DNA of 64,000 nt from Arenicola marina. Lineage: Eukaryota > Annelida > Polychaeta > Arenicolidae. The stretch covers positions 35,888,820 through 35,952,819 of the forward strand of contig OZ025261.1 in the NCBI GenBank assembly GCA_964019135.1, written 5' to 3'. Made by a program: the position numbers and the translations under genes. A model generated the notes under the pieces. It saw only the letters and a program-made list of their open reading frames with translations, did no database searches and had not been told where the DNA came from. Shown here piece after piece: positions 1-64,000 of the stretch (position 1 is its first letter; every line of letters begins with the position of its first letter).

Positions 1-1500
1 GTATATAAACCTACCAAAAATGTTTAATGTTACTCGTATCCTTATGTGCTACTTGTTATTATGGATATTTTTCTTGGTTTGTAGTTTTTTGTTTTATTAA
101 TATAAATCATATGTATAGGCCTCAGAAAAACAGTACGAAAAGGTGTAATTTAATCAAAATTAAGTCGGACAATCTAATAATGACATCTATCATTACAGAG
201 TTATGCAGCATTAATTTCAATGTACATTTCAATTTGCAAATGTCATGAACAATATTTGTCATCCAGGGCTGACTTAATGTAGAACAAAGTTGATGATTAT
301 TGTATTTATTAAGGTACACAGGATTTATTAAGCAAGGAATGTGCCCTTGTCATTACTGTAGTTGAATGCAGGAGAATTAGGAGATGAAATTGACCTAACA
401 AAATGTAAAATATATATTGATGATCCCTTTATTGGGATTTTTTATGTTTATGCTGGTTAAATAAAAATGTCTCTATATATAATATATGTATAAATACATT
501 TCATAATGTTACTGAATTCCTTATGGGTTAATTGTTATCCATATTTTTAATAGTTTGTTGTTTGTTTCATGTATGGACATCGGGACAAAAGTAGCCGTAA
601 AATGTGTAATTTAATCAAAATTAATTGGACAACCTTAAAAGGAAATGCTATGAATTTGATGAAGTATGAAGTGTCTCATGTTTTGTACCTTCACTTAGTT
701 TTTGTATCTGCTACTTTTGAAATACCTGCAGATTTTATTTCATACCATATGTTGTGAACCCAGTTAAACTGATATGATAGATGCAAATTCAATGCAAAAA
801 GACAAATAGAAACTTGGACCCATTATCATCATGTTTATACAATGTATGAGCAAAAAAGTAGTGAATCATGACGGTTATACACTGAATTATTATTGATTCT
901 GTATGTTTACATTGAGCGTTTCCTTGTGCGTTAATGTCAAAACTAGCAAAAGAAAGTGTTATTTCATTAATCACAAATAAAAGGAAAATGTTGCAATTAA
1001 AGATTTATGCAGAACTAAAGCTACCAGTAAGCTGAACGTAGACACATCAGTTATACAAATTAATAATATCAATACAAGTGTACACCTATAAAAATCTAAA
1101 AACTTTTTGTTTTGCTTTAGAAATTAAGGCTTAACTGCATCATTCCCATAAAGAAGGAAGCATAGATTATCTTTTTTTGCTAGCATATTTGAAAGGACCC
1201 GTTAAACTGAGGTATGACTGAAGTCGACTGCATACATGTATATAATTCTTGGATATTAAGTTTGCCGCACCAGTTTAACTTAGAAATGCTACACAATCTA
1301 TTTGATCCAAGGCATTATACCGGTCAGCCGATAAGTACATGTAAGCTAGCTCGCTCTGTGGAAATGGAAAAGTCACAGTACTGGTCTATTTTGTGGTTCT
1401 CATGAAACTCTTTGTCAAAATACCCATCAATACCATGAGTGTAATAGAACTGAAGCTATTTAGAAAAGATAATGTTTGCACAGTGAATTTACAAAGTTGT
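1..1500. other. AT-rich non-coding DNA with an old internal duplication
   Basis: No open frame longer than about 73 codons and no recognisable domain on either strand. Two diverged direct copies can be seen, roughly 22-180 and 505-640. Both carry ATGTTACT followed by CCTTATG and the block GTGTAATTTAATCAAAATTA (141-160 and 604-623) followed by GGACAA. The spacing is about 465-480 bases with scattered mismatches, so the duplication is old. Whether this is a repeat family or a local duplication cannot be told from the window. Confidence 0.5.
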
Positions 1501-1739
1501 TCTTTTGAAATTTGGTTATTTGAATGGTAGTTGCATTCAGGATATAAAAACTGTAATTTTGACGGCAAAGGCTTCAATACCTGTCACCCGATCACTCCAT
1601 ATCAGTGTAAACATTGGGAAACCATCTACCTTTTGTGCGCCTAGGTTACTGAAGGTGGCCAGTACTATGGCAAATGACATGTTCAAAGTGTCATCTGCCA
1701 ACATATCGACACGAAAATGTAACAGTTCTTTATTTAAGA

Positions 1740-2560
1740 AGCACAAAAGACGAATTGCGACCCACCCCTTGTTTGCTTCGCCGGCCGCGCAGCTTGCCTG
1801 GTTCCGCGTCTTATGTCGTAACTAGTAGGACAGCCCTCTGCGCGCGGTATCCATTGCAACGCAGGGGGCGAGTCAGGCTGCGCACTGAACAAAAAGCACG
1901 TGTTCGTTTGTTTGTCCCCAAAGGGTGAGTTCGGATATGCGATCGGAGTAATCGGCTCGGATATTTGAAGCATGCGGCCTCACTCTTTCCGCTAATAGGC
2001 GGATCAATATTAACCGAACGCAAAATCCGCGGTCCGCGTGAATGTTGCACTTGCTGGACTGCACAAATTTTGAAGATCGTTAAATAGCGCCATAAAAAAA
2101 ATCAACGGATACGTATTGTGTTCATTATCTTATTCTCGTTGTTATAATATTATTTACAGATTTTTGCAGGTCGCAATACTACTATATATATATTAAATGC
2201 ATTGTTCGGCCTGGACGCCATGTTGGAAATCCTCGTGATCCTCCTCTGGGTGGAGAGTAAGGTCTGGGAGTAAAATGTACCACGTACATGCCCTATCGGA
2301 ACACAATCTCCGCGTTCGGTTATGCAATCCGCGGAGTCCGACTACTCCGCTCGCATAACGGAACCCACCCAGTATGCCAGGCCGGAAGTAGAACCCGCGA
2401 GAGCTGACATGCCCTATTGCATCAAGAAACAAGGCCGCCCGGCGTCAAACTGATCAGGCTAATAATGAGGACTAGGAAACATCATCTAGAAACGAAAGTT
2501 GTCATGATACAAATACATTTATCTGCAATATATATCTGTAGCTGGAAATCGGGGGCATAG
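1740..2560. other. GC-richer non-coding stretch
   Basis: Base composition shifts from AT-rich to GC-rich near 1780. A donor-like AAAGG|GTGAGT lies at about 1919-1929, but no convincing exon is attached to it. Overlapping open frames of 60-80 codons exist on both strands, and none shows a known domain. The stretch contains the nested hairpin annotated separately at 2314-2364. Confidence 0.35.
2314..2364. other. Nested inverted repeat (hairpin)
   Basis: Outer arms GTTCGGTTATGC (2314-2325) and GCATAACGGAAC (2353-2364) pair over 12 bp with one mismatch. Inside them GCGGAGT (2331-2337) and ACTCCGC (2344-2350) pair perfectly around a 6-base loop. The result is a compact two-stem hairpin of 51 nt. 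Its function is unknown; it may be a small foldback element. Confidence 0.5.
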
Positions 2561-2561
2561 C

Positions 2562-2866
2562 GGGCTGAACCGGGCCAGCATGACACCATATCAGCTGAAC
2601 CGGGCCAGCATTACACCATATCAGCTGAACCGGGCCAGCATGACACCATATCAGCTGAACCGGGCCAGCATGACACCATATCAGCTGAACCGGGCCAGCA
2701 TGACACCATATCAGCTGAACCGGGCCAGCATGACACCATATCAGCTGAACCGGGCCAGCATGACACCATATCAGCTGAACCGGGCCAGCATGACACCATA
2801 TCAGCTGAACCGGGCCAGCATGACACCATATCAGCTGAACCGGGCCAGCATGACACCATATCACCT
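2562..2866. repeat. 30-bp minisatellite, about 10 copies
   Basis: A 30-bp unit containing GACACCATATCAGCTGAACC and GGGCCAGCA is repeated with almost no variation: two units fill each 60 bases from 2581 to 2866, and one copy differs by a single base (TTACACC). Because 30 is a multiple of three, several frames on both strands stay open and translate to 10-residue repeats such as MTPYQLNRAS and IWCHAGPVQL. I read these as a by-product of the array, not as a gene. Confidence 0.9.
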
Positions 2867-2983
2867 TTTATAGCTGGCCAACGACAAACCCCAGCGTCTG
2901 CTGTGTGGGCTTAATTAACGGGCCAGCGTGAAACGTCGTCAAGCCAACAATTATGTACGGACAGACTCAAATTGATTGGACAT

Positions 2984-3078
2984 TGTGCGCGTTATGATAT
3001 CTCTGACTGAACATTAGGTGCGTTATGATATCTCTGACTGAACATTGTGTGCGTTATGATATACCTGACTGAATATTT
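2984..3078. repeat. 31-bp tandem repeat, three copies
   Basis: The block GCGTTATGATATCTCTGACT followed by GAACATT occurs three times at 31-base spacing, the last copy being slightly diverged (ATACCTGACTGAATATT). Confidence 0.8.
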
Positions 3079-3439
3079 TGGCTAGATATGTGTCATACGC
3101 CAAAACTAATTTTGACAACAATATCTTAGCAAACATTTAGGTCTCCGTATATACAACGCTGCTGAGACGAGACCGTGCAGCCATATACCACTGCACCTTG
3201 TAGATCTATAGACCTAGAGGAGAAATAGCAGTATCGTGGCGCCCACAGAGAATAGTACCTCGTTAGACATGCCTGCCAAGTATGCAAGACAGCCAGCGGT
3301 AGTAAACGCTTGTCTAGCTGTAATGCAGATGTAAAGCACGATACAAAATAGTAAAAACTGAACAGCCGGTCTATTCAAAATGTTGCTGCCAAAAGACTGC
3401 AAAGTAAAGCACAGACAGAGGACCGCCGAGTAAAACGAA

Positions 3440-3790
3440 CAGCCGGAAGACTGAACATTGGAGCACATCTGGAAGGTTGTATGGTAAAGCAGCCATAAGG
3501 CTGTAAGTTAAATCACAACCAGAAGACTGCTAAATAGTAACAGCCAAAAGACGTTTCAACAATGTACAACCAGAAGACTGCTAAAAAGTGGTCAGCCAGG
3601 AGACTGACAGACCATGCACAGCTTGAAAGCTGGCACAAAATGCAGCCAGAAAACTTCTAAAAAGGAATATAGCCAAAAGACTATTCATCTAAGGCGCAGG
3701 TGGAAGACTGCTAAAAAGGAACAAGACTGTTAAACAGTGGTCAGCTAGGAGACTGATATACCATGCACAGCCTGGAGACTGACACAAATA
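3440..3790. repeat. Degenerate tandem repeat of CAGCCAGAAGACTG type
   Basis: About a dozen imperfect copies of a motif like AGCCAGAAGACTGCTAAAAA occur at irregular spacing. Two longer near-copies, GGTCAGCCAGGAGACTGA (about 3591) and GGTCAGCTAGGAGACTGA (about 3739), are each followed by a CCATGCACAGC block. This looks like an eroded minisatellite. A short minus-strand open frame at 3214-3468 overlaps its edge and has no recognised domain. Confidence 0.6.
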
Positions 3791-4064
3791 TTCGTATGCA
3801 ACGTAGGCCTACGCACTAAGTAATAAGGCATGATGATGTTAAGCATGTCATATGGGATAAACTGGTGCTTCTCGTGTTAGAAAGTGTGGCTTGCTTGTGT
3901 GCTACGCAGTCAACATTTGGGTATCGCTGCTGTTTTCGCCCTTTCAACATATGAAAACACATTTATTACTAACAGAGTTAACCTCCACCCAATCAGTGGT
4001 ATTTCTTGAAAATATGTGAAGATGATAATTTAGGTTGTAAATTGCTGCCCTGCGGAAGGAAGGT

Positions 4065-4155
4065 TTTCGATGAGCAACATTAACATCTAATCAATGTTGC
4101 ATATCGACATTTAATCAATGTTCGAAAGAAACGTTTAATCAATGTTGAATCAACG
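4065..4155. repeat. Degenerate ~28-bp repeat, three copies
   Basis: The motif TTAATCAATGTT or CTAATCAATGTT occurs three times at roughly 27-28 base spacing, with diverged sequence between. Confidence 0.5.
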
Positions 4156-4300
4156 ATTTTATGCTATCTGGGAAGTTGCAATCGCACGGCCACAAGATTT
4201 CGTGGCAGATTAGGTATGTACGTAGACTAATACAGTACCATTAACATGTAAAGACCAAGTCTGCGGTGGCTGGGAGTGCTGGAAGACTGCACTGGCAACA

Positions 4301-4442
4301 GGGCTGTACAGTCAGTACGGGATCTTTTATCGACACCCCACGAGACAGGGGTACTTATGCTCTACCTCAATGCCTAGAATCAACGACCTGCACGTGCTGC
4401 CTACCTTCCGGTTGCTTGCTTTCACTCGTTTTACACACAAGG
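4301..4442 (+). repeat. Diverged repeat pair, copy 1 (partner at 5160-5298)
   Basis: This segment and 5160-5298 align over about 140 bases in the same orientation. Shared blocks include ACGGGATCTT, TATCGACACCCC, ACTTATGCTCTAC, CTACCTTCCGGTTG and TTCACT. Translations are also similar (IDTPRDRGTYALPQC against IDTPQDRHTYALRQC), but substitutions are not concentrated at third positions and no domain is recognised. It is likely a dispersed repeat rather than duplicated exons. Confidence 0.6.
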
Positions 4443-4518
4443 GCCTCGTTCGCAAGCAACCGCTAGTCGACTAATGGTTGACGAGTTGGCTGCCAAACGG
4501 TGATTAGTCCTCCCATCT

Positions 4519-4570
4519 AGTCGACCAGAACGAAGAACCATGCCGCCACCAACGGTTCCTCTGGTCGACT
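4519..4570. other. Inverted repeat (hairpin)
   Basis: Perfect 11-bp arms AGTCGACCAGA (4519-4529) and TCTGGTCGACT (4560-4570) flank a 30-base loop. The loop itself contains GAACC (4535-4539) and GGTTC (4554-4558), extending the stem. The total is 52 nt. Confidence 0.5.
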
Positions 4571-5159
4571 GTCGTCCAAGACGGCGGAGGCAAAATGAGC
4601 AGTAAGTGGTTTTCGCGTCATCTTCGTGACGTATACTTGATCTGTAACTTCGTTTACAAGTTTATATACATTTAAACGAATTAAAATATAGCATGTTTCA
4701 TACATAATTGCTTATTTTGTTATTTTATCATGTTTTCGAGCTAAATGTTAACATGATCAAACAAACTGTATGCTCGTTCACGTGCCCTTATCTATACTGT
4801 ATGGATAACAAAATTGGGGGGGGGGGGCCTTGGTGTTTCTCTGGTCGCCTAGCCGATACAGACAGAGTGGGGCTCTAGTCAAAGAACACGGGGTCAAATG
4901 TTCTACAATTCAGAGACGATCCAGGATTTTGCACCAGAGGGTCATGACACACGGTGGTTAAAGGTGCTTATACAAAAATATTTTACTTTCCCACATGAGA
5001 TGCACTAACCATAGTCAGCGCGGAAAATATTTGGCGCCTCGTTTTCTAATTTGACATGAACTATTTCATTGACAAGCCTAAAATCAGTTTATGTTTGTCA
5101 GCTTCAACCAAAGACCCAACACAATGTGGCGTACTCACAGTTATCTTGCCAAAGGAATA
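4571..5159. other. Non-coding stretch with a G-run
   Basis: No supported gene. A run of about a dozen G lies near 4816-4827. The short open frames here show no recognisable domain. Confidence 0.4.
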
Positions 5160-5298
5160 GGGTTGTACTGTCACTACGGGATCTTATCGACACCCCGCAA
5201 GACAGGCATACTTATGCTCTACGTCAATGCGTAACATCAACGGCCTGTACCTGCTGTCTACCTTCCGGTTGTTTGCCTTCACTTGCCTCACACAGAAG
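5160..5298 (+). repeat. Diverged repeat pair, copy 2 (partner at 4301-4442)
   Basis: Second member of the pair described at 4301-4442, lying about 860 bases downstream in the same orientation. One base is lost in the TCTTTTATCGAC/TCTTATCGAC block and there are many scattered substitutions. Confidence 0.6.
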
Positions 5299-5694
5299 AT
5301 CGGCTAAAGCTGTCCTTGGATGCACAACTAACCACTGAAGTTCCGCGCATATAAGAAGTTTAACCTTCCGAGTAGATTAATGTAATATGTGAGCGGTTAG
5401 ACAGTTTATAAACCAAAATGCGGTTCTCTAATGAATGACTGTCAGTGTCAGGCGATCCTATGTGCAGCGCTCCTTATATGGACTGACCAGGCGAGGACAA
5501 CGCTTCCAACATTTTCATCGAATGAACCACATGCATTATGGAGATGTAAATGTCTTCTATTTAAATATATTATGGTTTTATAGTGAGCAATGCCTGGACC
5601 AAGGCAAAGCAAACAAAATAGTTTCACACCCATTTGATTCTTCAAGCACAAACCGCGCAGCCGGCCGGTTCCCAACACTGACGCTGGCTACAAT

Positions 5695-5742
5695 GAGTGC
5701 GCGTCACGCAGCTGCACCGAGGCACCAGCGTGATGCGCACTC
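5695..5742. other. Inverted repeat (hairpin)
   Basis: Arms GAGTGCGCGTCACGC (5695-5709) and GCGTGATGCGCACTC (5728-5742) pair over 15 bp. The single mismatch would be a G-U pair in RNA, and the loop is 18 nt. It is very GC-rich and stable. No function is assigned. Confidence 0.55.
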
Positions 5743-5796
5743 GTTCTAAGAGCACGTCCCCAAAAGACCTAAACCGGAATCGGTTCATATAGACTT

Positions 5797-5849
5797 GGGT
5801 GTGTTCTCGCAAAGGCCTGCAAGATATAAGGAGGGCAGAGAACACACCC
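5797..5849. other. Inverted repeat (hairpin)
   Basis: Perfect 12-bp arms GGGTGTGTTCTC (5797-5808) and GAGAACACACCC (5838-5849) flank a 29-nt loop. It lies 55 bases after the hairpin at 5695-5742. Confidence 0.55.
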
Positions 5850-8185
5850 CAACTATAACTGCAGCCGTGTTTTTCTGTTTTCACTCATTGAGCGACGGCC
5901 CGCCTTGCGGGACGAGATGGCTTCGTAACCTATGGGTGAAAGGGACGGAGTGACCAACCACGATGTCCATGTGGAGAAAATCAGGCGTAATCACCGTAAA
6001 TACATCACGAAGCTGCGTAACACAAACGTGTTCTAACTCCGGCAATGATTATAGCTTGCGGGGAAGAAGGATTAAAAATTCTGGATCACAATATATTCGA
6101 TGGTAGGATCTCAAACTGTAACCCCCGGGGGGGAGGGGGGGGGGGGGGTCGGAGGGTTCCCGCGCGTGAACTTGCGACTGGGTGGCGGGCTCTGAAAATG
6201 TGACTTTATAGAGCGGCTTGCCGCGAAAAATACCCCTTCAGGGCGGATTTTGGCGGTAAAACCCCGACCGAGCGGAATTTGGTGGTGAAAAGGGGGGGGG
6301 GGGGTTACCGCGGAACCCCCACAAACCCAGCAATGTATTAGGTACCCCCCACCTCCGCTAGGGACTGTAACATGCTATGCCCTGATTTGTGCAAGAATTA
6401 TCTAGTCTTGTTATTAGGATTGAAGAATAGCTTTGAATAGCCTTGAGTTCGCACTACACCTCTAAAGCCGCACAATAAAACAATGGACTGTGAGCAAATC
6501 TGTGACGTAGTACACATAACTTCCAACGAACGATCAGCGGCCAAACACAAACCTAATTTACCTATTATATTTGAAGCTAATAACTTTAGCTTAAGGTTGA
6601 TTTTAATATTTGATTATCGCCCGTCGGCAACAGCTCACCCTTAAACGTATCGTCGTCATTGTGAATATAAGATACTCTGTAGAACCTCTCTCCTCCTCTC
6701 ATAGTGTAACGTACAATGGTGGAATATTCTTGTCGGTGGTGGATACAAAGGTGGACCTGTACATTTTGTTACTGTAAACACTAGATACCGGGTGCTAGGC
6801 GGTTCTTACCAACCTTGACCTTGATAGCTTAGTGGCGGCTTAAGGCGAAGACATGTGTGTTAGCTGTATCAATGCTATATATAACTGCTTAACCGGCATG
6901 CAAGAGAATGATGACTTTGTGAACAATAACACTTCATTCTGGCTTTAACCTTTAATTTTCTTGCAAGTAAATGTGACACGTGACTTCAAAATGGTGTGAA
7001 AATTATATCTTTTAGATGTTTATTTAGGGTATTTAGACCAATTTTGGAGTGTATAATCACATACAGATCAACCAATCGCAGCACCGTTTAGCAGTTTATA
7101 ATGAATCAACATTGACACGATGGTAGGGATTTGTCTCCCACGCTAATCTCGACATAGTTTGAGACATCGTAATACAACATGTGATCATGAAAGTAGACCG
7201 ATTTTATCCGATTTTGAACTTCTTTTTACTAATTCGACATCCTTTGTTAGTGTTTGAGGGCAATAACCTAACCCCCTGGACCCCCCCCCCCCCTGGATCC
7301 GCCGCTGCATGGTCGGCATGCACAATAGGCGGAGTAGTCAAAATCATCAACTACCGGGTAGGCACGGTCCACCGTACATGTTGGAGCCCTCGACGCGGAT
7401 TATTGTCGCAAATTGTACATGTGAGTTGTCCTGCTGAGACAGTATATTGTGATGTTTGCTGGCGCAACCGATCAGGCAGCTTCAATGAGTATCCATTGTG
7501 TATATACAATGTACACATCCCATTGACTGGCTACAAATATGAAACCACGAATTTACATGTATATTTATTTACATGTAATACATGAATTTACATGTCTATA
7601 CACTCTCTTGGGTGAGAGCAATTTCAAAGTTGACGAAACTAATATCGTAAAAGTGTGTACGTTTGTTAGAACCCAAAACGTGATAGTGATGAAAACGTCA
7701 GACCTTGGTCAAATTAAATACACAGTTTTAAGTTTGTCTTCGGCCATTCTGGGGTATACCCCATAGTCCATCGTTTATGAATTTATGAGTTACTGCCTCA
7801 TATATTCAAAACCCCCGTCAATAGACAAGGCAATCCAGGCACAGTGTGAAACTGTACATTTGCTGAAATATGGCACAGGCCGCGTTGCATGACATTTTCG
7901 TCATTATGACGCTGTGAGTACTAACTAACGTCAGTTGTGAGGCCAAAAACAGTCGCATTTGGATCATGACCTACTAACAAGCGGTCTACATTTTAGTGTC
8001 ATGCTGATGTTTTGCGATCGCAACTGCTTGGCTACTGTCTGATCGGAGACCTCCATTACTCACCGTCTAATGAGGACTATTGTAGCGTTCGAGTCGTATG
8101 TTCGCATGCAATGTTCAGCAGCAGACAAGCCAATCTTAAAGTTCTGGGATTTATTTTGTAGTGGAATATATATACATCAATCCAT
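5850..8185. other. Intergenic DNA with homopolymer G/C runs
   Basis: No recognisable gene. G-rich runs lie at about 6127-6149 and 6290-6304, and a C-run at about 7279-7292. The longest open frame, 7181-7585 on +, passes through the C-run (giving a PPPP stretch) and shows no domain, so I did not call it. The segment 6130-6350 is GC-rich, while the rest is of mixed composition. Confidence 0.45.
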
Positions 8186-8190
8186 CGTGG

Positions 8191-8485
8191 TGAATGTTAA
8201 CCCCTGGGTTGCCGATGTTAACCCCGGGTTGCAATGTTAACCCCGGGTTACAGATCTTAACCCCGGGTTACAGATGTTAACCCCGGGTTACAAATGTTAA
8301 CCCCGGATTAAATGCTACCGATGTTAACCCCTGGGTTACAGATGATATCCCGAGGTTACAGGTATTAACCCGTGGGTTACAGATGTTAACCCCAGGTTAC
8401 CGATGTTAACCCCGGGTTACAGATGTTAACCCTGGGTTACAGATGTTAACCCCGGGTTACAGATGTTAACCCCGGGTTACATATG
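8191..8485. repeat. 20-bp palindromic minisatellite
   Basis: The unit AGATGTTAACCCCGGGTTAC is repeated about 14 times, nearly perfect from 8401 on and more diverged before. The core TAACCCGGGTTA is self-complementary, so each unit can form a small cruciform or pair with its neighbours. The array ends directly at the dispersed repeat that starts near 8486. Confidence 0.88.
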
Positions 8486-8829
8486 TTAAGAAGGTTCCCG
8501 GCATCACTGTGGCGCCATCTGGTGGACTATGCCGCTGCGATCTGGCGATAAGCTGGTACCGCCGCTCATACTCATACTTGTAAGTGAGCGAGCGAGCGAA
8601 GTTGGGGCGCGGAACCAGGCTAATCTGGCGAATGCTCTATTGTCCGCAGCGCGTCATCGTTTATTCTTGTTTATATAACAAAGTCGCGAAACTGATGCGC
8701 CGTAAAGGGAAATTGATAGGCAAACGCAAGTTCAAGCAAACCAAAGAACTTATTGGGATGTATAAATATATCTTTGAACGAACTGACAACAGAAAAACAA
8801 GCCGGCAAATTACATAGCGTTGACCACAC
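8486..8829 (+). repeat. Dispersed ~340-bp repeat, copy 1
   Basis: It aligns nearly end to end with 49167-49501 in the same orientation. Both start at TTAAG followed by AGGTTCCCGGCATCACTGTG and end at AAATTACATAGCGTTG then CCACA. Differences are scattered substitutions and a few small indels (for example GTGAGCGAGCGAGCGAAG here). No terminal inverted repeats, poly-A tail or clear Pol III A/B boxes are visible. It could be a SINE, a MITE or another short interspersed family. The copy has an open frame (8584-8817) ending in a basic region, but the other copy is interrupted, so I treat it as non-coding. Confidence 0.8.
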
Positions 8830-9370
8830 AGGCACACTAAATCAGTGGGGGAGGCGGGGGGGGGGGGGTGTAGATATCCCCCACATCATCGTAGGCCTAT
8901 ATGCTTACACGTTTGGTTGCTTAAATGTTTTCATGTAAATTTGATAACACCAAGTATCTTATTCGATCCTGTGAGTACTTGTCGTGTCCCTAGTTCGGCA
9001 CATTTCCCATTCCGACCCTCAGAATTACCGGCACAATTTCCATGTTCAGAGTCATTTTACGAAAAAACGAGGTAGAAGACCCATATATTTTTTTCTCTTA
9101 TTTTAACAAACAAGGATCAGGCTTGTTACAGACAAATTTTTATTAACTTTGTCTGAGCCGTTTTTTTTTGTGTTGAATATTTCGTGTCGAAATTCAGAAA
9201 TTCTCCATTGACAGCCATTATAAAATTAGAGGTGACCCCCTACCTATTCAACGTGATTTTGACAGAAAAGTAGGTAGAAGACATATATTTTTTATGTTAT
9301 TTTATCGTTTTCGATACACATTACTATAAGTTTAAAAAATGTCAAGAAGTTTGTCTGAAAAAAAAAATGT
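8830..9370. other. Non-coding stretch with a short direct duplication
   Basis: A G-run lies at about 8852-8868. A ~37-base direct duplication starting AGGTAGAAGAC with a following CATATATTTTTT lies at about 9069-9105 and 9269-9306. No gene is seen. Confidence 0.4.
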
Positions 9371-9373
9371 AAT

Positions 9374-9560
9374 CTATGCATCTACCTTAAGCAGTTTTAC
9401 TGAGATTCCACCGTGGCCCGAACTAGGTTTAGGTTTTAGTTCGTTAATGGTCTCCAATATCCTGGTCTTATTACTTCTGTGAGACACAATGTGTTTATTC
9501 TGGGTAGGGGTTTTAAAAAAAACTCATAGGACATAGTGTTAGTACAATCTAAATTTCCGC
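9374..9560 (-). mobile_element. LINE fragment (reverse transcriptase N-terminal part)
   Basis: On the minus strand, 9462 down to 9376 reads ILETINELKPKPSSGHGG then ISVKLLK, the conserved block just before the first core motifs of non-LTR retrotransposon reverse transcriptases (usual form: I..LKPKKSSGHDGIS...LK). A stop follows directly. Upstream on the same strand, in another frame, comes SYEFFLKPLPR, also typical of the region before this block, so at least one frameshift is present. It matches the better-preserved fragment at 10381-11546 (VIYKLKPKPSSGRDGIPS) and is probably the same broad family. It is a dead, short remnant. Confidence 0.65.
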
Positions 9561-9564
9561 AGAG

Positions 9565-10250
9565 TGTTGTACCGATGTTGGCCAAAAAACTGACGCGTAC
9601 AAAAGACGGCAAACGCGTGTCTGTTTCGCTTTCCAATTCCGTTTCCATGGCAACGGACCAGTTGCCCAATGATAACGTATACAGATTCTGGCTAACTTAG
9701 AAAAATCGTTTGGGTTTTGGGTAACACATTTGCGTCTTATTATTTGGACGTTGCTGTGCGTCATGTCATGACCTCACCATGGCGTCCTGTCGTCACACAT
9801 GTTACGTAGGTTTTAAGTCAGCTATTATGCAGTATGGCGACTTTGTTTGACGTTACACGTCGTCTTGAGGGACAACTTGTGCCGTGCCTAACTTTTTTGG
9901 CGAGGGGAATAAGCGTGCGTCAAAAATGGCGTCATGACAGTGCCTATCACCCGAATTCGAATTAGGTAAAAATAAAACATAGGAGCCATCTTGAACATTT
10001 TTGAGATCGTCAAATGACGCCATATGACGTCCCGATGACTTCATTTTAAATAAAAGGTAAAATTCATAGCAACATTAATATTGAATCAAGAAAATCGGTC
10101 TTGACTTCAAAATGCAAGATTTGATCTGGCATTAAAACACTGTTGAAGACGCGTCAAGTAACGTCATGATGACGTCACGGGCCCACCCCACTCTTAGACC
10201 TATAATTCCGCTAATGTCGTTTAATACATTGCGCAAATTACTCAAACTAA
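9565..10250. other. Intergenic stretch
   Basis: No gene is recognised. Several ATGACGTC-type motifs occur (about 10022-10035 and 10165-10178). Short open frames have no domain similarity that I can see. Confidence 0.35.
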
Positions 10251-10254
10251 CGCA

Positions 10255-10380
10255 TTTTCCCCTGCGTAACGCCTACAGGGCGCGCATTGCCCTACATAGC
10301 GCATACAAGGAACACTTTGCCCTACATAGCGCTTATAGTACGCACTTGGATCTACATATAACGCCTACAATACGCAACTG
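10255..10380. repeat. ~30-bp degenerate tandem repeat at the 3' edge of the LINE
   Basis: Blocks of type CCCTACATAGCGC and TACA recur about four times at 30-base spacing. The array directly follows the last recognisable LINE reverse-transcriptase codons (minus strand) at about 10381, so it forms the downstream boundary of that fragment. Confidence 0.6.
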
Positions 10381-11546
10381 AGAGAAACTTCTCCCCGATC
10401 AAGTTTATTGATTGTACGGTCAATTACTTCGATAATGGCTAGCTCTGCTGAATGGGATTCCCTTAAACCATACTGACTTACTGTCAAGAGTGAATTCTCA
10501 CTAAAGTGCTGAAACACTTGAGCAAAAACATTGTTTTAGTAGTTTAGAGATGACTGGAAGCAAACAGATCGGACGGTAAATTTCCATATTTTTGCCGTTC
10601 CCCTGCTTTATAGATTGGTACTACCTTCGCTATTTTAAGTTCATCCAGATAAATACCAGTAGCCAGTGACTGGTTGATAATGAGATGTAGAGGTTCACTG
10701 ATTGCGCCTTTAATGTGTTTTAGCATAATACTAGGTATTCCATCACGGCCAGAACTAGGTTTCGGTTTCAGTTTGTATATTACAAGTAGGACATCCTTAG
10801 TGTTTATAGGTTTTAATTTAATCTCTGCATTACACGGATTCTTCAGATATTGACTAAATGATTTTTTCGTTAATTGAATTTTATCTGCCAACATTAGGAC
10901 CTGTATCGATGAAATACTCGTTAAACTGTTGTGCTGTATCAGATCGCCCTCCAACGAAATTACCATTTATATTAAAGCATTCAGGGAGATCCCCCTTTAC
11001 TGACTGTATATTTAATATGGTATTATAGTCTTCCATGTACCTTTCAAGTCACTTTTATTTTGTTTAATATTGCTTCGTAGTGGGTCTTCTTAGCCATACG
11101 GATACTGTTGTTAAGCATCCGATTGTACGTCCGCAAATTTAGAGTGAGCGTTTCATAATCTGCATTATCTACCGGTGTTACTTTAATTTTTTTTATACAT
11201 TTTATCCTTGAAGTTTATAGAGTTGATTATGCCTTAAGTTATCCATATATTTTTTTGTGTCCTTTTTTTTACGGAATTTAACATATTTTAACGTGATTTC
11301 TTTATCTTTGATGCCCTTAAGTTCTGTTAAAAGATAATTATAGTTTATGTTAGGGTCATGATTTACAGTTTAAAAAAATCAGTTTATTTTTTATATTTTC
11401 CATATAGTTAGGATTATGGTGTCACCATAACTGTTTTGGTGGCTTCTCTTGCATTTTGTGTTTCAGCCACATAAAGTAAAGCATGTGATCTGAGATCTGT
11501 TTGATCAATACGCCAGCCCACATTACCTCGATTTGCAGCTCGACTT
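10381..11546 (-). mobile_element. Truncated LINE: end of endonuclease plus start of reverse transcriptase
   Basis: Read on the minus strand, the order of motifs is that of a non-LTR retrotransposon ORF2. KQISDHMLYFMW at about 11500-11465 resembles the SDH motif that closes the apurinic-type endonuclease. THYEAILNKIK and then YMEDYNTILNIQ follow, then FNEYFIDTGPNVG, LKPKPSSGRDGIPSIMLK, AKVVPIYKAGE, RPICLLPVISKLL and SQYGLRESHSAELAIIEVID. The last blocks are reverse-transcriptase core motifs 1-2; the YxDD region and everything after it are missing. The motifs lie in more than one frame with internal stops, so there are several frameshifts and the element cannot be active. The longest intact piece is 10544-10966 (140 codons). 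The motif style suggests the CR1/L2/Jockey group; the clade is not certain. It is bounded by minisatellites on both sides. Confidence 0.85.
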
Positions 11547-14500
11547 ACATCGCACTGTTCATCCATACCCTCCTAGACTACAACACAACATGAAGACATG
11601 ACGCTGCTCATCCATATCCTCCTAGACTACAACACAACATGAAGACATCGCACTGTTCATCCATGCCCTCCTAGACTACAACACAACATGAAGACATCGC
11701 ACCGTTCATCCATACCCTCCTAGACTACAACACAACATGAAGACATCGCACTGTTCATCCATACCCTCCTAGACTACAACACAACATGAAGACATCGCAC
11801 TGTTCATCCATACCCTCCTAGACTACAACACAACATGAAGACATCACACTGTTCATCCATACCCTCCTAGACTACAACACAACATGAAGACATCGCACTG
11901 TTCATCCATACCATCCTAGATTACAACACAACATGAAGACATCGCACTGTTCATCCATACCCTCCTAGACTACAACACAACATGAAGACATCACACTGTT
12001 CATCCATACCCTCCTAGACTACAACACAACATGAAGACATCGCACTGCTCATCCATACCCTCCTAGACTACAACACAACATGAAGACATCACACTGTTCA
12101 TCCATACCTTCCTAGACTACAACACAACATGAAGACATCGCACCGTTCATCCATACCCTCCTAGACTACAACACAACATGAAGACATCACACTGTTCATC
12201 CATACCATCCTAGACTACAACACAACATGAAGACATCGCACTGTTCATCCATACCCTCCTAGACTACAACACAACATGAAGACATCGCACTGTTCATTCA
12301 TACCCTCCTAGACTACAACACAACATGAAGACATTACGCTGCTCATCCATACCCTCCTAGACTACAACACAACATGAAGACATCACGCTGCTCATCCATA
12401 CCCTCCTAGACTACAACACAACATGAAGACATCACACTGCTCATCCATACCCTCCTAGACTACAACACAACATGAAGACATCGCACTGCTCATCCATACC
12501 CTCCTAGACTACAACACAACATGAAGACATCACACTGTTCATCCATACCATCCTAGACTACAACACAACATGAAGACATCACACTGTTCATCCATACCCT
12601 CCTAGACTACAACACAACATGAAGACATCACGCTGCTCATCCATACCCTCCTAAACTACAACACAACATGAAGACATCGCACTGCTCATCCATACCCTCC
12701 TAGACTACAACACAACATGAAGACATCGCACTGCTCATCCATACCCTCCTAGACTACAACTCAACATGAAGACATCACGCTGCTCATCCATACCCTCCTA
12801 GACTACAACACAACATGAAGACATCGCACTGTTCATCCATACCCTCCTAGACTACAACACAACATGAAGACATCACACTGTTCATCCATACCATCCTAGA
12901 CTACAACACAACATGAAGACATCGCACTGTTCATCCATACCCTCCTAGACTACAACACAACATGAAGACATCGCACTGCTCATCCATACCTTCCTAGACT
13001 ACAACACAACATGAAGACATCACACTGTTCATCCATACCATCCTAGACTACAACACAACATGAAGACATCGCACTGTTCATCCATACCCTCCTAGACTAC
13101 AACACAACATGAAGACATCACACTGTTCATCCATGCCCTCCTAGACTACAACACAACATGAAGACATCGCACTGTTCATCCATACCCTCCTAGACTACAA
13201 CACAACATGAAGACATCACACTGTTCATCCATACTCTCCTAGACTACAACACAACATGAAGACATCGCACTGCTCATCCATACCTTCCTAGACTACAACA
13301 CAACATGAAGACATCACGCTGCTCATCCATACCCTCCTAGACTACAACACAACATGAAGACATCACGCTGCTCATCCATACCCTCCTAGACTACAACACA
13401 ACATAAAGACATCACGCTGCTCATCCATACCCTCCTAGACTACAACACAACATGAAGACATCACGCTGTTCATCCATACCCTCCTAGACTACAACACAAC
13501 ATGAAGACATCACGCTGCTCATCCATACCCTCCTAGACTACAACACAACATGAAGACATCACGCTGCTCATTCATACCCTCCTAGACTACAACACAACAT
13601 GAAGACATCGCACTGTTCATCCATACCCTCCTAGACTACAACACAACATGAAGACATCGCACTGCTCATCCATACCCTCCTAGACTACAACACAACATGA
13701 AGACATCACACTGTTCATCCATACCATCCTAGACTACAACACAACATGAAGACATCGCACTGTTCATCCATACCCTCCTAGACTACAACACAACATGAAG
13801 ACATCACACTGTTCATCCATGCCCTCCTAGACTACAACACAACATAAAGACATCGCACTGTTCATCCATACCCTCCTAGACTACAACACAACATGAAGAC
13901 ATCGCACTGTTCATCCATACCCTCCTAGACTACAACACAACATGAAGACATCACGCTGTTCATCCATACCCTCCTAGACTACAACACAACATGAAGACAT
14001 GACGCTGCTCATCCATACCCTCCTAGACTACAACACAACATGAAGACATGACGCTTCTCATCCATACCCTCCTAGACTACAACACAACATGAAGACATCG
14101 CACTGTTCATCCATACCCTCCTAGACTACAACACAACATAAAGACATCACGCTGCTCATCCATACCCTCCTAGACTACAACACAACATGAAGACATCACA
14201 CTGTTCATCCATACCCTCCTAGACTACAACACAACATGAAGACATCACGCTGCTCATCCATACCCTCCTAAACTACAACACAACATGAAGACATCACACT
14301 GTTCATCCATACCCTCCTAGACTACAACACAACATGAAGACATCGCACTGTTCATCCATACCATCCTAGACTACAACACAACATGAAGACATCACGCTGC
14401 TCATCCATACCCTCCTAGACTACAACACAACATGAAGACATCACACTGTTCATCCATACCCTCCTAGACTACAACACAACATGAAGACATCACGCTGCTC

Positions 14501-17500
14501 ATCCATACCCTCCTAGACTACAACACAACATGAAGACATCACGCTGCTCATCCATACCCTCCTAGACTACAACACAACATGAAGACATCCCACTGTTCAT
14601 CCATACCCTCCTAGACTACAACATAACATGAAGACATGACGCTGCTCATCCATACCCTCCTAGACTACAACACAACATGAAGACATCGCACTGTTCATCC
14701 ATACTCTCCTAGACTACAACACAACATGAAGACATCACGCTGCTCATCCATACCCTCCTAGACTACAACACAACATGAAGACATCACGTTGCTCATCCAT
14801 ACCCTCCTAGACTACAACACAACATGAAGACATCCCACTGTTCATCCATACCCTCCTAGACTACAACACAACATGAAGACATCACACTGTTCATCCATAC
14901 CCTCCTAGACTACAACACAACATGAAGACATCACGCTGCTCATCCATACCCTCCTAGACTACAACACAACATGAAGACATCACGCTGCTCATCCATACAC
15001 TCCTAGACTACAACACAACATGAAGACATCCCACTGTTCATCCATACCCTCCTAGACTACAACATAACATGAAGACATCACGCTGCTCATCCATACCCTC
15101 CTAGACTACAACACAACATGAAGACATCCCACTGTTCATCCATACCCTCCTAGACTACAACATAACATGAAGACATGACGCTGCTCATCCATACCCTCCT
15201 AGACTACAACACAACATGAAGACATCCCACTGTTCATCCATACCCTCCTAGACTACAACATAACATGAAGACATGACGCTGCTCATCCATACTCTCCTGG
15301 GCTATAACACAACATGAAGACATCGCACTGTTCATCCATACCCTCCTAGATTACAACACAACATGAAGACATCACGCTGCTCATCCATACCCTCCTAGAT
15401 TACAACACAACATGAAGACATCACACTGTTCATCCATACCTTCCTAGACTACAACACAACATGAAGACAGCCATACCCTCCTAGACTACAACACAACATG
15501 AAGACATCACACTGTTCATCCATGCCCTCCTAGACTTCAACACAACATGAAGACATCGCACCGTTCATCCATACCCTCCTAGACTACAACACAACATGAA
15601 GACATCACGCTGTTCATCCATACCCTCCTAGACTACAACACAACATGAAGACATCGCACTGTTCATCCATACCCTCCTAGACTACAACACAACATGAAGA
15701 CATCACGCTGCTCATCCATACCCTCCTAGACTACAACACAACATGAAGACATCCCGCTGCTCATCCATACCCTCCTAGACTACAACACAACATGAAGACA
15801 TCACGCTGCTCATCCATACCCTCCTAGACTACAACACAACATGAAGACATCGCACTGTTCATCCATACCCTCCTAGACTACAACACAACATGAAGACACC
15901 ACGCTGCTCATCCATACCCTCCTAGACTACAACACAACATGAAGACATCGCACTGCTCATCCATACCCTCCTAGACTACAACACAACATGAAGACATCAC
16001 GCTGCTCATCCATACCCTCCTAGACTACAACACAACATGAAGACATCACGCTGCTCAGCCATACCCTCCTAGACTACAACACAACATGAAGACATCACGC
16101 TGCTCATCCATACCCTCCTAGACTACAACACAACATGAAGACATCGCACTGTTCATCCATACCCTCCTAGACTACAACACAACATGAAGACACCACGCTG
16201 CTCATCCATACCCTCCTAGACTACAACACAACATGAAGACATCGCACCGTTCATCCATACCATCCTAGATTACAACACAACATGAAGACATCGCACTGTT
16301 CATCCATACCCTCCTAGACTACAACACAACATGAAGACATCGCACTGTTCATCCATACCCTCCTAGACTACAACACAACATGAAGACATCGCACTATTCA
16401 TTCATACCCTCCTGGACTACAACACAACATGAAGACACCACGCTGCTCATCCATACCCTCCTAGACTACAACACAACATGAAGACATCACACTGTTCATC
16501 CATACCCTCCTAGACTACAACACAACATGAAGACATCGCACTGTTCATCCATACCCTCCTAGACTACAACACAACATGAAGACATCACACTGTTCATCCA
16601 TACCCTCCTAGACTACAACACAACATGAAGACATCGCACTATTCATTCATACCCTCCTGGACTACAACACAACATGAAGACACCACGCTGCTCATCCATA
16701 CCCTCCTAGACTACAACACAACATGAAGACATCACACTGTTCATCCATACCCTCCTAGACTACAACACAACATGAAGACATCGCACTGTTCATCCATACC
16801 CTCCTAGACTACAGCACAACATGAAGACATCACACTGTTCATCCATACCATCCTAGACTACAACACAACATGAAGACATCGCACTGTTCATCCATACCCT
16901 CCTAGACTACAACATAACATGAAGACATGACGCTGCTCATCCATACCCTCCTAGACTACAACACAACATGAAGACATCCCACTGTTCATCCATACCCTCC
17001 TAGACTACAACATAACATGAAGACATGACGCTGCTCATCCATACTCTCCTGGGCTATAACACAACATGAAGACATCGCACTGTTCATCCATACCCTCCTA
17101 GATTACAACACAACATGAAGACATCACGCTGCTCATCCATACCCTCCTAGATTACAACACAACATGAAGACATCACACTGTTCATCCATACCTTCCTAGA
17201 CTACAACACAACATGAAGACATCCATACCCTCCTAGACTACAACACAACATGAAGACATCACACTGTTCATCCATGCCCTCCTAGACTTCAACACAACAT
17301 GAAGACATCGCACCGTTCATCCATACCCTCCTAGACTACAACACAACATGAAGACATCACGCTGTTCATCCATACCCTCCTAGACTACAACACAACATGA
17401 AGACATCGCACTGTTCATCCATACCCTCCTAGACTACAACACAACATGAAGACATCACGCTGCTCATCCATACCCTCCTAGACTACAACACAACATGAAG

Positions 17501-20500
17501 ACATCACGCTGCTCATCCATACCCTCCTAGACTACAACACAACATGAAGACATCACGCTGCTCATCCATACCCTCCTAGACTACAACACAACATGAAGAC
17601 ATCGCACTGTTCATCCATACCCTCCTAGACTACAACACAACATGAAGACACCACGCTGCTCATCCATACCCTCCTAGACTACAACACAACATGAAGACAT
17701 CGCACTGCTCATCCATACCCTCCTAGACTACAACACAACATGAAGACATCACGCTGCTCATCCATACCCTCCTAGACTACAACACAACATGAAGACATCA
17801 CGCTGCTCATCCATACCCTCCTAGACTACAACACAACATGAAGACATCACGCTGCTCATCCATACCCTCCTAGACTACAACACAATATGAAGACATCGCA
17901 CTGTTCATCCATACCCTCCTAGACTACAACACAACATGAAGACACCACGCTGCTCATCCATACCCTCCTAGACTACAACACAACATGAAGACATCGCACC
18001 GTTCATCCATACCATCCTAGATTACAACACAACATGAAGACATCGCACTGTTCATCCATACCCTCCTAGACTACAACAGAACATGAAGACATCGCACTGT
18101 TCATCCATACCCTCCTAGACTACAACACAACATGAAGACATCGCACTGTTCATTCATACCCTCCTGGACTACAACACAACATGAAGACACCACGCTGCTC
18201 ATCCATACCCTCCTAGACTACAACACAACATGAAGACATCACACTGTTCATCCATACCCTCCTAGACTACAACACAACATGAAGACATCGCACTGTTCAT
18301 CCATACCCTCCTAGACTACAACACAACATGAAGACATCACACTGTTCATCCATACCATCCTAGACTACAACACAACATGAAGACATCGCACTGTTCATTC
18401 ATACCCTCCTAGACTACAACACAACATGAAGACATCGCACTGTTCATCCATACCCTCCTAGACTACAACACAACATAAAGACATCACGCTGCTCATCCAT
18501 ACCCTCCTAGACTACAACACAACATGAAGACATCGCACTGTTCATCCATACCCTCCTAGACTACAACACAACATGAAGACATCGCACTGTTCATCCATAC
18601 CCTCCTAGACTACAACATAACATGAAGACATGACGCTGCTCTTCCATACCCTCCTAGACTACAACACAACATGAAGACATCGCACTGCTCATCCATACCC
18701 TCCTAGACTACAACGCAACATGAAGACATCGCACTGTTCATCCATACCCTCCTAGATTACAACACAACATGAAGACATCGCACTGTTCATCCATACCCTC
18801 CTAGACTACAACACAACATGAAGACATCGCACTGTTCATCCATACCCTCCTGGACTACAACACAACATGAAGACACCACGCTGCTCATCCATACCCTCCT
18901 AGACTACAACACAACATGAAGACATCACGCTGCTCATCCATACTCTCCTGGGCTATAACACAACATGAAGACATCGCACTGTTCATCCATACCCTCCTAG
19001 ATTACAACACAACATGAAGACATCACGCTGCTCATCCATACCCTCCTAGATTACAACACAACATGAAGACATCACACTGTTCATCCATACCTTCCTAGAC
19101 TACAACACAACATGAAGACATCCATACCCTCCTAGACTACAACACAACATGAAGACATCACACTGTTCATCCATGCCCTCCTAGACTTCAACACAACATG
19201 AAGACATCGCACCGTTCATCCATACCCTCCTAGACTACAACACAACATGAAGACATCACGCTGTTCATCCATACCCTCCTAGACTACAACACAACATGAA
19301 GACATCGCACTGTTCATCCATACCCTCCTAGACTACAACACAACATGAAGACATCACGCTGCTCATCCATACCCTCCTAGACTACAACACAACATGAAGA
19401 CATCACGCTGCTCATCCATACCCTCCTAGACTACAACACAACATGAAGACATCACGCTGCTCATCCATACCCTCCTAGACTACAACACAACATGAAGACA
19501 TCGCACTGTTCATCCATACCCTCCTAGACTACAACACAACATGAAGACACCACGCTGCTCATCCATACTCTCCTAGACTACAACACAACATGAAGACATC
19601 GCACTGCTCATCCATACCCTCCTAGACTACAACACAACATGAAGACATCACGCTGCTCATCCATACCCTCCTAGACTACAACACAACATGAAGACATCAC
19701 GCTGCTCATCCATACCCTCCTAGACTACAACACAACATGAAGACATCACGCTGCTCATCCATACCCTCCTAGACTACAACACAATATGAAGACATCGCAC
19801 TGTTCATCCATACCCTCCTAGACTACAACACAACATGAAGACACCACGCTGCTCATCCATACCCTCCTAGACTACAACACAACATGAAGACATCGCACCG
19901 TTCATCCATACCATCCTAGATTACAACACAACATGAAGACATCGCACTGTTCATCCATACCCTCCTAGACTACAACAGAACATGAAGACATCGCACTGTT
20001 CATCCATACCCTCCTAGACTACAACACAACATGAAGACATCGCACTGTTCATTCATACCCTCCTGGACTACAACACAACATGAAGACACCACGCTGCTCA
20101 TCCATACCCTCCTAGACTACAACACAACATGAAGACATCACACTGTTCATCCATACCCTCCTAGACTACAACACAACATGAAGACATCGCACTGTTCATC
20201 CATACCCTCCTAGACTACAACACAACATGAAGACATCACACTGTTCATCCATACCATCCTAGACTACAACACAACATGAAGACATCGCACTGTTCATTCA
20301 TACCCTCCTAGACTACAACACAACATGAAGACATCGCACTGTTCATCCATACCCTCCTAGACTACAACACAACATAAAGACATCACGCTGCTCATCCATA
20401 CCCTCCTAGACTACAACACAACATGAAGACATCGCACTGTTCATCCATACCCTCCTAGACTACAACACAACATGAAGACATCGCACTGTTCATCCATACC

Positions 20501-23500
20501 CTCCTAGACTACAACATAACATGAAGACATGACGCTGCTCTTCCATACCCTCCTAGACTACAACACAACATGAAGACATCGCACTGCTCATCCATACCCT
20601 CCTAGACTACAACGCAACATGAAGACATCGCACTGTTCATCCATACCCTCCTAGATTACAACACAACATGAAGACATCGCACTGTTCATCCATACCCTCC
20701 TAGACTACAACACAACATGAAGACATCGCACTGTTCATTCATACCCTCCTGGACTACAACACAACATGAAGACACCACGCTGCTCATCCATACCCTCCTA
20801 GACTACAACACAACATGAAGACATCACACTGTTCATCCATACCCTCCTAGACTACAACACAACATGAAGACATCGCACTGTTCATCCATACCATCCTAGA
20901 CTACAACACAACATGAAGACACCACGCTGCTCATCCATACCCTCCTAGACTACAAAACAACATGAAGACATCGCACTGTTGATCCATACCATCCTAGACT
21001 ACAACACAACATGAAGACATCGCACTGTTCATCCATACCCTCCTAGACTACAACACAACATGAAGACATCAACTGTTCATCCATACCATCCTAGACTACA
21101 ACACAACATGAAGACATCCATACCCTCCTAGACTACAACACAACATGAAGACATCCCACTGTTCATCCATACCCTCCTAGACTACAACACAACATGAAGA
21201 CATCACACTGTTCATCCATACCATCCTAGACTACAACACAACATGAAGACATCGCACTGTTCATTCATACCCTCCTAGACTACAACACAACATGAAGACA
21301 TCACACTGTTCATCCATACCCTCCTAGACTACAACACAACATAAAGACATCACGCTGCTCATCCATACCCTCCTAGACTACCACACAACATGAAGACATC
21401 GCACTGCTCATCCATACCCTCCTAGACTACAACACAACATGAAGACATCGCACTGTTCATCCATACCCTCCTAGATTACAACACAACATGAAGACATCGC
21501 ACTGTTCATCCACACCCTCCTAGACTACAACACAACATGAAGACATCGCACTGTTCATTCATACCCTCCTGGACTACAACACAACATGAAGACACCACGC
21601 TGCTCATCCATACCCTCCTAGACTACAACACAACATGAAGACATCACACTGTTCATCCATACCCTCCTAGACTACAACACAACATGAAGACATCGCACTG
21701 TTCATCCATACCCTCCTAGACTACAACACAACATGAAGACATCACACTGTTCATCCATACCATCCTAGACTACAACACAACATGAAGACATCGCACTGTT
21801 CATTCATACCCTCCTAGACTACAACACAACATGAAGACATCACACTGTTCATCCATACCCTCCTAGACTACAACACAACATGAAGACATCACACTGTTCA
21901 TCCATACCCTCCTAGACTACAACACAACATGAAGACATCACACTGTTCATCCATACCCTCCTAGACTACAACATAACATGAAGACATGACGCTGCTCATC
22001 CATACCCTCCTAGACTACAACACAACATGAAGACATCACACTGTTCATCCATACCCTCCTAGACTACAACACAACATAAAGACATCACGCTGCTCATCCA
22101 TACCCTCCTAGACTACAACACAACATGAAGACATCACGCTGCTCACCCATACCCTCCTAGACTACAACACAACATGAAGACATCGCACTGTTCATTCATA
22201 CCCTCCTAGACTACAACACAACATGAAGACATCACGCTGTTCATCCATACCATCCTAGACTACAACACAACATGAAGACATCCCACTGTTCATCCATACC
22301 ATCCTAGACTACAACACAACATCAAGACATGACGCTGCTCATCCATACCCTCCTAGACTACAACACAACATGAAGACATTACGCTGTTCATCCATACCCT
22401 CCTAGACTACAACACAACATGAAGACATCGCACTGTTCATTCATACCCTCCTAGACTACAACACAACATGAAGACATTACGCTGCTCATCCATACCCTCC
22501 TAGACTACAACACAACATGAAGACATCACACTGTTCATCCATACCTTCCTAGACTACAACACAACATGAAGACATCGCACTGTTCATCCATACCCTCCTA
22601 GACTACAACACAACATAAAGACATCGCACTGCTCATCCATGCCCTCCTAGACTACAACACAACATGAAGACATCGCACTGTTCATCCATACCCTCCTAGA
22701 CTACAACACAACATGAAGACATCACGCTGCTCATCCATACCCTCCTAGACTACAACACAACATGAAGACATCACACTGTTCATCCATACCCTCCTAGACT
22801 ACAACACAACATGAAGACATCGCACTGTTCATCCATACCCTCCTAGACTACAACACAACATGAAGACATCGCACTGTTCATCCATACCATCCTAGACTAC
22901 AACACAACATGAAGACATCGCACTGTTCATCCATACCCTCCGAGACTACAACACAACATGTAGACATCACGCTGCTCATCCATACCATCCTAGACTACAA
23001 CACAACATGAAGACATCGCACTGTTCATCCATACCCTCCTAGACTACAACACAACATGAAGACATCACACTGTTCATCCATACCATCCTAGACTAAAACA
23101 CAACATGAAGACATCGCACTGTTCATTCATACCCTCCTAGACTACAACACAACATGAAGACATCGCACTGTTCATTCATACCCTCCTAGACTACAACACA
23201 ACATGAAGACATTACGCTGCTCATCCATACCCTCCTAGACTACAACACAACATGAAGACATCGCACTGTTCATTCATACCCTCCTAGACTACAACACAAC
23301 ATGAAGACATCGCACTGTTCATCCATACCCTCCTAGACTACAACACAACATGAAGACATCACACTGTTCATCCATACCCTCCTAGACTACAACACAACAT
23401 GAAGACATCACACTGTTCATTCATACCCTCCTAGACTACAACACAACATGAAGACATCACACTGTTCATTCATACCCTCCTAGACTACAACACAACATGA

Positions 23501-26500
23501 AGACATCACACTGTTCATCCATACCCTCCTAGACTACAACACAACATGAAGACATCACGCTGCTCATCCATACCCTCCTTGACTACAACACAACATGAAG
23601 ACATTACGCTGCTCATCCATACCCTCCTAGACTACAACACAACATGAAGACATCACGCTGCTCATCCATACCCTCCTAGACTACAACACAACATGAAGAC
23701 ATTACGCTGCTCATCCATACCCTCCTAGACTACAACACAACATGAGGACATTACGCTGCTCATCCATACCCTCCTAGACTACAACACAACATGAAGACAT
23801 CACGCTGCTCATCCATACCCTCCTAGACTACAACACAACATGAAGACATCACACTGTTCATCCATACCCTCCTAGACTACAACACAACATGAAGACGTCA
23901 CACTGTTCATTCATACCCTCCTAGACTACAACACAACATGAAGACATCACACTGTTCATCCATACCCTCCTAGACTACAACACAACATAAAGACATCGCA
24001 CTGTTCATTCATACCCTCCTAGACTACAACACAACATGAAAACATTACGCTGCTCATCCATACCCTCCTAGATTACAACACAACATGAAGACATCACGCT
24101 GCTCATCCATACCCTCCTAGACTACAACACAACATGAAGACATCGCACTGTTCATTCATACCCTCCTAGACTACAACACAACATGAAGACATCGCACTGT
24201 TCATTCATACCCTCCTAGACTACAACACAACATGAAGACATCGCACTGTTCATTCATACCATCCTAGATTACAACACAACATGAAGACATCACACTGTTC
24301 ATTCATACCCTCCTAGACTACAACACAACATGAAGACATCGCACTGTTCATTCATACCCTCCTAGACTACAACACAACATGAAGACATCGCACTGTTCAT
24401 CCATACCCTCCTAGACTACAACACAACATGAAGACATCACACTGTTCATCCATACCCTCCTAGACTACAACACAACATGAAGACATCGCACTGTTCATTC
24501 ATACCCTCCTAGACTACAACACAACATGAAGACATCACACTGTTCATCCATACCCTCCTAGACTACAACACAACATGAAGACATCACACTGTTCATCCAT
24601 ACCCTCCTAGACTACAACACAACATGAAGACATCACGCTGCTCATCCATACCCTCCTAGACTACAACACAACATGAAGACATTACGCTGCTCATCCATAC
24701 CCTCCTAGACTACAACACAACATGAAGACATTACGCTGCTCATCCATACCCTCCTAGACTACAACACAACATGAAGACATCACGCTGCTCATCCATACCC
24801 TCCTAGACTACAACACAACATGAAGACATCACACTGTTCATCCATACCCTCCTAGACTACAACCCAACATGAAGACATCACACTGTTCATTCATACCCTC
24901 CTAGACTACAACACAACATGAAGACATCACACTGTTCATTCATACCCTCCTAGACTACAACACAACATGAAGACATCACACTGTTCATCCATACCATCCT
25001 AGATTACAACACAACATGAAGACATCACACTGTTCATCCATACCATCCTAGACTACAACACAACATGAAGACATCACACTGTTCATCCATACCATCCTAG
25101 ATTACAACACAACATGAAGACATCACACTGTTCATTCATACCCTCCTAGACTACAACACAGCATGAAGACATCACACTGTTCATCCATACCCTCCTAGAC
25201 TACAACACAACATGAAGACATCACGCTGTTCATCCATACCCTCCTAGACTACAACACAACATGAAGACATAACACTGTTCATCCATACCCTCCTAGACTA
25301 CAACACAACATGAAGACATCACGCTGCTCATCCATACCCTCCTAGACTACAACACAACATGAAGACATCACACTGTTCATCTATACCCTCCTAGACTACA
25401 ACACAACATGAAGACATCACACTGTTCATCCATACCCTCCTAGACTACAACACAACATGAAGACATCACGCTGCTCATCCATACCCTCCTAGACTACAAC
25501 ACAACATGAAGACATCACACTGTTCATCCATACCCTCCTAGACTACAACACAACATGAAGACATCACGCTGCTCATCCATACCCTCCTAGACTACAACAC
25601 AACATGAAGACATCACACTGTTCATCCATACCCTCCTAGACTACAACACAACATGAAGACATCGCACTGTTCATCCATACCATCCTAGACTACAACACAA
25701 CATGAAGACATCGCGCTGTTCATCCATACCCTCCTAGACTACAACACAACATGAAGACATCACGCTGCTCATCCATACCCTCCTAGACTACAACACAACA
25801 TGAAGACATCACACTGTTCGTCCATGCCCTCCTAGACTACAACACAACATGAAGACATCATGCTGCTCATCCATACCCTCCTAGACTACAACACAACATG
25901 AATACATCACACTGTTCATCCATACCCTTCTAGACTACAACACAACATGAAGACATCGCACTGTTCATCCATACCCTCCTGGACTACAACACAACATGAA
26001 GACATCGCACTGTTCATCCATACCCTCCTAGACTATAACACAACATGAATACATCACACTGTTCATCCATACCCTTCTAGACTACAACACAACATGAAGA
26101 CATCGCACTGTTCATCCATACCCTCCTAGACTACAACACAACATGAAGACATCACACTGTTCATCCATACCCTCCTAGACTACAACACAACATGAAGACA
26201 TCACACTGTTCATCCATACCCTCCTAGACTACAACACAACATGAAGACATCACGCTGCTCATCCATACCCTCCTAGACTACAACACAACATGAAGACATC
26301 ACGCTGCTCATCCATACCCTCCTAGACTACAACACAACATGAAGACATCCCACTGTTCATCCATACCCTCCTAGACTACAACATAACATGAAGACATGAC
26401 GCTGCTCATCCATACCCTCCTAGACTACAACACAACATGAAGACATCGCACTGCTCATCCATACCCTCCTAGACTACAACACAACATGAAGACATCACAC

Positions 26501-29500
26501 TGTTCATCCATACCCTTCTAGACTACAACACAACATGAATACATCACACTGTTCATCCATACCCTTCTAGACTACAACACAACATGAAGACATCGCACTG
26601 TTCATCCATACCCTCCTAGACTACAACACAACATGAAGACATCACACTGTTCATCCATACCATCCTAGACTACAACACAACATGAAGACATCACGCTGCT
26701 CATCCATACCCTCCTAGACTACAACACAACATGAAGACATCACACTGTTCATCCATACCCTCCTAGACTACAACACAACATGAAGACATCGCACTGTTCA
26801 TCCATGCCCTCCTAGACTACAACACAACATGAAGACATCGCACTGTTCATCCATACCCTTCTAGACTACAACACAACATGAAGACATCGCACTGTTCATC
26901 CATACCCTCCTAGACTACAACACAACATGAAGACATCACACTGTTCATCCATACCATCCTAGACTACAACACAACATGAAGACATCACGCTGCTCATCCA
27001 TACCCTCCTAGACTACAACACAACATGAAGACATGACGCTGCTCATCCATACCCTCCTAGACTACAACACAACATGAAGACATCGCACTGTTCATTCATA
27101 CCCTCCTGGACTACAACACAACATGAAGACATCGCACTGTTCATCCATACCCTCCTAGACTACAACACAACATGAAGACATCGCACTGTTCATCCATACC
27201 CTCCTAGACTACAACACAACATGAAGACATCACGCTGCTCATCCATACCCTCCTAGACTACAACACAACATGAAGACATCGCACTGCTCATCCATACCCT
27301 CCTAGACTACAACACAACATGAAGACATCGCACTGTTCATCCATACCCTCCTAGACTACAACACAACATGAAGACATCACGCTGCTCATCCATACCCTCC
27401 TAGACTACAACACAACATGAAGACATCGCACTGTTCATCCATACCCTCCTAGACTACAACACAACATGAAGACATCACACTGCTCATCCATACCCTCCTA
27501 GACTACAACACAACATGAAGACATCACACTGTTCATCCATACCCTCCTAGACTACAACACAACATGAAGACATCACGCTGCTCATCCATACCCTCCTAGA
27601 CTACAACACAACATGAAGACATCGCACTGTTCATCCATACCCTCCTAGACTACAACACAACATGAAGACATCACACTGTTCATCCATACCCTCCTAGACT
27701 ACAACACAACATGAAGACATCGCACTGTTCATCCATACCCTCCTAGACTACAACACAACATGAAGACATCGCACTGTTCATCCATACCCTCCTAGACTAC
27801 AACACAACATGAAGACATCGCACTGTTCATCCATACCCTCCTAGACTACAACACAACATGAAGACATCACACTGTTCATCCATACCCTCCTAGACTACAA
27901 CACAACATGAAGACATCGCACTGTTCATCCATACCCTCCTAGACTACAACACAACATGAAGACATCGCACTGTTCATCCATACCCTCCTAGACTACAACA
28001 CAACATGAAGACACCACGCTGCTCATCCATACCCTCCTAGACTACAACACAACATGAAGACATCACACTGTTCATCCATACCTTCCTAGACTACAACACA
28101 ACATGAAGACATCGCACTGTTCATCCATACCCTCCTAGACTACAACACAACATGAAGACATCACACTGTTCATCCATACCCTCCTAGACTACAACACAAC
28201 ATGAAGACATCACACTGTTCATCCATACCCTCCTGGACTACAACACAACATGAAGACACCACGCTGCTCATCCATACCCTCCTAGACTACAACACAACAT
28301 GAAGACATCACACTGTTCATCCATACCCTCCTAGACTACAACACAACATGAAGACATCACACTGTTCATCCATACCCTCCTAGACTACAACACAACATGA
28401 AGACATTACGCTGTTCATCCATACCATCCTAGACTACAACACAACATGAAGACATCACACTGTTCATTCATACCCTCCTAGACTACAACACAACATGAAG
28501 ACATCACACTGTTCATCCATACCCTCCTAGACTACAACACAACATGAAGACATCACGCTGTTCATCCATACCATCCTAGATTACAACACAACATGAAGAC
28601 ATCACACTGTTCATCCATACCCTCCTAGACTACAACACAACATGAAGACATTACGCTGCTCATCCATACCCTCCTAGACTACAACACAACATGAAGACAT
28701 CACGCTGTTCATCCATACCCTCCTAGACTACAACACAACATGAAGACATCGCACTGTTCATCCATACCCTCCTAGACTACAACACAACATGAAGACATCA
28801 CGCTGCTCATCCATACCCTCCTAGACTACAACACAACATGAAGACATCACACTGTTCATTCATACCCTCCTAGACTACAACACAACATGAAAACATCACA
28901 CTGTTCATCCATACCCTCCTAGACTACAACACAACATGAAGACACCACACTGTTCATTCATACCCTCCTAGACTACAACACAACATGAAGACATCACACT
29001 GTTCATCCATACCCTCCTAGACTACAACACAACATGAAGACATCGCACTGTTCATCCATACCCTCCTAGACTACAACACAACATGAAGACATCGCACTGT
29101 TCATCCATACCCTCCTAGACTACAACACAACATAAAGACATCGCACTGTTCATCCATACCCTCCTAGACTACAACACAACATGAAGACATCGCACTGCTC
29201 ATCCATACCCTCCTAGACTACAACACAACATGAAGACATCGCACTGTTCATCCATACCCTCCTAGACTACAACACAACATGAAGACATCACACTGTTCAT
29301 CCATACCCTCCTAGACTACAACACAACATGAAGACATCACGCTGCTCATCCATACCCTCCTAGACTACAACACAACATGAAGACATCACACTGTTCATCC
29401 ATACCCTCCTAGATTACAACACAACATGAAGACATCACGCTGCTCATCCATACCCTCCTAGACTACAACACAACATGAAGACATCACACTGTTCATTCAT

Positions 29501-30450
29501 ACCCTCCTAGACTACAACACAACATGAAGACATCACGCTGCTCATCCATACCCTCCTAGACTACAACACAACATGAAGACATCACGCTGCTCATCCATAC
29601 CCTCCTAGACTACAACACAACATGAAGACATCGCACTGTTCATCCATACCATCCTAGACTACAACACAACATGAAGACATCGCACTGTTCATCCATACCC
29701 TCCTAGGCTACAACACAACATGAAGACGTCACACTGTTCATCCATACCCTCCTAGACTACAACACAACATGAAGACATTACGCTGCTCATCCATACCCTC
29801 CTAGACTACAACACAACATGAAGACATCACGCTGCTCATCCATACCCTCCTAGATTACAACACAACATGAAGACATCACGCTGCTCATCCATACCCTCCT
29901 AAACTACAACACAACATGAAGACATCACACTGTTCATCCATACCCTCCTAGACTACAACACAACATGAAGACACCACGCTGCTCATCCATACCCTCCTAG
30001 ACTACAACACAACATGAAGACATCGCACTGTTCATCCATACCCTCCTAGACTACAACACAACATGAAGACACCACGCTGCTCATCCATACCCTCCTAGAC
30101 TACAACACAACATGAAGACATCGCACTGTTCATTCATACCCTCCTAGACTACAACACAACATGAAGACATCACGCTGCTCATCCATACCCTCCTAGATTA
30201 CAACACAACATGAAGACATCCCACTGCTCATCCATACCCTCCTAGACTACAACACAACATGAAGACATCACACTGTTCATCCATACCCTCCTAGACTACA
30301 ACACAACATGAAGACATCGCACTGTTCATTCATACCCTCCTAGACTACAACACAACATGAAGACATCACACTGTTCATCCATACCCTCCTAGACTACAAC
30401 ACAACATGAAGACATCACACTGTTCATCCATACCCTCCTAGGATACAACA
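11547..30450. repeat. 49-bp minisatellite mega-array, about 385 copies
   Basis: A 49-bp unit containing CATCCATACCCTCCTAGACT and ACAACACAACATGAAGACAT repeats without interruption for about 18.9 kb. Copies differ mainly at a few fixed positions: GCACTG, ACACTG or ACGCTG, then TTCAT or CTCAT, CCATACC or TCATACC, and CCTCC, CATCC or CTTCC. The unit is C- and A-rich on this strand (17 C, 17 A, 10 T and 5 G in the common form). 49 is not a multiple of three and stops occur in all frames, so it is not coding. A few units are shortened by 12 bases. No promoter, splice site or inserted element was noticed inside. Confidence 0.97.
15291..18941. repeat. Higher-order duplicated blocks inside the 49-bp array
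   Basis: Rare variants recur in the same order in successive blocks. ACTCTCCTGGGCTATAACAC occurs at 15291, 17043 and 18942. The 12-base-shortened unit, preceded by a CCTTCCTAGAC variant, has its TTCCTAGAC at 15441, 17193 and 19092. The spacings are 1,752 and then 1,899 bases, which equal 35 x 49 + 37 and 38 x 49 + 37. This shows tandem duplication of blocks of some 36-39 units, the last one longer by three units. Confidence 0.85.
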
Positions 30451-30940
30451 AAAAGAGGGATTTGAACTTTTCCACATGTTCTTGTTTTATACTTAATCTA
30501 TGTTCGCCTCGACAAAACATCCATTACAAAGTTGTCTTGGATTGACCCCTTAGTTGGCATACCCGACCCAGACAATTACGACCGAAACAATCTATCGAGG
30601 GTCGTGTGTGAATACACGCGGGGGACACCATATAAACCAATAACTTTCGACTGCGGAATAAGTGGTAAAATAAATCATGCAATGCACCGCGGATTGCCCC
30701 GATGACAGGAAGACTTCAGGCCAAGCGCGCTGCACTAACGCCATGGATTGGTGGAGAGGGCCCGCAAAGCCGCTCCAGTTCCCCATATCGACCAAGGTAC
30801 CCTCCATAGGTGCGGCCACCCCGGCCGTGCCCCCCCCCCCCCCTCATCACACCCCACTTGTCCTCGCTCTACCAGCGAGTGGTGGCGCGAGAGGACTACT
30901 CCCACCCTGCCCGGGGGTGGGGTGGGGTAAGGGGAGGGGG
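30451..30940. other. GC-rich non-coding DNA after the 49-bp array
   Basis: The stretch has C-runs at about 30831-30843 and mixed GC-rich sequence. Overlapping short open frames in most frames are proline- or glycine-rich translations of the homopolymers and have no domain. Confidence 0.35.
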
Positions 30941-30944
30941 GGGG

Positions 30945-31065
30945 CACCACCCGTCATCAATCTCGTGAAGGCCAGGGTGAGACGCCACGAGAGGGCGCCC
31001 TTGTCGGCCTCGACGTAGGGATACAGGTGGCGGGAAGTAGTGATGTTCCCAAAGCCCCGTCGCAC
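30945..31065 (-). CDS. Possible coding exon, unidentified
   Basis: The minus-strand frame reading RRGFGNITTSRHLYPYVEA then DKGALSWRLTLAFTRLM has strongly G/C-ending codons (about 32 of 40 by my count) and a protein-like composition, unlike the proline-rich shadows around it. I do not recognise the family. There is no confirmed splice acceptor or donor; an ACTCAG|AACAAC acceptor-like site lies a little upstream near 31110. The region as a whole is GC-rich, which weakens the codon argument. Treat it as a candidate only. Confidence 0.2.
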
Positions 31066-31377
31066 CCAATGGATGGATGAGACGGAGCAGATGGGTTGAG
31101 CCGTTGTTCTGAGTACTACCCACTTTGACGGGCTGTATATCTAAGATATCTACATATTAACATACACACGTTCTCTGGTATCCTGCAGATGCGGATCTAT
31201 TAGGTGCAAGCTGCAGTTCACCCCCAGTCTCGTAGACCCTAAAACTCCGGTCCGCCCCTTATAAGCCGCAGCTTGTAAAAGTGGGACGCCTACATATACA
31301 CACCAGTCGCCCACTGTATGCTTTTCATATATGTTTCATTGAATGAAATGTTAGTACTTTAGACCGCTTTTGTACAC

Positions 31378-31668
31378 ATGAAAGACAAATTGGGCCGAAA
31401 GTCCAGCCGGAACAGTGAAGTGGTGTCGGATGAAACTTGCAGTCATATTTCCAGGCTTCTGACCCATAATTTGTTGATCCGTAGCTCAGCCAGCTTACCA
31501 GTTGTGTCCGAGACGCTCCCTAATATTCTTAATCAAAACAGGTGTCGATATGAGGACTTAGATGGTCAATTTCCTCGTTTGCACTCTCGGACATTATCGA
31601 CCGGAAACGAGAATCTTATAGACACCCTTATTCTCTGTGGAATCAAATTAAGACAATTACTTCATTGA
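31378..31668 (+). CDS. Hypothetical 96-codon open frame
   Basis: An uninterrupted frame from ATG to TGA (begins MKDKLGRKSSRNSEVV, ends IKLRQLLH). No homopolymer or tandem repeat drives it, and the composition is plausible for a soluble protein. No domain, signal peptide or membrane segment is seen, and no flanking splice or promoter signals were established. An open frame of this length is close to what chance gives in this much DNA, so the call is weak. Confidence 0.15.
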   Translation: MKDKLGRKSSRNSEVVSDETCSHISRLLTHNLLIRSSASLPVVSETLPNILNQNRCRYEDLDGQFPRLHSRTLSTGNENLIDTLILCGIKLRQLLH

Positions 31669-33685
31669 CCTCTACGGTCCGGGGTCACTTCACAACCAGT
31701 GGTCAGCAGACCCGAGGGGTTCGATATTTAATCATTTTCGGCATCTGAATCTGCGAGATTGCTTCATTCATCATTCATGCCAATGTCACAGAATGTTCCT
31801 TGGCCCGGTTTAATTCGCTTGCGCAGGCGGGGCATATAACACCAATTTTATACATATTGGTGCAAATAAGCCTCAGAGTGGTGATAGTGATCCTCGTTGA
31901 GGGCAAGAAGCTCTCGTCACGCAGAAAGTCTTGAAATACCAGCCTTATTTGGATAGATACTTCAATTTAAGTTCCCGGTAAACTGGGTTGGTTGGTTATT
32001 ATATATCTAATTCTGCAACACGTTTTTCAACCGGCTGCAACAATTTTAACAAATGTAGCGCATACAATCTGGCCTTGTTAATTTTAACTGTTACATCGTC
32101 ATTTCTAACTCTATTTGTATTTGAAACGACATCACTTTGTTGTCCGACAAGCGTATTGCATGTAATATGGCACTTCCGCATTGTTCGGAATATGTATTGT
32201 ATTTTAAATAGCGCAACTATATGTTATGGTATATGCGTCTGATAAAGCGTCATTGCAGTTTAGTTATTTCACAAGATGGCCCTTTTTTCCCTTATGACGT
32301 CATTCAATGAACGATGTATAATTGAGAGCTGCTGGTAACCGCAGTTTGAAGTAAAATAATTGCTGTAATAAAGGCATTAACGCTCAGACCATATTGCAAC
32401 AGAAGGTATCGTCGAGGTAGGGGTCGATCGGCCTGTTTGGTTAATCCTCTACTTGTCATACCATGCAACGTTCTACACCAGTAACATTTGACATCGATAT
32501 TTTGAGTTGTCTGTCTACCATCCCATTAGCCGAGTTCATTAACATCTATAGAACGCCAAAATTAAAATGTCAACCAATCAAATTCATGTTCTTGGGGTTT
32601 ATGCGATTGAGCCGCTTCTACAACCACTGCTTCGTCAGTAATGATCACACGCGGTGAATTATGTACGACCCCCCCACCCCCCAACCCCCTAGGGCCTATC
32701 GGCAGACTCCTGTTCGACACGTAAACCTCGTGTGTGCTCCAGGTCTGGCGTAATGCCAGATATGTCAGAATGCCTATTTCTTTATCTCTCGAACAAAATT
32801 TACAGTGTCAATTTCACATACAGTCTCGTAAATTTACTTCAATTGGTGTAACGATATTTCTGTATTACTTCATAAGGAATAGGTATATTTGACAGCGACC
32901 TTAATTCTACAAACTGCAGTCGACAGCCTAAAAGCAAGTAATTTGCAATGTATCAACCAAAATACACTAAGTATACATTATTCGAAAAATAATAATACTA
33001 ACTGTGTGCAATCTCGAAATTAGAGTGAAGGTATGTTATCAGCGACTTCACCTAAAGATAGCTCCTACCCGAGGCAATCTTTGATGTTAATGTAGTTACG
33101 CTACAACATTGTGTTACGTGCTTTTGTCGGATAGAACACCTCGTTCTTACCTATGCGGACAGATCAGGCTCTACGCCACTGCTGGGGCGTAGACTGCTTT
33201 CACTTTTCTCATGTATACGTTGGACGCCTGTAGTTTGACCACAAATTCCCGTTTGACCGTTATTCGCGGTCAGTACCCGTGTTGGTGCGGATTTTCCTCG
33301 TTGGAATTCCCTGCCTAATTGCAGTGATTCTTTGTTGATTTTGCAATTATTCGGCCCTTGTACTCGCTCCCACCTAGCATTGACCACGTAAACCTTGCCG
33401 ATACCAACCCGTGGACATCAGGGGGTATTTGTCGTCTTGTCCACACAAGGGATATACACGCTATTGCAGCAATTACGAGGCAATTACCGCGGAATTGTAA
33501 GCCCCCCCCCCTCCCCCGCGCCCCAACCCACCTCTCTGCCCCAGCCCACCTGTATGTATGCGATCGTCAACCCGAGATCAAAGTATACCGGGCACGACAT
33601 CACAGCACAGTGACCATGGCCTGTGGCATGTCACACCCTTCCATACAAAGGGAGGGGCAACCTTACCTATAGGCCTCGTCAGATG
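31669..33685. other. Intergenic DNA, nothing recognised
   Basis: Mixed composition with short C-runs near 32667-32690 and 33499-33520. Open frames are under 105 codons and show no domain. Confidence 0.35.
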
Positions 33686-33689
33686 ATTG

Positions 33690-34222
33690 TAGACCAAGTA
33701 TTGACCTAATATTTAACATTATTGACCTAATATCGACTAATATTTAACATGTCGTGACCTAATATGGACCTAATATTTAACATATATTGACCTATTATTG
33801 ACCTATTTAACCTGCATTGACCTGACATGGACCTAATATTTAACATGTATTGATATAATATTGACCTACAATTTTACATGTATTGATCTGATATTGATCT
33901 AATATTGAACATGTATTGACATACTGTTTAATAGGTATTGATATGATATCGACCTATTTGACCTGCATTGACCTGACATGGACCTAATATTTAACATGTA
34001 TTGACCTAATATTTAACATGTATTGACCTAATATTTAACATGTATTGACCTGATATTGATTTAATATTTAACATGTACTGACATACTATTGACCTATTTA
34101 CCCTGCATGGACCTGACATTGACCTAATATTTAACATCTATTGACCTAATATTGACCTAAAATTTAACATGTATTGACCTGATATTGACTTAATATTTAA
34201 CGTGTATTGACCTCATATTTAA
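33690..34222. repeat. AT-rich 22-bp minisatellite built from 11-mers
   Basis: The unit is TATTGACCTAATATTTAACATG with variants. It alternates the 11-mers ATTGACCTAAT and ATTTAACATGT, and extra 11-mer copies give 33- and 44-base variants. About 24 copies are present. The array stops at 34222 and resumes at about 34806-34950, so it is either interrupted by the intervening segment or duplicated around it. Confidence 0.85.
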
Positions 34223-34460
34223 AATGTATGTACCTAATTGTAGCAGTTTTTACTTGTCATTCTCCAATTACAAACACATTCTTATTCCGTATTTTAGTCA
34301 TATCCACATTCTTCATTTTCATCGCTACCAACCCCTATATTCGCTAGGGGGCAGTCAATATTGTTTATCATTCCTCTCCATTCATTGGTCCATTGTTTCA
34401 TCTCGCATTTCATTGGTCAATTTCTGTCAATTAGTCTGTTTGCGAGACCAGCAATCCCGC

Positions 34461-34526
34461 GCAGATTATGTGTTGGGATTGCGCCGGCAACACGTCGGCA
34501 CTAATGTCTGGTCTTCGACATTACAG
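34461..34526 (+). repeat. 66-bp exact direct repeat, copy 1, followed by a donor-like GTAACT
   Basis: From GCAGATTATGTGTTGGG to TTCGACATTACAG it is identical to 34669-34734. It is followed by ACAG|GTAACT, a plausible 5' splice site. Both copies translate to ADYVLGLRRQHVG then TNVWSSTLQ in the open frame. Confidence 0.85.
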
Positions 34527-34668
34527 GTAACTATTATAAACCTGTGTATTTGTTATTCTCACTAGCAGTATATGTATGGTACGTATTTAATGTCCATAGA
34601 TATGGTATATTTCATATCGTAATGTATTTATAACTTGAGGATTATTGCATTATTATCTATTTAATCAG

Positions 34669-34734
34669 GCAGATTATGTGTTGGGATTGCGCCGGCAACA
34701 CGTCGGCACTAATGTCTGGTCTTCGACATTACAG
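34669..34734 (+). repeat. 66-bp exact direct repeat, copy 2, preceded by an acceptor-like AATCAG
   Basis: Identical to 34461-34526 at a 208-base offset. It is preceded by TATCTATTTAATCAG, a plausible 3' splice site, and followed at once by CTAATAAAG. The sharp limits of identity at AG/ACAG suggest that splicing boundaries or a mobile unit set the ends. Confidence 0.85.
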
Positions 34735-34805
34735 CTAATAAAGACCTCCCCAGCAACAAACAAGTGTGTGTGTTTGTCTCTCTCACCCCACGAGCACAAT
34801 CTGTC

Positions 34806-34950
34806 ACATAATATTAACCTAATATTGACTAATATTTAACATGTATTGACCTGATATTGACTTAATATTTAACGTGTATTGACCTCATATTTAAAATGTA
34901 TGGACCTAATATTAACCTAATATTGACCTAATATTTAACATGTATTGATC
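34806..34950. repeat. AT-rich 22-bp minisatellite, second part
   Basis: The array described at 33690-34222 resumes, with TATTGACCTGATATTGACTT and ATTTAACGTGTATTGACCTC. These same variants occur in the last units before the interruption (34170-34215), which suggests that part of the array was duplicated around the inserted segment. Confidence 0.8.
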
Positions 34951-35495
34951 GGATGTGGACCATATAGTAACCATTCGCGCACCGCTTACGTAGGCTTTAA
35001 CTTCCCCACCCTTCATGATAATATATACCTTTAGATATCACCTGGGTGTGAAACCCCAATCATATACATATACATTTATATAGACCCACATAAGCCGACA
35101 ACATAATTTACTAATCAAGTCCGGCTTACGCTGCCACATGGCCGTTAATTCCCTTCAGATTAGGGATTAACGATTGACCCTGCCAGTCAATGCAGCGGTC
35201 GGGCAGGCCAAAGAAGTCTCTTCGATAGAGTACTACAGGACTAGTAATTGGACCCTCAGTCATGGCCCGACACTCTATGTACCGGCATGCACTGCGCGGG
35301 TCGGGCTGACATCGTGGTAGGAAGGCTACGCGTTGTGTGTCACACGTACATCACCACAACAACATTGAGGTGGTGTCGGCCTGTCGGTCTTGTGATGGCC
35401 TAATAAGTGCCATGTTGAACTGAGATATACTACTGTGCTAGCCTGTTTTGTGTGACAAGGACTAACCGTATTTCAGTTGATGATAATGCACTGGG
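34951..35495. other. Intergenic DNA, nothing recognised
   Basis: Mixed composition, with no open frame or repeat of note. Confidence 0.35.
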
Positions 35496-35497
35496 TG

Positions 35498-35790
35498 ACG
35501 GGCCAGCTAGCCAGTCTACAGGTCAGCTAGCTAGTCGACAGGCCAGCTAGCCAGTCTACAGGTCAGCTAGCTAGTCGACAGGCCATCTGGCTATTCGGCA
35601 GGCCAGTCAGTTAGTCGACAGGCCAGCTAGCTATCCGACAGGCCATCTGGCTATTCGGCAGGCCAGTCAGTTAGTCGACAGGCCAGCTAGCTATCCTAGA
35701 GGCCATCTGGCTATTTGGCAGGCCAGTCAGTTAGTCGACAGGCCAGCTAGCTATTCGACAGGCCAGCTAGCTATTCGACAGGCCGGCTAG
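35498..35790. repeat. 20-bp minisatellite with 60-bp higher-order unit
   Basis: About 14 units of type GGCCAGCTAGCTATTCGACA. From 35581 to 35760 the units are organised in threes (CATCTGGCTATTCGGCA, CAGTCAGTTAGTCGACA and CAGCTAGCTATCC types), giving three consecutive 60-base blocks that are more alike than neighbouring units. AGCTAGCT and TCGA cores are palindromic. Confidence 0.9.
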
Positions 35791-35794
35791 TGAG

Positions 35795-36540
35795 CCGCAT
35801 CCCCACTGTATATCGTCAATACTGTTAGCACTATTTGCGTACTAGGAATAAATAGGTGAACCTGGAGCAAAACGTGCAAGAAAAACAATATCTAAGGCAG
35901 TGAATAACAGGAATTACCCATGGCAATAAGCTTCTCTTATCGTTCTTGATGCAGTGGATAAGGACTTCCATTGGGAGTATTATTGTTTTGCAGCGTGTAC
36001 ACCAATATACCATCGGCGACACATCGAAAGTCTACGGTAAGACATTGTATTATAATTTTAGTTGACATATAATGCTGGAGTGTATGGCTAAGTACACTAC
36101 TCCCTCACATCGACACTCCCATATTGAAATCTCTCAGCACGATCGAGTCATTCACCTACTCGTTGTGTCGTTAGTGGCACATAGTTCTTCGTTGACGATT
36201 GAGTGTTTCCCTCCATATCACCGGACAGCACATCAAACAATGCAGACCAGGCGAGACAGGTTTTAAAAGGACCGACACGACACAGACATGGACTCCCCAG
36301 AGCGTGAGCGGCATGCCCAACTACAGGCGTTCCAATGCTTCGTTGGTTAGCTAACTGATTGTTTCTTGCCATCGAACTGAACACCTGAGCCAATCATATT
36401 TGATAAATGAACAAACCAATGCCAGACGAGAGATTTGTTGAACCAGTCCTGCCTATTACTCTGCCCTATGGCATGACAATATGTTAAACTACACTTCGTA
36501 TGTCAATATTGCTCCATGTTAAAGAGGACATTATCGTGGA
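35795..36540. other. Intergenic DNA, nothing recognised
   Basis: Open frames of 60-80 codons occur on both strands without a recognisable domain. Confidence 0.35.
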
Positions 36541-36544
36541 GAGT

Positions 36545-37215
36545 GTGGCGTGGAGGCCCGGACCAAATTAAATAGGAAAATGGTATCTTCGGCCATAGTC
36601 GGATCAAATGAAGTAAACAAAGTAAGTTGTCTTCGGTTAGATGCTTACCAAATAAAGTAGGAACCAATATCTTCGATGAGAGGCGGACCAAATGAAATAG
36701 AAAAGGGTATCTTGGACGAGAAGTGGACCAAATCAAATAGGAAAGGGTATCTTTGGTGAGAGGCGGACCAAATGAAATAGGAAAACAGTGTCTTCGGCCA
36801 TAGTCGGATCAAGTAAAGTAAACAATGTAAGTTTTCTTCGGTTAGATGCTTACCAAATGAAGTAGAATCAATATCTTCGGTGAGAGGCTGACTAAATCAA
36901 ATAGGAAAGAATATCTTCGTTGAGGGGCGGACCAAATGAAATAGGAAAGGGTATTTTCGGTGAGAGGCGGACCAAATAAAATAGGAAAGGGGGTCTTTGG
37001 TGAGAAGCGGATCAAATGAAGTAAACAATATAAGTTGTCTTCGGCTAGATGCTTACCAAATGAAGTAGACACCGTTATATTCGGTGAGAGGCGGATACCG
37101 AATGAAATGAAGTAGGAAAAGTCATCTTCAGTGAAAGTCGGTCGTCAAATGAGGAAGAACATGTTGTCTTCGGCGAGAGGCGGACCAAAAGAAGCAGGAA
37201 AGTTAGTTTGGGTGA
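36545..37215. repeat. Degenerate ~41-bp minisatellite with ~205-bp higher-order period
   Basis: About 16 units of the type CGGACCAAATGAAATAGGAA then AGGGTATCTTCGGTGAGAGG. A distinctive variant (GGCCATAGTCGGATCAA, then GTAAACAA, TCTTCGGTTAGATGCTTACC) recurs at about 36591, 36796 and, partly, 37005. This is a spacing of about 205-210 bases, equal to five units. Confidence 0.8.
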
Positions 37216-37860
37216 TAGGCGGTGAGCAATGTTATCAGTTGTATAGATTGACGTTCATTTCGCCTGACGGTGAAACCAAAAAAAGGGATGGATTTCGTTA
37301 ACACAGACTTTCTCTTAAACAATTTATTGAACAACTAACACACCATTCAGCGCAGGCGAGAGGCCGTGCATTAAGTCCAACCAGTTTGATGATAGTGATG
37401 CAGTTAATAGCGCTTATGTATGCCACCCCCAATCAAGTTAGGACATACATCAACAGTGGCTGGGGAGAGGGGAGGGAGTGGCGTGGGAGGAGGCGGGTGG
37501 GAGGGGCGGATTATGTCGCGTAATGGCGAACATTAAGGTGACTTTAACATTTCTAATATTTAGTGAAACCGCATCGGGGTTAGAAACCTCAAAGTTGCAA
37601 AAAACCTAGAAATATCCTGCTTGCTACCATGATACGGACCACAGGTTACCATATTATTGATATGCACGAGTGTAACTCGCAATGCTGCCACCCCTAGTTT
37701 CAACCGCTCCCAGCCCCCACCCCCAGAATATGGCATAATAGACATTGTCCCCAGTTTGAGAGGCCGGCCGCAAGGATGCCACCGTTATGCCAGGCTTCAG
37801 CTCGGGTATAGGTCGGTACAACACGGGGCTCTACCTACCGCCTTCAGCTCCCCGTAATGG
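37216..37860. other. Intergenic DNA, partly purine-rich
   Basis: A GGGGAGAGGGGAGGGAGTGG-type purine tract lies at about 37463-37507. No gene is recognised. Confidence 0.35.
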
Positions 37861-37865
37861 GCCTC

Positions 37866-38275
37866 ATGTTGTTCTACCTTTCACGCCCCCCCTCCCCACG
37901 ATCTTCTGGCTGCCTCCCCCCCCTCTCCCCCAACGCCCAACCTCACCCTCTTTTTTATGTCCCCCCCCCCCCCACGCACAACTTCACCCTCTTTCTTCTG
38001 TTTATCCCCCCACGCCAGCCCGCTCCCTTTTTTTCTGCCCCCCCCCCCGGCGCCGACCCACCCGCTCTCTTCTCTCTGCCTCCACCACCGACCCACCCGC
38101 TCTCTTCTCTCTGCCCCCACCACCCACGCCCACCCACCCGCCCCCTCTTCTTTCTGCCCCCCCCCCCCCCCACGCCCGCCCGCTGCCTTCACTTTGCCCC
38201 TTACCCCCGCCACTTACACACCCGTTCGCTGCCTGCTCTCGGCACCCTCCCTCTGCCCCCACCCCTGCCGCAGTG
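37866..38275. repeat. Pyrimidine-rich tract (C/T), about 400 bp
   Basis: The + strand is almost entirely C and T with repeated C-runs of 7-13 bases and loosely repeated CACCCGCTCTCTTCTCTCTG blocks (38087 and nearby). All frames stay open and translate to proline-rich (+) or glycine/arginine-rich (-) strings; I read these as low-complexity artefacts. Such asymmetry favours triplex or G-quadruplex formation on the purine strand. Confidence 0.85.
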
Positions 38276-38990
38276 TGCCGATATGGAGCCCGCTCCACGC
38301 ATTGAGTTACAGTCCCAGACCGTTAACGACTGCCGTGGCAGACGGACAAGCTCCCCGGGGCGGGGAATCGATGGCCCGAACGACGGCAGACTTTGATAAA
38401 TTCTCGATCCTGTTCACAGAAATGCATTAACTGCAGAAACATATTTTTTACAGCGCGGCACTTGATATTGTGCTGGGAAGGGAGCGTATGGGGGCGTGGC
38501 GACGCGGAGTGTGTGTGTTGGGGGGGGGGGCGTGTGCGGGCGTGGGGACGAGCATTGTGTGTATGTGGTGGAGGGGACACACTAACTATGGCAGCTATCA
38601 CTAAGTGGAAAGGCGGGCAAAGCAAAGCTTCGCCTTAAATTGGTCAAGACTTTATCCATATATGAGCCGACCCGTTCCCCGCCCAATATTACCCTGCAGG
38701 AATGCACGGTTTTTACCGCTGACAATAACTTCCCCCCGGTTTCCCTGTCCTGCATGCAGAGAACCGGCTTACCGTTACCGCAGATGAAAACCGATGGCGT
38801 TTTGCTACCACCACACACAATCGACCACTCCCCTCCTCCAGTCTCATTCTCTCACTAATCCCGCCTTCTGTCACTCACTCATTCACCCCCCTCAGTTCAC
38901 TTACCCCCACCCCCCTCACTTCACCTACCCCACCCCCTCCTCACCTGGCGACAACCAATAGCAGCACGCGGTCTGAATACCCAGCGTTCG
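38276..38990. other. Low-complexity flank of the pyrimidine tract
   Basis: A G/T-rich run lies at about 38505-38580 (a G-run near 38520-38530) and a C/T-rich run at about 38815-38945. No gene is seen. Confidence 0.4.
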
Positions 38991-39050
38991 TGAGAGCGTT
39001 TACCAGAGCGTTCGCCAGAGCGTTCGTCAAAGTGCTTGCCGGCGCCGCGC
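38988..39050. repeat. 14-bp tandem repeat, about four copies
   Basis: Units like AGAGCGTTCGCCAG recur at 14-base spacing with one or two changes each. Confidence 0.65.
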
Positions 39051-40847
39051 GTCAACATCATAAACTGATTACCAGAGAATGCTCATATAACCGATCGTGA
39101 ACGATTTATTGCATCTGATCCGGGTCGCGTATTCGTACAACTTCGACCAGAAGGCATTATTATGGTCGCAGAGCATGGACTTCTTCTAGCACTTAACCAA
39201 GGTACATTTAAAATGTGTTTCTGTGCGAGAAGGTTGTCGGACCGATATGTATTTCATTTACCTAACGAAATTTAAGGTCAATAGCTTAGGTCTTAATTTG
39301 TGATTAGACCAAATGATTTTGTACATGCATGCTGGATGATATGGACAGCCACATACTAAGTACTAAATAATAGCGCATGCCACTCATGCTTCACCGCTGA
39401 AGATAAAGATCACGTTTTCCCTGAGAAATTGTTGAAATGTTTTGAACGAAACTTTTGTGTTTAGAGTCTTTAGAGAATGCATAACATGCTCACAGTCACA
39501 TGATAAGACATTTCTCCGAAAGAGTTTTAAAATCATAATTTAATCGAAAAAATGTTGTTCGTCAAAAGTGTCAGATTTATACAGATCGAATTGACGTTTT
39601 GTCATTCACGAATAAGTAATTTAGGTATTTGCATCATCGTGCGAATCCATCACAAAAACAGAGGGTGTTTTATTGCCAGACGCTCATATGCATCGGTCCT
39701 CCATTTAAAAAAAAGGATAAAACAAAACACGTGTTTGGATTTGGTTGAAGATTATGTCTGGGTTTATTTGCTTTTATGGCATCCAAATGTTACTAAGAAA
39801 AAGATAACGTACTAAAGAGAAAAGTGACATAGGAACTACACAGTACATACGCTTGCCATTTAAAATAATCGATATAATTGTCTGTAAATTACCAATACGT
39901 TAATTGCTGCCTCCAAGAAATTCCACTATGTGACTGCATTTCATTCATCGAGAATCTCCTACAACTGGTCTGGCTGGTTCCATTCTTAAATGTTACAAAT
40001 GTCCATACGGTAGTATATAAGTATTTCTTTTATTACAAGAAGGCATAATATAGGCATTGCCAGATGGTGTGATCGTCCGTTAGGCCTGTGGTTACGTTCA
40101 GCATAAAGATCAGGTTAACCTTCCGCCGCTTCCTACCCGCTCCGCCTACTTACCTTATACTTACGTTATACGCACATAGTAAAATTGAAGCAATTTTAGT
40201 GTTTCAAATATATGGCTCATAGCTGTGAAAGTCAACACCCAACAAGTCCTATTCACGTTTTGTCTCAGAAATTCAACTGTTTATTGGGATATATCCTTTA
40301 ATTGCATATAATGAGTTTGATCAACAGTTACAGCTAAACCTGGTGCGAAAATTACAGCCTTGATCATCCCCGAGTTTGTCTAAGGTTGCTACAACAAGAA
40401 TATCTGGAATAGCGTTTTATTTCGTGACGTTGTCTACTGTTTTTACCGACAGTTATGGCTTGCCTGTCGGTAGCATTTCTATAAACCGGAACCTACATTT
40501 AGGCCACCAAGCGTCGAATGATCACCTCTGACTATTTCTTGACATTTGAAGGCGTCGCATAGGATAATGGCAAAGATCGCTTCAGAATAAAATTAACATA
40601 AGTATTTTATTTTGATTGCAATATTTTAAGTATTTTATTTTGATTGCAATATATTGGGAATCATAATTTGGAAGATCGTTTATATCCTTAAATCTCGCAT
40701 TGTAATGCTACAATGAGGACTATGCTTATATTATTTAATTTGTTTGGAGCCTAAGCCCACGCTATACGAAAATACTACATCGCGCTATTTATTTATTGTT
40801 TATATAAGACCATTTTAACGTTTTAACATAACTATATATCATTGCAG
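39051..40847. other. AT-rich DNA upstream of the channel gene
   Basis: No recognisable coding exon. A perfect 28-base tandem duplication starting AAGTATTTTATTTTGATTGC lies at 40600-40655. At the right end a TATATATCATTGCAG|AAG acceptor-like site (40833-40847) could close an upstream non-coding exon or intron of the channel gene; no partner donor was identified. Confidence 0.4.
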
Positions 40848-41008
40848 AAGCAGAACAACTCGTCACCCCTCAGTTCAAACCAACTTGGGACTCCAGTACG
40901 GATAGCACGGATAGGCGTGGGCGTGGGAACTGCCCAACGCATGCAGACATCATCAGCTATAATATAGCGCCCTCTCGTGGTCAGTGGTGGGTGGAGAGTG
41001 AGTGAGTT
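40848..41008 (+). promoter_or_regulatory. Probable 5' untranslated or promoter-proximal region of the Kv3 gene
   Basis: This GC-richer stretch directly precedes the start codon. It contains an exact EGR/Zif268-type site GCGTGGGCG at 40915-40923. No TATA box was evident at an obvious position. An in-frame TGA at 41003-41005 bars N-terminal extension. If the acceptor-like site at 40847 is used, this is the 5' part of the first coding exon. Role inferred from position only. Confidence 0.4.
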
Positions 41009-41659
41009 ATGGCCGACTCGCGAGGTAACAAAGTCGCGATGCAGCGCCGCCCTAGCGGCCTGCCGGGCCGGGCCATGTCAGTGATCCCCAAGAAGAGCAT
41101 GGCTCCGTCTGCCGGTGGCAAAGCCAGCAACCGAATCCTTATCAACGTGGGCGGGATTCACTACGAGACTTACAAGTCAACCTTGAAAAACATTCCGGAT
41201 TCCCGTCTGGCATGGCTGACGGAGAGCACGTCGCAAAGCAACGCCGATTTCGACCCGCAATCGGGGGAATATTTCTTCGACCGCCACCCTGGAATATTCA
41301 ACATGATCCTGAATTTCTACCGGACGGGTAAGCTGCACGTGCCGACTGACGTCTGCGGGCCGCTGTTTGAGGAGGAGTTGGCGTTCTGGGGTCTGGATGA
41401 GCGGCAGATCGAGCCCTGCTGCTGGACGGCCTACCGGACCCACCGTGAGGCCCAGGAGACCCTCAGGGAGCTGGACGGGGAGGGGGGCAGCCGCTTCTGC
41501 GACAGCGCCGAGGAGGACGAGGGGGCGGAGGAGGCCGACCTCATGGCCAAGCGGTTCGGGCTGGAGGAGGTGCATAGCCCGCGCAAGTCATGCTGGGATA
41601 GGTGGCGCCCCAGACTGTGGACGTTGGTGGATGATCCAAACTCGTCTAAAGGAGCCAAG
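41009..41659 (+). CDS. KCNC: Kv3/Shaw-type voltage-gated K+ channel, exon 1 (T1 domain)
   Basis: Encodes residues 1-217 of a delayed-rectifier potassium channel subunit of the plasma membrane. The ATG is fixed by an in-frame TGA six bases upstream. Residues 1-40 are a basic, flexible N-terminus. Residues 42-140 are the T1 (BTB) tetramerisation domain, with [34 protein letters not shown] and [11 protein letters not shown]. The zinc site HX5CX20CC is intact (H110, C116, C137, C138); it marks non-Shaker (Kv2-4) channels. An acidic linker ([11 protein letters not shown], 168-178) leads to a [10 protein letters not shown] stretch matching the pre-S1 region of KCNC proteins. The exon ends in phase 0 at AAG|GTTAGT, the position I recall for the first coding intron of vertebrate KCNC genes. 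Its G/C-ending codons contrast with the AT-rich surroundings. Shaw/KCNC assignment is strong; which paralogue is not resolved. Confidence 0.95.
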
Positions 41660-41989
41660 GTTAGTCCTAGACTGGTTATTAGGCAAAGGTCACTCCTAGA
41701 AAAAAACTGGTTAATAGGCGAATGGCAATCCTAAAAATAAACTGGTTAATAGGCAAAGGTCAGCTCTAGAAATAAACTGTTAGTAGGCAAAGGTCAGCTC
41801 TAGAAATAAACTGTTAGTAGGCAACGGTCAGTCTTAGACTGGTTAATAGGCAAAGGTCAGTCCTAGACTGGTTAATAGGCAAAGGGCAGTCCTAGACTGG
41901 TTAATAGGCAAAGGTCAGTCCTAGACTGGTTATTAGGCAAAGGTCACCCCTAGAAATAAACTGGTTAATAGAGAAAAGGTCGTGACTAG
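41656..41989 (+). repeat. Minisatellite starting at the exon 1 splice donor (~29-bp and ~36-bp units)
   Basis: About 11 units of type ACTGGTTAATAGGCAAAGG then TCAGTCCTAG; some carry an extra AAATAAAC, making them longer. The first unit begins with the real splice donor itself: AAG|GTTAGTCCTAGACTGG at 41657-41673 is a near-copy of the later AAAGGTCAGTCCTAGACTGG. Thus several downstream units hold donor-like G|GTCAGT sequences (about 41826, 41855 and 41911). In amphioxus, minisatellites overlapping 5' splice boundaries have been reported as 'mirages' (recalled, not checked). Confidence 0.85.
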
Positions 41990-43866
41990 CAAGTAATGAG
42001 TTAATAAGTAAATTTCAGCCAATAACAATTAACGGGTTCAAAGGCAAAGGTTCGGGCGGACATAAGACAAACTAAAGGTCATTTATGGGAATTAAAAGGG
42101 CCATATTAAGCAATTAGGTTTAACCGAGTGAAGCTATGTCAGCCATGAATATGTTTATAATCAAACCGTTGTCAGCCATTAAGGGTGTCTTAAGCAGAAG
42201 TTTATTTCTCCCAGCCATCAATAGATATAGGCTTACTAAGCAAAGCGTTGTTTAAGAAGTGGTGTATGTACAGTTACTAAGCACAGCCCTTAAGGATTAC
42301 AATTCACATATATTGAATTCCTACCTTTAGGTCAAAACATGGAATAGTAGGTTTCTTTGTTTCATATTTGCATCGTCCGCGCGGGTGAGACAAGTGCATC
42401 AGGTGCACAATAAACACCGGCTTTTGACATGTCTGGAAAATAACATTGTTTTCTAACTATAAATGAGGCAGAACGAGCACTCCACGTCGACGAATAATTG
42501 CCTCATACCGTTATTTTAATTTGCTGTTTATTGGAAGAGTCGAAATCGATGTACGCGCTTATCCAGAAGCATTCCAGTTTTGTTTGGTCGTTTCCGGAGA
42601 TGCCCTATCTCAGTGAGGGTGACGTCCGCAAAAAGAGAAAATGGCCTTTCTTTTGTGAATTGCGTGACATAAAGTTGGCATTAATGTGCTCCATAAACAA
42701 GACAAAACTTGGGTAATAACAATAGAACTGCCGCTTAACGTACTGGGTGACATTTATACGCAGATTTTTTCTAGGGAAAATGTCCCTAACATGATATCGT
42801 CTTTGCCAAATTTATTTTCGTTCTGAAAAGATGTAAAGGTCATCTACGTGGATACATCTTGTATAATGACCTTGGCCCCCGCGTGACGTCATCGAGACTT
42901 AGCAGACAAGCCGTTGTGACCCTGGCCACGCGGGGACAGGCTTTTGGCGGAAGTCGGTCACGGCGACCGCCTTTGCAGACATATATATGTATATATATAT
43001 ATATGTATATATACTGTATATGCATGCGCTATATTACCATGAAGAATGCTAAGGCAGCAATACTCCAATCCATGAACGAACAAAGACACCTCTGCTTAAC
43101 CCAAATGAACCCAAACCATTTAACGTGTGCGGCTTGTAGATTAATATGCTCCTCCGCCTTAATCCTACAACACAGAAACGTTGGTGCATAATAGTCCCAG
43201 AACAGACAGTTCTCTCCGTCGACATATTGGCAGACGGCATAAGATTAGCGTAGGATTACGGGCGTGGTTAGATAACAGAGCCGTGACTTACTTACCCAGT
43301 CGTTGGCACTGTTGCCAGTGTGGCACACAATGTGTCACACAATGTGGCACACAATGTGTCACACAATGTCTGCCAAGCTGATTGTGTTAGAGTCGGAATC
43401 ACAATAATATAACAATAGCGCGAGTTAGCGGGGCGTTAGGCAATTTTATTGGCCCGACATCAAGCTGTAGCAGCCCGCCAATTTTCATTATCCGCCCGAG
43501 GCCGCGTAGAGGCCGAGGACTTATCTGTGCTTGTTATTGACTTGCTTGTTTGGTTTCATTTCTGCATGCAATGATCAAATTAAAGCATTTTGGGACTAAC
43601 TGTCCACAAATCGCAAGCCTTTGCACATATAGTTGGCTAGTCGCCTTTTTGATACCATATATCGTTGCCAAGAAAGGTGGCACGTGCAACTTGGCAACTG
43701 GGCAGGCAAGGGGGCCATTTAAAGCTATAACTACACATTTTTGGTGGGTGACGTCATGTTTCATTGTTCTATACAATGTCGCTATGGCAACGATTGTCCA
43801 TCGCATGGACAGCAGGGCGGTTTGGGTCAGAATACAGCATTTTAGCGGCCTTCAGATTTAATGCTA
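41990..43866. other. Intron 1, left part
   Basis: Mostly single-copy intron DNA. Notable are perfect inverted 9-mers CCCCGCGTG (42877-42885) and CACGCGGGG (42927-42935), a TA-rich microsatellite at about 42978-43022, and four 12-base copies of TGTGGCACACAA/TGTGTCACACAA at 43318-43368. Open frames up to about 110 codons have no domain. Confidence 0.5.
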
Positions 43867-46760
43867 TAGGGTCTGTAAGTGACGTCACAGACAGCGCGCG
43901 CTCACCTCTAGAAACAACCATTCTGGGTACAACGCGTCAGCGTGTCCCTATTCCGGAGTTCGCGTAGTCACGCGCACCACCTATCGAGTGGTGGTAGAAC
44001 CCGCCTGAGTTGACTTCCGGTCGGTCTTAACCGCGTAACCGCGGTGTGTAGGGTTGGGGGAGGGTTGGTCTTTAAATGGATGGGGGTATGCCCTGGCGAC
44101 CTAAAAGAGGTGTTAAGGGCTAACTGCACGAGGTTTTATTAACATAAACTGAAAGGGGAAAAACCTACTTTTAGCGTACGTTGCGAGTTCAGCCAAATAT
44201 TAGCTGACAAAAACTGTATTGTAGGTGTATGCCAATTTTGACCGCTGGTTGATTTTATAACTGTTGTATCAGTTGAAGTAGGCCCTACTTTATAATCTTA
44301 AAGCTGCTTATACTGAAATACCTTATCTTGAATTTCTATGCGAATAATGTATTTATATTTGTATTTTGTATTACACAATTTTTAATAAAATAAGACGGAC
44401 AGCTCTAGATCGATCTATATAGCCCTCAACATTTCCGATTTACGAGAAAATATTAACTGATTTGTGGAACAAAATACTTTCTGTGTAAACTATGTAAGTC
44501 GGGGCCCAATAAGTGTATAGTGTGTAGGTATATATCAGACAATATATATGATGGTAATATTTGAGCTTAGAATCACATGCAGAAAAATACAAGAATAAGT
44601 GGGTGACCTTTATTGGGCCTATAATTAATAATTTTATTTGATCATAATTAGGTATTCATTATTTTTATTTTTTTTTGGGGGGGGGGGGGGATATTTTTCT
44701 ATCTTTACTTCTTTACTTCAGTTATATATCTAGGTTCATGGTATAGTTAATTTAAAGTCACTTATAAGTCCTGCAGGACTGGGCGAGGCAATATTTGCAT
44801 TTATGGATTGTGTTTGTATGTTTGTATTCTCGCAAGTGACTATAATAAAAGAGTATTTATCTATTTATGATATATTTCTAATTCAAGTTTGAAGCTTGTC
44901 ATATATCTATAGGAATTTTCCTATAAAATACATGAAATTTACCACACATATGACTTCAGTAGCAGTGGTCCAGATAGTATGCGATAGTATACAGCTACTG
45001 AAACTAAGTTCTATATTGTTGCCTTTTTAATTAACATTTTAATTATCTTTCAGCAAGGGGATATATATATATTGGCAATACAAAGTACTACCATTTTGTA
45101 AAGATACTCGAAGCTTGACATGTTAAGATGGGTTGTTGAGTTTAGGGAACAGAGATTTCTTTCAGTATTTGCTTAATTTAATATGCCTAATTTCCATGGC
45201 CAAATAGACTACATACACTAATATATGTATGGCCTGTATTGTTTTGAGATGCCTGATGGTAATCTATACTGTTGCAGGGAAGATAGTTTTTGACAATGAT
45301 TATATTGGGACACTATTAAAATAATTTTGCCTCGAGATGAATAAAATATATACATTAGGCATTTTATTAAAAATAGTAACGATGGCATTAACTAAAATAT
45401 ATCAACATAGGTTAAATTAATTTAAACTTTAATAACTATTGTGTTGTTAAGTTTAGAGATTGCTAACTGCAGGAAAAGAGATTGCATTCAGTATTTATTT
45501 AATTTTTGACATCCTAGCTATTTTTGTAATAAAATAGCTGGTGATGTCTTCATCTTTATCTTACCAACGATTATAGAGTGTGCAAATAGTACGTAACATG
45601 CTAGTCACCTATGTCTCAGGCTTTTAAAATTTTGTCAAAGTTTTTGTTAAACAATTTATTGTGCTCCCCCTTTCAAGAATTCCTGCACACGCCTCTGCTA
45701 GATAACAAGTAGGGTCCCCTAGATATTAAGTCTGTCCCCCTAGATGATAAGTAGGGCCCCCTAGATAATAAGTTGATCCCCCTAGACAATAAATCAAACC
45801 TCCTAGTAAAAAGTCAATCCCCCTAGCTAATAAGTAGGGCCCAACCCCTAGGTAAAAACTCGGGAAAGTTTTACACTTTCACATATAATTCATTTAGGAA
45901 ATTTCACATAAAATCTTTGATATATTTACTTATAAACTTAAATTGGTTGAAAATATACTTCATTTCCCCATTTAAGTGAGATAAAAATTAATTTCTTGCT
46001 TTTAATTTGATTAATTAAGCTTATATAGACTTAATAAATTATTTATTCCTTAAATTGTCTGCATGTGATTTTAATCCTAATTGCTAATGCTAAATAAATT
46101 TCCCATAGATGCTTTTGTTCAGCCCTTAGTCTTAGAAACTACATACATATATACCCTAACACTGAGCAGTTACCTACCCCCTCATTTAGCCCATGACTCC
46201 ATGAGTAGCCCCAATTTATCGACCCCAGGGCCCAGGCTCCCGTGCACGCACCCCTGATGCCCCCCCCCCCTTTCTTTCCTAAAACGGCGGCCACATCAGA
46301 CCACGTTTTCTTTACTGCGGCCACAACGGGTGACATTTGCCCTTAACTCCCCTCCTCCCCTCCCGAACCACCACACACACACGACCCCCTTGCTACAGGC
46401 ACGAAAACACTACACTGAACGAACCGGAAGTCAACTGTGGTTTAAGTTCCGCCGCTAATCGCCAGGTGGCGTCAACTATCAGAACTGGCGAATACTTTAC
46501 TATGGGCCTCGAACTAGACTCACTGATGTTTGAGATATGAATGCAATGTTAGATTTGAAAACCATATGGAATAAATGTTTGGGGGTGTACCTTCATACTC
46601 GTACTAGTTTTAAATCGCAAGACGCTGGTTTTCTGTGCGTTTCACGCCATTACAAAGAGCTCCCCATGCTTTGTATATGGGGCGGTGAAGCGTCATGTAC
46701 CCAAAACCGGATTCGCTGGAGGTGAACGCACGCTGTCTGTGATGTCACTTACAGACCCTA
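43867..46760. mobile_element. Non-autonomous DNA transposon with long terminal inverted repeats, in the Kv3 intron
   Basis: The left end TAGGGTCTGTAAGTGACGTC (43867 on) and the complement of the right end (46720-46760) match over 41 bases with three differences, all transitions. Weaker similarity continues to about 67 bases (GGGTACA shared at the far end), and a further inverted block GTTGACTTCCGG occurs inside both ends (about 44008 and 46426). The interior, largely AT-rich, holds no long open frame, so no transposase is encoded. Ends of TAGGG type and an imperfect 8-base flank (TAATGCTA against TTGTACTA, five of eight) would fit hAT; a TA duplication around GGG...CCC is equally possible. 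The left end contains a perfect CRE-like TGACGTCA (43880-43887). Confidence 0.75.
45700..45855. repeat. ~22-24-bp tandem repeat inside the inverted-repeat element
   Basis: About seven diverged units of type CCCCCTAGATAATAAGTAGG lie within the AT-rich interior of the 43867-46760 element. Confidence 0.7.
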
Positions 46761-46954
46761 TTGTACTAGTTAACATGACCACCAACTCGTAATAATATCT
46801 GTTGAATATAGTAAACCGTATTGGTTGGTGTCACCGACGAGTTATGTCAGCTCATCTAATCAAAGTTTCCAAGTTGAAGGTACGACGTACAATTATACAC
46901 CACACATGATCCTAATGGCGGTACCACATATCGATATGCAGTGTCAACAAACAA

Positions 46955-47645
46955 AAGCTGTAGTAACGGAAGCCATTGTCAACGAACCATACCTAAAGTA
47001 TCGACAGCCATTGTCTACAAACAATACCTAAAGTATCGACAGCCATTGTCAACAAACAATACCTAAAGTATCGACAGCCATTGTCAACAAACAATACCTA
47101 AAGTATCGACAGCCATTGTCAACAAACAATACTTAAAGTATTGACAGCCATTGTCAACAAACAATACCTAAAATATCGACAGCCATTGTCAACAAATAAT
47201 GCCTAAAGTATCGACAGCCAGTGTCAACAAACAATACCTAACATATCGTCAGCCATTGTCAACAAATAATACCTAAAGTATCGACAGCCATTGTCAACAA
47301 ACATTACCTAAAGTATCGACAGCCAGTGTTACAAACAATACCCAAAATATCGTCAGCCATTGTCAACAAATAATACCTAAAGTATTGACAGCCATTGTCA
47401 ACAAACAATATCTAAAGTATCGACAGTCATTGTCAACAAACAATACTTAAAGTATTGACAGCCATTGTCAACAAACAATACCTAAAATATTGACAGCCAT
47501 TGTCAACAAATAATATCTAAAGTATCGACAGACAGTGTCAACAAACAATACCTATAGTATCGACAGCCATTGTCAACAAACAATACTTAAAGTATTGACA
47601 GTCATTGTCACAAATCATATCTAAAGTATCGATATGTATTGCCAT
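46955..47645. repeat. 35-bp minisatellite upstream of exon 2, about 19 copies
   Basis: Units contain ACAATACCTAAAGTATCGAC and AGCCATTGTCAACAA, at 35-base spacing with scattered substitutions and occasional one-base losses. The array decays toward 47640, with isolated AAAGTATCGA motifs continuing to about 47820. It ends about 350 bases before the splice acceptor of exon 2. Confidence 0.9.
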
Positions 47646-47999
47646 TAAGACAATAAAGTAGTAATAGGCTTTGTGCGCAAACACTAAAGTATCAATCGGT
47701 TTGTCATTAAGATAATAATCTGAAATGCATTAAATATGCACCGTTAACAAACAATGAAGTATCGACATTGATTGCCATTCAGAAAATACGATGACGGTCG
47801 GCTTGCCATAAAGTATCGATATACAACAATAGTTTAAAGTGATCGAACTGGTGTGGACAAGTGTACGATGGGAGGCTTTAAGTGGGTGCTGAGTAGAATA
47901 TACCCGCCATATCTGAGTATAATTTATACGTCGGAATGCGCCACTCGTTAAATTATATTATGTGATTATATAAAAACAATTCCGTTCCATCGCTTGCAG
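47646..47999 (+). other. 3' end of intron 1 with splice acceptor
   Basis: The single-copy intron end closes in TTCCATCGCTTGCAG, giving a canonical AG at 47998-47999. Upstream it holds decayed remnants of the 35-bp array. Confidence 0.7.
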
Positions 48000-49122
48000 G
48001 CGGTCGCCATCATGTCCGTGATGTTCGTCCTCCTGTCCATCACGACCTTTTGCCTGGAGACCCACATCGAGTTCCGGGAGCCGCGCAACGCCTCGGAGCC
48101 GCTGGACTGGAACTGGTCGACTTGGGAGAAGAACACGAAGTCCCAGCCCACGCTGGCCCTGGTCGTCATGGACAGCGTGTCCACCGTCTACTTCACTCTG
48201 GAGTTCGTCATCAGACTCATCCTGTGCCCCAGCAAGAAGGGCTTCTTTCGCGGCGTCCTCAACTGGGTCGACATCCTGTCCATCGTGCCATTCTACGTCG
48301 AGAAAATTGTGATGCTCGTCGAGCCGTCTGTGATCTACTCCATCTACATGCAGGCGTTTAGGGCCATGCGCATGATCAGGATATTCCGCATCTTTAAGCT
48401 GACGAGGCATTTCAGCGGGTTGAAGATCCTGTGGCATTCCATCAAGGCCAGCGCCAAGGAGCTGCTCTTGCTGATTCTCTTCCTCTTCATATCCGTCCTC
48501 ATCTTCGCCTGTTTGATATACTACGCCGAGTCGGTGGAGCAGAATCCGAGGAACAACTTCAAGAATATTCCGCTGGGCTTCTGGTGGGCCGTGGTCACCA
48601 TGACGACGCTAGGGTACGGTGATATGCACCCGCGCACGGGCCTTGGTTACCTGGTTGGCGGCCTGTGCGCCGTGGCCGGGGTGTTGGTCCTGGCCTTACC
48701 CGTCCCTGTCATCGTGAATAACTTCGCCCTCTACTATTCACATGCTCAGGCCAAGCTCAAACTGCCCAAGAAACAAAAACGGATACTGATTGGTGCTCAC
48801 GACGATCTCAAAGCCGACACGACCGCGCCGGAGGAGACCGACTCCGACCTTGGGGAGGAGTCAGTGGCGTCAAGGTCACCGACACCGTCGGAGGAAACTA
48901 GGACATATGGGGATATGACAACCCGAGGGTGTGGGGTCCATGGTCGTATCCCGGAGGAGGAGGCTGGGGAGGGCGATAGAGGCTGTGATACTGGGCGAGC
49001 AGGCGACCAGCGGGCACACTCCCCGAACCCGAGCCTCGCTTCCATCTCCAGCGACCGGAAGACGAGCGATGACAGCGCGCTCGGGAGCTTGGATAGCGGC
49101 AACAAGGCACCGCTCGCCGAAG
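48000..49122 (+). CDS. KCNC: Kv3/Shaw-type voltage-gated K+ channel, exon 2 (S1-S6, C-terminal tail)
   Basis: Continues exon 1 in phase 0 from residue 218. S1 ends in LLSITTFCLETH. S2 carries the YFTLEFVIR charge-transfer region. S3 contains VDILSIVPFYVE. S4 has six basic residues every third position (R338, R341, R344, R347, K350, R353) followed by FKLTRHFSGLKIL. S5, then a short turret, then GFWWAVVTMTTLGYGDMHP with the K+ selectivity filter at about 420-426. S6 has the PVPVIVNNF gating hinge (about 451). A KLPKKQKR basic stretch and a Ser/Asp/Glu-rich tail follow. Compared with vertebrate Kv3 from memory, the turret is about seven residues shorter and the residue after GYGDM is His, not Tyr. 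I end the exon at CCGAAG|GTGGGT (phase 1), so more exons are expected downstream. Read-through would instead stop at 49149-49151 after nine more residues, giving 600 in all. Confidence 0.93.
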
Positions 49123-49166
49123 GTGGGTTTTTCCCCGGTTTTCTTGTGTAACTACAACGTAGACAT

Positions 49167-49501
49167 TTAAGGAGGTTCCCGGCATCACTGTGGCGCCATC
49201 TGGTGGACTATGCCGCTGCGATCTAGCGATAAGCTGGTACCGCCGCTCATACTCATATTTGTAAGCCGAGCGAGCGAAGTTGGGCCGCGGAACCAGCCTA
49301 ATCTGGCGAATGCTCTATTGTCCAGCGCGTCATAGTTTATTTCTTGTTTATGTAACAAAGTCGCGCAACTGATGCGCTGTAAAGGGAAATTGATAGGCAA
49401 ACGCAAATCCAAGCAAACTAAAGAACTTATTGGGATGTATAAATATATCGTTGAACGCACTGAATAGAAACAAGCCGGCAAATTACATAGCGTTGGCCAC
49501 A
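49167..49501 (+). repeat. Dispersed ~340-bp repeat, copy 2, just after Kv3 exon 2
   Basis: Same orientation and nearly full length relative to 8486-8829, with small indels (for example GCCGAGCGAGCGAAG and GTCCAGCGCG). It starts 45 bases after the proposed donor of exon 2, so it is either in intron 2 or, if exon 2 reads through, in the 3' untranslated region. Confidence 0.8.
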
Positions 49502-50099
49502 TGCCGGATACATCTAGATTAATATTCACAATTAATCTCATCTCTTATGGCCTGCCATAAAGAATATATTTGGCGGGATGACGTATACCATGCACGTGAT
49601 TGTAGCATATCATTCGGTTGCTTAGGAACTCCCATTGTGATGTCACGTTTATAACATTTTGACGTCACAACTACTCACTATGACAGCAGCCGATGGGCGG
49701 TCACCAAGAGTGCTCTGCTTGGCCACAGACATTTAGCGCGTTGCTTATAAATTAACTTTAATTTGAAGCCTACATCCAGTGTTAACATTGAGTAACTTAT
49801 TTGTTAATTTTGTGGTGCAGTTAATTTAATTATTAAAGACATGACATAATAGGCTCCGACCTATCTTTGCTTAAATATATTTATGTACAGCTGATATTTA
49901 CTCCGAATACGAAAACGTCTCATGGGGACTGTTACGCGAAATGAAAGTCCTAAGCCTATGCTTGAAATGGACTTTGAATATGCATGCATATTACCTGAGG
50001 AGCTCGCTTGCGCTCGCTATTATGGAGCAAGTGGAGTATGATTGGTTAGGTGATGTAACACTGAGAACAGACAGGTTGTGTTTGTTGGTTGCTAATGAT
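49502..50099. other. Non-coding DNA between the dispersed repeat and the large array
   Basis: No further Kv3 exon is recognised. Two TGACGTCA/TGATGTCAC-like motifs lie at about 49640-49668. Confidence 0.4.
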
Positions 50100-50737
50100 G
50101 TGTGGAAGGTCGTGCTCTAAATGTTGGTCGCCAGGAGAGTTTGGAGGATGGCCGTGCTCGCACTGGTGGTTGCTATGGTAATATACATGAACAGGGCGCT
50201 CGAATGCGGGGAAGCCTGAGATTATATGGGGGAATTGATGCGTTAGGATTGTGGGCTGCTACAGAATTGTGGATAAAAGGACAGATTGTTGGTTGCTAAG
50301 TTAGCGTGGATCGCACTCGAAAAGTAGATTGCTAAAGGAAGCACTCACATTGTTGGTTGCTAAGGAAATCTGGATAAAGAAAGAAATATTGGTGGTTGCA
50401 AAGGCAAGATGGATAAATGAAGCACTCACATTGTTGGTTGCTTAGGAAATCTGTATAAAGGAAACAATCGTATTGTTGGTTGCTAAGGCAATATGAATAA
50501 AGGAAGCACCCATATTGTTGGTTGCTAAGGATGTCTGAATGGAGGAAATAATCCCATAGTCAGTCGCTAAGATGTTATTATTGAAAAATAATCAAATCGC
50601 ATTTCTACGTAAAGAGCGACCGCTTATGTGGTTTCCATGGTAGTATCGTACAAAGAAACACTTCGATTATTGGTTGCTAAGGTAGTGTGACAAACAAATG
50701 ATTGGGGTGGTGGTTCATTAGAAGTTCTGGTAGAAAG
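50100..50737. repeat. Degenerate ~41-bp repeat, possible ancestor of the 26-bp array
   Basis: The motif TTGTTGGTTGCTAAGG recurs (about 50287, 50351, 50392, 50432, 50473 and 50515) at roughly 41-base spacing, followed by an AT-rich part with ATAAAGGAAGCAC. The core TGGTTGCTAAGG resembles TGGTTATTAAGATGGG of the following 26-bp array, and the last diverged copies run straight into it. Confidence 0.65.
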
Positions 50738-53700
50738 ATAGGAACGGGCGGCTGGTTATTAAGATGGGAACGGGCGCCTGGTTATTAAGATGGGAACGGG
50801 CGCCTGGTTATTAAGATGGGAACGGGCGCCTGGTTATTAAGATGGGAACGGGCGGCTGGTTATTAAGATGGGAACAGGCGGCTGGTTATTAAGATGGGAA
50901 CGGGCGGCTGGTTATTAAGATGGGAACGGGCGGCTGGTTATTAAGATGGGAACAGGCGGCTGGTTATTAAGATGGGAACGGGCGGCTGGTTATTAAGATG
51001 GGAACGGGCGGCTGGTTATTAAGATGGGAACGGGCTGCTGGTTATTAAGATGGGAACGGGCGCCTGGTTATTAAGATGGGAACGGGCGGCTGGTTATTAA
51101 GATGGGAACGGGCGGCTGGTTATGAAGATGGGAACGGGCGGCCGCTTATTAAGATGGGAACGGGCGGCTGGTTATTAAGATGGGAACGGGCGCCTGGTTA
51201 TTAAGATGGGAACGGGCGGCTGGTTATTAAGATGGGAACGGGCGGCTGGTTATTAAGATGGGAACGGGCGCCTGGTTATTAAGATGGGAATGGGCGGCTT
51301 GTTATTTAGATGGGAACGGGCACCTGGTTATTAAGATGGAAACGGGCACCTGGTTATTAAGATGGGAACGGGCGGCTGGTTATTAAGATGGGAACGGGCG
51401 GTTGGTTATTAAGATGGGAACGGGCGGCTGGTTATTAAGATGGGAACTGGCGGCTGGTTATTAAGATGGGAACGGGCGGCTGGTTATTAAGTAGGGAACG
51501 GGCGGCTGGTTATTAAGTTGGGAACGGGCGGCTGGTTATGAAGATAGGAACGGGCGGCTGGTTATTAAGATGGGAACGGGCGGCTGGTTATTAAGATGGG
51601 AACGGGCGGCTGGTTATGAAGATGGGAACGGGCGGTTGGTTACTAAGATGGGAACGAGCGGCTGGTTATTAAGATGGGAGCGGGCGGCTGGTTATTAAGA
51701 TGGGAACGGGCGGCTGGTCATTAAGATGGGAACGGGCGGCTGGTTATTAAGATGGGAACGGGCAGCTAGTCATTAAGATGGGAACGGGCGGCTGGTCATT
51801 AAGATGGGAACGGGCGGCTGGTTATCAAGATGGGAACGGGCGGCTGGTTATTAAGATGGAAACGGGCACCTGGTTATTAAGATGGGAACAGGCGGCTGGT
51901 TATTAAGATGGGAACGGGCGGTTGGTTATTAAGATGGGAACGGGCGGCTGGTTATTAAGATGGGAACTGGCGGCTGGTTATTAAGATGGGAACGGGCGGC
52001 TGGTTATTAAGATGGGAACGGGCGGCTGGTTATTAAGATGGGAACGGGAGGCTGGTTATTAAGTAGGGAACGGGCGGCTGGTTATTAAGATGGGAACGGG
52101 CGGCTGGTTATTAAGATGGGAACGGGCGGCTGGTTATTAAGATGGGAACGGGAGGCTGGTTATTAAGATGGGAACGGGCGGCTGGTTATTAAGATGGGAA
52201 CGGGCGGCTGGTTATTAAGATGGGAGCGGGCGGCTGGTTATTAAGTTGGGAACGGGCGGCTGGTTATGAAGATAGGAACGGGCGGCTGGTTATTAAGATG
52301 GGAACGGGCGCCTGGTTATTAAGATGGAAACGGGCACCTGGTTATTAAGATGGGAACAGGCGGCTGGTTATTAAGATGGGAACGGGCGGTTGGTTATTAA
52401 GATGGGAACGGACGGCTGGTTATTAAGATGGGAACTGGCGGCTGATTATTAAGATGGGAACGGGCGGCTGGTTATTAAGTAGGGAACGGGCGGCTGGTTA
52501 TTAAGTTGGGAACGGGCGGCTGGTTATGAAGATAGGAACGGGCGGCTGGTTATTAAGATGGGAACGGGTGGCTGGTTATTAAGATGGGAACGGGTGGCTG
52601 GTTATGAAGATGGGAACGGGCGGTTGGTTATTAAGATGGGAACGAGCGGCTGGTTATTAAGATGGGAACGGGCGGCTGGTTATTAAGATGGGAACGGGCG
52701 GCTGGTTATTAAGATGGGAACGGGCGGCTGGTTATTAAGTAGGGAACGGGCGGCTGGTTATTAAGATGGGAACGGGCGGCTGGTTATTAAGTAGGGAACG
52801 GGCGGCTGGTTATTAAGATGGGAGCGGGCGGCTGGTTATTAAGTTGGGAGCGGGCGGCTGGTTATTAAGTTGGGAACGGGCGGCTGGTTATTAAGATGGG
52901 AACGGGCGGCTGGTTATTAAGGTGGGAACGGGCGGCTGGTTATTAAGATGGGAACGGGCGGCTGGTTATTAAGATGGGAACGGGCGGCTGGTTATTAAGA
53001 TGGGAGCGGGCGGCTGGTTATTAAGTTGGGAACGGGCGGCTGGTTATGAAGATAGGAACGGGCGGCTGGTCATTAAGATGGGAACGGGCGGCTGGTCATT
53101 AAGATGGGAACGGGCGGCTGGTTATTAAGATGGGAACGGGCGCCTGGTTATTAAGATGGGAACGGGCGGCTGGTTATTAAGATGGGAACGGGCGGCTGGT
53201 TATTAAGATGGGAACGGGCGCCTGGTTATTAAGATGGGAATGGGCGGCTTGTTATTAAGATGGGAACGGGCACCTGGTTATTAAGATGGAAACGGGCACC
53301 TGGTTATTAAGATGGGAACGGGCGGCTGGTTATTAAGATGGGAACGGGCGGTTGGTTATTAAGATGGGAACGGGCGGCTGGTTATTAAGATGGGAACTGG
53401 CGGCTGGTTATTAAGATAGGAACGGGCGGCTGGTTATTAAGTAGGGAACGGGCGGCTGGTTATTAAGTTGGGAACGGGCGGCTGGTTATATAGATAGGAA
53501 CGGGCGGCTGGTTATTAAGATGGGAACGGGCGGCTGGTTATTAAGATGGGAACGGGCGGCTGGTTATGAAGATGGGAACGGGCGGTTGGTTACTAAGATG
53601 GGAACGAGCGGCTGGTTATTAAGATGGGAGCGGGCGGCTGGTTATTAAGATGGGAACGGGCGGCTGGTCATTAAGATGGGAACGGGCGGCTGGTTATTAA

Positions 53701-56700
53701 GATGGGAACGGGCAGCTAGTCATTAAGATGGGAACGGGCGGCTGGTCATTAAGATGGGAACGGGCGGCTGGTTATCAAGATGGGAACGGGCGGCTGGTTA
53801 TTAAGATCGGAACGGGCGGCTGGTTATTAAGATGGGAACGGGCGGCTGGTTATTAAGATGGGAACGGGCGGCTGGTTATTAAGTAGGGAACGGGCGGCTG
53901 GTTATTAAGATGGGAACGGGCGGCTGGTTATTAAGTAGGGAACGGGCGGCTGGTTATTAAGATGGGAGCGGGCGGCTGGTTATTAAGTTGGGAGCGGGCG
54001 GCTGGTTATTAAGTTGGGAACGGGCGGCTGGTTATTAAGATGGGAACGGGCGGCTGGTTATTAAGGTGGGAACGGGCGGCTGGTTATTAAGATGGGAACG
54101 GGCGGCTGGTTATTAAGATGGGAACGGGCGGCTGGTTATTAAGATGGGAGCGGGCGGCTGGTTATTAAGTTGGGAACGGGCGGCTGGTTATGAAGATAGG
54201 AACGGGCGGCTGGTCATTAAGATGGGAACGGGCGGCTGGTCATTAAGATGGGAACGGGCGGCTGGTTATTAAGATGGGAACGGGCGCCTGGTTATTAAGA
54301 TGGGAACGGGCGGCTGGTTATTAAGATGGGAACGGGCGGCTGGTTATTAAGATGGGAACGGGCGCCTGGTTATTAAGATGGGAATGGGCGGCTTGTTATT
54401 AAGATGGGAACGGGCACCTGGTTATTAAGATGGAAACGGGCACCTGGTTATTAAGATGGGAACGGGCGGCTGGTTATTAAGATGGGAACGGGCGGTTGGT
54501 TATTAAGATGGGAACGGGCGGCTGGTTATTAAGATGGGAACTGGCGGCTGGTTATTAAGATAGGAACGGGCGGCTGGTTATTAAGTAGGGAACGGGCGGC
54601 TGGTTATTAAGTTGGGAACGGGCGGCTGGTTATGAAGATAGGAACGGGCGGCTGGTTATTAAGATGGGAACGGGCGGCTGGTTATTAAGATGGGAACGGG
54701 CGGCTGGTTATGAAGATGGGAACGGGCGGTTGGTTACTAAGATGGGAACGAGCGGCTGGTTATTAAGATGGGAGCGGGCGGCTGGTTATTAAGATGGGAA
54801 CGGGCGGCTGGTCATTAAGATGGGAACGGGCGGCTGGTTATTAAGATGGGAACGGGCAGCTAGTCATTAAGATGGGAACGGGCGGCTGGTCATTAAGATG
54901 GGAACGGGCGGCTGGTTATCAAGATGGGAACGGGCGGCTGGTTATTAAGATGGAAACGGGCACCTGGTTATTAAGATGGGAACAGGCGGCTGGTTATTAA
55001 GATGGGAACGGGCGGTTGGTTATTAAGATGGGAACGGGCGGCTGGTTATTAAGATGGGAACTGGCGGCTGGTTATTAAGATGGGAACGGGCGGCTGGTTA
55101 TTAAGATGGGAACGGGCGGCTGGTTATTAAGATGGGAACGGGAGGCTGGTTATTAAGTAGGGAACGGGCGGCTGGTTATTAAGATGGGAACGGGCGGCTG
55201 GTTATTAAGATGGGAACGGGCGGCTGGTTATTAAGATGGGAACGGGAGGCTGGTTATTAAGATGGGAACGGGCGGCTGGTTATTAAGATGGGAACGGGCG
55301 GCTGGTTATTAAGATGGGAGCGGGCGGCTGGTTATTAAGTTGGGAACGGGCGGCTGGTTATTAAGATGGGAACGGGCGGCTGGTTATTAAGATGGGAACG
55401 GGCGGCTGGTTATTAAGATGGGAACGGGCGGCTGGTTATGAAGATGGGAACGGGCGGTTGGTTACTAAGATGGGAACGAGCGGCTGGTTATTAAGATGGG
55501 AGCGGGCGGCTGGTTATTAAGATGGGAACGGGCGGCTGGTCATTAAGATGGGAACGGGCGGCTGGTTATTAAGATGGGAACGGGCAGCTAGTCATTAAGA
55601 TGGGAACGGGCGGCTGGTCATTAAGATGGGAACGGGCGGCTGGTTATCAAGATGGGAACGGGCGGCTGGTTATTAAGATGGAAACGGGCACCTGGTTATT
55701 AAGATGGGAACAGGCGGCTGGTTATTAAGATGGGAACGGGCGGTTGGTTATTAAGATGGGAACGGGCGGCTGGTTATTAAGATGGGAACTGGCGGCTGGT
55801 TATTAAGATGGGAACGGGCGGCTGGTTATTAAGATGGGAACGGGCGGCTGGTTATTAAGATGGGAACGGGAGGCTGGTTATTAAGTAGGGAACGGGCGGC
55901 TGGTTATTAAGATGGGAACGGGCGGCTGGTTATTAAGATGGGAACGGGCGGCTGGTTATTAAGATGGGAACGGGAGGCTGGTTATTAAGATGGGAACGGG
56001 CGGCTGGTTATTAAGATGGGAACGGGCGGCTGGTTATTAAGATGGGAGCGGGCGGCTGGTTATTAAGTTGGGAACGGGCGGCTGGTTATTAAGATGGGAA
56101 CGGGCGGCTGGTTATTAAGTAGGGAACGGGCGGCTGGTTATTAAGATGGGAGCGGGCGGCTGGTTATTAAGTTGGGAGCGGGCGGCTGGTTATTAAGTTG
56201 GGAACGGGCGGCTGGTTATTAAGATGGGAACGGGCGGCTGGTTATTAAGGTGGGAACGGGCGGCTGGTTATTAAGATGGGAGCGGGCGGCTGGTTATTAA
56301 GATGGGAACGGGCGGCTGGTTATTAAGATGGGAACGGGCGGCTGGTTATTAAGATGGGAGCGGGCGGCTGGTTATTAAGTTGGGAACGGGCGGCTGGTTA
56401 TGAAGATAGGAACGGGCGGCTGGTCATTAAGATGGGAACGGGCGGCTGGTCATTAAGATGGGAACGGGCGGCTGGTTATTAAGATGGGAACGGGCGCCTG
56501 GTTATTAAGATGGAAACGGGCACCTGGTTATTAAGATGGGAACAGGCGGCTGGTTATTAAGATGGGAACGGGCGCCTGGTTATTAAGATGGGAACGGGCG
56601 GTTGGTTATTAAGATGGGAACGGGCGGCTGGTTATTAAGATGGAAACGGGCACCTGGTTATTAAGATGGGAACAGGCGGCTGGTTATTAAGATGGGAACG

Positions 56701-59700
56701 GGCGGTTGGTTATTAAGATGGGAACGGGCGGCTGGTTATTAAGATGGGAACGGGCGCCTGGTTATTAAGATGGGAACAGGCGGCTGGTTATTAAGATGGG
56801 AACGGGCGGCTGGTTATTAAGATGGGAACAGGCGGCTGGTTATTAAGATGGGAACGGGCGGTTGGTTATTAAGATGGGAACGGGCGGCTGGTTATTAAGA
56901 TGGGAACGGGCGCCTGGTTATTAAGATGGAAACGGGCACCTGGTTATTAAGATGGGAACAGGCGGCTGGTTATTAAGATGGGAACGGGCGGTTGGTTATT
57001 AAGATGGGAACGGGAGGCTGGTTATTAAGATGGGAACGGGCGGCTGGTTATTTAGATGGGAACGGGCGGCTGGTTATTAAGTAGGGAACGGGCGGCTGGT
57101 TATTAAGTTGGGAACGGGCGGCTGGTTATGAAGATAGGAACGGGCGGCTGGTTATTAAGATGGGAACGGGTGGCTGGTTATTAAGATGGGAACGGGTGGC
57201 TGGTTATGAAGATGGGAACGGGCGGTTGGTTATTAAGATGGGAACGAGCGGCTGGTTATTAAGTAGGGAACGGGCGGCTGGTTATTAAGATGGGAACGGG
57301 CGCCTGGTTATTAAGATGGGAACGGGCGGCTGGTTATTAAGATGGGAACTGGCGGCTGGTTATTAAGATGGGAACGGGCGGCTGGTTATTAAGATGGGAA
57401 CGGGCGGCTGGTTATTAAGATGGGAACGGGCGGCTGGTTATTAAGTAGGGAACGGGCGGCTGGTTATTAAGATGGGAACGGGCGGCTGGTTATTAAGTAG
57501 GGAACGGGCGGCTGGTTATTAAGATGGGAGCGGGCGGCTGGTTATTAAGTTGGGAGCGGGCGGCTGGTTATTAAGTTGGGAACGGGCGGCTGGTTATTAA
57601 GATGGGAACGGGCGGCTGGTTATTAAGGTGGGAACGGGCGGCTGGTTATTAAGATGGGAGCGGGCGGCTGGTTATTAAGATGGGAACGGGCGGCTGGTTA
57701 TTAAGATGGGAACGGGCGGCTGGTTATTAAGATGGGAGCGGGCGGCTGGTTATTAAGTTGGGAACGGGCGGCTGGTTATGAAGATAGGAACGGGCGGCTG
57801 GTCATTAAGATGGGAACGGGCGGCTGGTCATTAAGATGGGAACGGGCGGCTGTTTATTAAGATGGAAACGGGCACCTGGTTATTAAGATGGGAACAGGCG
57901 GCTGGTTATTAAGATGGGAACGGGCGCCTGGTTATTAAGATGGGAACGGGCGGTTGGTTATTAAGATGGGAACGGGCGGCTGGTTATTAAGATGGAAACG
58001 GGCACCTGGTTATTAAGATGGGAACAGGCGGCTGGTTATTAAGATGGGAACGGGCGGTTGGTTATTAAGATGGGAACGGGCGGCTGGTTATTAAGATGGG
58101 AACGGGCGCCTGGTTATTAAGATGGGAACAGGCGGCTGGTTATTAAGATGGGAACGGGCGGCTGGTTATTAAGATGGGAACAGGCGGCTGGTTATTAAGA
58201 TGGGAACGGGCGGTTGGTTATTAAGATGGGAACGGGCGGCTGGTTATTAAGATGGGAACGGGCGCCTGGTTATTAAGATGGAAACGGGCACCTGGTTATT
58301 AAGATGGGAACAGGCGGCTGGTTATTAAGATGGGAACGGGCGGTTGGTTATTAAGATGGGAACGGGAGGCTGGTTATTAAGATGGGAACTGGCGGCTGTT
58401 TATTTAGATGGGAACGGGCGGCTGGTTATTAAGTAGGGAACGGGCGGCTGGTTATTAAGTTGGGAACGGGCGGCTGGTTATGAAGATAGGAACGGGCGGC
58501 TGGTTATTAAGATGGGAACGGGTGGCTGGTTATTAAGATGGGAACGGGTGGCTGGTTATGAAGATGGGAACGGGCGGTTGGTTATTAAGATGGGAACGAG
58601 CGGCTGGTTATTAAGATGGGAGCGGGCGGCTGGTTATTAAGATGGGAACGGGCGGCTGGTCATTAAGATGGGAACAGGCGGCTGGTTATTAAGATGGGAA
58701 CGGGCAGCTAGTCATTAAGATGGGAACGGGCGGCTGGTCATTAAGATGGGAACGGGCGGCTGGTTATCAAGATGGGAACGGGCGGCTGGTCATTAAGATG
58801 GAAACAGGCGGCTGGTGATTAAGATGGGAACGGGCGGCTGGTTATTAGGATGTGAACTGGCGGATGGTTATTAAGATGGGAACGGGCGGCTGGTTATAAA
58901 GATGAGAACGGGCGGCTGGTTATTAAGATGGGAACAAGCGGCTGGTGATTAAGATGGGAACGGGCGGCTGGTTATTAAGATGTGAACTGGCGTCTGGTTA
59001 TTAAGATGGGAACGGGCGGCTGGTTATTAAGATGGGAACGGGCGGCTGGTTATTAAGATGGGAACGGGCGGCTGGTGATTAAGATGGGAGCGGGCGGCTG
59101 GTTATTAAGATGGGAACGGGCGGCTGGTTATTAAGTTGGGAACGGGCGGCTGGTTATTAAGATGGGAGCGGGCGGCTGGTTATTAAGATGGGAACTGGCG
59201 GCTGGTTATTAAGATGGGAGCGGGCGGCTGGTTATTAAGATGGGAACGGGCGGCTGGTTATTAAGTTGGGAACGGGCGGCTGGTTATTAAGATAGGAACG
59301 GGCGGCTGGTTATTAAGTTGGGAACGGGCGGCTGGTTATTAAGATGGGAACGGGCGACTTGTTATAAAGATGGGAGCGCGCGGCTGGTTATTAAGATGCG
59401 AACGGGCGGCTGGCTATTAAGATGGGAACGGGCGCCTGGTTATTAAGATGTGAACTGACGGCTGGTTATTAAGATGGGAACGGGCGGCTGGTGATTAAGA
59501 TGGGAACGGGCGGCTGGTTATTAAGATGGGAACGGGCGGCTGGTCATTAAGATGGGAACGGGCGGCTGGTTATTAAGATGGGAACGGGCGGCTGGTTATT
59601 AAGATGTGAACTCGCGTCTGGTTATTAAGATGCGAACGGGCGGCTGGTTATTAACATGGGAACGGGCGGCTGGTTATTAAGATGGGAACGGGCGGCTGGT

Positions 59701-62700
59701 GATTAAGATGGGAACGGGCGGCTGGCTATTAAGATGGGAACGGGCGGCTGGTTATTAAGTTGGGAACGGGCGGCTGGTTATTAAGATGGGAGCGGGCGGC
59801 TGGTTATTAAGATGGGAACTGGCGGCTGGTTATTACGATGGGAGCGGGCGGCTGGTTATTAAGATGGGAACGGGCGGCTGGTTATTAAGATGGGAACGGG
59901 CTGCTGGTTATTAAGATGGGAACGGGCGCCTGGTTATTAAGATGGGAACGGGCGGCTGGTTATGAAGATGGGAACGGGCGGCCGGTTATTAAGATGGGAA
60001 CGGGCGGCTGGTTATTAAGATGGGAACGGGCGCCTGGTTATTAAGATGGGAACGGGCGGCTGGTTATTAAGATGGGAACGGGCGGCTGGTTATTAAGATG
60101 GGAACGGGCGCCTGGTTATTAAGATGGGAATGGGCGGCTTGTTATTAAGATGGGAACGGGCACCTGGTTATTAAGATGGAAACGGGCACCTGGTTATTAA
60201 GATGGGAACGGGCGGCTGGTTATTAAGATGGGAATGGGCGGTTGGTTATTAAGATGGGAACGGGCGGCTGGTTATTAAGATGGGAACTGGCGGCTGGTTA
60301 TTAAGATGGAAACGGGCGGCTGGTTATTAAGTAGGGAACGGGCGGCTGGTTATTAAGTTGGGAACGGGCGGCTGGTTATGAAGATAGGATCGGGCGGCTG
60401 GTTATTAAGATGGGAACGGGCGGCTGGTTATTAAGATGGGAACGGGCGGTTGGTTATTAAGATGGGAACGAGCGGCTGGTTATTAAGATGGGAGCGGGCG
60501 GCTGGTGATTAAGATGGGAACGGGCGGCTGGTCATTAAGATGGGAACGGGCGGCTGGTTATTAAGATGGGAACGGGCAGCTAGTCATTAAGATGGGAACG
60601 GGCGGCTGGTCATTAAGATGGGAACGGGCGGCTGGTTATCAAGATGGGAACGGGCACCTGGTTATTAAGATGGAAACGGGCACCTGGTTATTAAGATGGG
60701 AACAGGCGGCTGGTTATTAAGATGGGAACGGGCGGTTGGTTATTGAGATGGGAACGGGCGGCTGGTTATGAAGATAGGAACGGGCGGCTGGTTATTAAGA
60801 TGGGAACGGGCGGCTGGTTATTAAGATGGGAACGGGCGGCTGGTTATGAAGATGGGAACGGGCGGTTGGTTATTAAGATGGGAACGGGCGGCTGGTTATT
60901 AAGATGGGAACGGGCTGCTGGCTGTTAAGATGGGAACGGGCGGCTGGTTATTAAGATGGGAACGGGCTGCTGGCTGTTAAGATGGGAACGGGCGGCTGGT
61001 TATGAAGATAGGAACGGGCGGCTGGTTATTAAGATGGGAACGGGCGGCTGGTTATTAAGATGGGAACGGGCGGCTGGTTATGAAGATGGGAACGGGCGGT
61101 TGGTTATTAAGATGGGAACGAGCGGCTGGTTATTAAGATGGGAGCGGGCGGCTGGTTATTAAGATGGGAACGGGCGGCTGGTGATTAAGATGGGAACGGG
61201 CGGCTGGTTATTAAGATGGGAACGGGCAGCTAGTCATTAAGATGGGAACGGGCGGCTGGTCATTAAGATGGGAACGGGCGGCTGGTTATCAAGATGGGAA
61301 CGGGCGGCTGGTCATTAAGATGGAAACAGGCGGCTGGTGATTAAGATGGGAACGGGCGGCTGGTTATTAAGATGTGAACTGGCGGCTGGTTATATAGATG
61401 GGAACGGGCGGCTGGTTATAAAGATGAGAACGGGCGGCTGGTTATTAAGATGGGAACAAGCGGCTGGTGATTAAGATGGGAACGGGCGGCTGGTTATTAA
61501 GATGTGAACTGGCGTCTGGTTATTAAGATGGGAACGGGCGGCTGGTTATTAACATGGGAACGGGCGGCTGGTTATTAAGATGGGAACGGGCGGCTGGTGA
61601 TTAAGATGGGAACGGGCGGCTGGTTATTAAGATGGGAACGGGCGGCTGGTTATTAAGTTGGGAACGGGCAACTGGTTATTAAGATGGGAGCGGGCGGCTG
61701 GTTATTAAGATGGGAACTGGCGGCTGGTTATTTAGATGGGAGCGGGCGGCTGGTTATTAAGATGGGAACGGGCGGCTGGTTATTAAGTTGGGAACGGGCG
61801 GCTGGTTATTAAGATAGGAACGGGCGGTTGTTTATTAAGTTGGGAACGGGCGGCTGGTTATTAAGATGGAAACGGGCGGCTGGTTATTAAGTATGGAACG
61901 GGCGGCTGGTTATTAAGTTGGGAACGGGCGGCTGGTTATGAAGATAGGAACGGGCGGCTGGTTATTAAGATGGGAACGGGCGGCTGGTTATTAAGATGGG
62001 AACGGGCGGCTGGTTATTAAGATGGGAACGGGCGGTTGGTTATTAAGATGGGAACGAGCGGCTGGTTATTAAGATGGGAGCGGGCGGCTGGTGATTAAGA
62101 TGGGAACGGGCGCCTGGTCATTAAGATGGGAACGGGCGGCTGGTTATTAAGATGGGAACGGGCAGCTAGTCATTAAGATGGGAACGGGCGGCTGGTCATT
62201 AAGATGGGAACGGGCGGCTGGTTATCAAGATGGGAACGGGCACCTGGTTATTGAGATGGAAACGGGCACCTGGTTATTAAGATGGGAACAGGCGGCTGGT
62301 TATTAAGATGGGAACGGGCGGTTGGTTATTGAGATGGGAACGGGCGGCTGGTTATTAAGATGGGAACTGGCGGCTGGTTATTAAGATGGGAACGGGCGGC
62401 TGGTTATTAAGTAGGGAACGGGCGGCTGGTTATTAAGTTGGGAACGGGCGGCCTGGTTATGAAGATAGGAACGGGCGGCTGGTTATTAAGATGGGAACGG
62501 GCGGCTGGTTATTAAGATGGGAACGGGCGGCTGGTTATGAAGATGGGAACGGGCGGTTGGTTATTAAGATGGGAACGAGCGGCTGGTTATTAAGATGGGA
62601 GCGGGCGGCTGGTTATTAAGATGGGAACCGGCGGCTGGTGATTAAGATGGGAACGGGCGGCTGGTTATTAAGATGGGAACGGGCAGCTAGTCATTAAGAT

Positions 62701-64000
62701 GGGAACGGGCGGCTGGTTATTAAGATGGGAACGGGCAGCTAGTCATTAAGATGGGAACGGGCGGCTGGTTATTAAGATGGGAACGGGCGGCTGGTTATGA
62801 AGATGGGAACGGGCGGTTGGTTATTAAGATGGGAACGAGCGGCTGGTTATTAAGATGGGAGCGGGCGGCTGGTTATTAAGATGGGAACCGGCGGCTGGTG
62901 ATTAAGATGGGAACGGGCGGCTGGTTATTAAGATGGGAACGGGCAGCTAGTCATTAAGATGGGAACGGGCGGCTGGTCATTAAGATGGGAACGGGCGGCT
63001 GGTTATCAAGATGGGAACGGGCGGCTGGTCATTAAGATGGAAACAGGCGGCTGGTGATTAAGATGGGAACGGGCGGCTGGTTATTAAGATGTGAACTGGC
63101 GGCTGGTTATTAAAATGGGAACGGGCGGCTGGTTATAAAGATGAGAACGGGCGGCTGGTTATTAAGATGGGAACAAGCGGCTGGTGATTAAGATGGGAAC
63201 GGGCGGCTGGTTATTAAGATGTGAACTGGCGTCTGGTTATTAAGATGGGAACGGGCGGCTGGTTATTAACATGGGAACGGGCGGCTGGTTATTAACATGG
63301 GAACGGGCGGCTGGTGATTAAGATGGGAACGGGCGGCTGGTTATTAAGATGGGAACGGGCGGCTGGTTATTAAGTTGGGAACGGGCAACTGGTTATTAAG
63401 ATGGGAGCGGGCGGCTGGTTATTAAGATGGGAACTGGCGGCTGGTTATTTAGATGGGAGCGGGCGGCTGGTTATTAAGATAGGAACGGGCGGCTGGTTAT
63501 TAAGATGGGAACGGGCGACTGGTTATTAAGTTGGGAACGGGCGGCTGGTTATTAAGATGGGAACGGGCGACTGGTTATTAAGATGGGAGCGGGCGGCTGG
63601 TTATTAAGATGCGAACGGGCGGCTGGCTATTAAGATGGGAACGGGCGCCTAGTTATTAAGATGTGAACTGACGGCTGGTTATTAAGATGGGAACGGGCGG
63701 CTGGTGATTAAGATGGGAACGGGCGGCTGGTTATTAAGATGGGAACGGGCGGCTGGTCATTAAGATGGGAACGGGCGGCTGGTTATTAAGATGGGAACGG
63801 GCGGCTGGTTATTAAGATGTGAACTGGCGTCTGGTTATTAAGATGGGAACGGGCGGCTGGTTATTAACATGGGAACGGGCGGCTGGTTATTAAGATGGGA
63901 ACGGGCGGCTGGTGATTAAGATGGGAACGGGCAGCTGGTTATTAAGATGGGAACGGGCGGCTGGTTATTAAGTTGGGAGCGGGCGGCTGGTTATTAAGAT
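50738..64000. repeat. 26-bp G-rich minisatellite mega-array, about 510 copies, continues past the window
   Basis: A 26-bp unit containing GATGGGAACGGGCGGCTGGT and TATTAA repeats for 13.26 kb to the last base. Common variants are CGCCTGG, GGTTGG, GTCATTAA, GTTATGAA, AAGTAGGG, AAGTTGGG and GGGAGCGGG. The common unit has 11 G and 3 C on this strand, with GGGAACGGGCGGCTGG in nearly every copy. 26 is not a multiple of three; two 68-codon frames near 60.7-61.2 kb exist only where TATGAA variants remove stops and are not genes. It could be intronic to the channel gene if that gene has more exons; the window does not show this. Confidence 0.97.
52817..55104. repeat. 1,144-bp higher-order repeat within the 26-bp array
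   Basis: Marker variants recur at exactly 1,144 bases (44 x 26). GATGGGAGCGG at 52817 and 53961, TGGTTATGAAGATAGG at 53041 and 54185, AATGGGCGGCTTG at 53239 and 54383, and GCAGCTAGTCATT at 53712 and 54856. Further markers link this pair to other copies at multiples of 26: GCAGCTAG again at 55584 (728 = 28 x 26), AATGGGCGG at 51289 (1,950 = 75 x 26), and the GAAGATAGG marker followed by two GGTCATTAA units at 56402 and 57780 (1,378 = 53 x 26). Confidence 0.88.

What the first reader, a model, noticed from the sequence alone, without database searches (positions are those of the whole stretch)
41656..41989. Minisatellite grown from a 5' splice site ('mirage'-like) in the Kv3 gene
The true donor AAG|GTTAGTCCTAGACTGG is the first unit of the array, and later units repeat the same region as AAAGGTCAGTCCTAGACTGG. 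The intron therefore starts with a series of decoy donors. I recall such exon-intron-boundary minisatellites reported from amphioxus under the name mirages; if so, this supports the organism guess and adds an ion-channel example.
Basis: partly seen in the sequence, partly recalled or inferred. Interest (0 to 1): 0.7.

Follow-up and report, generated by a model that had tools for sequence, protein, structure and literature searches.

The report
Splice-site minisatellite in an annelid Kv3
The first coding intron of a potassium-channel gene in a segmented worm opens with about ten tandem copies of its own splice signal, and a sample of other genes in the same genome shows this is common there, so a pattern so far described from amphioxus is neither amphioxus-specific nor rare.

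Summary
Confirmed: the intron after the T1 exon of a Kv3/Shaw gene begins with a minisatellite (ten clear units, 41660-41978; decayed to about 42051). The real donor AAG|GTTAGT opens unit 1, which matches unit 9 at 28 of 29 bases, so the likeness is homology. Five later copies score like ordinary donors of this genome, four of them no lower than the real one; joining at any later unit breaks the reading frame.

Not confirmed: amphioxus. The mitochondrial contig has the annelid gene order.

Wider: of 87 donors sampled from Kv, myosin, kinesin and CCT genes of this genome, 14 lie in tandem arrays that contain the donor, and 11 of these repeat 13-58 nt of exon: 'mirage' anatomy. Repeat coverage at donors (11/87) is not above the intronic background (about a quarter), so no donor-specific mechanism is needed. 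Exon 3' ends are repeated about three times as often as 5' ends (17 against 6 of 136 exons, p 0.03; suggestive).

Best reading: general tandem duplication runs over exon borders; an old donor survives as the first-transcribed copy, and later copies are near-neutral decoys. Which copy is used is untested: no transcripts were available.

The parts
41009..41659 (+). Kv3 exon 1 coding part (T1/BTB domain), ending GCCAAG at the donor
   Evidence: Pfam BTB_2 E 4.9e-29; KCNC1 best in PDB search
41657..41665 (+). True donor AAG|GTTAGT, first bases of unit 1
   Evidence: collinear, phase-0 join; score 9.7, 59th percentile of 86 other donors of this genome; same intron position in 4 of 5 Kv relatives
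41660..41978 (+). Minisatellite, ten units of 29 or 34-36 nt starting at the donor
41979..42051 (+). Decayed further units of the same array
   Evidence: unit B score 38 against shuffle maximum 26, 0 of 200
41759..41919 (+). Stretch holding the five donor-grade decoys, intron side starting at 41759, 41793, 41827, 41856 and 41914
   Evidence: scores 9.8, 9.8, 8.2, 11.0, 11.0; each join gives a first stop at codon 242
47985..47999 (+). Acceptor TTGCAG| of the same intron
   Evidence: sequence; join restores an open frame of 600 aa
48000..49148 (+). Kv3 exon 2 coding part (S1 to pore and C-terminus); a possible further donor AAG|GTGGGT lies near 49122, so the C-terminus is provisional
   Evidence: Ion_trans E 3.3e-46; KCNC1 best

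Best explanation
It is a border minisatellite ('mirage' anatomy) in an annelid. This genome makes tandem duplications at high density outside coding sequence, and some run across exon-intron borders. Here duplication took in an old Kv3 donor (with at most a few exon bases) and spread into the intron, leaving the real donor as the first copy beside an intact exon. Shown: homology of unit 1 to the rest, age of the intron position, donor-grade decoys, loss of frame at every decoy, the same anatomy at other donors of the genome. Inferred: the spliceosome commits to the first-transcribed copy next to exon 1; any transcript made from a decoy is truncated and probably degraded; the decoys evolve nearly neutrally.
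For: Unit 1 = unit 9 at 28/29 bases. Same intron position in L007, L008, L009, L010; array-free relatives L007 and L010 read GCCAAG|GTTAGTC and GCCAAG|GTCAGTC, close to the unit core GCAAAG|GTCAGTC. 14 of 87 donors lie in tandem copies that contain the donor, 11 with 13-58 nt of exon. Coverage 11/87 at the donor and about a quarter from +75 on; background 472/1959 and 314/1484 positions. All ten later units give a first stop at codon 234-246. Decoy donor bases diverge about like the rest of the unit: 0.088 against 0.121 over 12 arrays, 1167 of 5000 random windows as low.
Against: No transcript shows which copy is used. Only 3-6 exon bases are shared, so a seed lying wholly in the intron cannot be excluded. 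No allele or relative without the array was available. The donor set was chosen by consensus and frame, not by transcripts; exons of one gene are not independent.
Confidence: 0.7

Rival explanations
1. Donor-specific origin: something about 5' splice sites or the 5' ends of introns (transcription-linked breaks, R-loops, bound U1) makes tandem duplications start there.
For: Arrays are commoner at donors than acceptors: 14/87 against 2/83 assigned sites (Fisher 0.003); 17 against 6 of 136 exon ends without assigning sites (p 0.027).
Against: Coverage at donors is below, not above, other intronic positions; first array bases near 87 donors show no clear peak at the donor (4 of 33 within -6..+5). 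Depletion near acceptors explains the asymmetry as well.
Confidence: 0.15
2. Coincidence of place: a purely intronic minisatellite happens to abut the donor, and the donor bases were taken into the array only by later turnover; nothing grew from the splice site.
For: Arrays are so dense here that some must abut donors; at most 3-6 exon bases are shared.
Against: The true donor is in register with the array and 28/29 identical to unit 9; array-free relatives have nearly the same border bases as the unit.
Confidence: 0.25
3. Functional decoy array: the row of strong U1-binding sites is kept to regulate Kv3 splicing or to guard a long intron against premature polyadenylation.
For: Five donor-grade copies in the array against one site of that grade in the other 5.9 kb of the intron.
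Against: In this array the donor 9-mer is less conserved than other parts of the unit (0.247 against 0.145) and 2 of 9 copies have lost GT; no general conservation of decoys; three nearest relatives L007, L009, L010 lack an array at the donor.
Confidence: 0.05
4. One reading: an amphioxus mirage.
For: The anatomy matches (PMC3087553 passages).
Against: Annelid mitochondrial gene order.
Confidence: 0.02

Closest known systems
'Mirage' border minisatellites of amphioxus (Adh3; globins BflGb6 and BflGb9; compared with PGBD5 and TnC)
   Same: Tandem copies spanning a splice site, with AG/GT signals in many units; units of 10-72 bp in Adh3 cover the 29-36 nt seen here; true site beside an intact exon (PMC3087553 and PMC3902484, passages).
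   Different: Annelid, not cephalochordate; the Kv3 unit holds at most 3-6 exon bases (other arrays of this genome hold 13-58); no RT-PCR or allele data here.
Minisatellites and duplicated exons in earthworm metallothionein genes (Lumbricus rubellus, Eisenia fetida)
   Same: Annelid genes with tandem arrays in intron 1, and exon copies absent from the transcript (PMC12783039, passages).
   Different: In the passages seen the arrays are not described as containing the donor.
Intron gain by tandem duplication of AG|GT sites (Rogers' idea, as told in PMC3087553; potato RdRp, PMC4974935, search listing only)
   Same: Tandem copies of border sequence with AG|GT are the raw material that the model needs.
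   Different: No new intron here: the intron position is shared with 4 of 5 relatives.

Membership tests
Mirage minisatellite (features as told in PMC3087553) | Tandem repeat spans an exon-intron boundary | tested here: inconclusive
   Kv3: donor bases inside unit 1, but only 3-6 exon bases shared. Met in 11 other donors of the genome with 13-58 exon bases.
Mirage minisatellite (features as told in PMC3087553) | Many units carry AG/GT splice signals | tested here: met
   GT kept in 7 of 9 later copies; five of donor grade.
Mirage minisatellite (features as told in PMC3087553) | Unit length in the reported range (10-72 bp Adh3, 150-160 bp globins) | tested here: met
   29 and 34-36 nt.
Mirage minisatellite (features as told in PMC3087553) | Regular splicing is not disturbed | not testable with these tools
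   No transcripts; only the first copy gives an intact frame.
Mirage minisatellite (features as told in PMC3087553) | Length varies between haplotypes or cells | not testable with these tools
   One haplotype; one copy found in the assembly.
Mirage minisatellite (features as told in PMC3087553) | Cephalochordate host (where described, not part of the definition) | tested here: not met
   Annelid mitochondrial gene order.
Kv3/Shaw potassium channel | T1 and channel domains closest to KCNC | tested here: met
   KCNC1 first among solved structures for both exons.

The most novel reading that the evidence does not exclude
In this annelid, border minisatellites are a common part of gene structure (about one donor in six of those sampled). 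They persist mainly at donors because a true donor is transcribed before its decoys, whereas at an acceptor the decoys would come first and be used: a natural, genome-wide experiment on first-come splice-site choice, and a standing supply of AG|GT copies for intron gain.
Probability: 0.3. Interest if true: 0.68.

Novelty: new member of a known kind. Interest (0 to 1): 0.5.

Why it matters
[quoted passage not shown] Finding the anatomy at 14 of 87 sampled donors of an annelid suggests that it follows from a high rate of tandem duplication rather than from one lineage, and offers many natural tests of how a spliceosome picks one donor out of a row of equals.

Tried and rejected
Amphioxus: rejected on mitochondrial gene order. 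GFP family as an amphioxus marker: no match, but the tool says nothing rang anywhere, so it carries no weight.

Decoy donors specially conserved: a first count gave 33/684 mismatches in the donor 9-mer against 308/2204 outside (p 4e-12). The copies had been anchored on the donor without gaps, which favours the donor. With other anchors and gapped alignment it was 0.170 against 0.169, but there the L047 walk had run into an unrelated C-rich repeat. Without L047, 0.088 against 0.121 over 12 arrays, 9 of 12 arrays below their own mean, 1167 of 5000 random windows as low; without L006 too, 746 of 5000. Not established.

Donors as preferred array sites: not supported (8/53 donors against 472/1959 and 314/1484 control positions at 24 of 30 matches; profile). 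Peak of array edges at donors: 4 of 33 first array bases lie in -6..+5, not clearly raised.

Donor-acceptor asymmetry: kept as suggestive. The assigned-site count (14/87 against 2/83, p 0.003) flatters it: acceptors were assigned automatically for 83 of 107 exons, and the assignment-free test finds L056 and L099, which that count lacks. Assignment-free: 13 against 4 of 107 (p 0.04; L018 among the 4 is a simple coding repeat), and 17 against 6 of 136 with 29 more exons in loci already held (p 0.027; C14:6743157 among the 17 is doubtful). Any repeat 30-240 nt inside the intron: 30/87 donor side, 18/83 acceptor side, p 0.09.

Rows dropped before counts: of 68 Kv, myosin and kinesin exons 15 had no clear donor (53 used); of 39 CCT exons 5 (34 used). 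Five kinesin loci on contigs C390, C504 and C536 were left out as probably foreign. L001-L005 repeat the window's own array. Of the 14 donors in arrays, L099 only just passes the threshold. The rule gives 15 of 87, with L021 and L076 in and L101 out.

Literature: ten searches, whose listings show no paper on donor-containing arrays in an annelid; the library holds open-licence papers only. The original Adh paper is not held and was not seen.

Full report
What was claimed. A minisatellite at 41656-41989 whose first unit is the true donor of a Kv3 gene, read as an amphioxus 'mirage'.

The gene. Exon 1 (41009-41659) is a Kv T1 exon and exon 2 (from 48000) carries S1 to the pore; both match KCNC1 best among solved structures. 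The last residue of exon 1 and the first of exon 2 fall on adjacent KCNC1 positions 190 and 191, so the join AAG|GTTAGT ... TTGCAG|GCGGTC is collinear and in phase 0, with a spliced frame of 600 aa if exon 2 is the last. Of the five nearest Kv-family exons in the same genome, four (L007, L008, L009, L010; not L011) have an intron at the same place by protein alignment read by eye; L007 and L010 read GCCAAG|GTTAGTC and GCCAAG|GTCAGTC and show no array there. The donor position is therefore old and the array newer.

The array. Ten units stand in the register of the donor, 41660-41978, with decayed units to about 42051. Units come in two lengths, 29 nt (1, 6-9) and 34-36 nt (2-5, 10). Unit 1 differs from unit 9 by one base of 29. 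Units 1-2 and 9-10 also resemble each other as pairs: both first members have TTATT, both second members start GTCAC (sequence). So the likeness of the donor unit to later ones is homology. On the exon side the likeness stops within 3-6 bases. The motif was found at no other place in the 867 Mb genome with up to two mismatches (a lower bound).

Decoys. Scored with weights from 86 other donors of this genome, the true donor gets 9.7 (59th percentile); the copies at 41759, 41793, 41827, 41856 and 41914 get 9.8, 9.8, 8.2, 11.0 and 11.0; 42100-47990 of the same intron holds one site of that grade. Joining exon 1 at any of the ten later units tested gives a first stop at codon 234-246. Hence only the first copy can make the channel; that the cell chooses it is inferred, not shown.

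The organism. Contig C762 (15,942 bases) holds COX1 (Pfam). Reading the translations around it by eye gives ND3-ND2-COX1-COX2-ATP8-COX3-ND6-CYTB-ATP6-ND5 on one strand. A paper on annelid mitochondria (PMC2639372, passages) gives these marks for annelids: nad6/cob right after cox3, atp6 between cob and nad5, nad3 between nad1 and nad2. The amphioxus order is different (recalled). A muscle myosin exon (L023) is closest in the PDB to 3i5f, then 1dfk and kin (squid and scallop by recall), and its gene shows four copies each of two exon types.

How common is it here? Exons of Kv, myosin, kinesin and CCT genes were fetched and donors set by frame and consensus: 87 donors from 107 exons. Fourteen of 87, the finding included, lie in a tandem copy that contains the donor: 8 of 53 in the first set and 6 of 34 in the CCT set (15 of 87 by the rule). 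In eleven the unit holds 13-58 nt of exon end, for example L012 (61 nt unit), L046 (about 100), L060 (71-73) and L066 (about 92). L099 only just passes. Further cases outside the sample are visible in loci held (L039; C7:32813243 and C12:34187954).

Is the donor special? Coverage by tandem repeats is 0/85 at -90, 11/87 at the donor, 18/87 at +30 and about a quarter from +75 on; control positions in the same loci give 472/1959 and 314/1484. Donors are not enriched. A general duplication pressure, trimmed by coding constraint, is enough. The acceptor side is emptier: 2 of 83 assigned acceptors in arrays; coverage 3/83 at -30, 8/83 at -105, 12/63 at -330. Without assigning splice sites, exon 3' ends are copied downstream in 17 and 5' ends upstream in 6 of 136 exons (Fisher 0.027). 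Exons of one gene are not independent, so this is suggestive. A simple account is that decoys after a donor come late and do little harm, whereas decoys before an acceptor come first.

Neutral decoys. A first count suggested strong conservation of decoy donors; it was largely an anchoring artefact. A fairer test leaves a small, non-significant deficit of changes (0.088 against 0.121; 1167 of 5000 random windows as low). In the Kv3 array the donor 9-mer is, if anything, less conserved than the rest.

Known relatives. Border minisatellites were named mirages in amphioxus Adh3 and described in globins, at 5' and 3' borders, with regular splicing by RT-PCR (PMC3087553, passages), and likened to repeats in PGBD5 and TnC (PMC3902484, passage). 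Earthworm metallothionein genes have minisatellites in intron 1 and duplicated fourth-exon copies absent from the transcript (PMC12783039, passages). The listings show no report of donor-containing arrays in annelids.

Verdict. A real and well described feature; a new member of a known kind in another phylum; common in this genome and not tied to Kv3. The prevalence and the tilt towards donors are the parts worth following.

Noticed in passing
L008 (C11:12953432-12956899), from 89 nt after the exon match to the end of the locus: A Kv relative with the same intron has another, unrelated array (54 nt unit, 26 copies up to the end of the locus) holding TTG|GTAAGG, a donor-like motif, in each half unit.
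   Followed up: partly
L099, L056, L075, L011: Acceptor-side arrays: L099 (34 nt unit reaching 27 nt into the matched exon), L056 and L075; L011 has a 73 nt unit, 5 copies, with TTGCAG upstream of a Kv exon.
   Followed up: partly
L021 (C4:41883560-41886769): A myosin exon is followed, from the fifth intron base, by a 17 nt unit repeated 88 times to the end of the locus.
   Followed up: no
window 11547-30450 and 50735-64000: Two very long satellites, 49 nt x about 387 and 26 nt x about 510 up to the window end, flank the Kv3 gene.
   Followed up: no
window 46942-47632: A 35 nt x 20 array near the 3' end of the same intron, ending about 370 nt before the acceptor.
   Followed up: no
G000 contigs C390, C504, C536 (L050, L051, L053, L054, L059): Kinesin matches with several in-frame TAG/TAA on small contigs: perhaps foreign DNA of an organism with reassigned stops, such as a ciliate.
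   Followed up: no
G000:C4:367768-384767: One muscle myosin gene has four copies of two different exons, as in mutually exclusive splicing.
   Followed up: no
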